From: Ignavibacteria bacterium
GTDB lineage: Bacteria > Bacteroidota > Ignavibacteria > Tepidaquicellales > Tepidaquicellaceae
Length of the DNA: 64,000 bases
Reading direction: 5' to 3'
Assembly: GCA_036262055.1 (NCBI GenBank)
Contig: DATAJP010000002.1
Span: 1,012,177 to 1,076,176 of the forward strand
Made by a program: the position numbers and the translations under genes. The number at the start of each line of letters is the position of its first letter. Positions within the stretch are counted from its first letter, which is position 1. The notes beneath the pieces were generated by a model, which was given only the letters and a program-made list of their open reading frames with translations, made no database searches and was not told the origin of the DNA. Below, piece after piece: positions 1-64,000 of the stretch.

Positions 1-1
1 A

Positions 2-640
2 GGTAACAGTACATACGCAATTGTATATACTGCTTATTCAGAAGGAGGTCCTTTAGTTTCGCTTGCAACTACAGAAGATTTTAAAACTTTCAGAAGATAT
101 GGTGTAATAAGAACTCCTGATGATAAAGATGCTTCTCTATTTCCAAGAAAGTTTAACGGAAGATGGATTTTAATTCATCGCCCGTCACCGACACATTATT
201 CTTTAGGCGCGCATATATGGATTTCATATTCTCCTGATTTAAAACATTGGGGAGACAGCACAATTTTGCTGCCTGCAAGAAGAGGAAGCTGGTGGGATGC
301 TTATAAAGTTGGGTTAGGTCCTCAGCCGATTGAAACATCCGAAGGCTGGTTAATTATTTATCATGGCGTTAAAACAACTGCATCGGGTTCATTATATCGT
401 CTTGGACTTGCATTATTGGATTTGGATGACCCGAGCAAAGTAATAAAACGTTGCGATGACTGGGTATTCGGACCGAGTGAAATTTACGAACGTGTCGGTG
501 ATGTTCCCGACGTTACATTCCCCTGCGGAGCTGTTGTTAACAAAGATGAGCTTATAATGTACTATGGCGCAGCGGATACAACAATGGCAGTAGCAACTGC
601 TTCAGTTAAAGATATTTTAAAATATATTAAAAAATGTTGA
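2..640 (+). CDS. GH130-family glycoside phosphorylase, 3' part
   Basis: An open frame runs in from the left edge in the frame ending at 640; the 5' end lies outside the window. The visible 212 residues show the five-bladed beta-propeller style of GH130 enzymes: a KDASLFP...HRP segment, then GSWWDAYKVGLGPQPIET and WLIIYHGVK. GH130 members phosphorolyse or hydrolyse beta-mannosides in the cytoplasm. No signal peptide can be judged. The next gene starts inside this one (overlap 634-640) and encodes a glycosyltransferase, so the pair probably makes and recycles one short mannoside or similar glycan. Substrate cannot be told from the fragment. Confidence 0.85.
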   Translation, partial: GNSTYAIVYTAYSEGGPLVSLATTEDFKTFRRYGVIRTPDDKDASLFPRKFNGRWILIHRPSPTHYSLGAHIWISYSPDLKHWGDSTILLPARRGSWWDAYKVGLGPQPIETSEGWLIIYHGVKTTASGSLYRLGLALLDLDDPSKVIKRCDDWVFGPSEIYERVGDVPDVTFPCGAVVNKDELIMYYGAADTTMAVATASVKDILKYIKKC

Positions 641-2901
641 AGTCAGATGACATTCATAAACCTTTCGGAATATCATTCATATCTTCCTTCGTTCCCCGCC
701 AATGCGGGATAGCTACCTTTACAAACGATTTAGCCACATCAATTAACACAAACAGTGAGTACCATATAAACATCACTGCGCTAAATGATATTCCTGAAGG
801 TTATAAATATTCTCCCGATGTTAAATTTGAAATCAAAGATAAAAGTGTCAATGATTTTAAAGAAGCCGCTTATTATCTGAACTTATCTGAATCCGATGTA
901 ATAAACATTCAGCATGAATTTGGTTTATATGGCGGTGATGCCGGCTCAAATATTTTACATCTCGTAGAGCGTCTGAATAAGCCGTCTGTAGCAACACTTC
1001 ATACTGTACTTGAGAATCCCTCAAAGGAAGAACTGAAAATTATAAAGGAGCTTAGCGAACACACGAGCTTTCTTGTTGTAATGTCTCAACGCGCAGTTGA
1101 GATGCTGAATGAAATTTACGGCATCCCGATGGAAAAAATTAAATACATTCCTCATGGCGCGCATGATGTTCCTTTTCTTGATACGGCATATTATAAAGAC
1201 AAATTCCGCTTATCTGAAAAGAAGGTTATTCTGACTTTTGGACTTCTCGGACCGGGCAAAGGTCTTGAAGATGTAATAAATTCTTTACCAGTAGTAATAA
1301 AAAAATATCCCGACATAATGTATATCGTTTTAGGTGCAACACATCCAAACGTCAAACGTCAATTTGGTGAGTCTTACCGCAATTCTCTTGAAAATCTTGT
1401 TAAGAAAAATGAACTCGAAAATAATGTAATGTTCATTAACAGGTTTGTAAGCACAAAAGAGCTTCTTGAGTTTCTCTTGATGAGCGATATTTATGTGAGT
1501 CCTTACCATCATAAGGAACAGATTGTTTCGGGAACATTAACATATGCGCTTGCAAGCGGCAAAGCAGTTATCTCTACTCCCTATTGGTACGCTGAGGAAG
1601 CATTAAGCGAGGGCAGGGGAATACTTGTTCCTCCTAAAAATCCCGAAGCAATTGGTAAGGCTTTATCAGACTTGCTGCTCAATGAAAATAAACGCAATCG
1701 TTTCAGAAAGAAGGCATATGACTGGGGAAGACAAATGATCTGGTCAAACGTGGGCAAAATGTATTCGCAGACCTTTTATGAAGCAATCGAAGAGTTTAAA
1801 AGCAGGTCTATTCCTTATATCCGCCTGGCAAAAACAAAAACTTTACCGTCATTGCCGGATGTAAACTTAAATCATTTAAAAAATCTGACAGACGATACGG
1901 GAATTATACAACATGCGTCATATTCCATTCCAAACCCAAATGAAGGTTATTGCACTGACGATAATGCGCGGGCTTTGCTTACTGCTGTTTTATATAAAAT
2001 GATTTATAATGATGAATCAATCGACAGTTATATTAATAAATATCTTATGTTTGTTTCTTATTCATTCAATAAAGAAACCGGATTATTCAGAAACTTTATG
2101 TCTTATGACCGTAAATGGCTTGAAGAAACCGGCTCGGAAGATTGTAACGGCAGAGTAATTTATACTTTGGGTTATTTAATAAAAAATTTATCATCTCAAT
2201 CAATATTAGGACTTGTTAATTCTTTGTTTGAACAAAGCATTAAAAATATGGTAAATTTCAAATCTCCACGCGCAATATCTTATGTAATCATAGGGTGTGT
2301 CTTTTATCTCAACAAATTTTCAGGAGCATCCGAAATTAAAAACATCTGCAATGTGTTAATTGACAGGCTGCATAAATGTTATACTGATACCAGAACTGAC
2401 GATTGGCAGTGGTTTGAAAATAAACTTACTTATGTTAATTCGCGTCTGTCGCAAGCATTGCTTATGGGAGGTCATTATAAAAATGATAAGAAAATGATTG
2501 CGGACGCTCTGGAATCTCTTGAATGGCTTTATGACCAGCTTTATGACAAAGAAAAAAATTGTTTATCTCTTGTCGGCAACGAAGGGTGGTATGTTAAAGG
2601 CGGAACAAAGGCGAAATATGACCAGCAGCCGGTTGAGATTCCCGGGATTATCGATGCTTGTTTTCTGGCGTTTCTTATTACAAAAGATAACAAATGGATT
2701 AACCGTCTAAGCGTCGCATTTACATGGTTTTTAGGAAATAATGACCGTCAGGAAACGTTATGCGATTTCGCTACAGGCGCATGTTATGACGGATTAACAA
2801 TAAATATGGTCAACCAAAACCAGGGCGCAGAATCAACATTATCCTGGCTTCAGTCGTTATTACGAATGAACAGAATCAGTCAGGAACTCCAGATAGACTA
2901 A
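634..2901 (+). CDS. GT4-type glycosyltransferase with C-terminal helical domain
   Basis: 755 residues. The N-terminal half (about 1-390) is a GT-B glycosyltransferase: it opens with FVPRQCGIATFTND, has a GLLGPGKG nucleotide-sugar segment and ends with the acidic EX7E-like region around SGTLTYALASGKAVIS. Residues about 400-755 are a separate, mostly alpha-helical module containing CTDDNARALL and WQWFENKLTY, similar in style to the (alpha/alpha)6 domains that accompany these transferases. The ATG at 634 overlaps the GH130 stop, indicating translational coupling. Cytoplasmic; donor and acceptor unknown. Confidence 0.85.
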   Translation: MLKSDDIHKPFGISFISSFVPRQCGIATFTNDLATSINTNSEYHINITALNDIPEGYKYSPDVKFEIKDKSVNDFKEAAYYLNLSESDVINIQHEFGLYGGDAGSNILHLVERLNKPSVATLHTVLENPSKEELKIIKELSEHTSFLVVMSQRAVEMLNEIYGIPMEKIKYIPHGAHDVPFLDTAYYKDKFRLSEKKVILTFGLLGPGKGLEDVINSLPVVIKKYPDIMYIVLGATHPNVKRQFGESYRNSLENLVKKNELENNVMFINRFVSTKELLEFLLMSDIYVSPYHHKEQIVSGTLTYALASGKAVISTPYWYAEEALSEGRGILVPPKNPEAIGKALSDLLLNENKRNRFRKKAYDWGRQMIWSNVGKMYSQTFYEAIEEFKSRSIPYIRLAKTKTLPSLPDVNLNHLKNLTDDTGIIQHASYSIPNPNEGYCTDDNARALLTAVLYKMIYNDESIDSYINKYLMFVSYSFNKETGLFRNFMSYDRKWLEETGSEDCNGRVIYTLGYLIKNLSSQSILGLVNSLFEQSIKNMVNFKSPRAISYVIIGCVFYLNKFSGASEIKNICNVLIDRLHKCYTDTRTDDWQWFENKLTYVNSRLSQALLMGGHYKNDKKMIADALESLEWLYDQLYDKEKNCLSLVGNEGWYVKGGTKAKYDQQPVEIPGIIDACFLAFLITKDNKWINRLSVAFTWFLGNNDRQETLCDFATGACYDGLTINMVNQNQGAESTLSWLQSLLRMNRISQELQID

Positions 2902-2905
2902 AAGT

Positions 2906-3847
2906 ATGATTCGGTTCAAAACCATATGGTCACTTCTTGTTGAGACATATAATCAGCTTTTAGATGATAAAGGTTTCAAGATGGCTGCGGCATTGTCTTA
3001 TTATGCTGCATTTTCTTTGGGACCATTACTAATAATTGTAATTGCGGTAGCAGGATTTTTCTTTAGCGAAGAAGCCGCAACAGGTCAGATTATAAGACAG
3101 ATGGACGACCTTATGGGAAGAGACGGCGCGGAGCTTGTTCAGACGATTATCAAAGGAGCTTCAAATACTTCAACCGGAATTTTTGCTACAATCATAAGTG
3201 TAATTTTATTAATATTAGGTTCAGTGGGAGTATTCATTGAACTTCATGAATCTTTGAATATTATTTGGGGAGTAGAGCTTAAACCGGGCAGGGGAATATG
3301 GGGCTTCATTAAAAACCGTCTCGTATCATTTTCAATGGTAGTGGCTTCAGGATTTGTTTTGCTTATATCATTAATAATAAACTCAGCCATTACACTGCTA
3401 AGTGAATATTTTTCAAACATGTTTGGCTTGGCATTACCGTTAGCACAGGTTTTAAATATGCTTTCTGCATTTGTAATAATTACAGTTGTATTTGCTTTAA
3501 TGTTCAAATATTTGCCTGATGTGGTTATAGAATGGAAATATGTCTGGATTGGCGCAGGAATTACATCCCTTTTGTTTTCAATAGGAAAATATTTAATCGG
3601 ATTATATTTAGGTAACACATCATTCAGCTCCACTTATGGAGCTTCAGCATCTCTTGCAGTGTTGTTCATCTGGATATATTATTCGGGTATAATTTTATTT
3701 TTGGGGGCAGAGTTTACACAGGTTTACAGAAGCCGTTACGGAAAGTGTCCTTTGAAAGAAGGTGTTGATGGCGTAATTATCCCGAAGGTATCTGAATTGA
3801 TTAAAAAATCTGTAGAAAAAGAAGAAGCAAAAACACACAAGTATTAA
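2906..3847 (+). CDS. YihY/BrkB-family inner membrane protein
   Basis: 313 residues with about six transmembrane segments. The start reads MAAALSYYAAFSLGPLLI, the signature of the YihY (formerly RNase BN) family, and the IWIYYSGIILFLGAEFTQVY segment near residue 270 is the conserved last helix. It begins 4 bp after the glycosyltransferase stop and is therefore probably in the same transcript. The family's role is not established. The stop overlaps the convergent small gene by 4 bp. Confidence 0.9.
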   Translation: MIRFKTIWSLLVETYNQLLDDKGFKMAAALSYYAAFSLGPLLIIVIAVAGFFFSEEAATGQIIRQMDDLMGRDGAELVQTIIKGASNTSTGIFATIISVILLILGSVGVFIELHESLNIIWGVELKPGRGIWGFIKNRLVSFSMVVASGFVLLISLIINSAITLLSEYFSNMFGLALPLAQVLNMLSAFVIITVVFALMFKYLPDVVIEWKYVWIGAGITSLLFSIGKYLIGLYLGNTSFSSTYGASASLAVLFIWIYYSGIILFLGAEFTQVYRSRYGKCPLKEGVDGVIIPKVSELIKKSVEKEEAKTHKY

Positions 3848-4077
3848 ACCCTGTCAACCAATTCATCCTCACCCGAATGTCTCGCGCAGCTTGCACAGCA
3901 ATAAATTGAATTATTTGCCTGAACTCCATGCCCGATGATACGGCAGTCACAATGAGCGCATCTTGGTGCAAGTTCATCTATTGCACATTCAAAGCTGTCA
4001 TATGTATAAGTATCACCGTTAATAGTAATGTCAAATGACTTATCATATTCATTACCGCATTTATGACATTTTCCCAT
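3844..4077 (-). CDS. Small Cys-rich zinc-binding (metallothionein-like) protein
   Basis: 77 residues from the ATG at 4075-4077. A longer frame upstream to 4155 exists, but its extra 26 residues run through the hairpin element and look unreal, because the conserved family begins MGKCHKCGNEY. Cysteines and a histidine are arranged as CHKC, CAHCDC and YCCASCARH, enough for two metal sites. This matches a widespread small family annotated as prokaryotic metallothionein-related or hypothetical. Cytoplasmic; metal storage or a zinc knuckle are both possible. Convergent with the YihY gene. Confidence 0.7.
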   Translation of the reverse strand: MGKCHKCGNEYDKSFDITINGDTYTYDSFECAIDELAPRCAHCDCRIIGHGVQANNSIYCCASCARHSGEDELVDRV

Positions 4078-4118
4078 TTTATTTGTGATTATAGTTAGAT
4101 TGGAAAGAATAAAAAAAA

Positions 4119-4250
4119 TGGCGAGACTGTATGAACTGAATTTATTAAAATTCAAGTTGATACCATTCGGAACAGAGTTCTTACGGTATTAACATTATTC
4201 ATACTTGGAATATATACTTGCTCAGTTAGTATATATTCCTCGTCTCGCCA
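4119..4250. other. Multi-hairpin element (candidate leader RNA or MITE-like repeat)
   Basis: The ends form a perfect 9-bp inverted repeat (TGGCGAGAC at 4119-4127, GTCTCGCCA at 4242-4250). Inside are three hairpins: AACTGAATTT with AAATTC(A)AGTT at 4134-4158; ATACC with GGTAT (4160-4189) enclosing GAAC/GTTC; and a perfect 11-bp stem GGAATATATAC/GTATATATTCC at 4207-4239. Together they would fold as a four-helix junction. On the minus strand the element is the leader of the Cys-rich gene at 4077. It has no long ORF of its own. Whether it is RNA or a mobile repeat cannot be told here. Confidence 0.45.
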
Positions 4251-4358
4251 ATCATCCTCATTTACCCTTTGATTTATATAATTACAATTGATGTGCCAAT
4301 TCAAAATATGCGATTATAGCTTAATTTCGATGCGTTTCTATCGTAGAATACGACAATC

Positions 4359-4375
4359 CTGACAAATGCTGTCAG
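4359..4375. promoter_or_regulatory. Palindrome CTGACA-N5-TGTCAG
   Basis: A perfect 6-bp inverted repeat lies just beyond the stop codon of the AarF-like gene; a further TGTCA/TGACA pair occurs at 4382-4396, inside its last codons. A similar TGACA/TGTCA palindrome sits at 8589-8606. It could be an operator or a short hairpin; it lacks a strong T-run, so a terminator is less likely. Confidence 0.3.
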
Positions 4376-4383
4376 AAATAGTG

Positions 4384-6072
4384 TCAATTTTCTGACAATT
4401 TACGCTGTTTTTTCTTTGATGTGTGTTCATCAGAAAACATTATCTTCATTGCTAATGTAATACTGCCCGCGATTGCGATTAAAAAGAAAATCATGGCAAC
4501 ACCGGGGTAACCAAATAATGTAAAATCAGTTTCAACATTCATTAAGTTTGAAGCTCCAATTATGAGAGCAGCTAAAATCAATCCTATCGCAATGCGATTT
4601 GCAATTTTCTGCAAACCATTCATCAGATAAACTTCATCAATTGATTTAACTTTAAGCTCGAGTTCATTATTTGAAACTTTATCTAATATATTATTAACCC
4701 TTGAAGGCAGTTTTTCAATAAATTCCTTTGAGTCGAGAAGAACGTCATAAGACTTCTTTGAAGTTGCCGATTTAAATAATTTTTTACGCATTAAATCATC
4801 GGCGTTGCGGCGAATGGAAGAGTTCGGATTAAAATCGGGGTCTAAGATTTTTCCGACCTTATCAAGATTCAATAAAGTTTTTCCAAGCATTGCAAATTCA
4901 TTGGGAAGCACCATTCCGTTCTCACCGCAAACTTTGGTAACTTCCAGAATTATTCTTCCCATTTCAAGATTTTCTAAACTAGTGGATTTTTGCTGTGCTA
5001 CAAGCTCACTAATTTTACTTTTAAATTCCTGCTTATTCACATCTTCATCAGGGTTCCCAACTTTCATTGCATAATCTGCAACTTCATCACCTCTTCCGTC
5101 ACCGATTGCAAGAAGAATATGCAGAAGATTATTCTGCATTTCATTTGACACATATCCTACCATTCCTAAATCGAGCAAAGCAATTTTATTATCGTCTGTT
5201 ATAAATACATTGCCGGGATGCGGGTCTGAATGATAAAAACCGTCAATCATTATTTGTTTCATATATGCCTGAAATACGGTTTCAGCAAGCGCTTTCCCGT
5301 TAAGTTCGAGTTTTCTTAAAGGACTAACTGAAGTAATTTTCTTACCTCTTATGATATCCATTGTTAAGACTTTCGAAGAAGAATAATCTTCAACAGACAG
5401 TGGAACGACAATGTTTTTAAATTCTTTTAAATTGTTTGCTAAAACTTTAAGATTTTGAATTTCATTTCTGTAATCAAGCTCTCTTAAAACGGTTTTTTTA
5501 AATTCTTCAATTGTTCCTGCCAGCATAAATCTTTTTCCAAAATCAGTATGCTCGTTTAAAAAACCTGCAATTTCTTTAAATGCATCTATGTCTGCTGCGA
5601 TTTCTTCCCGTATGTCAGGACGCTGAACCTTAACAACAACCGGCTTGCCGTTTTTTAAAACAGCTCTATGAACCTGTCCGATTGAAGCCGAGCCAAGCGG
5701 TTCTTCATCAAATTCCAGAAATGCTTTTGAGAATCGCATTCCGATTTCATCTTCAACAATTTCTTTTATTATTTTAAAATCAAACGGCTTTACCTTATCC
5801 TGTAAGCGCTGTAGAACTTCAACATACTGAGCAGGGAGCATATCAGAACGGGTCGAAAAAAACTGTCCGAGCTTAACATAAGCAGGCCCTAATTCTTCAA
5901 GGTCATTAGGTAACCGGTCAATTTCTTCAGTTACTTCCTGCTTTTTATCTTCATTAAGAACGACTTCTTCGAGACCGGCTGAGGAAATCAAGTCTGCCCT
6001 GCCATATTTTATAAGAAGCTTTGCTATGTTTTTGTATCGTTTTAAATACTGTGGTTTGAGTGATAGTCCCAT
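4384..6072 (-). CDS. AarF/UbiB (ABC1/ADCK) atypical kinase family protein
   Basis: 562 residues. The family-specific KxGQ motif is present (YVKLGQFFSTRSDMLP, near residue 67), followed by the Ala-rich-loop region GSASIGQVHRA, the lysine strand VVVKVQRP and the catalytic SDPHPGNVF segment, then the metal-binding LLDLGMVG. Two hydrophobic helices lie near the C-terminus (about 490-545), the usual membrane anchor. In other bacteria UbiB supports quinone biosynthesis and lipid handling at the inner membrane. No quinone genes adjoin it here, so the precise role is open. Confidence 0.9.
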   Translation of the reverse strand: MGLSLKPQYLKRYKNIAKLLIKYGRADLISSAGLEEVVLNEDKKQEVTEEIDRLPNDLEELGPAYVKLGQFFSTRSDMLPAQYVEVLQRLQDKVKPFDFKIIKEIVEDEIGMRFSKAFLEFDEEPLGSASIGQVHRAVLKNGKPVVVKVQRPDIREEIAADIDAFKEIAGFLNEHTDFGKRFMLAGTIEEFKKTVLRELDYRNEIQNLKVLANNLKEFKNIVVPLSVEDYSSSKVLTMDIIRGKKITSVSPLRKLELNGKALAETVFQAYMKQIMIDGFYHSDPHPGNVFITDDNKIALLDLGMVGYVSNEMQNNLLHILLAIGDGRGDEVADYAMKVGNPDEDVNKQEFKSKISELVAQQKSTSLENLEMGRIILEVTKVCGENGMVLPNEFAMLGKTLLNLDKVGKILDPDFNPNSSIRRNADDLMRKKLFKSATSKKSYDVLLDSKEFIEKLPSRVNNILDKVSNNELELKVKSIDEVYLMNGLQKIANRIAIGLILAALIIGASNLMNVETDFTLFGYPGVAMIFFLIAIAGSITLAMKIMFSDEHTSKKKQRKLSEN

Positions 6073-6087
6073 ATAAAATTCTATTTA

Positions 6088-6133
6088 TAAAAAAACCCTC
6101 AAGTTTTTTAAAAAGCAAAAAATCCTGAAGGTT
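6088..6133 (-). terminator. Rho-independent terminator of the 6155-6895 gene
   Basis: On the minus strand AACCTTCAGG and CTTGAGGGTT pair with two mismatches around an inner T6/A6 helix, followed by a run of seven T. It sits directly after the stop of the barrel gene and before the AarF-like gene. Confidence 0.5.
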
Positions 6134-6154
6134 ATTTTTTTACCTAACTAAAAA

Positions 6155-6895
6155 TTAAAATCCGAATAGATATGATACGTTAACCTGAATTACTGAAATA
6201 CTTCTGCTTGTGCTTATCGGATGAACTGATGTAGGGCTGCCTGCAAGCGGGTCAGGGTCATCATTTAATGAAAGATATGAATCAAGCCGCCTTGTTGCCG
6301 TAGGGTTTACATCTTCAAACTTTTTCCCGAACAGATTGATAAGATTATACCTTATTCCAATGTCGAGAACCCCTGTTCCGAGACCATATTCAAATCCTCC
6401 ACCTAAGCCCAGTCCTATACGGGTTGCACTTTGCATATCATATGTGCCGTCAGGAATAAAATCTGCGTCCGTAAAAGTCGTCCTTCCGCTTATCGACGAA
6501 ATCAGTAAATCGGCACCCAGATACGGTTTTATGGAAGTAGGAATTGAAGTCAGCTCGAATTCAGGTCCGATAGAAAAACTTAGTAAATCGCTTTTCACAT
6601 CAATGAAACCTTCACCCGGTTCTGCTTGTCCGGTATTGCTCAAAGGTGCATATGTTGCTGAAACACGAAGATTAAAAGGTCCCATACCTGCTTTAAACAA
6701 CGCTCCGAAATTTACTCCCGAGTTCATTCCATATCTTGTGCCTGCATAATATTCCATAGTGGTACCGGAATAATCTCCCGTCGGAGCAGTAAGTCCAATT
6801 ATAGGACCAAGACGAAACTTTTGTGAGTATGCTGTATTACTGATAAAGAACACTGATAGAATTAACAATAAGATTTTGATTCTATTATTATTCAT
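6155..6895 (-). CDS. Outer-membrane beta-barrel protein
   Basis: 246 residues with a Sec signal peptide (MNNNRIKILLLILSVFFI, cut after AYS-Q). The rest alternates Gly-rich turns and amphipathic strands (GPIIGLTAPTGDY, GLGGGFEYGLGTGVLDIGIRYN) and ends in aromatic VNVSYLFGF, the terminal strand signature of outer-membrane barrels. This is the PorT/OmpW-like generic barrel style of Bacteroidota; cargo or function is unknown. Confidence 0.8.
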   Translation of the reverse strand: MNNNRIKILLLILSVFFISNTAYSQKFRLGPIIGLTAPTGDYSGTTMEYYAGTRYGMNSGVNFGALFKAGMGPFNLRVSATYAPLSNTGQAEPGEGFIDVKSDLLSFSIGPEFELTSIPTSIKPYLGADLLISSISGRTTFTDADFIPDGTYDMQSATRIGLGLGGGFEYGLGTGVLDIGIRYNLINLFGKKFEDVNPTATRRLDSYLSLNDDPDPLAGSPTSVHPISTSRSISVIQVNVSYLFGF

Positions 6896-6953
6896 TTTTT
6901 ACTTCTCTCCTTTTTTCTCACCATTCATTTATAAAATTAATTAAAATTGCAAA

Positions 6954-8456
6954 TTATGTTTTACCGTTTCTTGTGTTTTTTACATTATAATTACTTTCGT
7001 CATCATAATAGCTTCGCTTCTTATCATTACTTTTTTTACTGTCGTTTTTACGTTCCTGCTTGCGTTCTTGTTTGCCGTTAGAATTATCGTTGCCGCGTGA
7101 TTTTTTATTTTCTTTTACACCATTACTTTTTCTATTCTGTTTTCCGTCATTACCTTTATTAATATCCCGCTGTTTTTTATTATTTTCTTTCTTTATCTCA
7201 TCGCGTTTTTTATTATTATTTTTATTGTCTATTCTGTTTTTATCGTTGCCTTTTGAATTATCATTCTTTTTCTCAAATGCATTTTTGTTTATTTTTTCAT
7301 TTCTACCGGCATTGTCATTCTTGTTTTTATCAAAATTCTTATCTGACTTATTATTCTTTGATGCGCTCTCTATTCTTTTTTGGTTCTCATTCCTTAGCGA
7401 AGTTTCATCATACTTCGTATATTTTTTCGGTGGAAAATGATTATAAGTCAGATTTCCCTTTGCTTTCACTCTCCTGAATTGTGGTGTAAATACACTTAAT
7501 TCAGTTCCCGTAAATTGAATATCTCTTATGTTATCAACTTTATGAACCTTTACAACACCGATACTGCTTCCGTGATATCTTTCGATGTCAAGCACAGCCG
7601 GTCCCTGGTTAACAATGACATTATTTACGATTACCACGCCTTTTGGTCTTCTCATTGATTTTAAAAGCTTCTTATATTCTTTGTCAGTATAGATATAATT
7701 ATAAACGACCGGTTCAACAAAATATCTTTTTTCAACTATCACATATGTATCTTCATAAACAGGAATAACAGGAATCTCATTGGCAACTATGTAAACACTC
7801 GGAGGGATCGGAGACCAGGCAATGTTAACGTCGTCTTCTCTCCACTCAACCCATGCAGGTGACCAGACTCTTCCGGGCATCCATGCCCAACCGATTGCAG
7901 GAGAATAAACCCATCTTCCGTAATGGTGCACAATTTCTTCATGTGCAGTTGGAGCTTTGAAATACCAACCATAATTAGAATAAACCCATTGCCCGTTTGT
8001 ATAAGGCGTATAATAAACCGGAGCGGCTGCAGCATCGCCTGCGGTTATTCCGACTGCTAAGTTCGGTGAGGGTTGCCATACAAAAAATGACCCGAACTCA
8101 AAATCTGCAGCATAAGCGTCATTTATTCCGAAAAACTGTGAAAGTGATATTCTCCTGTGGTTTGAATTTTTATTAGCACCGGAACCTGCTTCTTTCTTCA
8201 AGTCCAAACCTAATTCTTTTCCGGTTACCTCAATCCATTCACCATGAGGTGCAAGCTCGTCATAAAAAACTTTGTAATCTACTGTTAAAAGATCTTCGTC
8301 TTTTTCAGAAATGTCATCGGCAGGAATCTCTGCAACTTCGAGATTTTGATTATCTGCCGTATTAATTTTTTCACTGTTCTCCTTTGAACAGGAACTCAAT
8401 AAAAAAATCAATGTTATGAAAAATATACAATTTAATATTTTTTTTAGGTTAATCAT
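6954..8456 (-). CDS. Lipoprotein with WxxGxW repeats and long basic tail
   Basis: 500 residues. A lipobox (LLSSC near residue 23) predicts a lipoprotein. Residues about 125-220 carry aromatic repeats NGQWVYSNYGWYF, YGRWVYSPAIGWAWMPG and PAWVEWREDD, the pattern of DUF6600/BcpO-related WxxGxW proteins. From about 355 onward the protein is almost entirely K, N, D, R, S, a disordered polycationic tail of some 145 residues. A cell-envelope or nucleic-acid/polysaccharide-contacting role is plausible but unproven. Confidence 0.8.
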   Translation of the reverse strand: MINLKKILNCIFFITLIFLLSSCSKENSEKINTADNQNLEVAEIPADDISEKDEDLLTVDYKVFYDELAPHGEWIEVTGKELGLDLKKEAGSGANKNSNHRRISLSQFFGINDAYAADFEFGSFFVWQPSPNLAVGITAGDAAAAPVYYTPYTNGQWVYSNYGWYFKAPTAHEEIVHHYGRWVYSPAIGWAWMPGRVWSPAWVEWREDDVNIAWSPIPPSVYIVANEIPVIPVYEDTYVIVEKRYFVEPVVYNYIYTDKEYKKLLKSMRRPKGVVIVNNVIVNQGPAVLDIERYHGSSIGVVKVHKVDNIRDIQFTGTELSVFTPQFRRVKAKGNLTYNHFPPKKYTKYDETSLRNENQKRIESASKNNKSDKNFDKNKNDNAGRNEKINKNAFEKKNDNSKGNDKNRIDNKNNNKKRDEIKKENNKKQRDINKGNDGKQNRKSNGVKENKKSRGNDNSNGKQERKQERKNDSKKSNDKKRSYYDDESNYNVKNTRNGKT

Positions 8457-8588
8457 ATTTTTTCTCCTATTCTAAATAATGCAGTTTAATTATACCACAT
8501 CAAAGTATATTAGGACAAATAACAGACCAAAGGAAAAATTGAAATTTGGATTAGAATGAGAAGAAATGAATCAGGAAATTTAAGATTT

Positions 8589-8606
8589 TATGACAATAAT
8601 GTCATA
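8589..8606. promoter_or_regulatory. Palindrome TATGACA-N4-TGTCATA
   Basis: A perfect 7-bp inverted repeat lies about 130 bp upstream of the lipoprotein gene start at 8456 within an otherwise AT-rich 327-bp gap (8457-8783). It could be an operator for that gene. The core TGACA/TGTCA recurs at 4359-4375. Apart from this and the terminator at 8694 I see nothing else in the gap. Confidence 0.35.
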
Positions 8607-8693
8607 GTTATGGCGGTATTCACCTGAGCTTAAGATGTTTAAATTTTCAGTGTTAAAAAGTGAATTTTACTTTCAACGTAAAGCTTAATTAAA

Positions 8694-8727
8694 AAACCTC
8701 ATAAGTTATTTAAAACTCATGAGGTTT
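8694..8727 (-). terminator. Rho-independent terminator
   Basis: AAACCTCAT and ATGAGGTTT form a perfect 9-bp stem with a 16-nt loop. Read on the minus strand it is followed by T-rich sequence, so it terminates the exported-protein gene at 8784-9173. Confidence 0.75.
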
Positions 8728-8783
8728 AAATTTATGTTTTTTGAAGCCGGAAATTTAATCTAAACTGAAGTAAAAAAAAATTC

Positions 8784-9173
8784 TTAATTAGAAGTAACAT
8801 TTACAGTTCCCGAAGCTATCATATTTCCGTTTGGGTCTATCGCCTTGATAGTCCATGCTGCTGCTTTATAAAAAACCAAATCCACCCAATAGCAATTCGT
8901 TTTCGCCGGCAGGTCAATTGTTGAAGAAAAATCATACTGACCGTCTTTGAAAACTTGAAACGTAACAGAGGAAGTGTCGGGCAAATCCGAAGTTAAATTA
9001 ACAATGGCATAAATTTTTGTGCCTGCTTTTCCGAGCGCAAAAGAAGTTCCTGTTCCTTGAGGTGCGCAGTCAGAACCTACTCCCGTGCTGAAAACCATTG
9101 TCTGAGCATTGATATTACTTGATAAAAATAATAACGCAAAAAAAGAGATGATGAAAAGTAATTTAATTTTCAT
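8784..9173 (-). CDS. Small exported protein of unknown function
   Basis: 129 residues. A clear signal peptide (hydrophobic 5-20, cleavage after NINA-Q) precedes a compact beta-rich domain of about 105 residues with Cys36 and Cys90, possibly a disulfide. I do not recognise a family. It is monocistronic, with its own terminator, next to tRNA-Lys. Confidence 0.65.
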   Translation of the reverse strand: MKIKLLFIISFFALLFLSSNINAQTMVFSTGVGSDCAPQGTGTSFALGKAGTKIYAIVNLTSDLPDTSSVTFQVFKDGQYDFSSTIDLPAKTNCYWVDLVFYKAAAWTIKAIDPNGNMIASGTVNVTSN

Positions 9174-9208
9174 TTTAAGGTTGTGAATTTTAATTTTGAT
9201 TGTAATTT

Positions 9209-9284
9209 TGGTGCGTCCTGGGGGGCTCGAACCCCCGACCTAATGATTAAGAGTCATTTGCTCTACCAGCTGAGCTAAGGACGC
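9209..9284 (-). tRNA. tRNA-Lys (CTT anticodon), CCA encoded
   Basis: On the minus strand the acceptor pairs GCGTCCT with AGGACGC, the D-loop reads AGCTCAGCTGGTAGAGC, the anticodon stem AATGA/TCATT closes the loop CTCTTAA, and the T-arm is GGGGGTTCGAGCCCCC. Discriminator A is followed by an encoded CCA at 9209-9211. The mature body is 73 nt (9212-9284). Confidence 0.97.
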
Positions 9285-9371
9285 ATAGTAAAATATTGAA
9301 ATTTTTAATGTTTTTCAATGTTTTAAAATCGCATCCTTCCTACTTTTACCCGAAATTACCTGCTTTTTTCA

Positions 9372-9396
9372 AAAATCGCTGACAAAATCGCTGACA
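9372..9396. repeat. Two tandem 12-13-bp repeats (AAAATCGCTGACA)
   Basis: AAAATCGCTGACA occurs at 9372-9384 and again at 9384-9396, about 90 bp upstream of the tRNA-Lys 5' end, in the 288-bp gap before the metal-efflux operon. It may mark an old insertion boundary, but no integrase is nearby. Nothing else was recognised in this gap. Confidence 0.4.
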
Positions 9397-9572
9397 CTTT
9401 TGAATATTAATTTTATAAAAAAATACAATAATATTAAAACGTTTTTTTTTGCAAATAATATAAAATTAAAAAAAATAAATTAATTTAAACCATTCATTGG
9501 TTAAATAAATTTTAAAATCGCAGTAATATATAGAATTGTTTAGCTTTAATTATTTCACTATTTTCGTAAATC

Positions 9573-9956
9573 GTGATTAAATTTTCAATCAATATTTTTA
9601 TTCTTTTCGCGCTTTTGTTTTTGCAAGTGCATGACATCGTGCCTCACAACCATAAGCACGATACTCATGTTTACGATGAATTTGTTTTAAAAGACGCAAA
9701 ACTTATTTTTGAACCTGCACATCATTCACATCATCATTTTCAACACAAACATGATTTTCTTTATCTCATAGCGAAGAAGAATGATATTAAATCTATCCAA
9801 AGCGTTAATAAAGAATTTAGCGTTACGGATGTATTTAAAAATGATAATTTTAAACAATCACATTCTCAAACGGTAGAAAACTTAGTACCGATTATACAAT
9901 TGCATGAATTTACTACTATACGTCTTTTACGTGCTCCCCCTGTTTTCATTTCGTAA
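9573..9956 (+). CDS. Exported His-rich protein, leader gene of metal-efflux operon
   Basis: 127 residues from a GTG start. A hydrophobic leader (residues 5-18) is followed by many histidines (HNHKHDTH, HHSHHHFQHKHD), a probable periplasmic metal-binding stretch. Small His-rich exported proteins commonly precede czc/cus-type operons in Bacteroidota. It lies 53 bp before the adaptor gene. It may buffer or hand metal to the pump; zinc, cobalt, cadmium or copper are all possible. Confidence 0.7.
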   Translation: MIKFSINIFILFALLFLQVHDIVPHNHKHDTHVYDEFVLKDAKLIFEPAHHSHHHFQHKHDFLYLIAKKNDIKSIQSVNKEFSVTDVFKNDNFKQSHSQTVENLVPIIQLHEFTTIRLLRAPPVFIS

Positions 9957-10009
9957 TATCACCTAATAGTTTTTCAATTTAAAATTCTAAATTAAAAAAT
10001 ACTTCTTAT

Positions 10010-11491
10010 ATGAAGAAGCTTATAATATTATATACGATTATATCTATATTTATTTTTTCAAGTTGTAATAAAAACAAAAGCGAGAATGAAGAGCAAAAAC
10101 TCGAACCTGTTGCTTATACATTATACGCAAAAAAAAGCGAACTTTTTGTAGAGTTTAAGCCCTTAGTAGTTGGCGAGACTTCACGCTTTGCGGCTCACGT
10201 AACAATTATAGGTGAACTATTTACACCTATGACTGAAGGAAAAGTTAAGGTAAGCGTTACGGATAACGGCTCGTCGGTTGCCAATGCTCCAAGTCCGCCC
10301 GGTATATTCCGTCCTGAAATAACACCCACAACCGCAGGCACTAATTTCAAAATTACTTTTGAAATAGAGGCACGGGATTTTACCGATATTATTACCATAG
10401 ACAACATCACCGTTTATCCCGACTTTCAAACTGCGCTTGCCGACCAGCCTGAAGAAGCGGAAGGAAACGACATAACTTATTTAAAAGAACAGGCATGGAA
10501 AGTCGAGTTTGCAAATAAAGAAATTAAGAAGCAAACTTTTTATTACACAATAAAAACGACGGGGCAGATATTAACGCCGCCAAGTGAGGAAGCGATCATT
10601 TCGGCAAAATCAGGAGGCATTGTCAATTACAATGGCAACTATATTACGGGAATGAATGTCGTAAAAGGTGAAAATCTTTTTACTGTTTCAGGAAGTAATC
10701 TGAATGAAGAAAACATTAATACTAAAATCATTGAAGCTAAATCTAATTATGAGCGGGCGAAGGCAGATTATGAACGGGCATTAGAATTGAATAAAGATAA
10801 AATTGTATCAGATAGAGAATTTTTAGCAATTAAAAATACTTATGAGATAGCAAGCGAAGTGTATAATTCGCTTACTTATAATTACAGTAGCGCGGGTGTA
10901 CGAGTTTTTACTCCAATTAGCGGTTATTTACGGACACTCAATGTCAGACAAGGTGAATATGTTCAACCCGGTCAGACACTTGCAACAATTACTCAAAACT
11001 TGAAGCTTATTTTAAAAGCCGATCTGTCTCAAAAGTATATTGACGTTATAAATGAAATACGCTCGGCTAATTTCAAAACACCGGATGGAAGAACATATGA
11101 CACGGAATCGTTAAACGGCAAATCAATTGTATATGGCAAAAACACAGGACAGGATAATTTGCTTCTTCCGATAAATTTTGAAATTGATTACAGGCAAGAC
11201 TTAATTCCCGGAACATTTGTCGAAGTTTTCTTAAAAACAAACAGACTGCCCGATGTTTTAGTTATTCCTGTTTCCTCACTTATAGAAGAACAAGGGATAT
11301 TTTATGTCTTTGTACAGACAGGGGGCGAGAGCTTTCAAAAAAGGGAAGTAACACTCGGAGAGTCGGACGGACTTAATGTACAAGTATTGTCAGGAATAGA
11401 AGAAGGTGAGCGAGTAGTTACGAAAGGTGCATATCAGATCAAGCTTGCATCTATGTCGGGAAGCTTGCCGGCGCACGGACACGAACATTAA
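10010..11491 (+). CDS. RND efflux periplasmic adaptor (CzcB/CusB-like) lipoprotein
   Basis: 493 residues. Lipoprotein signal with lipobox IFSSC (Cys at about 19). Residues about 30-150 form an extra N-terminal beta-sandwich (SELFVEFKPLVVGE...AAHVTI). Then come the barrel-sandwich, a helical hairpin (ENINTKIIEAKSNYERAKAD) and beta-barrel regions typical of membrane-fusion proteins. The C-terminus ends in HGHEH, a possible metal ligand. It bridges the inner-membrane pump at 11532 to the outer-membrane channel at 14621. Confidence 0.92.
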   Translation: MKKLIILYTIISIFIFSSCNKNKSENEEQKLEPVAYTLYAKKSELFVEFKPLVVGETSRFAAHVTIIGELFTPMTEGKVKVSVTDNGSSVANAPSPPGIFRPEITPTTAGTNFKITFEIEARDFTDIITIDNITVYPDFQTALADQPEEAEGNDITYLKEQAWKVEFANKEIKKQTFYYTIKTTGQILTPPSEEAIISAKSGGIVNYNGNYITGMNVVKGENLFTVSGSNLNEENINTKIIEAKSNYERAKADYERALELNKDKIVSDREFLAIKNTYEIASEVYNSLTYNYSSAGVRVFTPISGYLRTLNVRQGEYVQPGQTLATITQNLKLILKADLSQKYIDVINEIRSANFKTPDGRTYDTESLNGKSIVYGKNTGQDNLLLPINFEIDYRQDLIPGTFVEVFLKTNRLPDVLVIPVSSLIEEQGIFYVFVQTGGESFQKREVTLGESDGLNVQVLSGIEEGERVVTKGAYQIKLASMSGSLPAHGHEH

Positions 11492-11531
11492 TTAACATCA
11501 TTACCTAACATCAATTTAAACTATGATATAA

Positions 11532-14500
11532 ATGTTAAATAAAATTGTAAGTTTTTCTTTAAAAAATAGATTACTAATCGTCATCATTTCTTCACTGCTT
11601 TTGGTTTTCGGAACGTATGTAGCTGTTAATATGGAAGTGGATGTATTTCCTGATTTAACTGCTCCGACAGTTGTCGTATTAACCGAAGCACACGGCATGG
11701 CTCCCGAAGAGGTTGAGCAATTAGTAACTTTCAAAATCGAAACAGCCGTCAATGGAGCAACCGACGTGCGAAGAGTTCGTTCCTCATCTTCGGCTGGGTT
11801 TTCAGTTGTATGGGTAGAGTTTAATTGGGGAACGGATATATATAAAGCCCGTCAGGTTGTTACGGAAAAAATGTCAGCAATAATTGAGCAGTTACCGGAA
11901 GGAGTTGGAAATCCTACCCTTGCTCCGCAGTCTTCTATCATGGGTGAGATAATGTATATAAGTATATCCACAAGCAAGCCCGATTTAATGGAGCTTCGCT
12001 CAATTGCTGATTGGAATATAAGACCTGTATTACTTGCCATTGGAGGAGTATCCCAAGTAACTGTTATTGGTGGTGAATATAAACAATATCAGATACAGGC
12101 ATCTCCTCAAAAAATGAGTTATTATAATGTTTCATTAAATGAACTTATTGAAACAAGCAAAAACATAAATCAAAATGCTTCGGGCGGTTTTTTAAATGAA
12201 TATTATCAAGAATATATAATAAGAGGTATAGGAAGAACTAATGAATTAAATGAAATGGGGAATTCAGTTATTAAAGTTGTAAATGGTTTTCCCGTTAAAA
12301 TTAACGATGTTGCTGAAATCAAAATAAAATCTTCAGTAAAAATTGGGGATGCTTCAGTGAAAGGTGAACCCGCAGTCATTTTGGCGATACAGAAGCAGCC
12401 GGCAACAAATACTCTTGAGCTTACTAAAAAAATTGATGAATCATTAAGTGATTTATCAAAAAACCTCCCTCCGGATATTCAGATTAATACTCACATATTC
12501 AGACAGGCAGATTTTATCGAAGCTTCCATAAATAATATTACAAAAACGTTAATAGAAGGTTCGATTTTTGTAATCATTGTATTAGCTGTTTTTTTGATGA
12601 ACGTAAGAGCTACCGTTATCTCTTTGGTTGCAATCCCGATTTCGCTTGTCGTTGCAATATTAACGATGAAATGGCTTGGCTTTACCATAAACACAATGAG
12701 TTTGGGCGGTATGGCTATTGCTATCGGCGCGCTTGTAGATGATGCGATTATTGATGTTGAAAATGTATTCAAGCGATTAAGAGAAAATTCGTTAAAACCA
12801 AAAGAAGAACAAAACGGAAAAATGGAAGTAATTTATAATGCCTCTATTGAAATACGTCCGTCAGTAATTAATGCAACGTTCATTATCATTGCCGCATTTA
12901 TTCCGTTATTTTTCTTATCTGGAATGGAAGGCAGATTGTTAGTTCCGCTTGGCATTGCGTTCATCGTATCGTTGTTTGCATCGCTAATAGTAGCAATTAC
13001 CTTAACACCTGTATTATGCAGTTATCTATTAACGAATGATCGTGTACTTGAAAAACAGGCACACGGAGAAAACAGGTTCGTGCGATTTTTAAGCAGACAT
13101 TATAAATCATTACTTGAAAAATCACTCAACGCCAAAAAATTCGTAATAGCATCAGCGTTAGTTTTGTTAGGTATTTCTGTAGTCATAATGTTCAGTCTCG
13201 GAAGAAGCTTCTTGCCTGAATTTAACGAGGGTTCATTGGTAATTAGCGCGGTAACGCTTCCCGGCACATCACTCGAAGAAAGCAATAAAATGGGAACGGT
13301 ACTTGAAAAGATTCTTTTGACTATACCGGAAGTTAAAAGCACCGCTCGACGAACGGGCAGAGCTGAACTCGATGAACACGCTCAGGGCGTTAATGCTTCT
13401 GAAATCGAAGTTCCATTCACATTAACCGACCGTTCACGTGAAGAATTTATGGAAGAAGTCAGGCAAAAACTTGCAGGCATAACAGGTGTTAATATAACCA
13501 TCGGACAGCCGATAGGACATAGAATTGACCATATGCTTTCAGGAACACGGGCAAATATTGCAATAAAGCTGTATGGAAGCGATTTAACAAAGTTATATAC
13601 ACTCGGTAATCAGATTAAAGGTCAAATTCAAAACATAGAAGGACTTGTTGATGTGAGTGTCGAGCAACAAGTTGATATTCCTCAAATTCAGATTAAGCCA
13701 AAGAGAGAACTTCTTTCACAATATGGTATTCCGATGAAAGACTTTACAGAGTTCATTGACGCTGCTTTTGCAGGCGAAGAAGTAAGTCAAGTATTTGAAG
13801 GCAATAAGAGTTATGAATTGATATTGCGTCTCGATGATCCGGCAAGCAACAATATTCAGAATATAAGAAACACTTTGATTGATACATACACCGGCCAAAA
13901 AGTACCGTTGTATTATGTTGCAGATGTCGTTTCTGCTTCGGGACCGAACACGATTAACCGTGAGAATGTTCAGAGAAAGATTGTTATTTCTGCAAATGTT
14001 TCAGACCGTGACCAAAGAAGCGTTATTGAAGAAATACAAAAAAATATCAATGCAGGCGTAAAGCTTCCCCAAGGGTATAGAATAGAATACGGAGGACAAT
14101 TTGAAGCAGAAGCGGAAGCATCTCAACGGTTAATGATAATGTCAATATTTTCGATATTTCTTATACTTATTTTGCTGTATCAGGAATTTAAAGACTTAAA
14201 GACCTCCGCAATAATTCTTATCAATCTACCGCTTGCTTTAATCGGAGGTGTGTTTGCCGTGTATTTTACATCGGGGATAATAAGTATTCCTTCCATAATC
14301 GGTTTCATCACGTTGTTTGGTATTGCTACGAGAAACGGAATACTGCTTGTATCTCGATACAATACGCTTAAAGGCGAAGGAATGAATCTCTATAAAAGAA
14401 TAGTACAAGGTTCACTAGACAGGTTAAATCCTATCCTAATGACTGCACTTGCGGCAGGACTTGCATTAATACCTCTAGCCATTGCAGGTGATGAACCCGG

Positions 14501-14624
14501 CAATGAAATCCAAAGCCCGATGGCAAAAGTAATTTTAGGAGGACTTTTGACTAGCACGTTTTTAAATTTAATTGTCGTTCCCGTTGTATATTATCTTACA
14601 AACAAAAAAACAGAATCAGTATGA
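11532..14624 (+). CDS. Heavy-metal RND efflux pump (CzcA/CusA family)
   Basis: 1030 residues with the RND layout: TM1 near the start, a large periplasmic loop, TM2-7, a second loop and TM8-12. The TM4 segment GALVDDAIIDVENVFKRL holds the acidic proton-relay residues, including the DD pair. Early motif MEVDVFPDLTAPTVVVLTE is typical of the HME subgroup. Energised by proton motive force, it exports metal ions from the periplasm or cytoplasm. Its stop overlaps the TolC-like gene by 4 bp. The metal cannot be assigned from sequence alone. Confidence 0.95.
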   Translation: MLNKIVSFSLKNRLLIVIISSLLLVFGTYVAVNMEVDVFPDLTAPTVVVLTEAHGMAPEEVEQLVTFKIETAVNGATDVRRVRSSSSAGFSVVWVEFNWGTDIYKARQVVTEKMSAIIEQLPEGVGNPTLAPQSSIMGEIMYISISTSKPDLMELRSIADWNIRPVLLAIGGVSQVTVIGGEYKQYQIQASPQKMSYYNVSLNELIETSKNINQNASGGFLNEYYQEYIIRGIGRTNELNEMGNSVIKVVNGFPVKINDVAEIKIKSSVKIGDASVKGEPAVILAIQKQPATNTLELTKKIDESLSDLSKNLPPDIQINTHIFRQADFIEASINNITKTLIEGSIFVIIVLAVFLMNVRATVISLVAIPISLVVAILTMKWLGFTINTMSLGGMAIAIGALVDDAIIDVENVFKRLRENSLKPKEEQNGKMEVIYNASIEIRPSVINATFIIIAAFIPLFFLSGMEGRLLVPLGIAFIVSLFASLIVAITLTPVLCSYLLTNDRVLEKQAHGENRFVRFLSRHYKSLLEKSLNAKKFVIASALVLLGISVVIMFSLGRSFLPEFNEGSLVISAVTLPGTSLEESNKMGTVLEKILLTIPEVKSTARRTGRAELDEHAQGVNASEIEVPFTLTDRSREEFMEEVRQKLAGITGVNITIGQPIGHRIDHMLSGTRANIAIKLYGSDLTKLYTLGNQIKGQIQNIEGLVDVSVEQQVDIPQIQIKPKRELLSQYGIPMKDFTEFIDAAFAGEEVSQVFEGNKSYELILRLDDPASNNIQNIRNTLIDTYTGQKVPLYYVADVVSASGPNTINRENVQRKIVISANVSDRDQRSVIEEIQKNINAGVKLPQGYRIEYGGQFEAEAEASQRLMIMSIFSIFLILILLYQEFKDLKTSAIILINLPLALIGGVFAVYFTSGIISIPSIIGFITLFGIATRNGILLVSRYNTLKGEGMNLYKRIVQGSLDRLNPILMTALAAGLALIPLAIAGDEPGNEIQSPMAKVILGGLLTSTFLNLIVVPVVYYLTNKKTESV

Positions 14625-15811
14625 AACATATATCGGTAATAATTTTTTGCGCAGTGTTTATATTATTTACTAATCAATATCTATCTGCGCAAAGTAACAT
14701 AGACAATGTTTTGAGAGAAATTGCTTCCAATAGTAAAGAGATAAAAGCAAGCAGTGATTTAGTCAATGCAAGGAAAATGGAATTTAATACAGGACTCGCT
14801 CCGTATAATCCGGAAGTTTCATATGATTATTTGTTCGGCAGTCCCAAAGGTATAGGAAATCAAACGGAGTTTACCCTTAATTTTTCATTTGATTTTCCCA
14901 CGATATATGGAAAGCGGAGCACCTTAGCAGATATACGAACAGCACAGGTTAATTATGACTTGCAATCTGTTAAACAGGATGTATTGTTAGAAGCAAAACT
15001 TACCTGCATTGAGTTAGTTTATCTTAATAGACGGAATATTGAATTACAGCGACGTCTTAATGACGCACAAAAGTTGTATGATTATTTTCAGACCAGACTT
15101 CAGACAGGCGAAGGAAATGTAATAGACGCTAACAAAGCCAAGCTTCAGGTGATTAATTATCAAAGTGATTATCAGTTAAATCAAATTGAGATTAATAAAG
15201 CGAACAATAAATTAACTGAATTAAACGGCGGGAAACCCATAACATTTACAGATACTCAATACCCGCCCGTAGAAGAAATTCCCGAGTTTGTAGAGCTTGA
15301 AGCAGAAATTGAAGCGAACGACCCGACTTTGAAAAGATTAAATCTGCAATATGAAATTTCAAAACAGGAAATTAGCATAAACAAAGACTTAAATCTTCCG
15401 AAGATTGAATTAGGTTATAGGTATCAGGGTTTGCTGAACCAAAACTTTAACGGAGTTCATGCGGGAATTTCAATACCGTTATGGGAAGGAAACAACAGGG
15501 TTAAAGCCAAAGAATTGCAATCAATCTATTCACTCGCATTAATTGAAGAACATAAAAACGAACATTACTTTGAAACAAAACGAATGTATGATGAATTTAT
15601 TTCTTTGAGAAATACTTTGTCCGAAAGCATTGGAGCACTATCAACTATCAATAACGCCGAGTTGCTTCAAAAATCTTTTTCGCTCGGTGAGATTTCATCA
15701 ATTGACTATCTAATGGAATTGACATACTACTATTCCATTAAAGACAAACTTGATTTGATTGAGAAGGAATATTATATAACCTTGAGTAAATTGCTTAAAT
15801 ATAACTTGTAA
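14621..15811 (+). CDS. TolC-family outer-membrane efflux channel (CzcC/CusC-like)
   Basis: 396 residues with a signal peptide cut after YLSA-Q. Two repeats of long coiled-coil helices alternate with short beta strands, as in outer membrane efflux proteins. The ATG overlaps the pump stop (ATGA at 14621). It completes a His-protein, adaptor, pump, channel operon. Confidence 0.9.
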   Translation: MKHISVIIFCAVFILFTNQYLSAQSNIDNVLREIASNSKEIKASSDLVNARKMEFNTGLAPYNPEVSYDYLFGSPKGIGNQTEFTLNFSFDFPTIYGKRSTLADIRTAQVNYDLQSVKQDVLLEAKLTCIELVYLNRRNIELQRRLNDAQKLYDYFQTRLQTGEGNVIDANKAKLQVINYQSDYQLNQIEINKANNKLTELNGGKPITFTDTQYPPVEEIPEFVELEAEIEANDPTLKRLNLQYEISKQEISINKDLNLPKIELGYRYQGLLNQNFNGVHAGISIPLWEGNNRVKAKELQSIYSLALIEEHKNEHYFETKRMYDEFISLRNTLSESIGALSTINNAELLQKSFSLGEISSIDYLMELTYYYSIKDKLDLIEKEYYITLSKLLKYNL

Positions 15812-15985
15812 ATCTTTTATACAATTTTGAGTATCTTGTTATAATTACAACTCGGTTGGATTATCAATTCCCGCTATTTATCACTTGCAAATTAATTTTA
15901 TTTTATAATACATTACGGTGCCGATACTGTCAATTAATATTTACTGAAAAAAACTCCGCCGGTAATAAAATCTTAAATTAAAATT

Positions 15986-16005
15986 AAGGAGGGAATAACT
16001 CTATG
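15986..16005 (+). promoter_or_regulatory. Strong Shine-Dalgarno plus displaced ATG
   Basis: AAGGAGGG at 15986-15993 is 9 nt before ATG at 16003. That ATG opens only an 11-codon frame (MYELSEIGKWE, stop at 16036-16038), whereas the long oxidase frame lies in a different register. The best ribosome site thus belongs to the gene's lost N-terminus. Confidence 0.7.
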
Positions 16006-16028
16006 TATGAATTATCAGAAATAGGCAA

Positions 16029-17642
16029 GTGGGAATAGTATTATCAGATCCATCTGATACGGATAGCGATGCTTTAGATAGCCAACAAGAAGCAGTTCAT
16101 ATGTGTTTATTACCCACATCTTCAGAAGGGCAAATGAAGATTTTATACTTTGCTGCATTTACACCCGAAGAAGAAAACGAAGAGGAAGTTATAAAAACAA
16201 GAATTTTAACTATTACTACTTCTGATCCACCATTAGGAATTACAGATCAAACAATTCCTAACTGGCCGGGAGATAGTGAACCTCTACCAAGACTATTTTG
16301 TTGCGGTCATACATATTTACAAGATGGTAAATTATTATGCGCAGGAGGACATAGGGAAACTCCTTCTCCTCATGTCCATTTTGGTTTAGGTTTAAAATTT
16401 GCTTATGTTTTTGACCCTGATAATGAAACTTGGGATTATTTACGAAACCAAGATAGTCAACCTCAAAAAATGGATGACGGGAGATGGTATCCAACTGTTA
16501 CAAATTTAGGAACTGTTTCTGAAGAAAGACCATATATAGCTTTAGTTATAGCAGGATATAGATATGAGCTTGATGGTGAAGACCCTGTATATAATGATAA
16601 TATTGAAGCTTTTAATCCGGAAGCTGCAATACCTGAGGACTTTATTGAAGCCGAAGTAAATTATCCGGGTGCGCATTTAATTCCTTATAACAATGAGGAA
16701 TTTGGAATTTTAAAAGGTGAAGTTTTTTATTCGTTTCCTCTAGCAAAAAAATGGAGATTTAATCCTTATGGAAATGAGAATAGTGATATATTCTGGACAG
16801 AAATGCCCGAATCTCAGCTTGCAAGATTTAGCGGCGCCTCGGTTCTTCTCCCGTTAAAACCGAACAATACGGATATGAAAGTTCTGATTTTAGGCGGCAA
16901 ATATGATGTAGAAGAATTACCTGCGGACACGGTTGAAGTTTTCAATTTAGGAGCTACTACTCAAGAAGACTTTGAATGGAAAGAAATGGCAAATCTGAAT
17001 ATACCAAGAATGTTGGTAAATACAGTTATATTACCTGATGGAAAATTGTTTGTAATGGGCGGTTCTCAAGCAAACCCAAGACAGAATGGCATAACTTTAC
17101 CTGAGATTTATGACCCCGAAGCTAACAGTGGATTAGGAGAATCAAAACTTCTACCTTGCGCGAGTACTTTTACGAGAATGTACCATTCAACAGGAATTTT
17201 ATTATTGGATGGGAGTGTTCTTGTCTCAGGCGGGGAATTACAAGAAGATGACACGTTTGCAAACGGTAACCGTAATTTTGAAATTTATAAACCACCATAT
17301 TTATTTGATGGAAGCAGGCCCAATGTTTGGGTAAATACAACTGATATGACTTATGGAACTTCATTTTATTGCCACTCGGATTTGCAAATAGCAGAGTTTA
17401 TATTAATAAAACCGGGGGTTCCTACACATGGCTTTGACCCGGACCAAAGAGCAATTTATCTTGAGATTGTAGATTCATATCCAAATGACGGTATCACATA
17501 TGTTATATCAGGACCTGCTGATGGTTTTGTTGCTCCTCCCGGAAAATATTTGTTGTTTGCTGTCAGACCGAAAAATGCAAGTACATCGGGTCAAAATAAA
17601 ATTCCAAGTATGGGAATTTTTATAAATTTATTTGTTGGATAA
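16029..17642 (+). CDS. Galactose/glyoxal oxidase-like protein, 5' frameshifted
   Basis: The open frame from GTG 16029 gives 537 residues of a Kelch propeller plus C-terminal early-set domain (DUF1929: PGVPTHGFDPDQRA and PPGKYLLFAV). Numbered from this GTG, the copper-radical-oxidase residues appear present: Cys91 or Cys92 in RLFCCGH, Tyr154 in RWYPT, Tyr385-His386 in RMYHSTG and His467 in THGFD. These enzymes use a Cys-Tyr radical and one copper to oxidise alcohols or aldehydes. No signal peptide is visible. The good ribosome site and ATG at 16003 are in another frame; inserting one A in GGGAA near 16033 would join MYELSEIGKWE to IVLSDP. It is therefore a recent deletion, a sequencing error or a recoded start. 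Confidence 0.75.
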   Translation: MGIVLSDPSDTDSDALDSQQEAVHMCLLPTSSEGQMKILYFAAFTPEEENEEEVIKTRILTITTSDPPLGITDQTIPNWPGDSEPLPRLFCCGHTYLQDGKLLCAGGHRETPSPHVHFGLGLKFAYVFDPDNETWDYLRNQDSQPQKMDDGRWYPTVTNLGTVSEERPYIALVIAGYRYELDGEDPVYNDNIEAFNPEAAIPEDFIEAEVNYPGAHLIPYNNEEFGILKGEVFYSFPLAKKWRFNPYGNENSDIFWTEMPESQLARFSGASVLLPLKPNNTDMKVLILGGKYDVEELPADTVEVFNLGATTQEDFEWKEMANLNIPRMLVNTVILPDGKLFVMGGSQANPRQNGITLPEIYDPEANSGLGESKLLPCASTFTRMYHSTGILLLDGSVLVSGGELQEDDTFANGNRNFEIYKPPYLFDGSRPNVWVNTTDMTYGTSFYCHSDLQIAEFILIKPGVPTHGFDPDQRAIYLEIVDSYPNDGITYVISGPADGFVAPPGKYLLFAVRPKNASTSGQNKIPSMGIFINLFVG

Positions 17643-17666
17643 ATATATAAATTAATAATATTTTTT

Positions 17667-19226
17667 TTGAAAATAATAATATTAAATATTCTTAGTTTTG
17701 TTATTTTTGCAAATCATTCAGCTTTTGCTCAAAGTGTTTTATGGAATAGTTACTACAGAGGTCAAAATTCCAATGATGATTGGGGAAGTTGCATTGGGCT
17801 CGATGATTCAGGGTATACATATATAACTGGAATAACAGATTGGGGTCCCTCCGGCTGTGCTACAATAAAATATAAACCAAATGGTGATTCTGTTTGGACA
17901 AGGGTTCTTGGATCATCATCAGCACCTGTTGGTAGTGGTGTTTTGATAGTTGACTCATTAAAGAACGTATATATTGGTGGGAGTCTAACATTATTAAAAT
18001 ACAACACAAATGGCGTAATCCAATGGGAAAGGAGAGATAGTTTAGGCGGATGGCATATAAGCACAGATGCAATGATGTTTGATTCTTCAGGATACATTAT
18101 GACAACAGGAGTTGTAGTTGCTTCAGGAGGATTTTATTGTGTGGTCTCTAAATTTGAACCTCAAAATGGAAATTTAATATGGAGAAGTTTGTATCCCATA
18201 CTTAACGGAGATGTATATGCAATGTCAATAGACAAAAATCAGAATGTTGTTGTTTGCGGAAAAAGAGGAGAGTCTTTTGAGCCGACTTATTATGACTTTT
18301 TTGTTCTGAAATTCGACCATTCGGGAAATTTTGTTTGGTATAGAACTTATACCTCCACGGGGCAATTTACAACAGATTTAGCTTATGATGTAACCACAGA
18401 TGATAGCTGCAATGTGTATGCTACCGGTGTAGGTGACCCCGGAGGACCATTTGAGATTGTTACGATAAAATATGATTCAAGCGGAACTCAAAAATGGATA
18501 AAAACTTACTCTAATTCTTTCGGCTCTATAGGTTCACACGTATTGCTGGATAAATTAGGAAATGTAATAGTTGCCGGGTATAACAATGGAAATGATATTG
18601 TGATTAAATATGCCAATGACGGCTCGGAAATGTGGACAAGATTAATGCCTGATGGGAATTACCATCCGGCATTTGCACTCGATACTTTAAATAATATTTA
18701 TATCGCAAGCGCAAGAGCAAGGGGTTCCTGGGGAGATTTGCAGGTATATAAATATAACCCAAATGGAATTCTTCAATGGCATCTCATTTATCCGGGAGCC
18801 GGAAATACAGGACAACTTCCGCGTGATATGATTGTAGATAAAAACGGTTATGTTTATACAACGGGTTCGGGTTTTGGTTTGGGAGGAGGAACGGGGGTTA
18901 AAATGTCAACATTTAAAATATCGCAGGTTACAGGGATAAATATTCTTTCAGAAAACATTCCTAATAAATATTCATTATCTCAGAATTTTCCAAACCCGTT
19001 CAATCCTACAACTAGAATCAATTTTTCAATTCCGAATTCCGGATTTGTTTCTTTAAAAGTATATGATATGCTAGGCAGGGAAGTATCTGTTCTCGTAAAT
19101 GAAAAGTTAACAGCAGGTGAATATTCCTATGATTTTGATGCTGGTATCTTACAAAGCGGAATATATTTTTATTGTTTTCAAGCAAATAAATTTTCAAAAA
19201 CGAACAAAATGATTCTATTGAAATAA
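17667..19226 (+). CDS. Secreted beta-propeller protein with T9SS sorting domain
   Basis: 519 residues from a TTG start. Signal peptide (cut after SAFA-Q). About residues 25-420 are SBBP-like propeller repeats with recurring DSxGYxYxTG and IKYxxxG motifs. The C-terminal 85 residues are a type A T9SS sorting domain: NFPNPFNPTT, LGREVSVLV, SGIYFYCF and KMILLK. The protein should be exported through the outer membrane and anchored or released. Substrate or partner unknown. Confidence 0.88.
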   Translation: MKIIILNILSFVIFANHSAFAQSVLWNSYYRGQNSNDDWGSCIGLDDSGYTYITGITDWGPSGCATIKYKPNGDSVWTRVLGSSSAPVGSGVLIVDSLKNVYIGGSLTLLKYNTNGVIQWERRDSLGGWHISTDAMMFDSSGYIMTTGVVVASGGFYCVVSKFEPQNGNLIWRSLYPILNGDVYAMSIDKNQNVVVCGKRGESFEPTYYDFFVLKFDHSGNFVWYRTYTSTGQFTTDLAYDVTTDDSCNVYATGVGDPGGPFEIVTIKYDSSGTQKWIKTYSNSFGSIGSHVLLDKLGNVIVAGYNNGNDIVIKYANDGSEMWTRLMPDGNYHPAFALDTLNNIYIASARARGSWGDLQVYKYNPNGILQWHLIYPGAGNTGQLPRDMIVDKNGYVYTTGSGFGLGGGTGVKMSTFKISQVTGINILSENIPNKYSLSQNFPNPFNPTTRINFSIPNSGFVSLKVYDMLGREVSVLVNEKLTAGEYSYDFDAGILQSGIYFYCFQANKFSKTNKMILLK

Positions 19227-19336
19227 TGTCTTATAAAGAATTACTCAAAAAACATGTGGATGCAAAAGAAGCGATATAATTGCTAATTATAATTGAAATG
19301 AGATTTCTTTAGATTATATGCGATTTTTAAATTGGA

Positions 19337-19350
19337 AATTGTTAACAATT
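19337..19350. promoter_or_regulatory. 14-bp palindrome AATTGTTAACAATT
   Basis: A perfect palindrome lies 38 bp upstream of the promoter -33 element at 19389. Its position suits an activator or repressor site for the copper island. Which regulator binds is unknown; the HMA-AraC protein at 31068 is the obvious local candidate, although AraC proteins usually bind direct repeats. Confidence 0.35.
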
Positions 19351-19388
19351 GTAAATGAAACTTAATTCTAATGAATTACGTTAATAAT

Positions 19389-19419
19389 TTTGATATTTTA
19401 TTAAAATAGATTATCTTTG
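19389..19419 (+). promoter_or_regulatory. Bacteroidota-type promoter of the copper island
   Basis: TTTG at 19389-19392 and TATCTTTG at 19412-19419 match the TTTG and TAnnTTTG elements with exactly 19 bp between them. Transcription should begin near 19424, essentially at the ATG at 19423, implying a leaderless or almost leaderless first gene. Confidence 0.65.
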
Positions 19420-19422
19420 TAT

Positions 19423-19815
19423 ATGCTCAAGTTACTTGGTAAATATTTTATCCCATCACTTGCAATTCTATTGATATTATCTAATTTTAGTTATGCCACA
19501 AATTTGATGGCATGTTCAATGAATAATGATAATTCTTGTGAATGTAGTCACACTTATGATAATAAGACTAACGAATTAAATTACCATAAAACAACCTCCG
19601 GATGTTGTTCGGAAAAAACCTCAGAACTTTCAAATTCCAATACTCTTTCTATTTCTAAAACAGATTTGCCCAAGGAAATCCATTCTCTGGGAGTATTAAT
19701 AGTAATTCCTATCCAAAGCTTTGTTTCTCAAAACATATCAATGCAAATAGATAAAGGTATAACTGGATTCCATAAACAGGATATACCTATCTTTATATCT
19801 TCCCTTCTTATTTAA
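19423..19815 (+). CDS. Exported Cys-rich protein heading the copper island
   Basis: 130 residues from ATG 19423 (a TTG two codons upstream is also in frame but lies inside the promoter). Signal peptide up to about residue 26. The mature part carries MACSMNNDNSCECSH and SGCCSEK, likely thiol ligands for copper or silver, and a second hydrophobic stretch near LGVLIVIPIQSF. I do not recognise a named family; small exported proteins of this kind head cus-like operons in Bacteroidota. Confidence 0.65.
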   Translation: MLKLLGKYFIPSLAILLILSNFSYATNLMACSMNNDNSCECSHTYDNKTNELNYHKTTSGCCSEKTSELSNSNTLSISKTDLPKEIHSLGVLIVIPIQSFVSQNISMQIDKGITGFHKQDIPIFISSLLI

Positions 19816-19892
19816 TATAACTTCAATTCAATTATTATTTTTTAGTTATAACCGAAAGGTTATTTTTTATTTTTTGAATTAAGTTATAAAGA

Positions 19893-21305
19893 ATGTCTAA
19901 AATAACATTTAAAATATTAATAATATTATTTTTATTATTAGCTAAACAAGTATATACTCAAAATACTTTTGATGAATATTTATCAAAAGATTCAATTTAC
20001 AGGTTTACTTCTTCGCTAAAAGTATTGGATTCTCTTCTTTTATTGCAAAAAAAAGATTTTGATATTGATACCAGTTTTTATAATACCTTTGCAAATGCGG
20101 AATCAATAAACTTGAATCAATTATTATTTTTCACGATCAGTAATAATCCTGATTTGAAATCATTTGAGACAAGGGTTGAAGCTTTTAAATATCAGGCGGA
20201 AGAAAAATCATATTTACCTGACCCAATGTTTGAATTTGAGCTTGATGATATTATGTCGGACTTTAAAAGAGTTGGGATGATTAATTTTTTTGTTTCCCAA
20301 ATGTTCCCTTTTCCGGGCAAGCTTGCTTTGGAAAAACAATCCGTTCTTAATAATATGAGCATGCTTGAATCTGAGATACTGGTTATGTCAATTGAAAAGA
20401 TTAACATGATAAAAATGAGTTATTACGATTTATATTTAATAAATAAAAAAATTCAAATTAATCAGGATAACCAATTGTTGGTAAAAACATTTTCCGCCGC
20501 AACTGAAATTCAATATTCAGTCGGGAAAGGGATGCAACAAGAGATTTTTAAATCTCAGATTGAAATGTCCAAGCTTAAGAATGAAGAATTTCTTTTGAAG
20601 CAGCAAAGAAAGAATATTTTTTCACAATTAACTGCGTTGACAAAAATTATTATTGATGAAAACACAAGGATAGATTTCAGTGATATAAACTTTGATTATC
20701 TTTTAAATAAAAATAGTTTCAATATAACGGAGCGGGATCAGGTAGAACTTATTGATTTTGCTTTCGAACATAGGCCAGATTTGAAGATTCTGGAAAATAA
20801 AATTTTTATGAATAAAACAGAGCTTGAAATTGCAAAACTTAATAGGTACCCGGATTTCAATATTAAACTTGGATATAAACTGTTGCCTTCAGAAGAAAAA
20901 AATGCATTTGCTTTTATGATAGGCATAAATATTCCTTTCGCACCTTGGAGCTCGGGGAAATACAGCAACTCTGTCAGCAAAAATGAAATAATCATAAAAT
21001 CTACTTCTGATGAATTCATTGCAAAGAAAAATGACATAAGAGCAGAGATTGTTAACATAATAAATAATATTCGCTCTTCAAAAGAAACTATGAATTATTA
21101 TTATGCTATACTATTGCCTCAAACCGAGAATACTTTAAAGTCCACCCAATACTCTTATGAAAATAATGAAACCGATTTTCTGGATTTGCTGGATTCATAT
21201 AAAATGTATCAGGAGGCAAGGATTATGTACTATGAATCAGTTAATATGTATTTAAAGATGATCGCAGAGCTTGAAAAAGCTACAGCAATTAATTTGAAAA
21301 ATTGA
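19893..21305 (+). CDS. TolC-family outer-membrane channel (CusC-like)
   Basis: 470 residues. Signal peptide cut after QVYT-Q. Two long helical hairpins and an amphipathic strand pattern (NPDLKSFETRVEA, GMQQEIFKSQIEMSKLK) fit outer-membrane efflux proteins. The stop overlaps an alternative TTG of the adaptor gene, so the two are coupled. Likely exports Cu(I)/Ag(I) together with the adaptor at 21317 and pump at 27823. Confidence 0.88.
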   Translation: MSKITFKILIILFLLLAKQVYTQNTFDEYLSKDSIYRFTSSLKVLDSLLLLQKKDFDIDTSFYNTFANAESINLNQLLFFTISNNPDLKSFETRVEAFKYQAEEKSYLPDPMFEFELDDIMSDFKRVGMINFFVSQMFPFPGKLALEKQSVLNNMSMLESEILVMSIEKINMIKMSYYDLYLINKKIQINQDNQLLVKTFSAATEIQYSVGKGMQQEIFKSQIEMSKLKNEEFLLKQQRKNIFSQLTALTKIIIDENTRIDFSDINFDYLLNKNSFNITERDQVELIDFAFEHRPDLKILENKIFMNKTELEIAKLNRYPDFNIKLGYKLLPSEEKNAFAFMIGINIPFAPWSSGKYSNSVSKNEIIIKSTSDEFIAKKNDIRAEIVNIINNIRSSKETMNYYYAILLPQTENTLKSTQYSYENNETDFLDLLDSYKMYQEARIMYYESVNMYLKMIAELEKATAINLKN

Positions 21306-21316
21306 AAGAAAAGAAA

Positions 21317-22687
21317 ATGGAAACCAAGAAAAAATATATTAAGATCATAACAGTCGTTTCAATTGCAATAATATTAATTGTTGGCAGTTATTATATATAT
21401 GTTAACACTATTGCAAAAAAAGATACTGAAAATGAGGTTAAAGAATTATATACATGCCCTATGCATCCTCAGATTATTCAGGACAGACCCGGACAGTGTC
21501 CGATTTGCGGAATGGATTTGGTTAAAAAAAATATTGAAAAAAATGATACCTCAGCTTCTGGAAATAATTCAGAAGACATGAATTCGATAAAGCTTTCACC
21601 TTCCCAACAAGTTCTCGCGAATGTTCAGACAGAAAGAGTACGTGTTATGCAGTTTCAGGGCGAAAAGACTTTCAATGGATATGTTAAAATAAATGAAACA
21701 AAATTTGCCCATATTTCAACTTCCGTTTCCGGCAAAATTGTAAAGATGTTTGTTAACTATGAGGGGCAACCGGTAAGAAAAGGACAACCTGTTCTGGAAA
21801 TATATTCGCCTGAACTTGTTGCTACTAAAAAAGAATATCTTCTCGCATTAAATAATCTCAACCAAGTTAATAAAAGTGAAAATAGCTTTGCAATTGAACA
21901 GGCTGAAAGCTTGGTCCGTTCAGCCCGAGAACGGTTATCTCAATGGGAAATGACCTCAGCCCAAATTGAAGAACTTGAACGAACTGAGGATCCCACAATA
22001 AATACTATCCAATATTCAAAATATTCAGGAATTGTTACAAAAAAATATGTTCATGTCGGTCATTGGGCAACAGCCGGTGAAGATATTTATGACGTGGCAG
22101 ACCTTTCAACTGTGTGGGTAATAGCAAATGTTTACGAATCAGATATGCAGTATATAAAAAACGGGCAGATTGCAGAAATATTATCATCTGCTTATCCGGA
22201 TGAAATAATGGTTGCCAGAATAAATTTTATTAATCCCGTATTTAACCCTGATTCAAGAACAATGGAAGTAAGAATTGATGTAACAAATTCAAACTTGAGA
22301 TTGAAACCCGACATGTATGTGAAAGTTCGGATAAATACATATATAACTCAAACAATTGGAGTTCCAAAAAATGCAGTCATTAGAACCGGCGAACATAATT
22401 TAGTTTACATTGAAAAAGAAAAAGGGATATATGAACCAAGACAAGTCCAGATTTCCTACGAACAAGATGGGTATTATGCAATAACATCGGGCTTAAAAGA
22501 AGATGAAATTATTGTAACGTCAGGCGGATTTTTAATTGATAGCGAAACACAAATACAAAAAGGTTTTACTTCGGGACACGAAAATCACGGAACAAATAAA
22601 AACAATGATGAACTGAAAATTAATCCTGATCAGGATATTATGAAGGATATTCAAAATAAAAACCAAGACTTAGAACACAAACATTAA
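21317..22687 (+). CDS. RND adaptor with heavy-metal-binding finger (CusB-like)
   Basis: 456 residues from ATG 21317; an in-frame TTG at 21302 would add five residues. One N-terminal TM helix, then a heavy-metal-binding domain YTCPMHPQIIQDRPGQCPICGMDLV-type finger (two Cys, Met, His). Barrel-sandwich, helical and beta-barrel adaptor domains follow, and a His-rich C-terminus (GHENHGT, LEHKH). These finger-bearing adaptors belong to copper/silver systems. The finger is periplasmic and likely loads metal into the pump. Confidence 0.92.
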   Translation: METKKKYIKIITVVSIAIILIVGSYYIYVNTIAKKDTENEVKELYTCPMHPQIIQDRPGQCPICGMDLVKKNIEKNDTSASGNNSEDMNSIKLSPSQQVLANVQTERVRVMQFQGEKTFNGYVKINETKFAHISTSVSGKIVKMFVNYEGQPVRKGQPVLEIYSPELVATKKEYLLALNNLNQVNKSENSFAIEQAESLVRSARERLSQWEMTSAQIEELERTEDPTINTIQYSKYSGIVTKKYVHVGHWATAGEDIYDVADLSTVWVIANVYESDMQYIKNGQIAEILSSAYPDEIMVARINFINPVFNPDSRTMEVRIDVTNSNLRLKPDMYVKVRINTYITQTIGVPKNAVIRTGEHNLVYIEKEKGIYEPRQVQISYEQDGYYAITSGLKEDEIIVTSGGFLIDSETQIQKGFTSGHENHGTNKNNDELKINPDQDIMKDIQNKNQDLEHKH

Positions 22688-22716
22688 ATTAATTTTAAAA
22701 AATAAGGAACAAAAAA

Positions 22717-23187
22717 ATGCTAAAACAAAATTTATTAAAGCTCTCATTATTTTCATTAATAATAATTTCTTCAATCGTCTATTTTACCGGTTGTGGAAAG
22801 CAAGAGACAAATAACGGCGAACAAAACCAGCTTTCTCAAAAAGAACAAACTCAATCAAAACCTGATTCGTATCAGCAGACACAGCAAAAAACAGAAAATT
22901 CGCATATTGGCAGTGAGAAACATGTGCATATTAAAGTTTCTACCATGCAATGTGGAACTTGCCAAAAAAATATTGAATCAGCTGTGAAAAAAGTTAACGG
23001 GGTTATCGAAGTAAAAGTAGATAAAGATGAAAAAGTTGCCCATGTTGAATTTGATGATTCAAAAACAGATTTGAACAAAATTGAGAATGCTATAACCTCG
23101 GCAGGATATGATGCTAACGATAAAAAAGCTGACCCAACTGCATATAAAAACCTTGATAACTGTTGCAAATTGCCTAAAGACCAATAA
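22717..23187 (+). CDS. HMA-domain lipoprotein (periplasmic copper chaperone-like)
   Basis: 156 residues. Lipoprotein signal ending YFTGC. A Gln/Lys-rich linker (about 30-65) leads to a heavy-metal-associated domain with a CGTC ligand loop (MQCGTC) and the usual babbab fold; the C-terminus adds DNCCKLP, another Cys pair. HMA domains in Atx1-like proteins carry Cu(I); a lipid-anchored periplasmic version would pass copper to the efflux adaptor or the ATPase. Sits between adaptor and propeller genes in one transcript. Confidence 0.82.
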   Translation: MLKQNLLKLSLFSLIIISSIVYFTGCGKQETNNGEQNQLSQKEQTQSKPDSYQQTQQKTENSHIGSEKHVHIKVSTMQCGTCQKNIESAVKKVNGVIEVKVDKDEKVAHVEFDDSKTDLNKIENAITSAGYDANDKKADPTAYKNLDNCCKLPKDQ

Positions 23188-23221
23188 ATTCATTTAAATT
23201 AAACACAGAGGAGGAAATTAT

Positions 23222-24289
23222 ATGACATTAATAAAGTTTTTTATGATGGCAGTAATTTTATATGTGTTGGTTGTATTTACTGGTTGTAAAAATGATAATG
23301 GAGTCATACCTACAGCTCTTGATATCAATTATGATGCTGTTTATGTGGTTAATGGTGAAGATGCTTCACTATCCATAATAGAAGTTGCTTCAAACACGGT
23401 TAAAGCCACAATTCAACTTGCTGGAACTTCAGCGAATGAAATAAAATGGCCTCACCATATATATTTAAATCCTGCTAAGACAAAATTAGCAATAGGTGTT
23501 CCGGGAATAGATTTAAGCGGAGGACACGGAGGGCATGGTTCCGATACCTCAAAAGGCAGAATTGTTATTTTAGATGCTCAAAACGGTTCTATATTATTAA
23601 ATAAAATAACTCCTCATATAAATCATAATGCTATATTTTCACCTGATGGTTCCGAAATCTGGAGCGCTATGATGAGCGCTTCCGGAAAAGTTTTTATGTA
23701 TAGCGCAACTACTTATTTATTAAAAGATTCTATAACCGTCGGCTCACAACCTTCAGAGGTTACTTTTTCTGCAGACGGATCTATTGCTTTTGTTGCTAAC
23801 GGAGGTTCCGATGATGTTACTGCAATAAATGTCAGCACAAAAACTGTTATAACAACTTTAATTGTCGGCGCAAATCCTGTTGGGGCGTGGACCGGGACAA
23901 ACAATAAAATGTATGTTGATAATGAAGAAGGAATGACCATAAGTGTAATTGACGTTGCTTCATTGCAGGTTGAAGAAACCGTTAATCTTGGATTTAAGCC
24001 GGGGTTTGCCGCATATAACCAACAAACGGATGAACTTTGGGTAACAGACGGTGACGGAGGAAGGGTTGTATATTTTCACCGAATGAATAACCAATGGGAA
24101 ATGCCTAGTAGTATTGCTGTGGGAGCCGGGGCTCATGCAATAGCATTTACTAATGATGGCTCCAAAGCTTATATAACTAATCAAATGGCAAATACAGTTT
24201 CTGTTATTGATGTTCTGACACATACAAAAATCATGGACATTCCTGTAGGAAGAAAACCAAATGGTCTTTTAATAAGATATATAAATTAA
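23222..24289 (+). CDS. YncE/YVTN-type beta-propeller lipoprotein
   Basis: 355 residues. Signal with lipobox VFTGC. Propeller repeats of about 42 residues are visible: YVVNGEDASLSIIEVASNTV, VTAINVSTKTVITTLIVG, KAYITNQMANTVSVIDV. One loop reads GGHGGHGSD, a possible metal site. A strong ribosome site (AGGAGG) precedes it. In a copper operon it could be a metal-binding or sensing scaffold, but nothing in the sequence proves a role. Confidence 0.8.
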   Translation: MTLIKFFMMAVILYVLVVFTGCKNDNGVIPTALDINYDAVYVVNGEDASLSIIEVASNTVKATIQLAGTSANEIKWPHHIYLNPAKTKLAIGVPGIDLSGGHGGHGSDTSKGRIVILDAQNGSILLNKITPHINHNAIFSPDGSEIWSAMMSASGKVFMYSATTYLLKDSITVGSQPSEVTFSADGSIAFVANGGSDDVTAINVSTKTVITTLIVGANPVGAWTGTNNKMYVDNEEGMTISVIDVASLQVEETVNLGFKPGFAAYNQQTDELWVTDGDGGRVVYFHRMNNQWEMPSSIAVGAGAHAIAFTNDGSKAYITNQMANTVSVIDVLTHTKIMDIPVGRKPNGLLIRYIN

Positions 24290-24330
24290 AAAATGAATTA
24301 GCATAACTTCAAAAATTAAACAAAAAACTT

Positions 24331-24525
24331 ATGGAAAAGCATCATATATGGATGTTAATCGGATGCGTTCTGCCGGTTCTCTTAGTTTTTCTAATGCCTG
24401 TTTTTAATATAAACGGGACTACAGCAACATTAATTTTTCTTATAATAATTTTTTTGTGTCATTTATTAATGATGAGACATCATACCGGGACTCATCAGAA
24501 TAATCAAAATAATTCGGGAGAATAA
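24331..24525 (+). CDS. DUF2933-like small membrane protein
   Basis: 64 residues, two TM helices, then LLMMRHHTGTHQ. This matches the style of DUF2933 proteins that accompany copper efflux genes. Possibly presents His/Met ligands at the membrane. Function unproven. Confidence 0.65.
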   Translation: MEKHHIWMLIGCVLPVLLVFLMPVFNINGTTATLIFLIIIFLCHLLMMRHHTGTHQNNQNNSGE

Positions 24526-24526
24526 A

Positions 24527-24799
24527 ATGTATAAAATTAATATTAAAAAATTCGGCTTGGCATTTGGCACAACATCAGGATTATTATACTTAGGATGTGC
24601 AATATTACTCTCAATATTAGGCAAAGAACAAACGGTATTTTTCTTTAATACTTTATTACACGGCATTGATGTTTCAACTATTATAAAACCAACAATGTCT
24701 TTCGGAATTGCTGTTATAGGACTAATTGAATCATTCATTCTGGGTTGGTTTGTAGGAGTATGCATAGCTGCGATTTACAATTTTTCACTAAAAAATTAA
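24527..24799 (+). CDS. DUF5676-like small membrane protein
   Basis: 90 residues with two or three TM helices; LGxTxGLLYLG-like start and an IGLIESFILGWFVGVCIAAIYN end fit DUF5676 family membrane proteins, which are frequent in heavy-metal operons. It begins one base after the preceding stop, so it is translationally coupled. No metal ligand pattern is obvious. Confidence 0.65.
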   Translation: MYKINIKKFGLAFGTTSGLLYLGCAILLSILGKEQTVFFFNTLLHGIDVSTIIKPTMSFGIAVIGLIESFILGWFVGVCIAAIYNFSLKN

Positions 24800-24810
24800 A
24801 GTAATTTACG

Positions 24811-25500
24811 ATGCAATATGCATGGTTAATATGGTCGCTGATTTTTCTGTTTGTATGGGTTATTATTTACACCCTTAACAGGCAATATAGAAAAGAAATG
24901 TTAACGGTTAGCTTATGGACGATGCTTTTTGGATTCACAGAGCCACTCTTTGTTCCGGAATACTGGAATCCGCCATCGCTTTTTAATCTTGCGGCAAATA
25001 CCGGATTTGATATAGAAAGTTTTATATTTACATTTTCAGTAGGTGGTATAGGGTCAATTATATATAAGCTAATATTTAAATCCAGTAATGAGCCGTTTAA
25101 TAACATTGAGAAACAAAAACATAAACTTCATCAATATGCCATAATATCACCTGCTATAATATTCCTCCTTTTTGCTGTATTCTCGGACCTCAATCATATT
25201 TATTGCGGAATAATTGCTATGTTTTTGGGTGCAGTTGCTGCTTTAATTTGCAGACCGGATTTAAAATTTAAAATAATTGTTGGAGGTCTGTTATTTTTAA
25301 TCTATTACTTTATCTTTTTTGAAATACTCAATGTATTGTATCCGGGTTTTGTTCAACTAGTTTGGAATTTGAAAGCTCTATCAGGAATATTTTTAATTGG
25401 TATTCCCGTTGAAGAACTTGCTTGGGGTTTTACTTTTGGGATGTATTGGTCAAGTATATATGAGCATTTTTCGTGGAATAAATTAAAAAATAATAAATAA
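24811..25500 (+). CDS. Lycopene-cyclase-domain-like membrane protein
   Basis: 229 residues and about seven TM helices. The C-terminal IGIPVEELAWGFTFG resembles the G-P-x-E-E motif of CarR-type lycopene cyclase domains, and the first helices W..F......R fit the same fold. No carotenoid genes are near; its place between DUF5676 and CopB suggests a copper-linked membrane function for this variant. Family assignment rests on the P-x-E-E motif and topology only. Confidence 0.55.
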   Translation: MQYAWLIWSLIFLFVWVIIYTLNRQYRKEMLTVSLWTMLFGFTEPLFVPEYWNPPSLFNLAANTGFDIESFIFTFSVGGIGSIIYKLIFKSSNEPFNNIEKQKHKLHQYAIISPAIIFLLFAVFSDLNHIYCGIIAMFLGAVAALICRPDLKFKIIVGGLLFLIYYFIFFEILNVLYPGFVQLVWNLKALSGIFLIGIPVEELAWGFTFGMYWSSIYEHFSWNKLKNNK

Positions 25501-25519
25501 AGAAGGAATAATAAAAATT

Positions 25520-27508
25520 TTGAATACTAATCATAAAGAACATAAAAACCAAGAAATACATAATAGGCACGAAGGTCATTCAATTGATGATTTTAAAAAG
25601 CGGTTTTTTATTTGCCTGATTGCTACTATACCCGTGCTTTTGCTTTCTCATATGATTCAGCATTGGTTAGGTCTTGGCGAAAGTTTAAAGTTCACCGGAG
25701 ATCTTTATGTGTTATTCCTGCTTTCATCATTTATTTATTTTTATGGCGGGGCTCCTTTTCTCAAAGGTTTTATCCATGAGATAAAAGGAAAACAACCGGG
25801 AATGATGACGTTAATAGCAATAGCCATAAGTGTCGCATATATCTATAGCGCATTAGTAATATTTGGATTTGATGGCAGTATTCTTTTTTGGGAATTAGCA
25901 ACATTAATTGACATAATGCTTTTAGGACATTGGATTGAAATGAAATCCGTATTGGGAGCTTCTAAGGCACTTGAGGAATTGGCAAAGCTAATGCCCTCTG
26001 ATGCGCATAAGATAAATCCAGATGGAAGCATTATTGATATTGCATTAAGCAAGCTTAAGATTGATGATAAAGTATTGATAAAACCCGGGGAGAAAATTCC
26101 TGCTGACGGAATAGTAATCAAAGGTATAACATCAGTAAATGAATCTATGCTTACGGGAGAATCCATGCCCGTTTCAAAGTCAGACGGCGCAAACGTAATC
26201 GGCGGTTCAATCAATGGTGAAGGCTCAATTACGATTGAAGTAAAAAAAACCGGGGAAGATTCTTTCCTTTCGCAGGTAATAGAGCTTGTAAAACAGGCAC
26301 AAGAAAGCAAATCAAAAACTCAAGACCTGGCAAATAAAGCCGCTCTATGGCTTACCATTGTTGCCATTATTGGTGGAGCATTAACATTCTTTGTATGGGT
26401 TGCATTTTCGACTCAGAGCTTTGCATTTGCAATGGAGCGGACAGTAACGGTAATGGTTATTGCGTGCCCACATGCATTGGGATTGGCAGTCCCTCTTGTA
26501 GTGGCTATTTCAACTGCTATCGGCGCACAACATGGTTTATTAATTAGAGACAGAATAGCATTTGAAAAGTCAAGAAACATTCAGGCAATAGTTTTTGACA
26601 AAACCGGAACCTTAACGGAAGGCAAGTTTGGAATCACAAACATAATCTTATTGAGCAAAAACTTTAATGAAGAAGAATTAATAAAACTTGCGGGTTCAAT
26701 TGAATCATACTCCGAACATCCGATAGCTAAAGGAATCGCTGATGCGTCAAAAGATAAGTATGCGGTTAATAATTTCAAAGCCATAGTTGGAAAGGGAGCA
26801 GAGGGTGTAGTTAATGGGGATTTAATTAAGATTGTGAGTCCGGGATTCCTGAAAGAAAACAATATTTCTTATGATAATGAAGAAATAACGAAACTTTTTG
26901 AGGAAGGAAAAACAGTCGTATTTGTTTTAAAAGAAAATATTATAATCGGGGCAATTGCTCTTGCTGATATAATAAGAAAAGAATCTAAGTTAGCAATTGA
27001 AGAACTTAAAAAAATGGGAATTAAATCAATTATGCTAACCGGAGATAATAAAAAAGTGGCTGAGTGGGTTGCAAGAGAAATTGGACTTGATGAATATTTT
27101 GCAGAAGTTTTACCGCAGGACAAAGTAAATAAAATTAAAGAGGTTCAAGAGAGAGGTTTAACCGTTGCAATGACCGGGGACGGTGTAAATGATGCACCTG
27201 CGCTTGCACAGGCAGATATAGGTATTGCAATTGGAGCCGGAACCGACGTGGCAATTGAAGCTGCGGATATCATTTTAATAAAAAGTAATCCTTTAGATGT
27301 TGTATCAATCATTAAACTATCCCATGCCACATATAATAAGATGGTTCAAAATTTATTATGGGCAACGGGATATAACATATTTGCGATTCCTTTAGCAGCC
27401 GGGGTATTATTTTCATTTGGAATTTTACTGAACCCTGCGGTCGGAGCTGTTTTGATGTCATTAAGTACAGTAATAGTTGCCATAAATGCAAAATTTTTAA
27501 AAATATAG
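25520..27508 (+). CDS. copB: CopB-type copper/silver P1B-ATPase
   Basis: 662 residues from a TTG start preceded by AAGGAA. His-rich N-terminus (HKEHKNQEIHNRHEGHS) instead of a Cys HMA domain. The membrane ion site is CPH (residues 316-318), as in CopB subfamily pumps, not the CPC of CopA. Phosphorylation Asp360 lies in DKTGTLTEG; TGES and GDGVNDAPAL are intact. Such pumps expel copper or silver from the cytoplasm to the periplasm, where the CusCBA-like complex takes over. Confidence 0.93.
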   Translation: MNTNHKEHKNQEIHNRHEGHSIDDFKKRFFICLIATIPVLLLSHMIQHWLGLGESLKFTGDLYVLFLLSSFIYFYGGAPFLKGFIHEIKGKQPGMMTLIAIAISVAYIYSALVIFGFDGSILFWELATLIDIMLLGHWIEMKSVLGASKALEELAKLMPSDAHKINPDGSIIDIALSKLKIDDKVLIKPGEKIPADGIVIKGITSVNESMLTGESMPVSKSDGANVIGGSINGEGSITIEVKKTGEDSFLSQVIELVKQAQESKSKTQDLANKAALWLTIVAIIGGALTFFVWVAFSTQSFAFAMERTVTVMVIACPHALGLAVPLVVAISTAIGAQHGLLIRDRIAFEKSRNIQAIVFDKTGTLTEGKFGITNIILLSKNFNEEELIKLAGSIESYSEHPIAKGIADASKDKYAVNNFKAIVGKGAEGVVNGDLIKIVSPGFLKENNISYDNEEITKLFEEGKTVVFVLKENIIIGAIALADIIRKESKLAIEELKKMGIKSIMLTGDNKKVAEWVAREIGLDEYFAEVLPQDKVNKIKEVQERGLTVAMTGDGVNDAPALAQADIGIAIGAGTDVAIEAADIILIKSNPLDVVSIIKLSHATYNKMVQNLLWATGYNIFAIPLAAGVLFSFGILLNPAVGAVLMSLSTVIVAINAKFLKI

Positions 27509-27616
27509 TTGAAGAAAATTTAAAGTGAATTCCCGAACATTTACGGAATGGAATTTTGAGTTTAATTTTGCCGAACAATAAAAGCAAAATATTGCTATCA
27601 AATAATTAAACATTTA

Positions 27617-27817
27617 ATGAATAAAATAATTTTAAAATCATTAATTACATGCCCTCATTGTGCTTATTCAAAAGAAGAAATAATGCAGCAACATTCGTGT
27701 CTTTATTTTTATGTTTGTGAAAAATGTAATACATTCGTAAAACCAAAAGAAGGTGATTGTTGCATTTTTTGCTCTTATGGAACGGTAAAATGTCCACCCA
27801 TGCAAAATAATAATTAA
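27617..27817 (+). CDS. GDCCVxC-domain small protein
   Basis: 66 residues. Carries CPHC near the start and the signature GDCCIFCSYGTVKCPP. This is the GDCCVxC family, which occurs, sometimes with selenocysteine, in metal and mercury resistance operons. Nine Cys in 66 residues; probably a cytoplasmic metal-binding protein. It sits 5 bp before the pump gene, in the same transcript. The 108 bp upstream (27509-27616) shows nothing recognisable. Confidence 0.85.
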   Translation: MNKIILKSLITCPHCAYSKEEIMQQHSCLYFYVCEKCNTFVKPKEGDCCIFCSYGTVKCPPMQNNN

Positions 27818-27822
27818 TAATC

Positions 27823-30800
27823 ATGATTGAACGAATAATAGAATTTTCAGCTCGAAACAGATTTTTAATATTAATATTATATTTATTCATAGCAGGATAT
27901 GGAATATGGTGTGTTTATAATACGCCGGTAGATGCTATTCCTGACCTCTCAGAGAATCAGGTCATAGTTTTTACTGAATGGATGGGAAGAAGTCCGCAAA
28001 TAATTGAAGATCAGATCACATATCCTCTAACTCAAAGTTTACAAGGAATTCCTGATGTAAAAGCTGTGCGTTCACAGTCTATGTTTGGAATGAGTTTTAT
28101 TTATGTAATATTTGAAGATAGAGCTGATGTGTATTGGGCAAGAAGCAGAGTTCTTGAAAAGCTTAATCAAGTAAAAAACTTATTACCACAGGGTACAATT
28201 CCTGTAATGGGTCCGGACGGAACAGGGGTAGGTCATATTTTTTGGTATCATCTTACAAGTGATAAGTATGATTTAGGTGAATTAAGAGCACTACAGGATT
28301 ATTATTTAAAATACCAGCTTACGTCTGTACCCGGAGTTGCAGAAGTTGCTTCAATTGGTGGATTTGTGAAGCAATATCAGGTTGATATAGATCCCAACAA
28401 GCTCGCGTCTTATGGCATAGGCATAAATGAAATAGTTTCTTCAATAAGAAACAGCAACAGAGATGTAGGAGGTAAAAATATTGAATCAAGCGATAAAGAG
28501 TTCTTTGTCAGAGGAAAAGGTTATATACAATCTGCTTATGATATAGAAACCATAACAATAAGAAATTCAGAATTTGGAATACCGGTCAGGATAAGTGATG
28601 TAGGGACTGTTCAAATTGGTGGGGACACAAGGAGAGGCTTGTTGGATATGAACGGAGAAGGTGAAGTTGTAGGCGGTATTATTGTTATGAGGTATGGTGA
28701 GAATGCTTCTGAAGTAATTGAAAAAGTTAAAGAAAAATTAATTGAATTACAAAGAGGACTTCCTGAAGGCGTTAAAATTGAAACTTCTTACGACAGAAGC
28801 GGATTGATTGACAACGCAATAAATACGCTAAAAAACTCGTTAATAGAAGAAGCAATTGTTGTCAGCATAATTGTAATGATTTTCTTATTTCACTTCAGAA
28901 GTGCAATAAGAATTTTGATTGAAATGCCTGTTTCAATTCTCATAGCGTTCATTTTAATGAAACAGTTTAACATAACCTCAAATATAATGAGCTTGGGAGG
29001 TCTCATTATCTCAATAGGAGTGCTGGTTGATGCTTCCATTATAATGGTTGAGAATGCATATAGAAATCTCGCTAAAGCAGCAGAGAAAAATGAAAAAGTG
29101 AATTATACTGAAATTTCAATCTTATCTGCAAAACAGGTTGGCCGTGCTATATTTTTTTCAATTGGAATAATAGTTGTATCATTTCTTCCTGTCTTTATGC
29201 TTGAAGGTCAGGAAGGAAAGCTATTCCATCCTTTGGCTTTCACAAAAACTTTTGCGCTTGCCGGTTCGGCCTTAATTACAATAACGTTAGTTCCTGTCCT
29301 GATGACTCTTTTTATGCGTGGAAAGTTTTATACAGAGGAACAGAATCCTGTTTCAAAGTTTTTTCAAAGATTGTATAGACCCGCTCTTAATTTAGCATTA
29401 AAATATAGAAAAATTACTCTTACCCTAAACATACTGGCACTATTAATAACAATTCCTCTTATACTTAACAGAGGATCTGAATTCATGCCTTCCTTAGATG
29501 AGGGAAGTTTGCTTTTTATGCCGACAACACTTCCTAATGTTTCGGTAACTGAAGCAAAAAGAATTATGCAAGTACAGGATAAAATTATAAAGTCGGTTCC
29601 CGAAGTTGCGCATGTTCTGGGCAAAGTTGGAAGAGCTGATACTCCTACTGATCCTGCGCCCATGAATATGATTGAGACAATAATTATCCTGAAGGATAAA
29701 TCTGAATGGAGAGAAGGTTTAACCAAAAATGATATTATTAATGAGCTTAATTCAAAGCTTCAGATACCCGGCGTAGGAAATGCCTGGACTCAACCTATAA
29801 TTAACAGGATAAACATGCTGGCTACTGGTGTAAGAACAGATTTGGGAATTAAAATATTTGGAGATAATCTTGACACACTTGAAAGGCTCGCCGTTGAAGT
29901 TGAAGGAATTGTCAAAAATGTTAACGGAGCAGCTGATGTTTTTGCAGAACGAACCCAAGGGGGAAAATATATTGATATTAATATAAACAGGGAAGCTATC
30001 TCAAGATACGGACTTAATATTGGAGATGTTCATGATGTGATTGAAACCGCTATAGGCGGAGAAAATATTACAACAACTATTGAGGGAAGAAGAAGGTTTC
30101 CAATCAGAGTCAGATATTTCAGGGATTATAGAGAAGATATAGATAAATTAAAAAATGTTCTTGTTACAGTTGGTTCTTCTCCAATGAACGTCGGAGAAGG
30201 TGAAATGAGCGAAGGTTCTTCAATAAACAGTTCCGTGAAAAAATTTCAATTGCCTCTTGGAGAGCTTGCCGATATAAAAATCACTTCAGGGGCTCCCATG
30301 ATTTCAAGCGAAAACAACATGCTTCGTTCAATTGTATTTCTTAATGTCAGAGACCGGGATATGGGAAGTTTTGTCGAGGATGCAAAGGAAGTTTTAAATA
30401 AAGAATTTGCTCCTAATTTGCCCAAGGGTTATTACTATGTATGGAGCGGACAATGGGAAAACCAAATAAGAGCTAAAGAACGATTGCAAATTGTAATGCC
30501 TATAGTTTTCATTATTATCTTCATAATGCTGTACATGGTGTTTAAAAATTTTCTTGAGTCACTTCTTGTAATGCTGTCAGTTCCATTTGCCTTAATTGGA
30601 GGAGTTTATTTGATGGTAATACTTGATTATAATTTCTCGGTTGCTGTATGGGTTGGTTTTATTGCTTTGTATGGCTTGGCAGTTGAAACCGGAGTTGTGA
30701 TGGTAATATACTTACACGAAGCTCTCGATAAGAAACTAATTGAAAAAAATGATAAAGTCACAACCAAGGACATTATTGATGCCACGAAAGACGGTGCTAT

Positions 30801-31047
30801 ATTAAGACTGCGTCCGAAACTTATGACGGTAGCTGTAAATCTTTTAGGCTTAATTCCGATAATGTGGGCAACGGGAACAGGTTCAGATTTAGCAAAGCCG
30901 ATTGCCGTTCCTATGATTGGAGGAGTTATAACCTCTGCCATACATGTCCTTTTCGTTACTCCGATAATATTTGTAATGATTAAAGTTTATTTAAATAAAA
31001 AAGGTAAGCTGCATAAATCCGATATGGCCAAATTCTTGATTCATTAA
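27823..31047 (+). CDS. CusA-like heavy-metal RND efflux pump
   Basis: 1074 residues with 12 predicted TM helices. TM4 reads ISIGVLVDASIIMVENAYRNL, with a single Asp-Ala where the other pump (11532) has Asp-Asp. The segment MPSLDEGSLLFMPTTLPNVS and methionines around it (RIMQVQD, NMIETI) fit the CusA Met-rich path for Cu(I)/Ag(I). Works with the channel (19893) and adaptor (21317) from which it is separated by eight accessory genes. Confidence 0.93.
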   Translation: MIERIIEFSARNRFLILILYLFIAGYGIWCVYNTPVDAIPDLSENQVIVFTEWMGRSPQIIEDQITYPLTQSLQGIPDVKAVRSQSMFGMSFIYVIFEDRADVYWARSRVLEKLNQVKNLLPQGTIPVMGPDGTGVGHIFWYHLTSDKYDLGELRALQDYYLKYQLTSVPGVAEVASIGGFVKQYQVDIDPNKLASYGIGINEIVSSIRNSNRDVGGKNIESSDKEFFVRGKGYIQSAYDIETITIRNSEFGIPVRISDVGTVQIGGDTRRGLLDMNGEGEVVGGIIVMRYGENASEVIEKVKEKLIELQRGLPEGVKIETSYDRSGLIDNAINTLKNSLIEEAIVVSIIVMIFLFHFRSAIRILIEMPVSILIAFILMKQFNITSNIMSLGGLIISIGVLVDASIIMVENAYRNLAKAAEKNEKVNYTEISILSAKQVGRAIFFSIGIIVVSFLPVFMLEGQEGKLFHPLAFTKTFALAGSALITITLVPVLMTLFMRGKFYTEEQNPVSKFFQRLYRPALNLALKYRKITLTLNILALLITIPLILNRGSEFMPSLDEGSLLFMPTTLPNVSVTEAKRIMQVQDKIIKSVPEVAHVLGKVGRADTPTDPAPMNMIETIIILKDKSEWREGLTKNDIINELNSKLQIPGVGNAWTQPIINRINMLATGVRTDLGIKIFGDNLDTLERLAVEVEGIVKNVNGAADVFAERTQGGKYIDININREAISRYGLNIGDVHDVIETAIGGENITTTIEGRRRFPIRVRYFRDYREDIDKLKNVLVTVGSSPMNVGEGEMSEGSSINSSVKKFQLPLGELADIKITSGAPMISSENNMLRSIVFLNVRDRDMGSFVEDAKEVLNKEFAPNLPKGYYYVWSGQWENQIRAKERLQIVMPIVFIIIFIMLYMVFKNFLESLLVMLSVPFALIGGVYLMVILDYNFSVAVWVGFIALYGLAVETGVVMVIYLHEALDKKLIEKNDKVTTKDIIDATKDGAILRLRPKLMTVAVNLLGLIPIMWATGTGSDLAKPIAVPMIGGVITSAIHVLFVTPIIFVMIKVYLNKKGKLHKSDMAKFLIH

Positions 31048-31067
31048 TAATAATATCTAAATTTTTT

Positions 31068-31649
31068 ATGAAAGAGAAGTTTTATATAAAAAATATGGTT
31101 TGTCAAAGATGTATAAACGTTGTCAAAAACGAATTAGAAAATCTTGGAATAGAAATTTTGGAAATTGATTTAGGATATGCAGTGTTAAAGACCAAACCTG
31201 ACGCAATTCAGTTGGATAAAATAAAACAAGTATTGTTGACAAATGGTTTTGAACTTCTCGATGAGAAAAGAAGTCAGATTGTAGAACAAATAAACAATGT
31301 TATAATAAATCAAGTTCACCACAATAATAGTGATAAACGAGAAATGGAAAAGTATTCCGATTATTTATCGCGTAAATTAAATTTAGATTATAATTATTTA
31401 AGTAATCTTTATTCTTCAATAGAAAGTATTACAATTGAAAAATTTATAATATTGCAAAAAATTGAAAAAGTGAAAGAATTATTGGTCTATGATGAATTAT
31501 CTTTAGGTGAAATAGCTTTTAATTTATGTTATAGCAGTGTTCAGCATTTATCCAGCCAATTTAAGAATATAACAGGTCTTACTCCATCCCAATTCAAGTT
31601 AAATGCAGGGAACCGGAGAAAACCTTTAGATCATCTTTCAAATTCTTGA
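31068..31649 (+). CDS. HMA-AraC fusion regulator
   Basis: 193 residues. Residues 1-70 look like a heavy-metal-associated domain with the ligand loop MVCQRC; residues about 95-185 are an AraC-type double helix-turn-helix (LSLGEIAFNLCYSSVQHLSSQFKNITGLTPSQF). Fusing a copper-binding domain directly to a DNA-binding domain suggests a cytoplasmic copper sensor controlling this island. Location after the pump gene suggests feedback control. Confidence 0.8.
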   Translation: MKEKFYIKNMVCQRCINVVKNELENLGIEILEIDLGYAVLKTKPDAIQLDKIKQVLLTNGFELLDEKRSQIVEQINNVIINQVHHNNSDKREMEKYSDYLSRKLNLDYNYLSNLYSSIESITIEKFIILQKIEKVKELLVYDELSLGEIAFNLCYSSVQHLSSQFKNITGLTPSQFKLNAGNRRKPLDHLSNS

Positions 31650-31741
31650 AATTTTATAAATCATTTTAGGAATTTTATAACAGTTATGAGATTGACATTT
31701 CATAATTTTGTATAGTAACTTAACAAATTTATGATACTAAA

Positions 31742-32482
31742 ATGAAACATACATATAAAATACAAGGAATGAGTTGTAATTCATGTGTTAGTAAAATAGA
31801 GAACCAATTAATTAATACTACCGGAATTACTTCCGCCAAAGTTTCTTTAAATCCTCCGCAGGCAGAAATATCAATGTCAGAACATGTGGACACTGTAAAG
31901 CTAAATTTAATGTTAAGTAAAATAGGTAATTATTCTTTACAAGAAATTCATACAAACGGTACTTCTATATTAACAGAAGTATTAGCTGAAACCGAGTCGG
32001 AAAGTAAGTTTTTAACCTATAAACCTATAATTTTGATTTTTGTTTATTTACTGGGACTCGTTTTCTTAGGTGAGTTTCATAAGGGATATTTTTCTGCAAT
32101 GACTTTTATGAATAATTTTATGGGAGGATTCTTTATAACATTCTCGTTTTTTAAACTTTTAAATTTAGAAGGCTTTGCAAATGCATATTCATCTTATGAT
32201 ATTATAGCAAAAAAATGGAATCCCTACGGATACATCTATCCCTTTATTGAACTTTTTCTTGGAATTGCATTTTTAAGTTCATTTTTACCTTTTATTACAA
32301 ATTCAATTACTTTTATAGTAATGGCTGTAAGTTCAATAGGTGTTATTGAAAGTGTTTTAAAGAAAAACAAAATTCAATGTGCATGTTTAGGAACGGTGTT
32401 TAATTTACCAATGTCAACAGTTACAATTATTGAAGATTTGCTAATGGTCACCATGTCAGCGATAATGCTAATATTAATTTAA
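31742..32482 (+). CDS. HMA-MauE/DoxX-like fusion membrane protein
   Basis: 246 residues. N-terminal HMA domain with MSCNSC loop (residues about 10-15), then a membrane part of four TM helices (about 95-245) with the MauE/DoxX redox-associated pattern (GGFFITFSFFKLLNLEGFA, CACLGTVFNLPMSTVTIIED). The C-terminal CAC pair could be a thiol site. Likely couples copper handling to thiol redox at the inner membrane. Start is the ATG at 31742. Confidence 0.78.
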   Translation: MKHTYKIQGMSCNSCVSKIENQLINTTGITSAKVSLNPPQAEISMSEHVDTVKLNLMLSKIGNYSLQEIHTNGTSILTEVLAETESESKFLTYKPIILIFVYLLGLVFLGEFHKGYFSAMTFMNNFMGGFFITFSFFKLLNLEGFANAYSSYDIIAKKWNPYGYIYPFIELFLGIAFLSSFLPFITNSITFIVMAVSSIGVIESVLKKNKIQCACLGTVFNLPMSTVTIIEDLLMVTMSAIMLILI

Positions 32483-32492
32483 ATCAAAAAAC

Positions 32493-33872
32493 ATGAAAAC
32501 AATTATAATTTCAGTAATTTTGTTATTTATTTCAATTCAAGCTTTTGCTCAGCATGAACATCACGGTATGGACACAACAAAAAGTATGGATACTGTAAAA
32601 AATGATATACAAGAAATGCCTTTGGAAAAAGATTCTCTGGACATGCAACAAGAAATGTCTCATATGTTTTCATTAAGCCTTCCAATGAATAGAAATGGCT
32701 CCGGAACAGCATGGCTTCCCGACGAGTCTCCAATTTACGGATATATGGTTCATACTGATAACTGGATATTAATGTTTCATGGAAATATTTTTTTAAGATA
32801 CACAAGTACAGACATAACAAAAGAAGGTTCACGTGGTGCAAGTATGTGGGATGCACCAAACTGGTTCATGGGTATGGCTCAAAAGAAAATTGGCTCAGAT
32901 GGGTTGTTCAAAACCAGCTTAATGATGTCGCTTGACCGTTTAACAGAGAACGGCAACGGTTATCCGCTTTTGTTTCAGTCGGGGGAAACATGGAATGGAG
33001 AAAGACTAGTAGACAGACAGCATCCACATGATCTTTTTTCAGAGCTGAGCATTGCATACACTCAAAGAATTAATAAAGAAATTGACATTACAGGTTATAT
33101 AGGGTATCCCGGAGAACCTGCATTAGGACCAGTTGCTTTCATGCATAGGATATCAAGTTTTAACAATCCGGATGCTCCCTTGTCGCATCACTGGCAGGAT
33201 GCAACTCATATCACTTTTGGAGTTGGTACATTAGGAATTAGATATAAGCAATTTAAATTAGAAGGTTCCATTTTCTCAGGAAGGGAGCCTGATGAAAACA
33301 GATATAATTTAGACAAACCGCACTTTAACAGTTATTCAGGACGTATATCAATTAATCTCACTCCAAATCTTGCATTGCAAGTATCATATGCTTTTATTAA
33401 AAGCCCTGAAGCAATTGAACCGGATATAAACCTGCATAGAACCACGGCATCAATAATACATAGTTATAATTTCCCTTCATTAGGAAAACTTAATTCAACT
33501 ATTGCATGGGGGCTTAATGATAAAGGAGACAATCATAAAGAACATTCATTTTTGTTGGAAAGCAATTTACAATTAAATAGATTAAATCTTTATAATAGGT
33601 ATGAGTTTGTTCAAAAGGATCCAGAAGAATTAAACTTAAGTGGGTTTGACCATGATGCAAAATTTAATATAACTGCTTTGACGATTGGAGCTAATTATGC
33701 AATTATGCAATTTAACAATTTGAATTTGTCATTGGGCATTCAGGGAAGTGTATATTTTACACCGGGAGATTTGAAAACTATTTATGGAGCAAATCCAATT
33801 TCCGCTCAGGTCTATTTTAAAATTTCTCCTCCGCTTATAAGCAATAAAAGTAATATGCCAAATCATCACTAA
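32493..33872 (+). CDS. His/Met-rich outer-membrane-like protein of copper islands
   Basis: 459 residues. Signal peptide cut after AFA-Q; the mature N-terminus is rich in His and Met (HEHHGMDTTKSMD, MQQEMSHMF). The rest is aromatic beta structure (WLPDESPIYGYM, SGETWNGERLVDRQHPHDLF) and probably a barrel. Similar proteins, usually unnamed, accompany cus/cop clusters in Bacteroidota. It may bind copper at the outer membrane like PcoB, but homology to PcoB is not evident to me. Confidence 0.65.
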   Translation: MKTIIISVILLFISIQAFAQHEHHGMDTTKSMDTVKNDIQEMPLEKDSLDMQQEMSHMFSLSLPMNRNGSGTAWLPDESPIYGYMVHTDNWILMFHGNIFLRYTSTDITKEGSRGASMWDAPNWFMGMAQKKIGSDGLFKTSLMMSLDRLTENGNGYPLLFQSGETWNGERLVDRQHPHDLFSELSIAYTQRINKEIDITGYIGYPGEPALGPVAFMHRISSFNNPDAPLSHHWQDATHITFGVGTLGIRYKQFKLEGSIFSGREPDENRYNLDKPHFNSYSGRISINLTPNLALQVSYAFIKSPEAIEPDINLHRTTASIIHSYNFPSLGKLNSTIAWGLNDKGDNHKEHSFLLESNLQLNRLNLYNRYEFVQKDPEELNLSGFDHDAKFNITALTIGANYAIMQFNNLNLSLGIQGSVYFTPGDLKTIYGANPISAQVYFKISPPLISNKSNMPNHH

Positions 33873-33885
33873 TAATTAAAAATAT

Positions 33886-34356
33886 ATGAATATGGAAACA
33901 AATATGAGTAAAAAACATTACGTCTCTTTGATTATAATGATTTTTCTGTCATTTATTTCAATGTATGTATTTATGTATGCTATGGTAGACACCTTTACAA
34001 ATGTTTATTCAAATTTAAACCAAGTATATATGGCAGGTTTAATGACAGCATCAATGATAATTATTGAAATATTGTTAATGCGGACTATGTATAAAAATAA
34101 AAGATGGAACCTTATTATTCTTGTGTTTAGTGTCTTTCTATTGGCGGGATGCTTTCTTTTTATACGGCAGCAGACAGCCATTGGAGATAAACAATTTTTA
34201 AGGTCAATGATTCCACATCATGCAGGTGCAATTCTAATGTGTGATAAAAGCTCTATTCAGGATCCGGAAATACAGGAATTATGCAGACAAATTAAAATAA
34301 GCCAGGAAGCAGAAATTGAACAAATGAAAGCTATATTAAATAGATTAGATCAATAA
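33886..34356 (+). CDS. DUF305 membrane protein
   Basis: 156 residues. Three TM helices (about 13-95), then a helical tail with FLRSMIPHHAGAILMCDKS, the DUF305 signature with paired His and Met. DUF305 proteins are often found with copper genes and are thought to bind metal through HH and M ligands. Two further ATGs (33892 and 33904) are in frame, so the exact start is unsure. Confidence 0.82.
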   Translation: MNMETNMSKKHYVSLIIMIFLSFISMYVFMYAMVDTFTNVYSNLNQVYMAGLMTASMIIIEILLMRTMYKNKRWNLIILVFSVFLLAGCFLFIRQQTAIGDKQFLRSMIPHHAGAILMCDKSSIQDPEIQELCRQIKISQEAEIEQMKAILNRLDQ

Positions 34357-34426
34357 ATTAAAGGCTATTTCTAATTACGTTTTTAAATGTTTCCAAGTGT
34401 TCATTAAAAACCTTAAAATAATTACA

Positions 34427-34684
34427 ATGAAAAGAAAAATTGAAGTATTCGTTTCGGACTGTCCAATTTGTATTGAAACAGTTAAAAGAATTAAAACAGA
34501 AGCATGTCAAAATTGCGACATTGAAGTGCTGAACATAAAAGAAGATAAGGATGCCTTAACAAAGAGCAGAGAATACAATGTTAAGCATGTTCCGTCAGTA
34601 GCAATAGATGGTAAATTAGCATCATGTTGTGAAAACGGAGGAATTGATATTGAAGTATTAAAAAATCTTGGATTAGGAAGTTAA
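34427..34684 (+). CDS. Thioredoxin-fold small protein
   Basis: 85 residues from the ATG at 34427; an in-frame GTG ten codons earlier lacks a ribosome site. The N-terminus EVFVSDCPICIETVKRI has a CPIC redox pair in the thioredoxin position, cis-Pro region HVPSVAIDG, and a SCCENGG tail with two more Cys. Glutaredoxin/thioredoxin-like proteins of this size help reduce copper or thiols. Last gene of the island. Confidence 0.75.
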   Translation: MKRKIEVFVSDCPICIETVKRIKTEACQNCDIEVLNIKEDKDALTKSREYNVKHVPSVAIDGKLASCCENGGIDIEVLKNLGLGS

Positions 34685-34812
34685 ACTCAAGTTAAGAAAA
34701 TTTAAGACATAATTCATAATAGCATTGAATATAAAAACTCATAATATATTGCCAATCTCGTTTAAATAATATATTTTTTAATAACGTTAGTTAGTAAAAA
34801 GTCAGCAATATT

Positions 34813-34983
34813 ATGAAGTATTATATAACTTTAGTTCTTTTTTAATTAGCTTTATTAATTTACAATCTCAAACATTCAGCTTTTACAGAACTTCCTCACA
34901 AATTGTTTATTCGAATGATACTTTTGGCGTTATACCTTACGGTAAGATTAATAACCTGTCCGGCAGCACTAATCTACCGGTTT
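34813..34983 (+). pseudogene. Remnant of exported-protein N-terminus
   Basis: ATG at 34813 reads MKYYITLVLF then stops; one T missing from the T6 run at about 34838 would continue as FLISFINLQSQTFSFY and on to about 34983, a signal peptide plus start of a mature domain (QIVYSNDTFG, IPYGKINNLSGS). The frame has no remaining C-terminal gene body because the convergent lipoprotein gene occupies the space. It looks like a truncated, frameshifted leftover of a secreted protein. The rest of 34685-34999 is unremarkable AT-rich sequence. Confidence 0.5.
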
Positions 34984-34999
34984 TTGTAATCCTTCTGTT

Positions 35000-36514
35000 T
35001 TACCAATTCTTGTCGATAAAATATGTTTTTTCATCAGTTTCTTTAATTATAAACCAATTGTTATCAATTTTTTTAAATGTTAAGATAGAAGCAACCTTAC
35101 CATTATATTCTTTACCATTCGAATAGTTTTTACAGTCAAACTCCTTATCATATTTACAATTATATTCATCTATATTTATCTGTGAACAGTTAATATTGCT
35201 TATATTTAGCTTTATGTAATTCCATTTTTTAAAGAAATCTTTCTTGTCACTCATAAGCTTATTCTTCGAAACATTCCCCCATGAATAATAACTAACATTG
35301 TTAGCATAGAATTTATTTATAGCAGGTTCTTTATTATTCGTCGCCTGAATCCACTCAGTAATAATATTTTTAACTATATCTTTATCCGAAGTATCTCCGT
35401 TCATATAACTCATACCTCTCATAGTTGAATCATTAATCGCTGTTGGTATCACATCAGCTTCAAATTGTTCAATGTTTCGTTTAATCTGTGATTTTAATAT
35501 TTCTATTTTACCTTTGTTAAGATAATATTCATCGTCTAAACTGTATAGTTGGTTTCTGAGGTTATTTAATTTTTTTGACCTCTCATTATACTCCTGAATC
35601 TCATCCTTTGTGGCTTCGATATATACATATGCCTTTTTGGTAAAACCATAATTATCTTCATATTCAACATAGTCATCGGTGTCTTTCCAAACACGTTTCG
35701 AAAATAAACCCCTTGAAGTATACTCGGTGTTTGTGGTTTCCAATATATGATTTGCTCCGTATCCAAAGGATATTTCATATCTGTCATCAGTAAGCTTGCT
35801 TACAATATAACCCCTAATTGTATAAAGCTTTTTATAGCTAAAATAATCTTCAAGATCATTTATTTCTTTAGTTATTTTTCCAATTTGTTCATCGCGGGTA
35901 TTGACATTATACTCTGCCCATTTAAGCTGCCCTGCAATTAAAGATAAATCCAATATAAACTGATATTTTGAGTTCTTGATATTTTCGTACAAATTATTTG
36001 ATATGCAGTATTCCTTAAACAAGTCTGATAATGCTATAAGTTTACCGGCATCAACATTTCTATTTATTAATTTAGGATATGTTTTAAAGAAAACGGCGCT
36101 GTCGGACTTAATAATGATTCCACGAAATTCAGGTAATTGATCAGAATAATCGTATACAACTGAACTTGCCTTATTCAAATACTTCTTTATAAATAATTCA
36201 AGGTTTCGCGGCGGAACTTTATAGTGGTTAAAAGCTTTGAGAATTATAGTATACATTTCAGAACTTACAATTTCGTACATTAATAGCGAATCTAAATACT
36301 TAACTCCGACCGAATCTTTATTCTTTGTAATTCCTTCTATTGCAAGTTTTACAAGAGATGTTTTATTAGTATCTCGGATGTTACTTTCAACAAATCGTAA
36401 TAATTGTTTATTGTTATTGTCATTAATCCAATCATTTATATTATCCTCATCAATGCTGCAGGAAACGAATATGATACAAATTAACAAACAGAATAATTTA
36501 AGGGATGTTTTCAT
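35000..36514 (-). CDS. Lipoprotein with C-terminal NTF2-like domain
   Basis: 504 residues. Lipobox FVSC near residue 19. Central region helical with a charged coiled coil (about 210-230 and 310-365). Residues about 380-504 (IITEWIQATNNKE...FYANNVSYYSWG...DNWFIIKETDEK) look like an NTF2/SnoaL-like fold. I do not recognise a specific family. Transcribed alone, towards the end of the copper island. Confidence 0.7.
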   Translation of the reverse strand: MKTSLKLFCLLICIIFVSCSIDEDNINDWINDNNNKQLLRFVESNIRDTNKTSLVKLAIEGITKNKDSVGVKYLDSLLMYEIVSSEMYTIILKAFNHYKVPPRNLELFIKKYLNKASSVVYDYSDQLPEFRGIIIKSDSAVFFKTYPKLINRNVDAGKLIALSDLFKEYCISNNLYENIKNSKYQFILDLSLIAGQLKWAEYNVNTRDEQIGKITKEINDLEDYFSYKKLYTIRGYIVSKLTDDRYEISFGYGANHILETTNTEYTSRGLFSKRVWKDTDDYVEYEDNYGFTKKAYVYIEATKDEIQEYNERSKKLNNLRNQLYSLDDEYYLNKGKIEILKSQIKRNIEQFEADVIPTAINDSTMRGMSYMNGDTSDKDIVKNIITEWIQATNNKEPAINKFYANNVSYYSWGNVSKNKLMSDKKDFFKKWNYIKLNISNINCSQINIDEYNCKYDKEFDCKNYSNGKEYNGKVASILTFKKIDNNWFIIKETDEKTYFIDKNW

Positions 36515-36582
36515 TTTAGTTGCTTTGTTTAATGATTGAGCTTACATGAATATTATCCCTTAATTAGTTTAAAAATAAAAAA

Positions 36583-36743
36583 GGGACGCAACCTATTACG
36601 TCCCAAATCGAGGCTCTGGTAAGCCCGCAAGCAAGACATAAAGGCGCGTCCCAATTTAATGGGACTACCCTTCGTCCGTTTTGCTTGCTAAAATTTACCA
36701 GATTTCGATTCAAAACGTGGCGAAAGTTCGTCCAAACTTTCGT
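36583..36743. ncRNA. Predicted multi-stem structured RNA
   Basis: In the 383-bp gap 36515-36897. Hairpin GGGACG/CGTCCC (36583-36604), then nested helices AATCGA/TCGATT, CTGGTAA/TTACCAG (36616-36622 with 36695-36701), GCAAGCAA/TTGCTTGC (36627-36634 with 36681-36688) and GTCCC/GGGAC closing an 8-nt loop, and finally an 8-bp hairpin CGAAAGTT/AACTTTCG (36721-36742). GGGACGC at 36583 could alternatively pair with GCGTCCC at 36646, so two states are possible. Strand unknown: it precedes the plus-strand conjugation cassette and also lies upstream of the minus-strand lipoprotein. No Rfam family recognised. Confidence 0.5.
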
Positions 36744-36839
36744 TCAAATAAATATAAAGAACAGTACTTCTTATGCTATAAAAATAACTCCTTCCAATTT
36801 CAATTAAAATAGATATTTAAATATTTAACATAATCATGG

Positions 36840-36845
36840 TATAAT
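36840..36845 (+). promoter_or_regulatory. Possible -10 box of the conjugation cassette
   Basis: TATAAT at 36840-36845 lies 52 bp before the TTG start of the RHH gene. No convincing -35 is seen; the region upstream is very AT-rich. Weak evidence. Confidence 0.25.
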
Positions 36846-36897
36846 ATACTCAAGAAATAAATCAATCATTTTAGTAAACTTAAATGGAGACAACAAA

Positions 36898-37065
36898 TTG
36901 TATTCACCAAAAATAAGCGAAGACTTAATTCCAATCATCAAACGCAGGTCATTGGAAATTAAAAAACCAATGACTAAGATAGTTGATAAAATTCTGCGGT
37001 CAGCTTTAACTATTGAAAGTCAGTCTAATTCAAAATCCGCCGCAAATCTAAAAAACAACTTATGA
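36898..37065 (+). CDS. Small ribbon-helix-helix-like DNA-binding protein
   Basis: 55 residues from TTG 36898, with GGAG 8 bp upstream. The sequence opens with a beta-like SPKISEDLIPIIKRRS and PMTKIVDKILRSAL, the pattern of short RHH (Arc/MetJ-like) proteins found on plasmids and mobile elements. Its TGA overlaps the next ATG (ATGA at 37062), so the two are coupled. Probable autoregulator of the operon. Confidence 0.6.
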   Translation: MYSPKISEDLIPIIKRRSLEIKKPMTKIVDKILRSALTIESQSNSKSAANLKNNL

Positions 37066-37391
37066 ACAAATATCGAGTAGTACTTCCTTATCAGTATGCA
37101 ACATACGGAGAAAAAACAGGATTTGTATATGCAGAAGACCAAGATGAAGCTGAGGACATGGCTAACGAGGAAGATTACTTGCATGAAGAAGATTACAGAG
37201 ATTCTGATGATACAGGCTCCACTGAATATAATTACAGCGACATGACGATCGAGCTTTACGAAGAAGATGTTCCTGATCATCTCGTACCTTCGCGGAACAC
37301 TTATCATGAGTCTCATTCAGCATTCAATGTACCGGTATCAGTAAGTTCAACATTCCTTGAAGACCTGCCTGCGCTTCAACCTGAAGCATAG
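37062..37391 (+). CDS. Acidic protein of the conjugation cassette
   Basis: 109 residues, strongly acidic (EDQDEAEDMANEEDYLHEED). N-terminus YRVVLPYQYATYGEKTGFVYAEDQDEAE resembles small domains that read V...a..eeA; the rest looks disordered. No family known to me. Translationally coupled to the RHH gene and followed by a small hairpin at 37415. Could be an inhibitor, DNA mimic or adaptor of the conjugation enzymes; all are guesses. Confidence 0.6.
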   Translation: MNKYRVVLPYQYATYGEKTGFVYAEDQDEAEDMANEEDYLHEEDYRDSDDTGSTEYNYSDMTIELYEEDVPDHLVPSRNTYHESHSAFNVPVSVSSTFLEDLPALQPEA

Positions 37392-37414
37392 CTCATACTT
37401 AAATAAATAAAAGT

Positions 37415-37444
37415 GTTAACCTGTATTTATTAATCGCAGTTAAC
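37415..37444 (+). other. Hairpin between acidic protein and Ubl genes
   Basis: GTTAAC(C)TG pairs with CAGTTAAC across a 13-nt loop, with one bulge. There is no strong T-run; a weak terminator or processing site is possible. Confidence 0.3.
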
Positions 37445-37491
37445 TTATCTATTATTAAAACTCATTCAATAAAATCAAAAGGAAAACTAAA

Positions 37492-37767
37492 ATGTGGAAT
37501 TCAAACACAAACGGTTCAACACAGCCAGTAGAAACAAACCAGAAAACAAAAGTAGTATGCAATTCAAACGATTATGACGTAACAGGACTCTCAGGAGTTC
37601 AGTTAGCCGAAAGAGTCAAGCAGATCGCAAGAGAGAACTCAATTGGAAAGTTTGATATCTTCGACAGCAATAATAAGAATATCAGTCCTCAAGATATTCA
37701 AAATGGAAGCTTCGAAGGAGACCTGAGCATTATCAGATTCAATGTCGCCGCGGAAGTAAATATTTAA
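37492..37767 (+). CDS. Ubiquitin-like (beta-grasp) protein
   Basis: 91 residues with a good ribosome site (AAGGAAAAC). Residues 1-18 are polar and disordered; from KVVCNSNDYDVTGLSG there is a beta strand, a helix (VQLAERVKQIARENS), strand KFDIFDS and IIRFNVAAEVNI, consistent with a beta-grasp fold. The gene is followed by E2-, E1- and JAMM-like genes, which is the main reason to call it the modifier. It ends in EVNI and lacks the usual Gly-Gly tail, so either conjugation is non-canonical or JAMM processing exposes another residue. Confidence 0.65.
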   Translation: MWNSNTNGSTQPVETNQKTKVVCNSNDYDVTGLSGVQLAERVKQIARENSIGKFDIFDSNNKNISPQDIQNGSFEGDLSIIRFNVAAEVNI

Positions 37768-37775
37768 AAACATTT

Positions 37776-37871
37776 AAAGGGAAATCTTAATAAAATATTC
37801 CATAGTGTGTTTTTGCTCTTTATAAATGTGGATTAAAAGTTAAAAATGATCGGAATATGAGATTTCCCTTT
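37776..37871 (+). terminator. Long-stem terminator/attenuator between Ubl and E2 genes
   Basis: AAAGGGAAATCT (37776-37787) pairs perfectly with AGATTTCCCTTT (37860-37871), and inside it ATATTCC (37795-37801) pairs with GGAATAT (37852-37858). The stem is followed by TCTATTT. It lies 8 bp after the Ubl stop. It could cut expression so that the modifier is made in excess over the enzymes. Confidence 0.55.
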
Positions 37872-37896
37872 TCTATTTAGCAACTAAATAAAAAGT

Positions 37897-38784
37897 ATGT
37901 CAGAAAACATATCAACTAATGGGCATTCGCCAGGAAGTTTGGAGTTGTTCCCGCCAGCCTCCATTCAGACATTCATAAAAAGGATTAACAACTCTGATTT
38001 AAACAATCTAAATGAGGATAATACACCGGCGTGCAGCATCAAATCAACAGAAACACTTATCAATGAAATAGAATCCATTGTTAATCTTGACGAGTTCTAC
38101 GGCAGGCTCGAAGACTCAAAACAGGAAAAGGTAACAATAAAGGAAATCAAAATTGAATCTGATATAGACTTCTTAAAAAGTGTTAAGCAGCTGAAGACAG
38201 TATTCAAAAATGAATTACAGGTTATTGTAAATACAATTAGGGAAAAATATCAAACCGAGCTCTTTAACCTGCAGTCTATACGACAAAAAGAAACATTCGG
38301 ACAGCCGCTTATTAATCTTATCCAAAAATTAAACAGCGCAGGCTACTGTCTTGTAATGAAAGATTCAGTTGTGTGGGCATATAAATATTATGAAGATCCA
38401 TATGAAGTGACCATAGGTATTCAGGATACAGGTACTTCCGAAGAACAAGATGAATACATTGTCGAATATGACGAGCATGTCTGTAAGATAAAAAGCATTT
38501 ATGTCAATCTTATGCATCCTAAAATCACTTTAGGAACAATAATGCTTAATACGGAAGGAAGACATCCGAATGCCCAAGACGGAAACGGACTAACTACTGT
38601 ATGCAGCGGAGACCTCGAAGACAGAGAAATAAACCTTAATAATCCTGAAAGCTTAATTTCTCTTTTGAATGAAATCTGCCGGACATATGAAATAATGAAC
38701 CTTACATCTGCGTATGAACAGCCAAGAGGTACATATTCTAAAGTTGAAGGCGGAAGAGAGGCTGTATGGTCAAGCAATGAATAA
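37897..38784 (+). CDS. E2-like conjugating protein with N-terminal extension
   Basis: 295 residues. N-terminal tail has ELFPP (residues about 16-20), also found in the JAMM protein. Residues about 80-150 are coiled-coil-rich helices. The C-terminal part looks E2-like: IYVNLMHPKI, then RHPNAQDGNGLTTVCSGDL, in which Cys236 sits where E2/PRTRC-B-like proteins have their ICLG catalytic cysteine after an HP motif, followed by a helix NPESLISLLNEI. Fits an E2 or RWD-type conjugating enzyme that takes the modifier from E1. Assignment rests on motif order and context. Confidence 0.65.
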   Translation: MSENISTNGHSPGSLELFPPASIQTFIKRINNSDLNNLNEDNTPACSIKSTETLINEIESIVNLDEFYGRLEDSKQEKVTIKEIKIESDIDFLKSVKQLKTVFKNELQVIVNTIREKYQTELFNLQSIRQKETFGQPLINLIQKLNSAGYCLVMKDSVVWAYKYYEDPYEVTIGIQDTGTSEEQDEYIVEYDEHVCKIKSIYVNLMHPKITLGTIMLNTEGRHPNAQDGNGLTTVCSGDLEDREINLNNPESLISLLNEICRTYEIMNLTSAYEQPRGTYSKVEGGREAVWSSNE

Positions 38785-38833
38785 AACTATTAACAAGTTT
38801 TAAACCTAATTTAACAATTAAAAAAAAATAAAC

Positions 38834-39658
38834 ATGTCAGAAATAACATCAATAACAGAAGATATTTACAAAAGACAACTGAACTTTGCAGACTTTCCAA
38901 AGAAAAGCGCAATGGTAATTGGTCTCGGCGGAGTCGGAAGCTGGCTTGCCCTGGATTTGGCACTCATAGGAATAGGAACTCTTATTCTTATTGACCCTGA
39001 TAACATCGAAGCATCTAATCTAAACAGGACTTTCTTCAGGTTAAGTGATATAAATAGAAAGAAAACCGAAGTAATTGAAGAACAAATAAATGAAAGAAGA
39101 CCTGATACAATCATTATTACTATAAATGATTACTTCAATTCATCTCATTTAAATAAGTATGAAGTTGATTACATATTCGACTGCACGGATAATCTTGCAA
39201 CGCGCAGGATTATCGAAGACTTAAGAAATAAAGTATCTTTGGGATTAGAAGAAATTGATAAAATCCCATTTAACCTGCCGGATAATGAAGAAGGAACTAT
39301 ATACAGAATACCCGGTGCTCCTAGCATGACAATGACAGATGAAGAATACAGAAACATTCCGAATAATAAACACCGAACTCCCGCTGAGCTTCACGTAATT
39401 GAAATGAATAAATTACATATACCCTATTGCAAATGCGGATATGATGGAGTATTTGGTACCATTCTCATAAATGAATTTAACCGCGGCAGATGGGGTGAAG
39501 ACGGTTGTTATTCTATTGTTTCAAGTCTGTTTGCTACTCCTCAGATGCTTGCAGCAATGGCAGTTATTGAAATGCTGCTTGTAGATTGCAATCAAAATAT
39601 ATGCATTAACTTTAATATCAAACATCTTCTCAAGAACTATAAAGGAGACAAGCAATGA
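38834..39658 (+). CDS. E1-like ThiF/MoeB-family adenylating enzyme
   Basis: 274 residues. Rossmann ATP-binding signature GLGGVGS (30-36), acidic and Asn-Arg residues LIDPDNIEASNLNR (52-65), Lys76/77 and DCTDN (116-120) are intact. Cys199/Cys201 in HIPYCKCGYDG and Cys225 are candidates for the thioester site. ThiF-type enzymes adenylate the C-terminus of ubiquitin-like proteins. Overlaps the JAMM gene start (39655). Confidence 0.88.
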   Translation: MSEITSITEDIYKRQLNFADFPKKSAMVIGLGGVGSWLALDLALIGIGTLILIDPDNIEASNLNRTFFRLSDINRKKTEVIEEQINERRPDTIIITINDYFNSSHLNKYEVDYIFDCTDNLATRRIIEDLRNKVSLGLEEIDKIPFNLPDNEEGTIYRIPGAPSMTMTDEEYRNIPNNKHRTPAELHVIEMNKLHIPYCKCGYDGVFGTILINEFNRGRWGEDGCYSIVSSLFATPQMLAAMAVIEMLLVDCNQNICINFNIKHLLKNYKGDKQ

Positions 39659-40398
39659 AAAACATATTTTTGAATGATGATAGCAGTAACTTAACTAGAT
39701 CAGACACAAAATCCGGCAATAAAGAGCTCTTCCCTCCACCTGATAAGCCGAAAGACTCCGGTTGGGATTCAGATATTAACATCATCCGTTCCGTCAAAGT
39801 TATTATACCAGTAAAACTCTTGATAATATGCAACCACATCTCAAGAATGGTTGATGATAACGAATTTTCTATTGTAACGGACATACTGAGTAAAGAAAAC
39901 TTAAATGAACTAAAGCTTGCAGAGTATTATTACATTCCAAAACAGAAAGTAACATCAGGTTCTATCGATTACATGCCGGATAAGTTCAGCCATAATGTTG
40001 TAATACACAGACATCCGGACGGACTTAACAGTTTTTCAGGAACAGACCATAGCTATATTAACCAAAACTTTGAACTAAGCCTTCTCTTTACTAAAAAAGA
40101 TGGATTTGTTAACGGCATTTATAACATGAAAGTAGAAGAAAGCATTATTCCATTACCTGTTGAATCAATTATAGACTACGGAATTGGATCAATTGACATA
40201 TCAAACATTGAATGCGCAGGCATAATCGAAAAAGAATTCAGCATAAAATCTGACAGAAGAAGAGATTACAAGCACAGAAAAGATAATTTCAGAAGCTCAT
40301 ACATAGATAATGATGATGTTATGTGGGAAATAATGGAACTTAAAAGCAGAATGGACATGATGGAAGAAGCATTGATGAGCGGTGAAATTATCGGATAA
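39655..40398 (+). CDS. JAMM/MPN+ metalloprotease-like protein (deubiquitinase-like)
   Basis: 247 residues. The zinc motif H-x-H-x7-S-x2-D is exact: His118-Arg-His120 ... Ser128-Gly-Thr-Asp131 (HRHPDGLNSFSGTD), with Glu70 in DNEFSIV a likely general base. N-terminal tail has ELFPP (24-28). A C-terminal helical part (about 200-247) is charged. In bacterial systems such enzymes process the Ubl precursor or remove it from targets. Translationally coupled to E1. Confidence 0.82.
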   Translation: MKNIFLNDDSSNLTRSDTKSGNKELFPPPDKPKDSGWDSDINIIRSVKVIIPVKLLIICNHISRMVDDNEFSIVTDILSKENLNELKLAEYYYIPKQKVTSGSIDYMPDKFSHNVVIHRHPDGLNSFSGTDHSYINQNFELSLLFTKKDGFVNGIYNMKVEESIIPLPVESIIDYGIGSIDISNIECAGIIEKEFSIKSDRRRDYKHRKDNFRSSYIDNDDVMWEIMELKSRMDMMEEALMSGEIIG

Positions 40399-40491
40399 CA
40401 CAATATAATAGAATAAACCCCCGCCGGGTTAAATCAAACTCATACATTTTTTAACAACAAATCAATCAAACTTAACCGGAGAATTATATTT

Positions 40492-40578
40492 ATGTTGAGA
40501 AAAATACTTAAAGAACTAATCAAAGCAGTCGGAATGGACCTGTTAAAAATAATTTTAAGAAAACTAAAACGGAAATAA
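40492..40578 (+). CDS. 28-residue cationic amphipathic peptide
   Basis: ATG at 40492, with CCGGAG about 10 bp upstream. The peptide is a single predicted helix, with ten Lys/Arg, about three acidic residues and Leu/Ile at a 3-4 spacing (LRKILKELIKAV). It lies 93 bp after the JAMM stop. Charge and amphipathicity are typical of membrane-active or toxin peptides; its link to the cassette is only positional. Confidence 0.35.
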   Translation: MLRKILKELIKAVGMDLLKIILRKLKRK

Positions 40579-40581
40579 CAC

Positions 40582-40761
40582 ATGATTAACTCATTAAAAG
40601 AACATTTAAAAATAAAATTACTTGAATCGGAACTGGTTGAAAACCTAATCCTCATATACTTACAGGAGATTTCGCCACCAAATTTCTTAAGGATGATTTT
40701 CCTGACTTTGAGCAAGTATTTTATGGAAGAGCCTAAAAAAGAAGATAAATTTAAGCGATAG
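40582..40761 (+). CDS. 59-residue hypothetical protein after the peptide gene
   Basis: ATG at 40582, three bp after the previous stop. Mostly helical (SLKEHLKIKLLESELVENLI), with a hydrophobic middle and a KKEDK tail. No family recognised. Co-transcription with the peptide gene is likely. Confidence 0.35.
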   Translation: MINSLKEHLKIKLLESELVENLILIYLQEISPPNFLRMIFLTLSKYFMEEPKKEDKFKR

Positions 40762-40810
40762 GAATTTGACGCTATAAACTTAACTTCATTACAAACCAAG
40801 CACTTAAACA

Positions 40811-40837
40811 AAAATGCCCGTTTAAAATGGGCATTTT
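40811..40837. terminator. Bidirectional terminator
   Basis: AAAATGCCC and GGGCATTTT form a perfect 9-bp stem around a 9-nt loop, with A/T runs on both flanks. It ends the minus-strand block at 40836 and the plus-strand cassette. Confidence 0.8.
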
Positions 40838-43800
40838 ACAAGTATCTTTCTTCATCATCAATCTTTTCTGCTTTAATATATTTATTTAAATAATTAATAT
40901 TTTCATTTGCCCAAGTTCTTATTATATCATTTTTATGGTTTGATAAATTTTCATAAAGAATTAGTTCAGATCTAAGTAATGGAACAAGTGATCCAGTCCA
41001 AGAATACGAACCCATATTTGCACTTATTTCATTCAATACCTTTCTATCACTTCCAAATTCATTTATAAATTGCAAAGTAAAGGAATGCCATTCGTTTCGT
41101 TTTTTATTACTAAAAATGGGCAAATATCTTGCTATTCTCTGTGGTGCTAATGGAATATTTTTTTTACACCAATCCAAAACTAATTCATTATTACTCTTAA
41201 ACAACAAACCATTCTTATTGTCAAAATTTTTTTGAAGGTCTTCAGAAAAATTATCATTAAATTCAATTCTCGAGCCAATTAAATGCATTAAATGATAGTA
41301 TGTCATAAAATCTGAGAGAAGAGCTTGAGATAATACTGGCCAAATTTCTGTAAAATATTTAGGTAATAAATGTGTAAGAATATTTTGAATATAAAGTTCA
41401 AAATTATATTTATAATCTTCTTGACTACACATATCAATAATTTCATTCATTATGTGTATAGCAAATAAAGTATCATTATCTTCTTCTAAAATTTTAACTG
41501 TATACTGTTCCCAATAGTGCTCTATCATATTGAGATTATGACTACCAATTAATCCTTTTTTAGACAGTATTTCTTTAATTCCAGTTTTGTATTGAGCCCA
41601 ATTTTGTTTATTCCTAAATGCCAAATTAGAATAAATTGATAACGCAATTAATGCTCCCAACAAATTAAACTCTGATATTTTTTTTAATAATTTATAATTT
41701 GTTTCAAATTTTAATTTTTCAATACTTCTACTATATCGAAAACTAAGAAGTAGTTTAAGATTGTTTAACTTATTGGCTAAATTTATTAAGTTATCAAATA
41801 TTTCTTCATCTACATATGTTGAACTGCTGATATCAAACGAATACTTTGCAATTTTATCATCATTGATAAACTTTAAAATTATATCTTTCACAATTTCTTT
41901 ATTTTCAATCCCGATTAAAAATCCAATAAATACAATTATATTTAAATTTTCATTAGAATTTTTAAAATAATTAATTGATTTTTCTATAAAAACATTTCGA
42001 TTTTCTGAATTCAGTAGTGTCCCCAATTTTTCACCGAAATAATATCCATTATGTTGATAATCATTGTAAATAATATCAAAAGAGTATATGAGTTTGTTAA
42101 AATTATTACCAAATTCAATTGCTATTTTCTCGGAAGTTTGCTTTAGTTTTTCAGTATAACTATCATTCTCTCCAATTTCATCTTCAATTGCAGAACTTTT
42201 AATAAAAAGTTTATATTTTTCTAGAATATCTTGTGGGGTTAACTTTAAAATAAAATCTGACAATGTTGTCTTTTGTTCTGGTGTTAATATATCTTTCTCA
42301 TATTTCAAGGATAATTGTAAATCATTTCTTGCCTCATTCCATAAGAAATTTTTCTCGGTTGCAATTGTTTTAATTATTGGTATAATAAGATCAAACAAAC
42401 CGTGACTTATTAAGCCTCTTATTGAATTTGAAAGTATATTTTCTGCCTCGTTGGAAAACTCATTTTTTTCTTGATAAATAAGATATAATAAATTGAGACA
42501 TTTTATCCAATAATCATCACGCTCTTTAAATGTTGGTTTAAAATCAATTAATGATTTCGAAGAACCTTGATTTTCGGCACCGACGTCACGTGTAAAATAG
42601 TGAGTATGAAGTGCAGACTTTAATGCATCTACTGCGATTTTCTTGTAGTCAATATCACGCGAATAAGAATATTTGATAATATTAAATCGCTCCTCAAGAG
42701 TTGCCTCTGTTGCCGGCAAAATTACATGAAATCTTTTTAAAAACTCACCGGTTGCATTATTTGCCCAACTTTCATTTTCAGCTACAGCAAAATTTAGTAA
42801 CACCTTCATTCCATCACTAAAAGTTTCTTTCCTCCATACAATTTTTTCTAAAGCCCAAATCAAATTCCTTCTTCCTTTATCAATTTTAAATAAATTTTCT
42901 TTACTCATATTTCCAAATATTCTAACTAATGCATTGGTACATGCTGATGGGTTCACTTCAACTAAAGAGCGGAAGAGGCGTGAACCCAGTTCAGTATTAA
43001 GGACTTCCGCTTTTCCAAAAGGGGCTTGTTCTCCACATAATTTTTCAACGAATTCTTTCGTCTGTTCTAAAAAATCTAAATATCTTAATTGATCACATAG
43101 AGCTGAGCCGAGATTATTACTCGTTATATCCAATAATATATCCTCTAAAATATCTGGTTGGACAGTTTCCCACCATTTAGCAGCTAATGTAATAGCTAAT
43201 GGTTTAGGTTTTAAAAAAATATACCTACCTCCTTGTTCTATCAAACCTTTTTCTTTATATTTTACACAGGTTTCATAAAATTTTTTCTTGCAAGTTTCAT
43301 CGTCAAAATTTAGACCGCAAAGTCTTTTGTTACACGCTACAAAATTCATTTCAACTTGTCGATCTTCACTAAATCCAAGTTTATCAAAAATTGCTAGCGT
43401 TTTTAAAACCTCAAACTCATCATTATTTATATCACTTCTTCCAAATATAAGTTTTCTTAAAAGACTATCATTATTTATTCTTCCGATATTGGAATCCTCT
43501 TTTAAATATTGGTCACTTAATAAAACAGCTAGAAGTGGAAATCCCTTCACAAATTCTTTGATCTTATCTACATCTTGATTATTTAGATCCGGGAATAAAT
43601 CTTTGATAATTTCTGTTATTATATTATCTAAATTTTCCGGTTTAATTAATATTGAATTTATTTCATCAATACTATCATATCTTTCAGCCGTTTCGTAATC
43701 TATTGAGATTAGATTAAGCTTACTATCGATTCTTTTAATTTCGCCTTGCAATTTTTGATGCAAAGTTAGTTCACAGTTATCTACAATAAGAATGCCTTTT

Positions 43801-44702
43801 AAACCATTATCTATTAATTTAGTTACAAAGCCATGTATATCCGTTCCAGGAATTAATGCATCAAAATAAATTATTGAACTTTTTAAAAGTTGTGTTTGTA
43901 AATTGTCATTAGAATTATTTTTAAAAGATTCATAAATAAGTCGAGTTTTACCTAATCCTGATAATCCATTTATTCTAATAGTCTGTCTAGTCTTTGCGAC
44001 TGAATTTTGTAATTCAGTTACTTTTTTTTGAAGAAATGAGTTGCTTCGAAAAATATTCTGAAAATCTGCTCGCATTCCTAATATATTCATTGATTTGATA
44101 CCATCAGGAATTCTGATACCTACACGGCAATCATATAAATAATTAACTGCTTGGAAATATTGATTTGCCCAATCAGCGATTTTATTTGCATCATATACAT
44201 CCACTTTTATGTCATTATAATTTTTAAAATCTACATCTTTAAAGGCTTCTTTTACTTTTTCAATTCTTTTCTGTATAGCATTCTTTGTATAATTTTTATT
44301 TATAAATAAAATATAGGAACCATCTTTGTCAATTACATCTTTAATCCGTTTTTTTATTGTAGTAGTTAGATTATAAACTTTACCATTTACATTTATTTTA
44401 CTTATTTTATCGGAAACCTCTAATTTGCACTGTTCAGGGCTCATTGGAGATGCTTTCGATTGAAAAATTGTTAATGGAGAGTTAATATAATTACTATTTT
44501 TATACCACTCATTTTTATCTGTTTCTTCCCACTCTATTCTTGCATCCTCTCCTCCATCTGCGACTGTTAAATTTAATGGAACTGTAACAGCTGATAGTGG
44601 AATCTCTGATTTTATTGCTTCTAATTTTAAAAGGAGTTTTAGAAGACTTACAAATTGAAAAGGGTTTAAACCTTCAATATGTTTAAAGGTTATTGGTTCC
44701 AT
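40836..44702 (-). CDS. Nuclease-STAND NTPase protein (Avs-like)
   Basis: 1288 residues. Residues about 40-90 show a PD-(D/E)xK-like pattern: ADGGEDARIEW (Glu52, Asp53) followed by TIFQSKA (Gln81-Ser-Lys83). A STAND-type P-loop follows with Walker A GLSGLGKT (246-253) and Walker B ILIVDNC (about 304-310). The remaining 900 residues are helical repeats. This nuclease, NTPase, repeat-sensor order is that of Avs antiviral proteins, which recognise phage proteins and cleave DNA. It starts 4 bp after the helicase stop, so it belongs to the same operon. Which phage protein is sensed is unknown. Confidence 0.75.
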   Translation of the reverse strand: MEPITFKHIEGLNPFQFVSLLKLLLKLEAIKSEIPLSAVTVPLNLTVADGGEDARIEWEETDKNEWYKNSNYINSPLTIFQSKASPMSPEQCKLEVSDKISKINVNGKVYNLTTTIKKRIKDVIDKDGSYILFINKNYTKNAIQKRIEKVKEAFKDVDFKNYNDIKVDVYDANKIADWANQYFQAVNYLYDCRVGIRIPDGIKSMNILGMRADFQNIFRSNSFLQKKVTELQNSVAKTRQTIRINGLSGLGKTRLIYESFKNNSNDNLQTQLLKSSIIYFDALIPGTDIHGFVTKLIDNGLKGILIVDNCELTLHQKLQGEIKRIDSKLNLISIDYETAERYDSIDEINSILIKPENLDNIITEIIKDLFPDLNNQDVDKIKEFVKGFPLLAVLLSDQYLKEDSNIGRINNDSLLRKLIFGRSDINNDEFEVLKTLAIFDKLGFSEDRQVEMNFVACNKRLCGLNFDDETCKKKFYETCVKYKEKGLIEQGGRYIFLKPKPLAITLAAKWWETVQPDILEDILLDITSNNLGSALCDQLRYLDFLEQTKEFVEKLCGEQAPFGKAEVLNTELGSRLFRSLVEVNPSACTNALVRIFGNMSKENLFKIDKGRRNLIWALEKIVWRKETFSDGMKVLLNFAVAENESWANNATGEFLKRFHVILPATEATLEERFNIIKYSYSRDIDYKKIAVDALKSALHTHYFTRDVGAENQGSSKSLIDFKPTFKERDDYWIKCLNLLYLIYQEKNEFSNEAENILSNSIRGLISHGLFDLIIPIIKTIATEKNFLWNEARNDLQLSLKYEKDILTPEQKTTLSDFILKLTPQDILEKYKLFIKSSAIEDEIGENDSYTEKLKQTSEKIAIEFGNNFNKLIYSFDIIYNDYQHNGYYFGEKLGTLLNSENRNVFIEKSINYFKNSNENLNIIVFIGFLIGIENKEIVKDIILKFINDDKIAKYSFDISSSTYVDEEIFDNLINLANKLNNLKLLLSFRYSRSIEKLKFETNYKLLKKISEFNLLGALIALSIYSNLAFRNKQNWAQYKTGIKEILSKKGLIGSHNLNMIEHYWEQYTVKILEEDNDTLFAIHIMNEIIDMCSQEDYKYNFELYIQNILTHLLPKYFTEIWPVLSQALLSDFMTYYHLMHLIGSRIEFNDNFSEDLQKNFDNKNGLLFKSNNELVLDWCKKNIPLAPQRIARYLPIFSNKKRNEWHSFTLQFINEFGSDRKVLNEISANMGSYSWTGSLVPLLRSELILYENLSNHKNDIIRTWANENINYLNKYIKAEKIDDEERYL

Positions 44703-44706
44703 TATT

Positions 44707-46824
44707 TTATGTTATTACTTTTATTTTTTCCAAAAATAATTTTGTGTTTTGAAAATCAAAATAATTATCTCTTAATAGATTTTTCTGATATTTAATTGGT
44801 AAATATTTTCCCCACTTAGAAAAATTTAGTAATGACGAATTAGCCAAAAGTTTTTCCTCAATTTTAGGTTCTATATTATTTAGTAGTACACATAATCTTT
44901 TAATGAGGTTATTAAAATCTTTATAATCAATAGAAATCTCAAAACTACTACTATTTTCATTATATATTGAATTAATTTCTGATTCATTTAATAAAAATTG
45001 CAAACTTTTATTGACTCTAGTTCCCTGAAATGAATATAAAAGTGTTTTATCATGTTTAGCAATAACTGGTCTATCTGTTGCAAAATTTTCTATCTTAAAA
45101 TGAGAAAATTCTTTTCGAAATATTTGTAAAATATCTTTACAAGTATCATTTAACTCTTCATAAGAAATTTCAGTGAATAAAATTTCTAACATCTTTTCTC
45201 TTATCTTTGGATGAATATTTCCACCAGTTCCTAAGAATAAGGGTTTTTTCCCATCTTTAGCTGGTATAACTTCAACTTTATTTGATTTCAGATCTACATC
45301 AACAATTTTCCATACCTTCGCTGCTAAAAATATATTCTCATTTATTTGCAATTGAGGCGTAAATGGTATTTCACCTATAGACTTTCCACTATTAAGAACT
45401 TTAAGTTGTAATTCAGTTTTAAACATACTGTAAAAATCACGTGAATTCGCTATTTGTTCACCTGCAACTCCAATAATTAACTCATTCTGTAAAAGTTCAA
45501 GTAAATCAGTTTTAATTAGTTCATCTATAATTTCACTTATTTCAGTTTCAGTAATTTTCTGAAATGAAGGATTTGATAAAAGAAGTGATATTAAATCAGG
45601 TTTTGAACATGCGGATAATTGTTTAACAATTGAAAGAGCTTGATGTAATAAAATATCATAAGGTTTTTCCGAAAAATGGACAGGTTCAACAAAACCTTCT
45701 TTATATAATAACCAACAGGCTAAAGACTGTAATAAATTCCATTTATCAGTTGAATATAGTATTAAATTTCCAATTTCACCTTCTCTCCTGCCACTTCTTC
45801 CAACCCTTTGGATAAGAGAAGATACCGAATGAGCTGAATCTATTTGAACGACTTTATCAATTGTTCCAATATCAATTCCCAATTCTAAAGTTGAGGTACA
45901 AGATATACAAAAATTATTTCTTTGATTATTTTTAGCAAAATGTTCTGTGTATTCTCTTAGTTCTTTATCTACTGAAGAATGATGAGAAAAATAATAAAGA
46001 TGGCCTTTTACTTTTTCAGCAATTTTTTTAAGTTTCACCGCAATTTCTTCTGCTCTACCTCTGCTATTAGGAAATATCAATGCTTTATTATCTTTTGTCT
46101 CAAGATATAAATCTTTAATTAAATCTATTGGTAATTCCATAGTATCAGATTCGAAATATTTAAATTGAGCTTCCAATTCACGGGATGTTTTATCGAGTAA
46201 AATTATAGTATTATCTTCATCACATGTTATTTTTTTCGCCTCAACATAATCTCCAATAGTTGCTGAGAGTCCTACTACATTGAACTTATTATTAATTTGT
46301 TTTAGTCTAAAAATAAGTGAGCGTAACTGCGTTCCTCTGTCAGTTCCTAAAAAAGAATGAATTTCATCAATAACAATAAATTTTAAATTTGAGAATAAAT
46401 GTTTTACATTGTAAGGAGCATTTACAAGCATTGCTTCTAGTGATTCGGGTGTAATCAAAACAATATCTCTTGGATTTTTTAAAAGTTTTTGTTTTAAAGT
46501 TTTATTTGCTTCACCATGCCATTTCGTTACATCAATATCTAAATACTTACAAAGTTCTTCAATCCGAACGAATTGATCATTTATAAGAGCAATTAGAGGC
46601 GAAATATAAAGAACTTGAACACCCTTTTCTTGAAAATTCACCTTTGATATGATTGGTAAAAATGCAGCTTCAGTTTTTCCTGAAGCAGTTCTTGATGCTA
46701 AAATATAATTACTATTAGTAGAAATTATTTTAGTTATAGCGGCAAGTTGAATTGGACGTAATGTTTCCCATTTTTTATCATAAATATATTTACGGATAAG
46801 AGGAGATAATAAGGTAAGCGGCAT
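44707..46824 (-). CDS. Lhr-like DEAD/DEAH-box helicase
   Basis: 705 residues. SF2 motifs: Walker A RTASGKT (45-51), DEIH (153-156), SAT (187-189), and motif VI QRVGRSGRREG. The family style (RPIQLAAI..., VGLSATIGDY) is Lhr/BrxHI-like. It starts within the ATPase stop (one-base overlap at 46824). Operon context with DUF2791 and TerB-C points to a DNA-processing defence complex. Confidence 0.85.
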   Translation of the reverse strand: MPLTLLSPLIRKYIYDKKWETLRPIQLAAITKIISTNSNYILASRTASGKTEAAFLPIISKVNFQEKGVQVLYISPLIALINDQFVRIEELCKYLDIDVTKWHGEANKTLKQKLLKNPRDIVLITPESLEAMLVNAPYNVKHLFSNLKFIVIDEIHSFLGTDRGTQLRSLIFRLKQINNKFNVVGLSATIGDYVEAKKITCDEDNTIILLDKTSRELEAQFKYFESDTMELPIDLIKDLYLETKDNKALIFPNSRGRAEEIAVKLKKIAEKVKGHLYYFSHHSSVDKELREYTEHFAKNNQRNNFCISCTSTLELGIDIGTIDKVVQIDSAHSVSSLIQRVGRSGRREGEIGNLILYSTDKWNLLQSLACWLLYKEGFVEPVHFSEKPYDILLHQALSIVKQLSACSKPDLISLLLSNPSFQKITETEISEIIDELIKTDLLELLQNELIIGVAGEQIANSRDFYSMFKTELQLKVLNSGKSIGEIPFTPQLQINENIFLAAKVWKIVDVDLKSNKVEVIPAKDGKKPLFLGTGGNIHPKIREKMLEILFTEISYEELNDTCKDILQIFRKEFSHFKIENFATDRPVIAKHDKTLLYSFQGTRVNKSLQFLLNESEINSIYNENSSSFEISIDYKDFNNLIKRLCVLLNNIEPKIEEKLLANSSLLNFSKWGKYLPIKYQKNLLRDNYFDFQNTKLFLEKIKVIT

Positions 46825-48134
46825 TATATTTCTTCTATACTATCTAAGTTTTCTTGTGGTCTTTCATCTTTAATTTCAATTTCACCAAATAATTTTTTCT
46901 TATCAATTTCAGGATTTTGTCTAATTATACTTAATATATTTAAAAAATCTCTAATAACTTCACGTGGAGTTAAAAATTCATGAGCACCCGGCTTATTGAA
47001 CATCTCTTCCATAAATAGATGAACCTCCGCATCAGAAACATCAAGTGTAATATTATAATTAAATTCAAAGACCTCCTTCAATTTATTCAATAACACAAAA
47101 ACTTGATTATTATCTAAAGGCATTAATCTTATAACTGGTTGAGCAAAATCCCTAATTTCTACAGTTTCAAATTTATTTGTTTCTAATCGCGATTTCAAAG
47201 CTTGATAACTAAACAATCCTCTTCGTTCATTTTCTAGAAATTCTTTGGTTCCAGCAAAATTAATAAAGAAATTAGAAATTTTACCTTGAAAACAATCATT
47301 ATAAATAGATAAAATTTTTTCATAATTCTTTTCTCTCATAACCGAAGTTGAAATCTTATACAAATTTATAGCTTCATCAAGATTTATCATAAAACCATTA
47401 TAACCAATGTTAACAAACAATTTGCAAAAATTCTTTAGCATATCATAATAGTTAATATCATTTATTATTTCACGAACTCCTAAATCTTGTCTTGCCTCAG
47501 TTTTAGTTCTGTATTCTCCTTTCAACCATTTCAGTGCATTTTTTTTTAACTGTTCATTATCTGTTATGTAACCTTCATAATATTTCATTACTACAACTCC
47601 AAAATCAAAACCTCCGGTATCAGTAATTTCATTTATTGTTTTAAGAATATTATCATTAATTAAATTTAAATACTTTTCATTTCTTATCTCTGATAAATGG
47701 ATATTATTTTCTCTTGCTGTTTTTTCTACAACATTAACAATCCATTTTTCTAATAACGTAGGAAGCGCACCTCCTTCAGGTTTCGTTTGAATTGAAATAT
47801 TATCTATTATTGCGGAATACAATATTACACCTTTAAAATCATTGGAATACAATCTATTATCTGGCGTAAAATCTGCATTTGCTACTACAAACTTTTGTTT
47901 CAAAGCAACTGTATTTAATAAATGAAGCATAAAAGATTTTCCAGAACCAAAATCACCGATCCAAAACTTTACGATACTATGCCCATTTTTTACATCCTCT
48001 AACGCTTGTACAAATGCGTCAATCTCGGAGGAACGTCCAACTGTAATATGTTGAACTCCTATTTTAGGAACCACACCTCCTAATAAAGAATTTATAATTG
48101 CAGTTGCTTCTTTTGGCTTAATATTAATTGCCAT
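46824..48134 (-). CDS. BrxD/DUF2791-like P-loop ATPase
   Basis: 436 residues. Walker A GDFGSGKS (60-67), Walker B around MINLDEAINLY, a RHIT-like segment GVQHITVGR near residue 26. This is the DUF2791 type, the BrxD ATPase of BREX type 2 and of other helicase pairs. Start ATG at 48134, overlapping the previous gene by 11 bp. Likely loads or activates the Lhr-like helicase downstream. Confidence 0.82.
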   Translation of the reverse strand: MAINIKPKEATAIINSLLGGVVPKIGVQHITVGRSSEIDAFVQALEDVKNGHSIVKFWIGDFGSGKSFMLHLLNTVALKQKFVVANADFTPDNRLYSNDFKGVILYSAIIDNISIQTKPEGGALPTLLEKWIVNVVEKTARENNIHLSEIRNEKYLNLINDNILKTINEITDTGGFDFGVVVMKYYEGYITDNEQLKKNALKWLKGEYRTKTEARQDLGVREIINDINYYDMLKNFCKLFVNIGYNGFMINLDEAINLYKISTSVMREKNYEKILSIYNDCFQGKISNFFINFAGTKEFLENERRGLFSYQALKSRLETNKFETVEIRDFAQPVIRLMPLDNNQVFVLLNKLKEVFEFNYNITLDVSDAEVHLFMEEMFNKPGAHEFLTPREVIRDFLNILSIIRQNPEIDKKKLFGEIEIKDERPQENLDSIEEI

Positions 48135-49827
48135 TTAACTTTATTTTTTGATAATAATTTTGGTTTAAAGAGTAATTTACTTCTAAATCTTCAATTAAAA
48201 TATCATCCAAAAATTCATAACAGGATTCATTTATGCTATCTATCAATTGATTTTTAAAGACTCCATTGTTTTTTGAAAATGCCTCAATCTCATTAACCGA
48301 AAGATTAAACGAATTTTTACTGAATAATTCAATTAACTGTATTTGAATAGGATTTAACTCAATTTCGTCAATAAATAACTTTTGAAGATTATTTTCAGTT
48401 TTTATAATTATATCTAATTCCATTTCTTCACTATTTATTTGTTTGATATTAATGCTCGCATTGCTATCTTCATAGTCATCCTGTAAAAATTCATTTAATA
48501 ATTCTACTGTATTTGAATGCTGACTTTTAACATTATCTATTATTGCTTTATCAAGTTTAATTTTTTTTCGTTTCGGTAAATAAATTTTCTGAATTTGGTT
48601 AATAGCCACATCTAAATTTTTAGTCTTAATTAATTCGCTAACTATTTTTTCAAATTCATGAATTTGTTCAGTATTTTTAAAAAGCGTTTTTTGAATAGTT
48701 TTTGTTAGCTTCTTATTGTCAAATTTATCAGACTTTAAATCATAATATAAATAATGAATATAGAATTTTAAGGATTCAGTATTATCATATTTAGAAATGA
48801 ATTTTGAAGCTTCAAAATAAATATTTTCAACTGAAGAGTTTTTTTTATTAAGTTTAACTAATTCATGAATTTTATCAATAAAGTTTTCTTTTGAGTTCTC
48901 ATTAAAATTAATTGTTAGATGCTCAAGTTTTAATTTCCATCTATTAACATTCTGTATATTTAATTCAATCTCCGTTGCTTCATCCGGTTGGCTTATAGAA
49001 TCAGACGATTCTTTAATTATCTCGTTAACTATTGAGCCTATCCGACTTTCAAATAAGTCTTTTAACTTTGGTTCATAGTATGAAAAATCAGTAGATATTT
49101 TTCGTTTATGATTATACGATTCTCTTAACTTACTCTCTGCTCGTTTAAATATCGTTAAAAAAATATCTGATTCTATTTTTTCTTTTGCCCAAATATATTC
49201 ATAATCAGACCAATAAGTCGCATAAGTTGGGGTATAATTAGTTAATTCCTGTTTGAAGAAATCCACTTCCATTTGTATTGATGAATCATTTCTTTTTAAT
49301 TTATTGTTAAGTGATTTAATTGTTAACAAATAAAGTTTTATCGTTTCTATGCAACAGCCTTCAATAGATAAAAACACATTATTTGGATCCCAAAATTTAT
49401 TTAGCCATGAAACTTCTTGATTACTTAATCCTAATTTTTGTTTATATCTTTTACCTAACTTTAATTCATTATAATTATCTTCATCAATTTTTTTACTATA
49501 AACAGCTTCAGTATTTGGATTATTTTCATTTGAACTGTATGAAATTTGTGGCGGATCAATTTTATAATCAATAGTTACTTCAATGATAGATTTATCTTTA
49601 AATTTATCTTTAGATAATTGGGGCTCTTGCACTTGTGAATTCTTTAATAAATGTTGATTTGTAGCATTATAAGCATTAGGAATTTTATTAATACTATTTG
49701 TTTTATTAGTAGACTTTTTATTGAAATTCTTAATAAATATATAAGTTAAGAATGATATTATAGCAATAATTACGATAAAACTCATAGAAATTAGTAAAAT
49801 ATAAAATAATTTTTCAGTTAGCGGCAC
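48124..49827 (-). CDS. TerB-C-domain membrane-anchored protein
   Basis: 567 residues. One N-terminal TM helix (about 9-33). The C-terminal region (NPIQIQLIELFSKN...SVNEIEAFSKNNG...NESCYEFLDDILIEDLE) matches the TerB-C pattern seen in tellurite/stress-response associated proteins. Middle part helical and Lys/Asn-rich. TerB-N/C proteins are known to travel with DUF2791 ATPases and helicases. First gene of the block; the TM segment may tether the complex. Confidence 0.65.
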   Translation of the reverse strand: MPLTEKLFYILLISMSFIVIIAIISFLTYIFIKNFNKKSTNKTNSINKIPNAYNATNQHLLKNSQVQEPQLSKDKFKDKSIIEVTIDYKIDPPQISYSSNENNPNTEAVYSKKIDEDNYNELKLGKRYKQKLGLSNQEVSWLNKFWDPNNVFLSIEGCCIETIKLYLLTIKSLNNKLKRNDSSIQMEVDFFKQELTNYTPTYATYWSDYEYIWAKEKIESDIFLTIFKRAESKLRESYNHKRKISTDFSYYEPKLKDLFESRIGSIVNEIIKESSDSISQPDEATEIELNIQNVNRWKLKLEHLTINFNENSKENFIDKIHELVKLNKKNSSVENIYFEASKFISKYDNTESLKFYIHYLYYDLKSDKFDNKKLTKTIQKTLFKNTEQIHEFEKIVSELIKTKNLDVAINQIQKIYLPKRKKIKLDKAIIDNVKSQHSNTVELLNEFLQDDYEDSNASINIKQINSEEMELDIIIKTENNLQKLFIDEIELNPIQIQLIELFSKNSFNLSVNEIEAFSKNNGVFKNQLIDSINESCYEFLDDILIEDLEVNYSLNQNYYQKIKLNGN

Positions 49828-50011
49828 AATTGTGAAAGATAAATCTAAACTACTAACCTTAAAAAAACAAGTAAATTATTGCAGAATAATTATTTCAAAA
49901 TATGGGTAAGAATTAGCAACAATTAATTTAGATATGTACCTAAAGACAAAATGGAGTTAAAATTTCAAATAACTAAAGCTCATATGATTACTAATTAAAT
50001 TTTATTAATCT

Positions 50012-50881
50012 TTATGAAATTAATTTTAGCTTAATTATATCTTTAGCTAATTGAATTCTTCCTATTGAGTTTAATTTTGAAAGAAATTCTTCTTTCTTTA
50101 TTGTTTTTAAAGTATCGTTATATTTTTTCTTCATCCATAAATATTTTATTCGAATTCCTGGTGACATTTTCTTGAGTCCTTTAACTATAATTGTTCTTAA
50201 ATTATTTAGCCCATTAGCGTAATCATAATTTTGAGCTTCAAGTCCCTCAATTAGTGGTTTAAAATAATCGATATAAAACATTCCATCCGTATCTTGTTCT
50301 AATAAATTTTTTAAATATTTTTCCACTTCGTTTTCATAAATTGCATTAGTATGCATTTTGCATATTTTTACGATTTCATTATCTAGAATTACTCTTGGAT
50401 AATGTGCAGCTTTCGATTCTAACTGATAAGCTTCTACTAATCCTGGACCAAATACGATTTGAAAATCTCTATTTGAATAAATTAATCCCCTCGTTATACC
50501 GCCCCTAACAATAATCTCTTTGTGACTTAAGTTTAATAATAATTCTTGTATTCTAATTAATGTATCTAATAAAACATTAGGTTTATCAAATGGAAATGCA
50601 ATTACAACGCAATCAGAGAAATTTGAAACAAAATATTTAGTGCCTATTACCTCTTGTTCATCAATTTTCAATATCGTTCGAATTGTCATTATACCATCAT
50701 AAATATCAGCTATTTTTTTATTTATTCCTCTTTTCGGTTTATTTGAATATGATTCATTAATTAAATCTTGAAATCCTAAAATATCTAAAAAGATTATAAT
50801 GGAATCTTGATAGTGAATCCAAGTAGATGTTTCGACTGGTTGAATTGAATCAGGCATTAAATTTTTCATTCTTTTTCCCAT
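50012..50881 (-). CDS. Class III nucleotide-cyclase-like protein
   Basis: 289 residues. Two Asp lie where class III cyclases bind metal: Asp33 in FLDILGF and Asp90 in FSDCVVIAF. A conserved-looking block RGGITRGLIY...FGPGLVEAYQLESKAAHYPRV follows. The family is usually unnamed; it resembles cyclases used in defence signalling (Pycsar-like) but lacks an evident effector partner. A catalytically dead relative is possible. Lies between the STAND block and the small RNA-like fold. Confidence 0.55.
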   Translation of the reverse strand: MGKRMKNLMPDSIQPVETSTWIHYQDSIIIFLDILGFQDLINESYSNKPKRGINKKIADIYDGIMTIRTILKIDEQEVIGTKYFVSNFSDCVVIAFPFDKPNVLLDTLIRIQELLLNLSHKEIIVRGGITRGLIYSNRDFQIVFGPGLVEAYQLESKAAHYPRVILDNEIVKICKMHTNAIYENEVEKYLKNLLEQDTDGMFYIDYFKPLIEGLEAQNYDYANGLNNLRTIIVKGLKKMSPGIRIKYLWMKKKYNDTLKTIKKEEFLSKLNSIGRIQLAKDIIKLKLIS

Positions 50882-50942
50882 TTAATAATTTAATTCTATT
50901 AAAATCGGTGCTAAAGTTAAAATTATCCCAAAAGGAAGAAAT

Positions 50943-51008
50943 AACCGGCTCTAGTATGCGCCGAAAGGTGAGATGTGATTTGAGGTTAAATATAAACCAA
51001 AGCCGGTT
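50943..51008. other. Three-way-junction RNA-like fold
   Basis: In the 311-bp gap between divergent genes. AACCGGCT (50943-50950) pairs with AGCCGGTT (51001-51008); inside are CGCC-GAAA-GGTG with a GNRA loop (50959-50970) and GGTT/AACC (50984-50998). No known class recognised; a structured RNA or a palindromic recombination site. The rest of the gap (51009-51192) is AT-rich with nothing recognised. Confidence 0.45.
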
Positions 51009-51228
51009 AAGAAATAATATACTTTATTAGATTTTTAAGTTTTAGATACAAATTTAGTCTATATTAAGTGTTTTTTATATAAATAGTATTTATTATTTTA
51101 TACCATATTTAAACGCATTGAGGTTGCGTCGAACAATTTTTCATCACGATAATAGTACTTTAAACCGTTATTAAACTTAAATAGTTTATAGTTTGGATAC
51201 AAAGTTTCTTGAGAAAGATAATTCATCT

Positions 51229-51873
51229 ATGGTTATTTCATATATAACCATCAGAAGAATTCTAGGGCTTCTTGCATTATTTCTGCCATTTATTTTAGCA
51301 ATTGGCACAATTTGGTTTGGCAATTGTTCAACTATAGAGCGTTCAATGAGTGCTTATTATTATACTGTGACAGGTCATGTTTTTATTGCGATACTTTTTA
51401 CTTTTGCATTATTCTTATTTACATATAAGGGTAATGAAGTTATTGATACTGTGATGAGCAACATTGCAGCAGTATGTGCTCTTGGCATTGCATTTTTCCC
51501 GACAACTTATGGAATCGACAGGAACAGCTGCATTGTGCTTACGACAGAAAGTAAGCCAATCATTAGCAATATACATTTTATTTCAGCTGCTTTATTTTTT
51601 ATCATACTCGCATATATGTCATACTTCCTATTTACAAAAAGCGCTCCCCATCCGACGAATCAAAAGAAAAAAAGAAACACTGTGTACAGAATTTGTGCGT
51701 GGATTATGATCTTATCTATATTATTGATCCCTGTTTATGAATTATTCTTTAAGGATAATACTTTTATATCCAATTTAAATCCTGTCTTTTTATTAGAAAC
51801 ATTAGCGCTCTGGGCTTTTGGTGTTTCATGGCTTGTAAAAGGCGAAACAATCTTGAGAGATAAGAAAAAATAA
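51229..51873 (+). CDS. Six-TM membrane protein
   Basis: 214 residues from ATG 51229; an in-frame TTG at 51193 would add 12 residues but has no ribosome site. Six hydrophobic helices and the conserved-looking loop CSTIERSMSAYYYTVTGHVF. Similar unnamed proteins (DUF998-like style) are widespread. No functional clue. Confidence 0.65.
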   Translation: MVISYITIRRILGLLALFLPFILAIGTIWFGNCSTIERSMSAYYYTVTGHVFIAILFTFALFLFTYKGNEVIDTVMSNIAAVCALGIAFFPTTYGIDRNSCIVLTTESKPIISNIHFISAALFFIILAYMSYFLFTKSAPHPTNQKKKRNTVYRICAWIMILSILLIPVYELFFKDNTFISNLNPVFLLETLALWAFGVSWLVKGETILRDKKK

Positions 51874-51903
51874 TGGAATTTTCATTTAATTAAATATTTC
51901 AAA

Positions 51904-52737
51904 ATGAAAAATATTAAAATATTTATCTTTTCATATGTTATTTTAGTGTGTGGGTTATCTTTTTCTATAACGGGAAAACCTTCAGAAAGTAATTATATTC
52001 CCCAACCATGGGAAGTTCATGTTGTTATGGGAATTCCAACTGACAATGACAATTCCGATGATTATATAATTACACGAGACCAATATGTATTAAGCTATAA
52101 CCAAAATAAAAATGTTTCCAATTGGGCTTGCTGGAACTTAAACGAAGATTGGTTCGGAGATGCGCCGCGGCATTCAGGTTCTTTCTTCAGAGATAATTCA
52201 TTACCTGATGGATTTTATAGAGCAAAACACAATGATTATACAAACTCAGGATATGAAAGAGGTCATATGGTAATGAGTGAGCAAAGAACAAAAAATATTG
52301 AGGACAATGAATCTACATTTATATTAACTAATGTATTTCCTCAAAGAGCGGACCTTAATAAAGGACCATGGGTTAAGCTTGAGTTTTACTGCAATGATCT
52401 GGCAATAGATCAAGACAAAGAGCTTTATATAATCGCCGGCGGAGTTTATGATAATGACAGAAAGCTTAAAGGTAAGGGCAAAGGAAAAGTTACAATTCCT
52501 GACAGCTGTTATAAGATAATTGTGATTTTAAATAAAGGAGAAGGATTGGCCGATGTAGATTCAAATACGCAGGTTATTGCAGTTATGATGCCTAATAAGA
52601 AAGGAATTAAGAAACATAAATGGCAGAGATATATAACGACGATTGATGCTGTTGAGTATTCAACCGGATATGATTTTTTGACAGCTGTTCCTGTTGATGT
52701 TCAGGAAGTTTTAGAAGAGAGAGAGTTTCAGGAATAA
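51904..52737 (+). CDS. Secreted DNA/RNA non-specific endonuclease
   Basis: 277 residues. Signal peptide (residues 5-24). The NUC (NucA/EndoG, beta-beta-alpha-metal) motif is YERGHM with His121, followed by NVFPQRADLNKGPW and LE, the Asn and catalytic-region residues of the family. Exported, so probably degrades extracellular nucleic acid for phosphate or nucleotide uptake, or acts as a toxin. It is 30 bp after the TM protein, so likely co-transcribed. Confidence 0.85.
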   Translation: MKNIKIFIFSYVILVCGLSFSITGKPSESNYIPQPWEVHVVMGIPTDNDNSDDYIITRDQYVLSYNQNKNVSNWACWNLNEDWFGDAPRHSGSFFRDNSLPDGFYRAKHNDYTNSGYERGHMVMSEQRTKNIEDNESTFILTNVFPQRADLNKGPWVKLEFYCNDLAIDQDKELYIIAGGVYDNDRKLKGKGKGKVTIPDSCYKIIVILNKGEGLADVDSNTQVIAVMMPNKKGIKKHKWQRYITTIDAVEYSTGYDFLTAVPVDVQEVLEEREFQE

Positions 52738-52788
52738 GGCATTTCAAAATATACTATTAGATTTTTTTATAAATCAAACAAAACAAAA

Positions 52789-53052
52789 ATGGCAATAGTG
52801 AAAGAAGTAACATCATTTCCAGATTTTAAGGTTAAGATAGTAACCTCCTTCCCCGATCTTTACGTTTATGTTACTAAATCAAAATCTGAAGCAATCGGAA
52901 GTGACTGTATTTGGTTTTTTTCTGATTCATTTCCGGATAAAAAAATAAAATTTGTTGATAGTTTTCCTGATTTAAAAATACAATATGTAAATTCAAAAAG
53001 TTTAGCTGGCTGGAAAAATAATTCACATCATTTACAAAAAAGAATAGGGTAA
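52789..53052 (+). CDS. SFPD-repeat small protein (DUF6150-like)
   Basis: 87 residues. Four imperfect repeats of V(T/D)SFPD(L/F/K) at spacing about 10-35 (TSFPDFKVKIV, TSFPDLYVYV, DSFPDKKIKFV, DSFPDLKIQYV). Resembles DUF6150 proteins with alternating beta repeats; no enzymatic motif. Lies between nuclease and protease genes; function unknown. Confidence 0.6.
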   Translation: MAIVKEVTSFPDFKVKIVTSFPDLYVYVTKSKSEAIGSDCIWFFSDSFPDKKIKFVDSFPDLKIQYVNSKSLAGWKNNSHHLQKRIG

Positions 53053-53078
53053 TTCAAATTGTCATTATAATAATATTT

Positions 53079-53675
53079 ATGAGCATTATAATAAAAAGAA
53101 TCCCCAAAAATATAATTAAAATTCCATTACCGGATACATGGCAAGAAACTGGTTATTCCTGCGGCGCGGCCGTTTTGCAATCCATATTAAATTATTATGC
53201 TAAGGGACCAATTGGTGAAAGAAAGGTTGGCTGTGAATTAAATATGACAGAAAATGGAACCGATCCTTATCAAATAGTAAAAGTGCTTAAGAAATATAAG
53301 TTGAAATATAAAGAATTCCGCCCGATGACTACAGAGCAATTAAAGAAGTGCATCGATGAAAAAAAGACAGTCATGATAATGTTGCAGGCCTGGGGATGGA
53401 AGATTAAAAATATCAATAAATATGAGAGATCGTGGAAACACGGTCATTGGATTACTGCGATTGGTTATGATTCCAACAACTTTTACTTTGAAGATCCTTC
53501 TTTAAATAAAACAAGAGGTTTTATTCCAATTGATAAACTTGATTACCGATGGCATGATTGGGAAAATCAAAGTTTGACTTCAAAACGCATAACTACATAT
53601 AATTATGGAATTGCTATATGGGGCAATAAAATCAGAGAAAAAGGAAGTGGGTTGCGAGCGAGAATGATTAGGTAA
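53079..53675 (+). CDS. C39-like papain-fold cysteine protease
   Basis: 198 residues, no signal peptide. Gln22 and Cys28 in WQETGYSCGAAV, His123 in KHGHWITAIGY and Asp139 in YFEDPS make up the C39 Gln-Cys-His-Asp set. C39 domains usually sit on bacteriocin exporters; here the domain stands alone, so an intracellular processing or immunity role is possible. 26 bp after the SFPD gene. Confidence 0.8.
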   Translation: MSIIIKRIPKNIIKIPLPDTWQETGYSCGAAVLQSILNYYAKGPIGERKVGCELNMTENGTDPYQIVKVLKKYKLKYKEFRPMTTEQLKKCIDEKKTVMIMLQAWGWKIKNINKYERSWKHGHWITAIGYDSNNFYFEDPSLNKTRGFIPIDKLDYRWHDWENQSLTSKRITTYNYGIAIWGNKIREKGSGLRARMIR

Positions 53676-53813
53676 TTTTTAAATAGTAATGGCACTATAA
53701 TTAAAAAAATAATTTATTATTATTAAATAACTAATTCTCAATTGACAATTAATGAAAGTTTTTATAGGTTGTAATGTAAAGCGTTGAAGTGCCAATTTAA
53801 AGTAGTTTAAATA

Positions 53814-55472
53814 ATGTTTATATATTCCGCCAAACAACAATTTCTTATTTTTCTTTTCCTTTATTTCTTTTTATCATTTAATATTAGTTATTCACAACCA
53901 AAAGTCGAATGGGTATCTGATTATATTTCTGATACAACTGATTTTAATTATACTATTGATATGGCAAGAGATTCTGTTGGTAATACTTATTTATTAGGTG
54001 CAGAAGCTAATTATGTAATACTTTTAAAGATTAATCCAGCAGGAAGTATTGTTTGGAAACGACATTATATGACCCAAGGACAAAACTGGATAAGAAATGT
54101 ATTTGTTGATAAACAAGGAAACATAAATATCTTTTTTACACAAGGTAATTTATATTTTATAAAATATAACCAAAATGGAGATTCAATTGCCAGTAAAAAA
54201 TTAGATGTTATATTTAATAGTTCAACATCAACAAATATTAAAGTAAATGAGAATAACGAAATATATGTCGCAGGCACATATACTAATATAGCAACGCATA
54301 TTAAGGACTATATAATTTTAAAATTAGATATAAATTTTAGCACAATCTGGCAATATAAAGAGTCCCATCCGTTATCCGAAATTAATAATGCCGAATTGAA
54401 TGATTTATGTTTTGATTATAAAGGTAATGTGTATTTTTGCGGTTCAGATGCATTGGCTTCAATTGGGGATACATCAAACATTTTTGTTACAAAGCTAAAA
54501 CCAACTGGTTTATTTGAATGGAGGAGAGATTTTGCAAATATTCAAACCCACTCTTATTCAAAAAATATATTATGTGATAGTAAAGGATTTGTTTATATTT
54601 CAGGAATGTATTATTTACCGAGTACAATAATAAATGCAAAATCAATTCTGATTAAGTACAATTCTTTGGGAAAACTTCAGTGGTATAAATATTATCATGA
54701 TAGTTTAATGACTAATACGGATTTTACTCCCATAGATATGAAGATGGATAATAATGGGAATTTTATTATCGGAGGTGTTATGTATATGGGTAATGGTAAT
54801 TCGAATGGTGAAGATTTTTTAATTTTAAAATATTCTTCTGCTGGGGTGTTGAACGGAGATTATTATTTTGGAGGAAGAAGCCAAGACGTATTGTATTCAA
54901 TAGATATTGATAATAAGAATAATATTTATGCAACGGGTTATAAATGGACGTTTGATAGCATTGGTCATAGTATAGATAAAAAAACATATACTGTAAAAGT
55001 AAATTCAACCGGACAGACTGTATGGGAAACAACTTATATTCCTCCCTTATTTGAAGGGAGAGGTGGAACAACAGCGAAGAAAATAATTATAGACAAATTT
55101 GAAAATATCTTCCTTGCTTGTGATGGGAACATAATAGATTACTCAACTGATATTTATTGTATAAAATATAATCAAATAGTTAATATATTCCCACCAGAAT
55201 ATTTACAAAATTTTAGTTTGTTACAAAATTACCCAAATCCTTTCAATCCATCAACAAATATAGAATTTTATATATTTGAATCAGGGTTCTATGAAATAAA
55301 AATTTATGATATAACCGGGAAAATTATTGGAAAATTAATTCAAAAAAGTTTAATAGCTGGCAATTACAAAATAACTTGGAATGCATTTAATAATGCTAGC
55401 GGAATTTATTTTTATTCTTTATACAAAGATGGAAAAAAACTCGATTTAAAGAAAATGATTTTGCTGAAGTAG
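53814..55472 (+). CDS. Secreted SBBP-like propeller protein with T9SS domain
   Basis: 552 residues. Signal peptide cut after NISYS-Q. About 30-450 carry SBBP/propeller repeats with DSxGxxYLLG and ILKYxxxG motifs. C-terminal sorting domain NYPNPFNPSTNIEF, YDITGKIIG, ASGIYFYSLYK, KMILLK. Paralogous in style to the gene at 17667. Cargo of T9SS. Confidence 0.85.
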   Translation: MFIYSAKQQFLIFLFLYFFLSFNISYSQPKVEWVSDYISDTTDFNYTIDMARDSVGNTYLLGAEANYVILLKINPAGSIVWKRHYMTQGQNWIRNVFVDKQGNINIFFTQGNLYFIKYNQNGDSIASKKLDVIFNSSTSTNIKVNENNEIYVAGTYTNIATHIKDYIILKLDINFSTIWQYKESHPLSEINNAELNDLCFDYKGNVYFCGSDALASIGDTSNIFVTKLKPTGLFEWRRDFANIQTHSYSKNILCDSKGFVYISGMYYLPSTIINAKSILIKYNSLGKLQWYKYYHDSLMTNTDFTPIDMKMDNNGNFIIGGVMYMGNGNSNGEDFLILKYSSAGVLNGDYYFGGRSQDVLYSIDIDNKNNIYATGYKWTFDSIGHSIDKKTYTVKVNSTGQTVWETTYIPPLFEGRGGTTAKKIIIDKFENIFLACDGNIIDYSTDIYCIKYNQIVNIFPPEYLQNFSLLQNYPNPFNPSTNIEFYIFESGFYEIKIYDITGKIIGKLIQKSLIAGNYKITWNAFNNASGIYFYSLYKDGKKLDLKKMILLK

Positions 55473-55485
55473 AATAAATAATTTT

Positions 55486-55564
55486 AATAAGGGCTAAGAC
55501 CTTTCCTCCCCAGGAAAATATATAATGCTTATAAAGCAATTATACTGTCCTGCCCTTATTTTTT
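55486..55564 (+). terminator. Three-helix terminator fold
   Basis: AATAAGGGC (55486-55494) pairs with GCCCTTATT (55552-55560), followed by T-run. Inside are TTTCCT-CCCC-AGGAAA (55502-55517) and TATAAT-GC/GC-AATTATA (55521-55544, one bulge). Either an elaborate terminator of the upstream gene or a leader switch of the downstream one. Confidence 0.5.
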
Positions 55565-55600
55565 AAATTAAACTAAATTATAAACTTTAAAAACTCAATT

Positions 55601-58600
55601 ATGAAAACACTAAAAGTTTTACTGCTTTTTTTTGTTTTTCAGAGTGTTTGTTATGCTCAGATAACAAAAGTAAATTTTCAAGCTGGCGGGTATGTAACCG
55701 GTATTTATGTAGCAAAAAACACTGGAAACATTAGCAATCAGATTTTGTATGCGAAAACAGATATTGGAGGAATTTATAAGTCAACTAATAATGGTGTTAA
55801 TTGGAATTTTATTAGTAATTATACAACTATTCCAACTGGGAATCATACTTCTTTACTTAAATCCGAACTTGTTACTCAAGGATTTGCAATGAACCCCGAA
55901 TACTCTAATTATATAATTGCTTGTTGGGGAGGAGCAGACTTTTATGATGCAAGAGATAGGGATAATAAATGCGTTTATTATTCTACTGACGGTGGAGATA
56001 ATTGGTTTGAATCAACTTTTAATGTGGGTTCAAGCAATAGACCCCGATTTGCAGGTGATGTTCCTCATATAAAGCAAGGAGGTGAATGCATCCAATACAA
56101 ACCTGATACAGAAAACGGAATCTATCCTGTTTTTGTTGCTGGATTATCAGCAAGTAATACAGATGTTCCTAGATTATTTAAAAGTGTTGATAATGGAGCA
56201 AATTTTATAAGAATAAATAGTTTTGATGGAAGTGGATTTTTAAGTGTTAACGATACGATTACAAGTATTGCATTTGCAAAAGGTAGTAATGAAATTTGGA
56301 TAGCATTTACACATAAAACAAGTGGAAATAATTTTGGTGGGGTATTAAGAGGAATACCTAATGGTAGTGGTGGTTACAACTTTACAAAATTTGATTTACC
56401 TTGCGCAAGAAGAGTAATTTTAAAAAAAGTTCATTTAGGTGGAAATGACTATAAATTAGTTGTGTTTATTGCTTATGCGGGAGGAGGTTCAACTTCAACC
56501 GGACTATATAAAATTGAAGTTAATGAATATGCTTCAGGAACGATTTCTGAAGGCGATATTACAAGCTCTTATTTTACAAATTATGGATATTCAAGTAATA
56601 ATATGTGTTTACTTAGTTTTGCAGGAAGTGATGAAAATACACTTTTAGCTGGTAGAGTGTTAAGACCTACAATGAAAAGCACGAATGACGGAGCAAGTTT
56701 TGTGGGAGAAACATCCGGTAATCCAAATGATCCTATAAGATTATATTTTGATCCAAACACGCAAAATACTAGTTATCCACGACATCAATTTCCAATAAGC
56801 ACCGTTACGCATCTTGAATCAGGTATAAGCATGATTGTTAGAAATTACAATTCAAGTATGACCAATACATGGTATGTAACAGGTGGCGCCGGAATGATTC
56901 AGACTATTAATAATGACGCTCCTACATCATCTACTTTATTTGGTAATAAAAAATTTGCATATACCACTGTTGGAATGAATTTTCCGGTTCTGTATGACGT
57001 ATCTGTAAATTATAAACATTTTAGTAATATGTATTTTCCAATGTCAGACTGGACAATGGGAAATGTTGGACAAAAAAGAGCAATGAGTTATTCAGCTTCA
57101 CCACTTGAATATGACAGGCAAGAAACCAAATTTGGAAACCAATATGATACAAAGATTCCCAATGTTAGAAGAATCTTACATTCTACTATTAACAGTCAAC
57201 CAAATGTATCATATTGTATTGGAGGAAATGTATATGATAATTCAGCGTTCATGTATAAAAGAACCGCAAATATATATGGCGAACCGTCTAGTGTTTCGCA
57301 AATAGGAGGAACGTATAGTCCTTTTATAGCAACAAATAGATCATTTCCCGATGGAATTATAGATTATGATTTTAATACAAATAATGATAGGTTAATTGTT
57401 TTATTGGGTCCGAGTAGTGGTAAATCAACGCCTAATATAACGTCTGGTTTAGGAGTTTACAGAAGTGTAAATGGTGGTTTAAACTGGTCTCCTTGTTCTT
57501 TTTATAATGCTGAAGAAGAAGATAATATTACAAATAATATGTTTATGAATGCAATAATTTCAGCAGGTAATACTTTTGGTGAAAATGGATATATATCTGG
57601 ATTATTTGAAAATCAATTTAATTTAAGCAATAGTGCTACACCGGGTGAAAAATATCTTTATTTGGAAGGCTTTGGTTCTGGTACTCAAGAAGGTGGTGGT
57701 TTTTTTATGAGTCCAAATTACGGTGAATCGTGGGAATTTCAAAGCAATGTTGTCGGCAACCCAAGTGGAGATGATAAGTTTAAAGGTGAAGGTTGTCTAA
57801 AATATGCTGATTGGGCAACAGGACCAGATCAACTTTTTATAGCAATAAAGCAAACTCCTGATCAATTAACTAATAATTGGAAACGTGGATTATACTCTAC
57901 CGATTATGACGGATTTAATACTGGAAATTCATGGACAAGACACTCCTTTTTTTCTTCTGCAAGGCAGGTAGATGCAATTAGTGATAAATTAGGACGAAAA
58001 GTTATATGTGTATATGGAAAAAGAGATGGAGTTGATGCAGCAGATAGATTATATGTTTCATATGATGGCGGAGCGAATTTTTCTGTCATCACCGACATGG
58101 ATTATGTAACAGGAATTTCTTCTCTAAGAATCTCGCGTGATTGTACTCCCCTCTCTGTTTGGGTAGCAACGTCTGATATGGGAGCATTTAATGTCAGATT
58201 GTACCAACCATATTACCAGTATGCGTGTTTATTCCCAATTGCAGCTGATTTAGTTATAAATGGAAATATGGAGTTTGAATCTGACATCATAATAACTGAT
58301 AGTGCAACAGTAACAATAGATGGTAATGTTGAGATTAAAATGCCTCAAGATGCTAAAATAATTGTTGATGAGACTGCAAAATTAATTGTCACAAATGGTA
58401 GTAACGTTACATTTACCAAAGATGATGCAGCAACCTCTTGGAATGGCATTGAGTTTAGAGGATCAGCTAATGGTCATTTAAAAAAATGTACATTTGAAAA
58501 CACTAGTTCACCCATACGAATAGTTGCAAGTGACAGTGGATCTGTTGCTATTGTTGATACTCTTATTATTGATTCCTGTACATTTAATTCTGGTGAGAAT

Positions 58601-60565
58601 CAAATTACAATCGAAAGTGATTCAATTACAGCTAGCCGAAATATTAGAATTACTAATAATACGTTTAACTTGCCTTCCGGAGGTCAAAAGTGTATATATG
58701 CTGAGAATGTATTTAACCTGTTAGTAAAGAATAATACTTTTAATATAGGAACCGGTTCATTTGGAATTCATACAAAAAATTCATTTGGCGTAGATCCTTT
58801 TAGTGAGGCACCTCCAACATATGTAAATATTGTAGGTAATACTTTTTATGGTGGAACTATAGGGATGGCACTTATGAATTCTGAGCTTCTAACCTATTAT
58901 GTTGCAGAAAATATCTTTGCAGGAAGTGCTAACGGATATTATGGAATTATAACTAAAAAAGTAAATGGAAGAATAAAAAATAATTTATTCAATAACACAA
59001 ATATAAATCAGGCATTAAGAATTGATTTAAGTGATGTAAGTTTATTTAATAATGCGATAAATGGTAACGAAGACAACATCAATGTGTTAGCCTTATCAAC
59101 AGTTAATATGTCTCCGATAATTAATGGAGAAGATTTTGTTTGGGAAGGAGGCGCTAATTGGGTTACCTCTAATAATGCAAATAACCTCGCTTTTAATGGT
59201 GCGGGATTACCATTACTGGATTATGGTAAAAATTGTTTCAACTTAATTTCATCTACTAACGGAAACCATTTATTGGGCGTTTCCTCAATTACGGATAATA
59301 CGTACATGTGTAGAAATAATGGGTGGACTCATGTTACACCAGAACGTCTTTCAAATATACATTATAATTCTACTCCGATAGTACCTGCGCTTGACCCGAC
59401 ATACAATTGTTCTACAACACCTTCTTATGATGGTTATAACATTGCAAATCGTGGCAATGGAATATACGATACAATATGGACTTCCGAAACAGGAACACTT
59501 TCGGAACAAGATGATGATGAAATAATGTATAATCAGGCATTATATTATCAATATAGCTATGATTATGTGAACGCAATATATGTAAATAAAAATTTAATAG
59601 ATAACTATCTAAGCAGTTCATATCTCATAGATGCTATATGGAATTTGAATGCATGTTATGGTTCATTAGATACTGGCTCTGTAAATCATGATAATTTATA
59701 TAGTGAATTAAAGATTTACATGACCAATCTGATCTCAAGTGAAAATTATGATGAAGGAGTTGAATCAGCCGCATATCAGGTAATATTAGAATGCGAAGCA
59801 CAATTAGGAGATTATAATAAAGCAATGGACGGTTATGAATTTTTAGTAGAATACCATCCTGATCCGGTAATCCGTTTGAATGCCAGCTGGGATTACGAAG
59901 ATTTAGCTGAATTACTTGGTGGAGGAAGTTCAGTAAAAGAAGAACAACTTTCGTTTGAAGAGTACAAATTAAAAAGATTGTTTAGAATGGATAAAATCGT
60001 TTCAGGAGATCCAATACTTCAAAAGTTAAAAGCAAAATATGATGATAAAATCGTAAATAAATACAATACTGCCGAAAAGATTGTCTTAGCGAAAAAAGAC
60101 ATTACTGCAAACGATAGAAGCACAATTGAAAAGAAGATATATACAGAACAACAGCAAACCATTATGCAGCGAAGCCTTGATAATATTAGAAATGCGAGAT
60201 TACGCACGAAAGCTGAAAAAGACAAAAAATTGGTCGAAGATTTAATTTTAAGCGGTGGAATGAGCCTCGTAAGTGATAATAGTGGTAATACAACTGTTCC
60301 AATGGAATATAAACTTCAGCAGAATTACCCGAATCCATTTAATCCGGTAACTACTATTAAATACCAATTGCCTAAAGATGGCTTAGTTCAGATTAAGGTC
60401 TATGATATTATTGGTCGCGAAGTTATGACATTAGCAAATGAACAAAAAACCGCCGGCACCTACGAAGCAGTGTTTAATGGGCTAAATTTTGCCAGTGGAA
60501 TCTATTTTTATAGAATTCAAGCTGGCAATTTTGTTGAGACTAAAAAAATGATGCTGATTAAATAG
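55601..60565 (+). CDS. Giant secreted multi-domain T9SS cargo protein
   Basis: 1654 residues. Signal peptide cut after VCYA-Q. Residues about 25-880 are an Asp-box/sialidase-like propeller with YYSTDGGDNWFE, SVNGGLNWSP, YVSYDGGANFSV. About 890-1200 a right-handed parallel beta-helix (IRITNNTFNL, NIVGNTFYGG). About 1310-1560 a helical, TPR-like and coiled region (NYDEGVESAAYQVILE). C-terminal T9SS type A domain (NYPNPFNPVT, IGREVMTLA, KKMMLIK). Propeller plus beta-helix suggests polysaccharide binding or cleavage, but no catalytic pair is certain. Confidence 0.85.
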   Translation: MKTLKVLLLFFVFQSVCYAQITKVNFQAGGYVTGIYVAKNTGNISNQILYAKTDIGGIYKSTNNGVNWNFISNYTTIPTGNHTSLLKSELVTQGFAMNPEYSNYIIACWGGADFYDARDRDNKCVYYSTDGGDNWFESTFNVGSSNRPRFAGDVPHIKQGGECIQYKPDTENGIYPVFVAGLSASNTDVPRLFKSVDNGANFIRINSFDGSGFLSVNDTITSIAFAKGSNEIWIAFTHKTSGNNFGGVLRGIPNGSGGYNFTKFDLPCARRVILKKVHLGGNDYKLVVFIAYAGGGSTSTGLYKIEVNEYASGTISEGDITSSYFTNYGYSSNNMCLLSFAGSDENTLLAGRVLRPTMKSTNDGASFVGETSGNPNDPIRLYFDPNTQNTSYPRHQFPISTVTHLESGISMIVRNYNSSMTNTWYVTGGAGMIQTINNDAPTSSTLFGNKKFAYTTVGMNFPVLYDVSVNYKHFSNMYFPMSDWTMGNVGQKRAMSYSASPLEYDRQETKFGNQYDTKIPNVRRILHSTINSQPNVSYCIGGNVYDNSAFMYKRTANIYGEPSSVSQIGGTYSPFIATNRSFPDGIIDYDFNTNNDRLIVLLGPSSGKSTPNITSGLGVYRSVNGGLNWSPCSFYNAEEEDNITNNMFMNAIISAGNTFGENGYISGLFENQFNLSNSATPGEKYLYLEGFGSGTQEGGGFFMSPNYGESWEFQSNVVGNPSGDDKFKGEGCLKYADWATGPDQLFIAIKQTPDQLTNNWKRGLYSTDYDGFNTGNSWTRHSFFSSARQVDAISDKLGRKVICVYGKRDGVDAADRLYVSYDGGANFSVITDMDYVTGISSLRISRDCTPLSVWVATSDMGAFNVRLYQPYYQYACLFPIAADLVINGNMEFESDIIITDSATVTIDGNVEIKMPQDAKIIVDETAKLIVTNGSNVTFTKDDAATSWNGIEFRGSANGHLKKCTFENTSSPIRIVASDSGSVAIVDTLIIDSCTFNSGENQITIESDSITASRNIRITNNTFNLPSGGQKCIYAENVFNLLVKNNTFNIGTGSFGIHTKNSFGVDPFSEAPPTYVNIVGNTFYGGTIGMALMNSELLTYYVAENIFAGSANGYYGIITKKVNGRIKNNLFNNTNINQALRIDLSDVSLFNNAINGNEDNINVLALSTVNMSPIINGEDFVWEGGANWVTSNNANNLAFNGAGLPLLDYGKNCFNLISSTNGNHLLGVSSITDNTYMCRNNGWTHVTPERLSNIHYNSTPIVPALDPTYNCSTTPSYDGYNIANRGNGIYDTIWTSETGTLSEQDDDEIMYNQALYYQYSYDYVNAIYVNKNLIDNYLSSSYLIDAIWNLNACYGSLDTGSVNHDNLYSELKIYMTNLISSENYDEGVESAAYQVILECEAQLGDYNKAMDGYEFLVEYHPDPVIRLNASWDYEDLAELLGGGSSVKEEQLSFEEYKLKRLFRMDKIVSGDPILQKLKAKYDDKIVNKYNTAEKIVLAKKDITANDRSTIEKKIYTEQQQTIMQRSLDNIRNARLRTKAEKDKKLVEDLILSGGMSLVSDNSGNTTVPMEYKLQQNYPNPFNPVTTIKYQLPKDGLVQIKVYDIIGREVMTLANEQKTAGTYEAVFNGLNFASGIYFYRIQAGNFVETKKMMLIK

Positions 60566-60589
60566 AAGTAAGAAAATAAAAAAACAAAA

Positions 60590-60619
60590 AAACATCCTGC
60601 TTATTTAGAGGATGTTTTT
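60590..60619 (+). terminator. Rho-independent terminator
   Basis: AAACATCCT and AGGATGTTT form a perfect 9-bp stem with a 10-nt loop followed by T5. It ends the giant T9SS gene. Confidence 0.85.
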
Positions 60620-60790
60620 CTATATCTAATTCGTATCTTATTGTTTTATATTTTTTATATCATATACTTAATAATCATTATTTATCTATCATATTCTATC
60701 ATCATATTTATCATTACCTCCTCTCATCCTTTCTCCTTTCCAATCCTTCTTCTTCTCCCTCTATGTATCCATCTAGTATATCTCTCACCA
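60620..60790. other. G-depleted, pyrimidine-rich tract
   Basis: About 170 bp on the plus strand contain only four G before the final GG, with many TATCAT-like units and a near-pure CT stretch at about 60717-60765 (cctcctctcatcctttctcc). On the minus strand this is a purine-rich sequence just downstream of the polymerase-like gene. No coding frame seen. Confidence 0.4.
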
Positions 60791-60807
60791 TAATAAGGTA
60801 AGAATCT

Positions 60808-62064
60808 TTACGAAATTGTTATATCAGGGGAGAATCTAAGCTTTTCTTTGTAAATTTTCCTCATGACCAATTTTAGCTCATTTTCATGTTGTTTTTCAAT
60901 TATGAATGAATCATGAACTACCAATACCATAATCCCCTTTTTAGCAAAGTGCAAAAGTATCTCATGAGCAATTTCAGCATCCATATTTTGAAGTTCCAAG
61001 CCAATCCCGGTGAAAAAATACTTGGCAATCTTTTTGTGTTTATCTTTGAATAACTCAAGCATGGGCTTCAACGTTCGGTCTGTTAAATCGGGAAGCAGTG
61101 ATTGAAGGCCGCCGGTTTTTAATTCTTCTCTGAATGCTTGTATACATTTTTTTTCATCAACTGAATTTAAACAAGTTAAAGCCAGAAGCTTAAATATGGA
61201 ACGGAGCTTGGGCATCCTTTTACACAAATCATCATACGGGTCTGTCTTTGGTTTTATTCCTTCTTTATGATACAGCATATTTAAATGCAAAGCTTTATAA
61301 TCGAGCTCTACAGTTTCATTACCGTTTATCATTAAATACTTCCTGATTGCCTTAGGCATATTGCTTTCGACTCCTCTATAGAACCTGCCGCCGTGTAAAA
61401 AGTTGTCATTAAATATCCGGACAAGATAAGTAGTTCTAAGGTCAATATTTGTCTTTTTATCCTTCCTCTCGATTTTTTCAGCAAAATACAATGCATTTCC
61501 ATCTTTCAATAAATCCGCCGGTACATTCTTCAATGAAACCTTATTCTTAGCTCTCACATTATTAATTAGTTTCACTTCTTCGCTGAGTTTCATAGTCAAG
61601 GCAGTATCAACATAATCTATATCAGATTTTTTACCGTTATCATTCTTTCGCAGGATTATACTTTCATATGGTATGCATTCTTCAATTTCAGCTGAATCAT
61701 TCAAAATTTTAAACAATTTATCAGTTCCTATGTATGAATCCGGTTTTTCACCTTTTGCTCCCAGCTGCCGGACCATATAACCATTCTTTTCTAGTTTATC
61801 CAATATTTCAACGCTTGTTTGGTAATTCTGTATATTCTGCTTATATCTCGGGGGTATGAATGCATAGTAGTTCTTCGCCCTAGAAACCATAAGCTCATTC
61901 CCGGACTTTTTGCAAATAAACAAGTTTGCTATTAGGCAGCTTAGAAATTCCTTTTTTTGGTCAGTTTTCTTGTTTATGACCTTAAGTTCTGAAATTACCA
62001 TATTAAGCTTTTCAGTGTTCTTCAATCTTAAATTATAGTTTATAAATTTATTCTTTGTTAGCAT
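60808..62064 (-). CDS. Minimal family-A DNA-polymerase-palm-like protein
   Basis: 418 residues. The C-terminal half has family-A polymerase palm motifs: motif A-like VELDYKALHLNMLY (Asp255), a GGRFYRG approach near 226, LALTCLNS fingers-like helix, LELQNMDAEIAHEIL, and motif C-like VVHDSF (His384-Asp385-Ser386). No 3'-5' or 5'-3' exonuclease domain is present. N-terminal 200 residues are Lys-rich and helical. Such stand-alone proteins occur on plasmids and phages. Preceded by a promoter-containing divergent region (62065-62190). Confidence 0.6.
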   Translation of the reverse strand: MLTKNKFINYNLRLKNTEKLNMVISELKVINKKTDQKKEFLSCLIANLFICKKSGNELMVSRAKNYYAFIPPRYKQNIQNYQTSVEILDKLEKNGYMVRQLGAKGEKPDSYIGTDKLFKILNDSAEIEECIPYESIILRKNDNGKKSDIDYVDTALTMKLSEEVKLINNVRAKNKVSLKNVPADLLKDGNALYFAEKIERKDKKTNIDLRTTYLVRIFNDNFLHGGRFYRGVESNMPKAIRKYLMINGNETVELDYKALHLNMLYHKEGIKPKTDPYDDLCKRMPKLRSIFKLLALTCLNSVDEKKCIQAFREELKTGGLQSLLPDLTDRTLKPMLELFKDKHKKIAKYFFTGIGLELQNMDAEIAHEILLHFAKKGIMVLVVHDSFIIEKQHENELKLVMRKIYKEKLRFSPDITIS

Positions 62065-62152
62065 AGTTTATCTTTACCTTATAATATTGCATTTGAATGT
62101 TGTCTAACAAAATTTCCGAACACCATAATTAATTAAGTATCTAATAAAGTAG

Positions 62153-62183
62153 TTGACAAATAAAGAAATATTTATTAGCTTTG
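62153..62183 (+). promoter_or_regulatory. Promoter TTGACA / TAGCTTTG
   Basis: TTGACA at 62153-62158 is followed 20 bp after its TTG by TAGCTTTG at 62176-62183, a TAnnTTTG -7 element. Transcription should start near 62190, giving a leader of about 340 nt before the ATG at 62530. Confidence 0.6.
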
Positions 62184-62189
62184 TATCAG

Positions 62190-62426
62190 TATAATTTAAT
62201 TTTGTTCTATAACAATATCGCAAAAATCAATTTGAGGCAGTAGCGAAATGCCACTGAATAAAAGAGAAGTTAACCTCAACCTACAATCGGCATGGTTAGT
62301 CCGATACTAAATTTCGAAGATTGTTCATAAATCGAAATCTCACACGATGTAACATTCCGTGTACCAATAATCTAAGTCACAGATTTAATAATTTATAATT
62401 TACGACTGCAGAAAGCAGTGTTTTTT
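62190..62426 (+). ncRNA. Structured leader or small RNA ending at a terminator-like hairpin
   Basis: From the promoter onward the strand can form TTGAGG/CCTCAA, ATCGG/CCGAT, ATTTCGA/TCGAAAT, ACACG/CGTGT and AATCT/AGATT helices, then ACTGC-AGAAA-GCAGT with a T6 run at 62421-62426. It could be a 235-nt RNA of its own or an attenuated leader. No Rfam class recognised. Confidence 0.45.
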
Positions 62427-62528
62427 ATAATATTCAGATTTTACATTTCTGTGTTAAAGGATAATGGCACAAATTTAATAATTTATTTTTTAAAACGACT
62501 GCAAAAGCAGTGTTTTTTATAATATTCA
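62383..62528 (+). repeat. Two tandem terminator-like repeats abutting the ATG
   Basis: Copies at 62383-62436 and 62473-62528 share ATTTAATAATTTAT, GACTGC-loop-GCAGTG, T6 and ATAATATTCA. Stems at 62405-62419 and 62498-62511. The second copy ends 1 nt before the ATG at 62530, so no ribosome site is possible between. Attenuation or RNA antitoxin-like repeats are candidate roles. Confidence 0.6.
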
Positions 62529-62529
62529 T

Positions 62530-63258
62530 ATGAAAATTATGAAAACTATAATAACAATAGGTAGCTCTTCAGAGTTACCTAAGCTCTTATCAAATATTGA
62601 AAGAGCCGCAAAAGATCCAAATGATAAAGAAATTTTAATCTTTGGATGTGAAAAGCTTAGCTACAACGATGTTGAAGAACTAAGCAATAGAATTAAGCAT
62701 ACCTTGCCTAATGCAAAAATTAAGGCAGTTTCTAATTTGAATCTGAAAGGTATGCTGATACTCTGTTCTGCGAAAAAAGAGAACAGAAATATCGAACCAG
62801 GACAAGCTGTTAGTATTGATCCAGCTGTTCTCAATGATCCTGAGGTATTAGAACTCCTTGAAAGAGTACTTTGCAAACAAAGCGCTTCAAAACTCAATGA
62901 TGAAAGTTTAAGGAATCTCTTATTTGGAAACACAAAACTCGATGCCAAGCTCTTAAAAAAACATGGCTTGTGCACGAGCTTCCAGGGAGAAAAGGTTAAT
63001 AGAAAGAAAACCTCCTCCAAAGCTCCGTCATTAGGTGCAGCATCTTCAAAGGCAGCGAAAGACAAAAAGACGGACGCTGACCAGTCCGGTGCCTCAACTG
63101 ATAAGCCTGTGAAGAAGGAAAAAGAAACGGTCACTATGGTTGTATCTGAAACTGTTGCAGAAGGTAGTAAAGATGAAAAAGGAAATAATCTACAATCGAA
63201 CACTCAAACAGACCTTAAAGTGGGAAAGGAGAATAAGAAATTGTTAAGTTCACTATAA
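62530..63258 (+). CDS. Lys-rich protein of unknown function
   Basis: 242 residues; another ATG three codons in. Residues 1-90 look alpha/beta (KTIITIGSSSELPKLL, KEILIFGCEKLS, AKIKAVSNLNLKGMLILCSAKK) with a vaguely ClpP/crotonase-like strand order but no clear catalytic residues. Residues 150-240 are Lys/Ser/Ala-rich and disordered. No family recognised. It is preceded by the repeats and followed by the 131-nt inverted repeat. Confidence 0.5.
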   Translation: MKIMKTIITIGSSSELPKLLSNIERAAKDPNDKEILIFGCEKLSYNDVEELSNRIKHTLPNAKIKAVSNLNLKGMLILCSAKKENRNIEPGQAVSIDPAVLNDPEVLELLERVLCKQSASKLNDESLRNLLFGNTKLDAKLLKKHGLCTSFQGEKVNRKKTSSKAPSLGAASSKAAKDKKTDADQSGASTDKPVKKEKETVTMVVSETVAEGSKDEKGNNLQSNTQTDLKVGKENKKLLSSL

Positions 63259-63288
63259 ATATTAAATAGTGATCTTAATTCTAAATCT

Positions 63289-63419
63289 TTGAGTCAAATT
63301 CTTTGACTAAACATTGATGCATAATCAATTGAATTAATTAAAGAAGGTAAAACCAATAGAATAGTCTTTCAATCAGAGAATTGCACCAAAAATTAAATTG
63401 TCAGACGAATTTGACTCAA
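63289..63419. other. 131-nt element bounded by a 13-bp inverted repeat
   Basis: TTGAGTCAAATTC at 63289-63301 and GAATTTGACTCAA at 63407-63419 are perfect reverse complements. The 105 nt between hold no ORF. MITE-like or a structured RNA. Confidence 0.45.
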
Positions 63420-63464
63420 GGTTTAATAATATTTTAAGAAAACGTTATTGAAAATAAGAACTAG

Positions 63465-63486
63465 AAATCCGGCAGCAACCGGATTT
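63465..63486 (+). terminator. Possible terminator
   Basis: AAATCCGG and CCGGATTT form an 8-bp stem with a 6-nt loop and a short T-run. It sits 22 bp before the GHKL gene start. Confidence 0.45.
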
Positions 63487-63507
63487 TCTATTTAAAAACT
63501 ATAAAAT

Positions 63508-64000
63508 ATGATCTTTAATCCTGTTATATCACCAGTAATAATTTCCAGTGTTGCATCTACTTACACTGATACATATCGCGTCTTGATGGAATACATTGAT
63601 AACTCAATTGATGCTGCGTCATTAAGAATTAATCCATTAACCCATAAAACCATTTATCAAAACGATGCTGAAATTATCATTAATATTCGGGGAAGTAATT
63701 ATGCGGGAGGCAGCATAACAATAACAGATAACTGTAAAGGGATTTTTAAATTAATAGATATTTTACAAAATATAGGTTTCTCAAACAAGAAATCTCAATC
63801 ATGGACAAATGGGAATTTTGGTTTTGGAATATATTCTTTTATGGCTGTCTGCAACAGACTTGATATAATAACTAAGTTCAAAGGAAAAAACTTTGCTGAA
63901 AAAGTTACAGTTACTAGAAATGACTTTGAAAAGAAAAGTATTTCAGATGTGAACCTAAATATCACAACTGTAAGAGCAGATTTTGCCGAACATTATACAG
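63508..64000 (+). CDS. GHKL/MORC-like ATPase, 5' part
   Basis: Open from ATG 63508 to the window end (164 residues). GHKL boxes: N-box EYIDNSIDA (Glu29, Asn32), Asp74 in TDNCKGI, and GNFGFGIYSF (about 102-111). It resembles the MORC/HSP90-type ATPases found in bacterial defence and DNA-compaction systems. The 3' part is outside the window, so the effector domain is unknown. Confidence 0.75.
   Translation, partial: MIFNPVISPVIISSVASTYTDTYRVLMEYIDNSIDAASLRINPLTHKTIYQNDAEIIINIRGSNYAGGSITITDNCKGIFKLIDILQNIGFSNKKSQSWTNGNFGFGIYSFMAVCNRLDIITKFKGKNFAEKVTVTRNDFEKKSISDVNLNITTVRADFAEHYT

What the first reader, a model, noticed from the sequence alone, without database searches (positions are those of the whole stretch)
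36898..40398. Compact ubiquitin-like conjugation cassette in a mobile-looking locus
Seen: six consecutive plus-strand genes encode an RHH-like protein, an acidic protein, a beta-grasp-like protein, an E2-like protein with a cysteine in HP...TVCSGDL, a ThiF/E1 enzyme with intact GxGGVGS and DCTDN motifs, and a protein with an exact JAMM H-x-H-x7-S-x2-D motif. Known: bacterial Ubl-E2-E1-JAMM sets exist (for example Bil and related operons, CBASS Cap2/Cap3, PRTRC elements). Inference: the RHH and acidic partners, the gene order Ubl, E2, E1, JAMM and the E2's long coiled N-terminus set it apart from the layouts I know, so it may be a new subtype, perhaps antiviral.
Basis: partly seen in the sequence, partly recalled or inferred. 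Interest (0 to 1): 0.92.

Follow-up and report, generated by a model that had tools for sequence, protein, structure and literature searches.

The report
Lineage-specific bacterial ubiquitin-like conjugation cassette
A group of bacteria (Ignavibacteria) carries a compact, often duplicated set of genes that looks like a complete miniature ubiquitin system (tag, activator, conjugator, remover); it resembles known bacterial ubiquitin-like pathways but differs from each of those tested, and it sits beside DNA-conflict genes, so it offers a new branch for testing how such tagging is used in bacteria.

Summary
Window 36898-40398 encodes RHH, acidic protein, beta-grasp Ubl, E2, E1 and JAMM in one operon. 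The cassette is not unique: a second full copy lies about 44 kb downstream in the same genome. The JAMM family occurs at 17 places in 11 of 44 genomes of the order, up to three per genome, almost always in the same order, plus one complete copy in a MAG labelled Sphingobacteriia. All six genes of the two home copies have dN far below dS.

Shared features: E2 with HPN-x9/10-C-x-G (catalytic Cys236 in 15/15); an E1 with intact adenylation residues but no invariant cysteine; a Ubl ending ...RFN(V/A)AA instead of GG; a terminator-like hairpin between Ubl and E2 in 14/14 loci; a cassette promoter with TGGTATAATA (10/10). Many relatives are followed by DUF2958 or by Mu-Gam, an OB-like protein and DUF932, with restriction-modification genes nearby.

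Most likely it performs reversible Ubl conjugation in DNA-level conflict. The target is unknown; antiviral and mobile-element roles remain open. It fails the PRTRC and CBASS definitions tested, and the Bub fusion. Bil could be tested only by gene order, recalled from memory. I file it as a new variant of a known kind.

The parts
36837..36846 (+). promoter-like extended -10 (TGGTATAATA) upstream of the operon
   Evidence: Present in 10 of 10 cassette upstream regions. In 12 genomes the exact 16-mer TCTGGTATAATATNTA occurs 7 times: 5 lie at known cassettes, and a sixth follows the same upstream genes as another cassette but its contig ends. The two home copies carry a variant of that 16-mer. Three copies of the 10-mer in the window, 0.41 expected.
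36898..37065 (+). RHH-like small DNA-binding protein (55 aa, TTG start), overlaps the next gene by 4 nt
   Evidence: ORF. Homologues start the cassette in both deep clades. One relative has weak CopG_antitoxin/CcdA similarity (E 0.03-0.08). RHH fold not tested further.
37062..37391 (+). acidic small protein (109 aa), YxxxxPYxYxxYG...VYAE
   Evidence: Conserved in every cassette with its 5' end available, sometimes in two copies. No family hit.
37492..37767 (+). Ubl, beta-grasp, ends RFNVAA-EVNI; invariant Cys23
   Evidence: AF2 pLDDT about 87 over the core; nearly all top Foldseek hits are ubiquitin-like or related beta-grasp domains. Family alignment.
37776..37871 (+). terminator-like hairpin (14-bp stem, arms 37776-37789 and 37858-37871, then TCTATTT) between Ubl and E2
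   Evidence: Fold z -3.2. A comparable hairpin occurs in 14 of 14 loci with different stem sequences; no comparably strong one in the acidic-Ubl gap.
37897..38784 (+). E2-like protein: variable N-terminus, 59-residue helix (89-147), E2-like domain with H223-P224-N225 and C236
38834..39658 (+). E1 (ThiF/MoeB-type adenylation domain), R14-Q15, GxGGxGS, D54, R65, K77, D119 conserved; no invariant Cys; overlaps JAMM by 4 nt
39655..40398 (+). JAMM/Prok-JAB isopeptidase: E70, H118-R-H120-P-x6-S128-x2-D131

Best explanation
The six genes form one regulated operon for reversible conjugation of a ubiquitin-like protein. The JAMM enzyme trims the Ubl where it carries extra residues (EVNI in the window) to a ...NVAA end (inferred). 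The E1, a ThiF/MoeB-type adenylating enzyme, makes Ubl-AMP and hands it to Cys236 of the E2 without a conserved E1 cysteine (inferred). The E2, whose long helix probably positions it or a partner, places the Ubl on a target, with the HPN asparagine as the usual catalyst for lysine attack (inferred). The JAMM enzyme removes it again. The RHH protein probably represses the private promoter, and the hairpin after Ubl lets the tag be made in excess over the enzymes (inferred). The system acts in DNA-level conflict, on phage or mobile-element DNA processes. Candidate targets are phage proteins or the DNA-binding proteins encoded next to relatives of the cassette.
For: Gene set and order conserved in two deep clades. 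Family search of the order. Catalytic residues of E1, E2 and JAMM conserved. Ubl beta-grasp model. E2 profile match to a UQ_con-type E2. dN far below dS. Promoter and hairpin conserved. Neighbours DUF2958 (7 proteins), Mu Gam (6), DUF932 (3), restriction-modification, BrxC/D, PD-Lambda-4 and integrases.
Against: No conjugate, target or phenotype is known. The E2 fold search is not significant. The Ubl lacks the C-terminal glycine of most conjugated Ubls. Neighbours vary between loci, and the window copy itself lacks Gam, DUF932 and DUF2958. Association with defence or mobile genes was not tested against random regions.
Confidence: 0.72

Rival explanations
1. Antiviral effector system working like Bil: on infection the Ubl is conjugated to a phage structural protein and spoils the virions.
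For: Defence-type surroundings: restriction-modification genes near many copies, PD-Lambda-4_A and BrxC/D beside the window copy. Multiple diverged copies per genome. Complete Ubl-E2-E1-JAMM set.
Against: Gene order differs from Bil as I know it (Ubl-E2-DUB-E1). No Bil-like sequence hit for the E2 or JAMM in the PDB chains. DUF2958, Gam and DUF932 do not belong to the Bil layout I know.
Confidence: 0.35
2. Mobile-element module like PRTRC: the Ubl tags proteins that protect, anneal or segregate incoming or excised DNA (Gam-like, OB-like, DUF932, DUF2958).
For: Gam-OB-DUF932 or DUF2958 directly downstream in the same orientation at most loci with enough downstream sequence. PRTRC of Bacteroidota also sits beside DUF932, and in two of three loci read beside SSB. 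Second home copy lies between integrases.
Against: No cassette homologue in 72,556 plasmid or 50,697 phage records or in viral contigs. The window copy lacks those genes. Copies mostly pair by genome in the tree, not as expected for rampant transfer.
Confidence: 0.35
3. Not a protein-conjugation system: the Ubl is a sulfur or other carrier and the E2-like protein is a scaffold.
For: E1 has no invariant cysteine and is closest to ThiF/MoeB. The Ubl ends in AA, not GG. The E2 fold is not shown.
Against: E2 Cys236 and HPN are invariant in 15 of 15. JAMM active site intact. No rhodanese or biosynthesis genes recognised nearby.
Confidence: 0.12

Closest known systems
PRTRC system (TIGR03736/TIGR03737; row 6d of Iyer et al. 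2006, PMC1779556)
   Same: Stand-alone Ubl, E2-like and E1 genes; neighbourhood with DUF932 in Bacteroidota
   Different: PRTRC_B lacks the His of HPN (FFN...VCMG) and does not align by profile; PRTRC ThiF has a conserved PSCSL cysteine; partners E and F absent; Ubl ends GTKG
Bil (type I/II bacterial ISG15-like) operons
   Same: Ubl, E2, E1 and JAMM, four separate genes
   Different: Order here Ubl-E2-E1-JAMM with RHH and acidic genes; no Bil hit. Bil details are from my own knowledge, since the papers were not available
Bub operons (PDB 9ea4/9eae BubCD-BubB)
   Same: Related E1 domain (E 3e-11); E2-fold BubB is a weak Foldseek hit
   Different: BubCD is one chain of 458 residues matched in its middle by the E1 profile, so extra domains are fused; here E1 is a separate gene, with its own JAMM
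CBASS Cap2/Cap3 (type II)
   Same: E1/E2/JAB chemistry; weak E1 similarity (1.7e-8)
   Different: Separate E2 and E1 genes, own Ubl, no CD-NTase recognised
Canonical UQ_con E2 of the same genome (G000:C3:191442-191990)
   Same: HPN-x9-C-x-G spacing, profile P 0.0069
   Different: No adjacent E1 or Ubl found in the 8 kb read; chromosomal neighbour is a JAB-LysM protein

Membership tests
Reversible Ubl conjugation systems (general) | beta-grasp modifier | tested here: met
   AF2 model and Foldseek hits nearly all ubiquitin-like or related beta-grasp domains, none below E 1e-3
Reversible Ubl conjugation systems (general) | E1 adenylation domain | tested here: met
   ThiF 2.2e-28; motifs invariant
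Reversible Ubl conjugation systems (general) | E2 with UBC fold and catalytic Cys | tested here: inconclusive
   Cys and HPN invariant, profile P 0.0069 to a UQ_con E2; fold search not significant
Reversible Ubl conjugation systems (general) | JAMM isopeptidase motif | tested here: met
   E70, H118, H120, S128, D131 invariant; Prok-JAB hit by 13 of 13
Reversible Ubl conjugation systems (general) | covalent conjugates on proteins | not testable with these tools
   needs biochemistry
PRTRC | PRTRC_B E2 (TIGR03737) | tested here: not met
   no hit in own genome; hhalign prob 0.1
PRTRC | partners PRTRC_E and PRTRC_F | tested here: not met
   no NCBIfam hit for any cassette protein of the window above a cut-off, and none to PRTRC_E or PRTRC_F
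PRTRC | PRTRC ThiF (TIGR03736) | tested here: not met
   28 bits against a cut-off of 144.75
Bil | gene order Ubl-E2-DUB-E1 | tested here: not met
   order Ubl-E2-E1-JAMM in every complete locus; Bil order recalled, not read
Bil | sequence relation to BilA-D and antiphage activity | not testable with these tools
   no Bil model or paper at hand; no assay
Bub | E1 fused in one chain with further domains (BubCD) | tested here: not met
   E1 is a separate 213-274 aa protein
CBASS type II | E1-E2 fusion Cap2 and a CD-NTase | tested here: not met
   separate genes; PADLOC hits of the cassette are the E1 only; no CD-NTase among the 25 commonest families of each neighbour tally

The most novel reading that the evidence does not exclude
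A separate branch of bacterial ubiquitin-like pathway that uses an Ala-Ala-ended modifier, an E1 without a catalytic cysteine that loads a classical HPN E2 directly, and an in-operon attenuator, and that tags DNA-end or single-strand DNA-binding proteins of mobile elements.
Probability: 0.22. Interest if true: 0.82.

Novelty: new variant of a known kind. Interest (0 to 1): 0.62.

Why it matters
Bacterial ubiquitin-like systems are few and bear on the origin of the eukaryotic one. This set has all four activities as separate, compact genes, with a classical E2 signature and clear departures (AA-ended Ubl, cysteine-poor E1, conserved hairpin between tag and enzymes). It is small enough to reconstitute, and its neighbours give testable candidate targets.

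Tried and rejected
Pfam, NCBIfam, PADLOC and PHROGs for E2, Ubl, RHH and acidic proteins: no significant hits. Viral-contig scans and tblastn against phages and plasmids: nothing. PDB searches with E2 and JAMM profiles: nothing. Foldseek with the whole E2 model: inconclusive, probably because of the long helix and low-confidence N-terminus. hhalign of E2 against Prok-E2_B: P 0.09 only, though His and Cys align. Membership in PRTRC rejected. A regulon sharing the promoter: most pattern matches with up to one mismatch lie outside known cassettes; those read are mostly scattered or chance sites. Weak E2 hits L004/L005 cover part of the helical N-terminal region and were left aside. Bil and Bub primary papers were not held.

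Full report
Observation. RHH/acidic and E1/JAMM overlap by 4 nt; gaps of about 100, 129 and 49 nt separate acidic-Ubl, Ubl-E2 and E2-E1. E1 is a clear ThiF domain (2.2e-28). JAMM is weak alone but all 13 family members hit Prok-JAB. E2, Ubl, RHH and acidic proteins have no significant family hit.

Family. The window is G000:C2:1012177-1076176. A second full cassette lies at C2 about 1093170-1096621, i.e. L007 15171-18622, with 56-71% identity per protein. A JAMM profile finds 17 places in 11 of 44 genomes of the order, one of them a short piece at a contig end. A scan of 84,980 species genomes with two strict JAMM patterns finds 13 loci: titles read Ignavibacteria/Ignavibacteriae, three 'Bacteroidetes' contigs that are the same as members of G000's own family, and one 'Sphingobacteriia' MAG contig with the full six genes (L052; possible misbinning or transfer). 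More distant relatives would be missed by such patterns. An E2 profile search of 391 genomes of the class found only the order's members. Order [RHH]-acidic-Ubl-E2-E1-JAMM holds wherever the contig allows, except that the Ubl gene of L038 was not detected.

Selection and history. dN is 0.23-0.35 against saturated or near-saturated dS for the two home copies, and low dN/dS recurs in four other pairs. A tree of E2+E1+JAMM has two well-supported clades plus L009; copies from one genome mostly pair, which favours duplication within lineages over frequent transfer.

Parts and mechanism. The Ubl model has the order strand-strand-helix-strand-helix-strand and nearly all top PDB matches are ubiquitin-like or related beta-grasp domains, including UFM1 and the bacterial Ubls 8tyx/8tyz, none below E 1e-3. 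All Ubls end in N(V/A)AA with 0-4 further residues. Cys23 of Ubl and Cys236 of E2 are invariant; no E1 cysteine is. E2 carries HPN-x9 (x10 in the window)-C-x-G in 15 of 15. The genome also encodes a UQ_con-type E2 (PF00179 5.8e-8; UBE2N-like in the PDB) whose family shares the spacing; hhalign aligns the two with HPN and Cys in register, P 0.0069, without correction for the few comparisons made. The fold search itself is not significant. E1 keeps R14-Q15, the glycine motif, D54, R65, K77 and D119. That Ubl-AMP passes straight to the E2 is inferred.

Regulation. TGGTATAATA precedes all 10 cassettes examined. A strong hairpin followed mostly by a T-rich run separates Ubl from E2 in 14 of 14 loci; stems differ in sequence, and all 14 score above the 15 shuffles of the same gap (two of them, L007 and L032, narrowly), while most acidic-Ubl gaps do not. 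This suggests more Ubl than enzyme transcripts; read-through was not measured.

Surroundings. In the window the cassette is followed on the other strand by PD-Lambda-4_A (4.1e-54), a helicase and a BrxC/D ATPase. Elsewhere DUF2958 (7 proteins), Mu Gam (6) and DUF932 (3) follow, and type I/II restriction-modification genes are common. No random-region control was run. PRTRC in Bacteroidota lies beside DUF932 too, and in two of three loci beside SSB, so the two systems share context but not sequence.

Known systems. Iyer et al. 2006 (PMC1779556) describe operon types 6a-6e; 6d (which I identify with PRTRC) has an E2 without the classical His, unlike this one. PRTRC models fail here. CBASS and Bub fusions are absent. 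Bil was compared only by recalled gene order. Verdict: a real, conserved, lineage-restricted variant of bacterial Ubl conjugation; function in DNA-level conflict likely, antiviral versus mobile-element role undecided.

Noticed in passing
G000:C3:190363-191990 (L001/L135): A UQ_con-type ubiquitin-conjugating E2 (183 aa) next to a JAB-LysM protein, with no E1 or Ubl gene found in the 8 kb read; the E2 was found in 20 of 245 genomes sampled from the class, all 20 in the home family.
   Followed up: partly
window 40836-49827 (-): PD-Lambda-4_A homologue, helicase, BrxC/D-type ATPase and a 567-aa protein: a defence-like cluster convergent with the cassette.
   Followed up: partly
L007 2-18622 and L008 6577-7605: The second cassette shares an island with a cytosine methylase, a Vsr-like gene and DEAD helicase genes, flanked by two phage-type integrases.
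   Followed up: partly
L029 3729-5993; L030 3624-5905; L037 5022-7254: Conserved Mu-Gam, unknown about 180 aa (possibly OB-fold, unverified) and DUF932 genes directly after the cassette, like an extended operon.
   Followed up: partly
G410:C17:22436 (L087): Promoter motif with the same upstream genes as the L033 cassette at a contig end: probably a fourth copy in that genome.
   Followed up: no
window 9573-34684: Long run of metal-efflux genes (RND pumps, P-type ATPase, heavy-metal-binding proteins), judged by eye from the translations.
   Followed up: no

What the first reader, a model, noticed from the sequence alone, without database searches (positions are those of the whole stretch)
40836..49827. 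STAND-nuclease plus TerB-C/DUF2791/Lhr-helicase operon
Four tightly packed genes (11-bp overlap, 1-bp overlap, 4-bp gap) combine an Avs-like nuclease-STAND sensor with a TerB-C/ATPase/helicase trio. Each part is known separately; TerB-C with DUF2791 and helicase recalls BREX-type and Ter-linked systems. Having the Avs-like protein in the same transcript suggests a composite defence system.
Basis: partly seen in the sequence, partly recalled or inferred. Interest (0 to 1): 0.75.

Follow-up and report, generated by a model that had tools for sequence, protein, structure and literature searches.

The report
Shango defence operon plus STAND nuclease
Four packed genes in an Ignavibacteria genome are a known three-gene anti-phage system (Shango) with a known kind of nuclease-armed immune sensor added at the end of the same transcript; the parts are ordinary, and this pairing was found nowhere else in the loci searched.

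Summary
In detail: four intact minus-strand genes at 40836-49827, with overlaps of 11 and 1 bp and a gap of 4 bp. The TerB-C/DUF2791/Lhr-helicase trio is a canonical Shango system (SngA 1e-30, SngB 2e-161, SngC 5e-209), not a new Ter- or BREX-linked module. The 1288-residue protein is a homologue of PD-Lambda-4_A (4e-54, full length): an N-terminal PD-(D/E)XK-like motif (E28, D53, Q81-x-K83), a STAND/NB-ARC-fold NTPase and HEAT-like helical repeats. No terminator separates it from sngC, and a clean one follows it, so one transcript is likely. The 'composite system' is not supported. About 90 homologues of the STAND protein elsewhere have no Shango gene within the flanks read (up to 10 kb), and about 35 other Shango loci have no STAND homologue. 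The STAND family is a promiscuous guest: often solitary, otherwise inside type I, III or IV restriction operons, its N-terminal effector sometimes swapped. Shango's 3' end likewise hosts other guests (CD-NTase, CoiA-like nuclease, DUF4238). Best reading: two stacked defence modules, co-transcribed in one lineage. A guard relation, in which STAND fires when Shango fails, is possible but untested.

The parts
48124..49827 (-). sngA: TerB-C protein of Shango, 567 aa, GTG start, one N-terminal transmembrane-like segment (about residues 10-28)
   Evidence: PADLOC SngA 1.2e-30, Pfam TerB_C 9.1e-18; hydropathy peak 2.8 at residue 10, also seen in SngA of L073, L075 and L076
46824..48134 (-). sngB: BrxC/BrxD-family ATPase (DUF2791/PF10923), 436 aa, Walker A GDFGSGKS
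   Evidence: PADLOC SngB 2e-161 (536 bits) against BrxD 148 bits; Pfam BrxC_BrxD 5.4e-142
44707..46824 (-). sngC: Lhr-like DEAD/DEAH helicase, 705 aa
   Evidence: PADLOC SngC 5.4e-209 (694 bits) against BrxHI 434 bits; DEAD and Helicase_C
40836..44702 (-). PD-Lambda-4_A-like STAND protein, 1288 aa: N-terminal PD-(D/E)XK-like motif (E28, D53, Q81xK83), STAND NTPase (Walker A 246-254, Walker B about 307-310), C-terminal helical repeats
   Evidence: PADLOC PD-Lambda-4_A 4.1e-54 over residues 16-1286; invariant residues in alignment; AlphaFold models pLDDT 85 and 83.5; NB-ARC/STAND and HEAT-type structural matches
40807..40836 (-). intrinsic terminator directly after the STAND stop (AAAATGCCC-loop-GGGCATTTTT, about -11 kcal/mol)
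   Evidence: sequence and fold; no comparable site between sngC and the STAND gene

Best explanation
This is a complete Shango anti-phage system followed, in the same transcription unit, by an independent nuclease-STAND immune sensor of the PD-Lambda-4_A family: two layers of defence stacked under one promoter. Shango is inferred to act as a complex of a membrane-anchored TerB-C protein, a BrxD-like ATPase and an Lhr-type helicase working on incoming or replicating phage DNA. The STAND protein is inferred to sit inactive, to bind a phage product with its C-terminal HEAT-like repeats, to oligomerise through its NTPase, and to switch on its N-terminal PD-(D/E)XK nuclease, degrading DNA and stopping the infection with or without death of the cell. 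Shown here: gene content, order, motifs, predicted folds, lack of a terminator between the modules, and lack of recurrence of the pairing. Inferred: the biochemical steps and the independence of the two modules.
For: Trio matches SngA, SngB and SngC in canonical order. Shango alone defends in PAO1 as three genes (PMC10250203). STAND homologues occur without Shango: 0 of 84 loci, 0 of 12 in the phylum. Only 2 of 32 genomes with a STAND homologue have SngB anywhere. In the phylum sample genome-level co-occurrence is weak (2 of 12, Fisher p = 0.11). About 35 other Shango loci lack the STAND gene. STAND homologues are often solitary or lodged in type I, III or IV restriction operons, and the N-terminal effector is swapped for a hydrolase or a TIR-like domain in some, as expected of a self-sufficient sensor-effector. 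No terminator lies between sngC and the STAND gene and one follows it.
Against: The 4-bp spacing is as tight as within the Shango trio. STAND homologues sit inside other defence operons often enough to suggest that co-expression with a host system may matter. The co-transcript rests on sequence only. Both parts were compared with sampled genomes, so rare relatives with the same pairing may have been missed.
Confidence: 0.68

Rival explanations
1. Guard (back-up) relation: the STAND protein monitors Shango or its DNA intermediates and fires its nuclease when a phage inhibits Shango, much as PrrC backs up the EcoprrI type I restriction enzyme (PrrC comparison from general knowledge).
For: Same transcript with a 4-bp gap; relatives lie inside several restriction operons: between hsdS and hsdR or next to hsdR (L108, L117, L021, L087), beside type III methyltransferases (L028, L134, L140), after a type IV enzyme (L022).
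Against: The host systems share no common subunit to guard; a majority of relatives have no tightly linked upstream partner (33 of 91 have one within 150 bp); no second Shango-STAND pair was found.
Confidence: 0.18
2. Obligate four-protein system in which STAND is the effector subunit of a Shango variant.
For: Tight gene packing and shared terminator.
Against: Shango works as three genes (PMC10250203); the closest Shango relatives (L072-L076, and the 55-61% identical SngC of L077-L079) lack the STAND gene; STAND homologues exist widely without Shango.
Confidence: 0.06
3. Chance abutment in a defence-rich region without functional consequence, the two genes not even co-transcribed efficiently.
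For: Shango loci in the phylum have variable neighbours at the 3' end: CD-NTase, CoiA-like nuclease, DUF4238, unknowns, or nothing in the same direction.
Against: Same strand, 4-bp gap, no intervening terminator and a clean terminator after the last gene.
Confidence: 0.08

Closest known systems
Shango (SngA/SngB/SngC; Millman et al. 2022, Johnson et al. 2023)
   Same: Three genes in the same order and tight overlap, all three matching the PADLOC profiles
   Different: SngA is short (567 aa) with an N-terminal transmembrane-like segment; a STAND gene follows in the same direction
PD-Lambda-4 (Vassallo et al. 2022)
   Same: Full-length match of the 1288-aa protein to PD-Lambda-4_A (4e-54)
   Different: PD-Lambda-4_B is absent from this genome and from 12 other genomes of the phylum with A homologues; divergent
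Avs / nuclease-STAND NTPases
   Same: Effector - STAND NTPase - helical-repeat sensor layout, with swappable N-terminal effectors
   Different: No Avs profile matches it in PADLOC; ligand unknown
BREX types with BrxD and BrxHI
   Same: SngB and SngC are homologous to BrxD and BrxHI
   Different: Scores far better with SngB/SngC; no PglZ or PglX among the neighbours scanned
Abortive genes lodged in restriction operons (PrrC in EcoprrI; general knowledge)
   Same: Relatives of the STAND protein are embedded in type I, III and IV restriction operons
   Different: Here the host operon is Shango; guard function not shown

Membership tests
Shango | sngA (TerB domain), sngB (ATPase) and sngC (helicase) as one tight operon in that order | tested here: met
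   SngA 1.2e-30, SngB 2e-161, SngC 5.4e-209 in order, overlaps 11 and 1 bp
Shango | anti-phage activity of the three genes | not testable with these tools
   shown for the PA14 system in PAO1 (PMC10250203), not for this one
PD-Lambda-4 | PD-Lambda-4_A protein | tested here: met
   4.1e-54, residues 16-1286 to profile 18-1278 of 1283
PD-Lambda-4 | PD-Lambda-4_B partner | tested here: not met
   no match in the whole genome; the control E. coli genome rings. So it is an A-family homologue, not a PD-Lambda-4 system
Avs / nuclease-STAND | N-terminal nuclease effector | tested here: inconclusive
   conserved E28, D53, Q81xK83 on the expected helix and strands; no Pfam nuclease match in the window protein, one relative to Cap4_nuclease at 0.02; activity untested
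Avs / nuclease-STAND | STAND NTPase core | tested here: met
   Walker A/B invariant; Foldseek NLR/NB-ARC 2e-6; VIA Z about 13 to ORC/Cdc6, ClpA and NLR chains over residues 199-433
Avs / nuclease-STAND | C-terminal repeat sensor | tested here: met
   864-residue C-terminal part is nearly all helical, pLDDT 83.5, HEAT-type matches with low TM; ligand not testable
Avs / nuclease-STAND | match to a curated Avs profile | tested here: not met
   PD-Lambda-4_A is the only PADLOC family at E <= 0.01
BREX | PglZ and PglX/BrxX with the BrxD/BrxHI genes | tested here: not met
   none among the ten window proteins scanned around the trio

The most novel reading that the evidence does not exclude
The PD-Lambda-4_A STAND family is a generic back-up guard that is plugged into the operons of different DNA-targeting defence systems (type I, III and IV restriction, and here Shango) and fires when the host system is disabled by a phage.
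Probability: 0.15. Interest if true: 0.65.

Novelty: new member of a known kind. Interest (0 to 1): 0.3.

Why it matters
It shows that an apparent composite system is two known modules stacked in one transcript, which matters for how defence loci are counted and named. The wider pattern, one STAND family lodged in restriction operons of three types and once in Shango, with interchangeable effectors, gives a concrete set of loci for testing whether such sensors guard their host systems.

Tried and rejected
A single-sequence scan of genome contigs for the STAND protein found nothing, because homologues are only about 30% identical; the alignment query solved this. No phage record encodes a homologue; four viral contigs hold one. 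BREX membership rejected (scores, no PglZ/PglX). The PD-Lambda-4 two-gene system rejected (no B). Sequence search of solved structures gave only weak STAND matches. VIA-align covered only residues 199-433, so the nuclease part was not tested by structure. Papers linking Shango with a STAND gene: none found in the held library. One PADLOC call failed on wrong coordinates, so some downstream genes of the Pseudomonadota Shango loci (for example the 573-aa gene in L184) stay unclassified.

Full report
Observation. The four genes are present exactly as described: 567-, 436-, 705- and 1288-residue ORFs on the minus strand, 11-bp and 1-bp overlaps and a 4-bp gap. Each has a single terminal stop. The region is AT-rich (24-29% GC against about 32-36% in much of the window). 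The genome is 2.87 Mb. It probably belongs to the class Ignavibacteria: a same-class genome (G156, contig 59 of 24,476 bp) matches in contig length the Ignavibacteria MAG contig fetched as L093; this is inference.

What the trio is. PADLOC profiles identify SngA, SngB and SngC, each as best match, in canonical order. SngB and SngC outscore BrxD and BrxHI by 536 to 148 and 694 to 434 bits. Shango was described as a three-gene system with TerB, ATPase and helicase parts, and shown to protect PAO1 (PMC10250203). The window trio is therefore a member of a known system. Its SngA carries one N-terminal transmembrane-like segment, as do three of its closest relatives, so a membrane-anchored complex is plausible.

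What the fourth gene is. The 1288-residue protein matches PD-Lambda-4_A over its whole length. In an alignment with 13 relatives, E28, D49, G51, D53, Q81 and K83 are invariant in the first 200 residues, and the Walker A and B residues in the next 200. E28, D53 and Q81-x-K83 fit a PD-(D/E)XK core of the QxK type; this is a motif-level assignment supported by the helix-strand order of the model, not by a database nuclease match. Residues 199-433 model as a STAND/NB-ARC NTPase. The part from about residue 465 to the end models as stacked helices of HEAT type. The N-terminal effector is interchangeable in the family: L114-L116 and L118 carry an alpha/beta-hydrolase, and L105, L108, L110 and L117 carry a different domain that looks TIR-like by eye. 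The PD-Lambda-4_B partner is absent from this genome and from 12 others of the phylum with an A homologue, so the gene is an A-family homologue, not a PD-Lambda-4 system.

Transcription. No terminator-like site lies between sngC and the STAND gene. A strong hairpin with a T run follows the STAND stop at once. One transcript ending after the STAND gene is likely, but not measured.

Is the pairing recurrent? In 395 genomes of the same phylum, 15 have a PD-Lambda-4_A match including this one, and 22 have an SngB match, about 20 of them strong. No locus other than the window has both together. Genome-level overlap without the window is 2 of 12 against 17 of 382 (Fisher p = 0.11). Among 80 genome loci and 4 viral loci with STAND homologues and up to 10 kb of flank (57 of 84 loci are 15 kb or longer), none holds SngA, SngB or SngC. 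Of 32 such genomes, 2 have SngB anywhere, and in both the Shango locus lacks a STAND homologue. Ten Pseudomonadota Shango loci and three plasmid-borne Bacteroidota loci with the closest SngC relatives (55-61% identity) also lack it; a few of these are cut short by contig ends.

What each half does elsewhere. STAND homologues are often solitary: 33 of 91 have a same-strand gene of 100 aa or more within 150 bp upstream. Where they have close neighbours, restriction genes recur: type I (L021, L087, L090, L108, L117), type III (L028, L134, L140, and L023 upstream), type IV (L022, same as L111). In L108 and L117 the STAND gene lies between hsdS and hsdR. Shango loci in turn carry different same-strand genes right after sngC: DUF4238 (L060), a CD-NTase (L062, overlapping), a CoiA-like nuclease (L063), unknown proteins (L061, L074), or none. 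Both sides are promiscuous. The window is one combination among many.

Mechanism. The best-supported reading is two stacked modules. Shango acts on phage DNA through its ATPase and helicase (inferred from the parts). The STAND protein senses a phage product with its repeats, oligomerises and activates its nuclease (inferred from the STAND/Avs layout). A guard relation, in which STAND responds to inhibition of its host system, would explain why the family sits in several restriction operons, but these hosts share no common subunit, many homologues are solitary, and nothing here tests it.

Verdict. Observation confirmed; interpretation partly supported; parts known, arrangement seen once. Interest 0.3.

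Noticed in passing
window 37492-40398 (+): Convergently placed compact operon that looks like a bacterial ubiquitin-like pathway: a small 91-aa protein, a 295-aa protein of unknown fold, a ThiF/E1-like protein (38834-39658, Pfam ThiF 2e-28) and a JAB-like protein (39655-40398, Prok-JAB 0.014, with an HxH...SxxD-like stretch)..
   Followed up: partly
L062 6740-7663 (+): A CD-NTase (SMODS, CBASS-type cyclase) overlaps the 3' end of sngC in a Shango locus, followed by further same-strand genes: another stacked pair of defence modules.
   Followed up: partly
L108 9377-13177 and L117 9377-13150: STAND homologues with a TIR-like N-terminus inserted between hsdS and hsdR of type I restriction operons.
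   Followed up: partly
L114, L115, L116, L118: STAND homologues whose N-terminal effector is an alpha/beta-hydrolase (lipase/esterase-like) instead of a nuclease.
   Followed up: partly
window 50012-50881 (-): 289-aa protein upstream of sngA with a very weak resemblance to class III nucleotide cyclases (0.057); relation to the operon unknown.
   Followed up: no
window 51904-52737 (+): Predicted secreted DNA/RNA non-specific endonuclease (Endonuclease_NS 9e-50), near a C39-like peptidase at 53079-53675.
   Followed up: no

Follow-up and report, generated by a model that had tools for sequence, protein, structure and literature searches.

Close to the right end of a 64,000-nt stretch of an Ignavibacteria bacterium genome (the window; GCA_036262055.1, contig DATAJP010000002.1, here C2, positions 1,012,177-1,076,176 of the forward strand) lies a gene for a protein with two polymerase-like motifs and no exonuclease region, which raises the question of what kind of polymerase it encodes and what DNA this polymerase serves. 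A sequence-only reading had described a 418-residue open reading frame at 60808-62064 with motif A at D255 and motif C at D385, and both the frame and these positions are exact (the first residue of DYKALH is 255 and that of VHDSF is 383). A permissive pattern spanning motifs A to C (D[YFG]xx[ILMV][EHQ], 80-260 residues, HD[ES]) was found in 28 of 20,000 shuffles of the protein; judged from sequence, motifs A and C alone would be a fair but not certain lead, and residue conservation across relatives is the stronger support. Since the genome also encodes a separate full-length DNA polymerase I, the palm protein is distinct from the housekeeping enzyme.

Fold and active site of the palm protein

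The gene and the parts of its product referred to below are:

Window 60808..62064, minus strand: palm gene, 418 aa (open reading frame with ATG start)
Residues ~17-126: N-terminal domain, winged-helix-like (AlphaFold2 model and fold matches)
Residues ~127-220: middle region with one long helix, 155-173 (AlphaFold2 model)
Strands 215-219/225-229: beta hairpin carrying R227 (AlphaFold2 model)
Palm/fingers residues: D255 (motif A), H260 (steric-gate position), D275, R288xxxK292 (motif B), L296, N300, D362, H384-D385-S386 (motif C)

The AlphaFold2 model was computed from an alignment of 74 sequences (A2; 18 of 92 loci were excluded as partial or redundant) and has a mean pLDDT of 94.2 and a pTM of 0.92. 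It matches family-A polymerases across residues ~130-418, and the best solved matches in Foldseek are family-A DNA polymerases (Plasmodium apicoplast polymerase, Klentaq and Bst, E from 3e-6). With VIA-align, where rows differing by no more than 1 Z were treated as ties, we obtained the apicoplast polymerase 5dkt (Z 14.9, 246 residues, 4.0 Å), the yeast mitochondrial RNA polymerase 8q63 (Z 14.0, 264 residues, 4.0 Å) and T7 DNA polymerase 1tk8 (Z 13.2), while the closest viral models are uncharacterised phage proteins, one of which is labelled DNA polymerase. The model and its family-A structure matches thus bear out the suggestion of a reduced family-A-type palm without exonuclease domains. 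At the position of the thumb the model has one long helix (155-173) and otherwise strands, and a standard thumb is not evident. The first 130 residues fold on their own (pLDDT 89), and the 50 matches listed for this domain by Foldseek and VIA-align are mostly winged-helix proteins of the LmrR, MepR and MarR type (best Z 7.3, Foldseek E 0.03). A profile search of the PDB gave a PadR regulator as best match (E 0.23, over the N-terminal part), and this weak match spans the winged-helix-like part; together the model and these matches lend moderate support to a putative winged-helix-like domain. The best match in a PDB search with the single sequence (E 0.53) was a chance match.

Profile comparisons were run with hhalign. 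With broader profiles (mact 0.1) the family aligned to Pol I with an E-value of 0.0011 (probability 21%) and to T7-like RNA polymerases with 0.00081 (24%), and despite these low probabilities (about 20-24%) the alignments run through motifs 1, A, B and C in the right register. An initial comparison with a narrower profile of Pol I gave E 0.024 and T7 RNA polymerase alone E 0.047, the latter with only motif C aligned; single sequences of T7 DNA polymerase (E 0.38) and E. coli Pol I (E 0.29) were not in register, and the global mode yielded no significant alignment (E 0.41 and 0.95). Sequence by itself is therefore insufficient, and it is the fold and the register that establish the kinship with family A. 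In the Pol I alignment D255 falls on D705, R288/K292 on R754/K758 and D385 on D882, and the GRFY...NMP segment, which like motif B (R288xxxK292) goes beyond what the sequence-only reading had noticed, aligns with GRLSS...NLQNIP. In the alignment with T7-like RNA polymerases the TRSVTK motif is the counterpart of R288/K292, the LAYG Tyr (Y639 of T7 RNA polymerase) lies opposite N300, and HDSF coincides with HDSF.

That reading had hinged on a palm fold and on conserved motif A and C residues; the fold is present, and D255 and D385 are, together with R241 and K292, invariant in 104 of 104 aligned relatives. R227 is kept in 103, R288 in 102 and D275 in 98 of these 104. That the palm protein folds as a family-A-type polymerase and that its catalytic core is intact we consider close to certain. 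The residues around this core differ from those of Pol I. The position of Pol I F762 (L296 in the window protein) is Leu in 65/104 relatives and Phe in 1/104, and Glu occupies the position of the E710 gate (H260) in 2/104 of the same alignment. Among 110 members the gate position is His in 100, Glu in six, Gln in two and Asn and Trp in one each; the position of the O-helix Tyr, Pol I Y766, is Asn in 106 and Tyr in two; and motif C reads HDS in 103, HDA in one and FDE, YDE or HDE in six. The members with a gate Glu are exactly those with a Glu in motif C (6/6 vs 0/104), namely the Vibrio phage proteins of ICP1, 1.063.O, 1.101.O, 501E54-1, 249E41-1 and R16F. Because all six fall in one clade (support 0.974) this covariation counts once, as what looks like a single evolutionary event, and as evidence of a functional link it is weak: suggestive and no more.

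Tandem islands at a tRNA-Lys gene

The sequence-only reading had also pointed to a conjugation cassette, a link that finds no support: neither PF03432 (relaxase) nor PF02534 (coupling protein) is matched in the genome. The element is an integrase-bearing genomic island at tRNA-Lys; the cargo proteins that were scanned belong to metal efflux and to Shango-type defence, and one is E1-like, whereas its other reading frames were judged by eye. The features are (positions of the window unless marked C2):

9209..9284, minus strand: intact tRNA-Lys gene (anticodon CTT), attachment gene of the islands (ARAGORN)
9240..9394, plus strand: attL repeat, 155 nt, tRNA-Lys 5' half and 5' flank (repeat comparison)
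~9240 to C2:1079018: island 1, ~57.6 kb, ending 2.8 kb past the window (att repeats)
C2:1079019-1119717: island 2, ~40.7 kb (att repeats)
10010..34684, plus strand: metal-efflux cargo with two ACR_tran (RND) pumps, two HlyD-type fusion proteins (one with a heavy-metal-binding domain), an outer-membrane efflux protein and a P-type ATPase (Pfam; six open reading frames of the stretch scanned)
40836..49827, minus strand: defence cargo with SngA, SngB and SngC (Shango-type) and a PD-Lambda-4_A-like protein of 1288 aa (PADLOC)
62065..62529: intergenic region between the divergent palm and 242-aa genes, with two copies of a 25-nt direct repeat
62530..63258, plus strand: 242-aa protein, first gene of a divergent operon that continues with the GHKL ATPase, HTH and integrase genes
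63508..64000 and past the window end (C2:1075684-1077342), plus strand: GHKL (HATPase_c_3) ATPase, 553 aa (Pfam)
C2:1077497-1077850, plus strand: HTH_17 protein (Pfam)
C2:1077866-1078891, plus strand: tyrosine integrase (Pfam)

The attL repeat recurs directly after the integrase gene (C2:1079019-1079173, 144/155 identical) and again at C2:1119718-1119858 (126/142 identical), and these copies delimit the two islands. The duplicated part, the 5' half of the tRNA with its 5' flank, corresponds to a 5'-type attachment site. The GC content is 31.7% in island 1 (its in-window part) and 29.7% in island 2, compared with 35.9% and 35.4% outside. Island 1 ends in the order palm gene (minus strand), 242-aa gene, GHKL ATPase, HTH_17 and tyrosine integrase (all plus strand) and att. 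In island 2 we find a palm paralogue, a 262-aa gene (C2:1101635-1102420), a GHKL ATPase and an integrase; the two palm genes lie ~25 kb apart and their products are 38% identical, with 38.6% identity between the GHKL proteins and 49.7% between the integrases. The 242-aa and 262-aa proteins, which share the position upstream of the GHKL ATPase, do not find each other by BLAST at a cut-off of E 0.01, and neither the first nor the second matches a Pfam family (over the cut-off in the case of the 242-aa protein). Since ~14 kb separate the island 2 integrase from the att copy on the right, that island may be composite. New here, besides the gate, O-helix and motif C counts across the 110 members, is the setting: the palm gene lies in a tRNA-Lys(CTT) island that adjoins a second island with a paralogue, and palm, GHKL ATPase and tyrosine integrase genes are kept in both.

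The intergenic region 62065..62529 is a possible promoter/regulatory or origin region. The exact 25-nt direct repeats (62412-62436 and 62504-62528), in both of which a short GC stem and a T run can be seen, precede the 242-aa gene. We considered iterons of a replication origin and set the idea aside, two copies being too little for an origin call. A repeat search in 8.6 kb of island 2 returned short two-copy families only, and the four Rfam matches in 60500-64000 are all under their gathering scores.

With respect to other cargo, inspection by eye revealed heavy-metal efflux genes in island 2 (C2:1107398-1116116) similar to those of island 1. Both islands (window 37062-40398; C2:1093338-1096618) also contain a cluster of a ThiF/E1-like protein (PADLOC E1-E2 models), a protein of 295 aa and one of 247 aa that by eye is JAB-like, possibly a ubiquitin-like conjugation module. 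Vsr-like and C5-methyltransferase-like reading frames were likewise seen by eye in the islands.

Relatives, neighbourhoods and published systems

Across Pfam, PHROGs and NCBIfam the sole match to the palm protein is phrog_4756 (function unknown; E 2.8e-53), and our literature search found no paper that mentions phrog_4756. NCBIfam and PADLOC each gave no match, a Pfam match to P8_CR (E 0.02) is below the cut-off and at chance level, and PF00476 (DNA_pol_A) is absent from the protein's Pfam matches up to E 10 as well as from the 25 families listed for the 74 members. PF00940 matches weakly in 3/74 members (best E 0.0061).

Relatives are present in 248 phage records (115 Rheinheimera, 105 Vibrio, 14 Aeromonas and others) and in three plasmid records, in 7/40 genomes related to the window's own and in 8/296 genomes of the phylum; single-protein scans of viral_contigs gave no confirmed relative. 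Among 262 candidate stretches from a species-wide collection, 230 encode a relative. We retained the best 80 of these 230, whose hosts are Alphaproteobacteria, Desulfovibrio and relatives, Nitrosomonas, Ignavibacteria and Bacteroidetes bins, and a Mycolicibacter. One partial locus (L042) was excluded from the counts and near-identical pairs (e.g. L038/L039 and L092/L118) were counted separately. Some members have long C-terminal or N-terminal extensions (L056, L106 and L036; e.g. 758 aa in L106 and 775 aa in L036). The member in Vibrio phage ICP1 (L163:1501-2805) is annotated as a hypothetical protein and is of the Glu/YDE type.

Counted by protein cluster, a tyrosine recombinase lies within 7.5 kb of the family gene in 51/92 loci and a serine recombinase in 16/92; PF00589 is matched by 55 of the 56 tyrosine recombinase proteins. 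For 38 genome loci, hand-picked from the 80, a recombinase is nearby in 28, compared with 1.9 expected from a background of 492 PF00589 matches in 154.3 Mb. Phage_integrase (15) and Resolvase (7) are also the commonest Pfam families among 147/155 immediate neighbours, and a D5 helicase occurs at most once among these 147. The assignment to a mobile-element and phage type is upheld. A GHKL gene is near the palm gene in 4/92 loci, all from related Ignavibacteria/Bacteroidetes (L044, L049, L050 and L053); in the last of these the genes diverge just as in island 1, with HTH and integrase genes. In L046 the integrase abuts a tRNA-Asp gene, and restriction genes are found near some other family members.

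The protein belongs to a kind that is already known, being a homologue of divPolA2 with most features of the TV-Pol family. The name divPolA2 was given in 2024 to phage proteins (barbaviruses and Vibrio phages) for which a repair polymerase or an RNA polymerase was suggested (PMC11348598). Our family profile (A4) matches the published divPolA2 protein AUR84708.1 with E 1.2e-51 and the Barba19A member with E 4.8e-102, the latter being itself a row of the profile. As described in the divPolA2 section of that paper, these proteins have, like the window protein, an N-terminal globular domain, an active palm, no homologous thumb and no exonuclease, and are similar to both Pol I and mitochondrial RNA polymerase (PMC11348598). 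AUR84708 comes from the atypical phage clade with a gate Glu and an FDE motif C, whereas the window protein has His and HDS and resides in a bacterial integrative island, a setting absent from the divPolA2 section of PMC11348598.

The TV-Pol family was described by Iyer, Abhiman & Aravind (2008), who proposed prim-pol activity (PMC2579912). Shared with the window protein are the conserved hairpin Arg, two palm Asps, the fingers Asp and RxxxK, the lack of a nuclease and a length of 400-600 aa, and also genomic hot spots in which restriction genes accompany integrases of the lambda type and gamma-delta resolvases, and host groups such as Loktanella, Paracoccus and Rhodobacterales (PMC2579912). 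The usual partner of TV-Pols is a D5-type helicase, and one subset is linked to recombinases instead (PMC2579912). The differences are that the window's genome lacks a D5 helicase (no match to PF08706) and that a two-helix thumb is not evident in the model; profile A4 found no match in the record of the named TV-Pol source Ma-LMM01. Set against the published text description of the family, TV-Pol membership is likely, though short of certain.

A biochemical precedent among the systems compared is CCPol-MP of SCCmec, in which an exonuclease-free family-A polymerase primes DNA de novo together with MP (PMC7581432). CCPol, which is counted among the TV-Pols, requires its OB-fold partner MP and the D5-family helicase Cch2, keeps the Pol I gate residues (E174 and F225) and uses dNTPs only (PMC7581432), and as regards the choice of sugar this precedent therefore cannot be transferred. 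In Bacillota there are related PolA-SSB pairs (PMC10061031). These primases resemble the window protein in being exonuclease-free family-A polymerases of integrating mobile elements with a proposed role in replication or priming (PMC7581432, PMC10061031), and CCPol differs from the window protein in that the latter carries H260 and L296 at the gate positions, is fused to a winged-helix-like domain and comes from a genome devoid of D5 helicase.

Proposed function and alternatives

Our best reading, to which we assign a probability of roughly 0.55, is that the palm protein works as an exonuclease-free polymerase of family-A type, active on behalf of the integrative island that encodes it, which it would prime or replicate. 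This builds on a polymerase fold with conserved catalytic residues, an island integrated at a tRNA gene and a strong association of the family with site-specific recombinases, all of which are observed. From these we infer that the protein would be catalytically active, would prime de novo and would take part in replication of the island. In such a scheme the tyrosine integrase would excise the island from tRNA-Lys, the N-terminal winged-helix-like domain would bind island DNA, and the protein would prime, and perhaps extend, DNA synthesis such that the circle is copied before it is re-inserted or lost. As no replicative helicase was identified in island 1, replication would need a helicase of the host. 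Sugar selection may be relaxed, with primers made from or including ribonucleotides; this least certain step is suggested by the replacement of the Glu gate by His, of the O-helix Tyr by Asn and of HDE by HDS as in T7 RNA polymerase, and we consider it doubtful that the window protein uses ribonucleotides.

The same residues, HDS in motif C and no gate Glu, would also fit a dedicated single-subunit RNA polymerase of the T7 type that transcribes island genes with the winged helix as promoter reader. The structural match to mitochondrial RNA polymerase, which nearly equals that to Pol I, the comparable profile score (E 0.00081 for T7-like RNA polymerases), the weak PF00940 matches in 3/74 members and the naming of an RNA polymerase as an option for divPolA2 (PMC11348598) point the same way. 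We nevertheless regard this as unlikely: Asn is present in 106/110 members where T7 RNA polymerase keeps its O-helix Tyr, the protein has no N-terminal domain of the size found in these polymerases and at 418 aa is half as long as T7 RNA polymerase (883 aa), and no repeated promoter-like site was found in the one intergenic region and the one 8.6-kb stretch searched. A DNA polymerase that repairs or fills gaps during excision, integration or recombination, and is not a primase, would likewise account for the recombinase association and for the Pol I-like Glu pair in the six phage members. Tyrosine recombination requires no DNA synthesis, the host has its own Pol I and the gate is not Glu in 104/110 members, all of which make this role unlikely. 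The phage members of the divPolA2 type reside in genomes with other DNA polymerases and in variable neighbourhoods (PMC11348598), and this placement beside a separate replicative polymerase, which speaks for repair, fits a repair or accessory role as well.

The wealth of defence genes in the islands (Shango-type, besides the Vsr- and C5-methyltransferase-like frames) and the restriction genes near other members could be taken to mean that the polymerase acts against phages or competing elements, or is an effector that makes non-templated nucleic acid. This we find very unlikely given that no PADLOC model matches the protein, that its gene pairs with integrase and GHKL genes and not with defence genes, and that phages themselves carry family members. 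Even less credible is a catalytically dead relic kept as a DNA-binding scaffold, which the unusual gate and O-helix residues might suggest; across phyla and phages, none of 104 members has lost either metal-binding Asp, the Lys of motif B or R241.

Returning to an island-serving polymerase, we tentatively consider, as a conjecture with the odds against it, that the bacterial-island branch might represent a third kind of family-A-fold primase, with a fused winged helix, a His-gate/Asn/HDS site and a ribonucleotide (or mixed-sugar) start, and thereby a living intermediate between Pol I and T7-type RNA polymerase, with the Glu/Glu phage branch (including ICP1) as its dNTP-preferring sister. If true, the family would hold a natural switch of sugar selectivity. 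Polymerases of this type sit between Pol I and the T7/mitochondrial RNA polymerases, and where in this superfamily the choice between RNA and DNA sugars originated is an open question; the two natural versions of the active site (His/HDS and Glu/DE) in one fold, together with the many bacterial sources, make direct testing feasible. Finally, our data link the divPolA2 phage protein, of which the cholera phage ICP1 encodes a member, to the core genes of integrative islands in bacteria whose cargo includes genes for metal resistance and for defence against phages.
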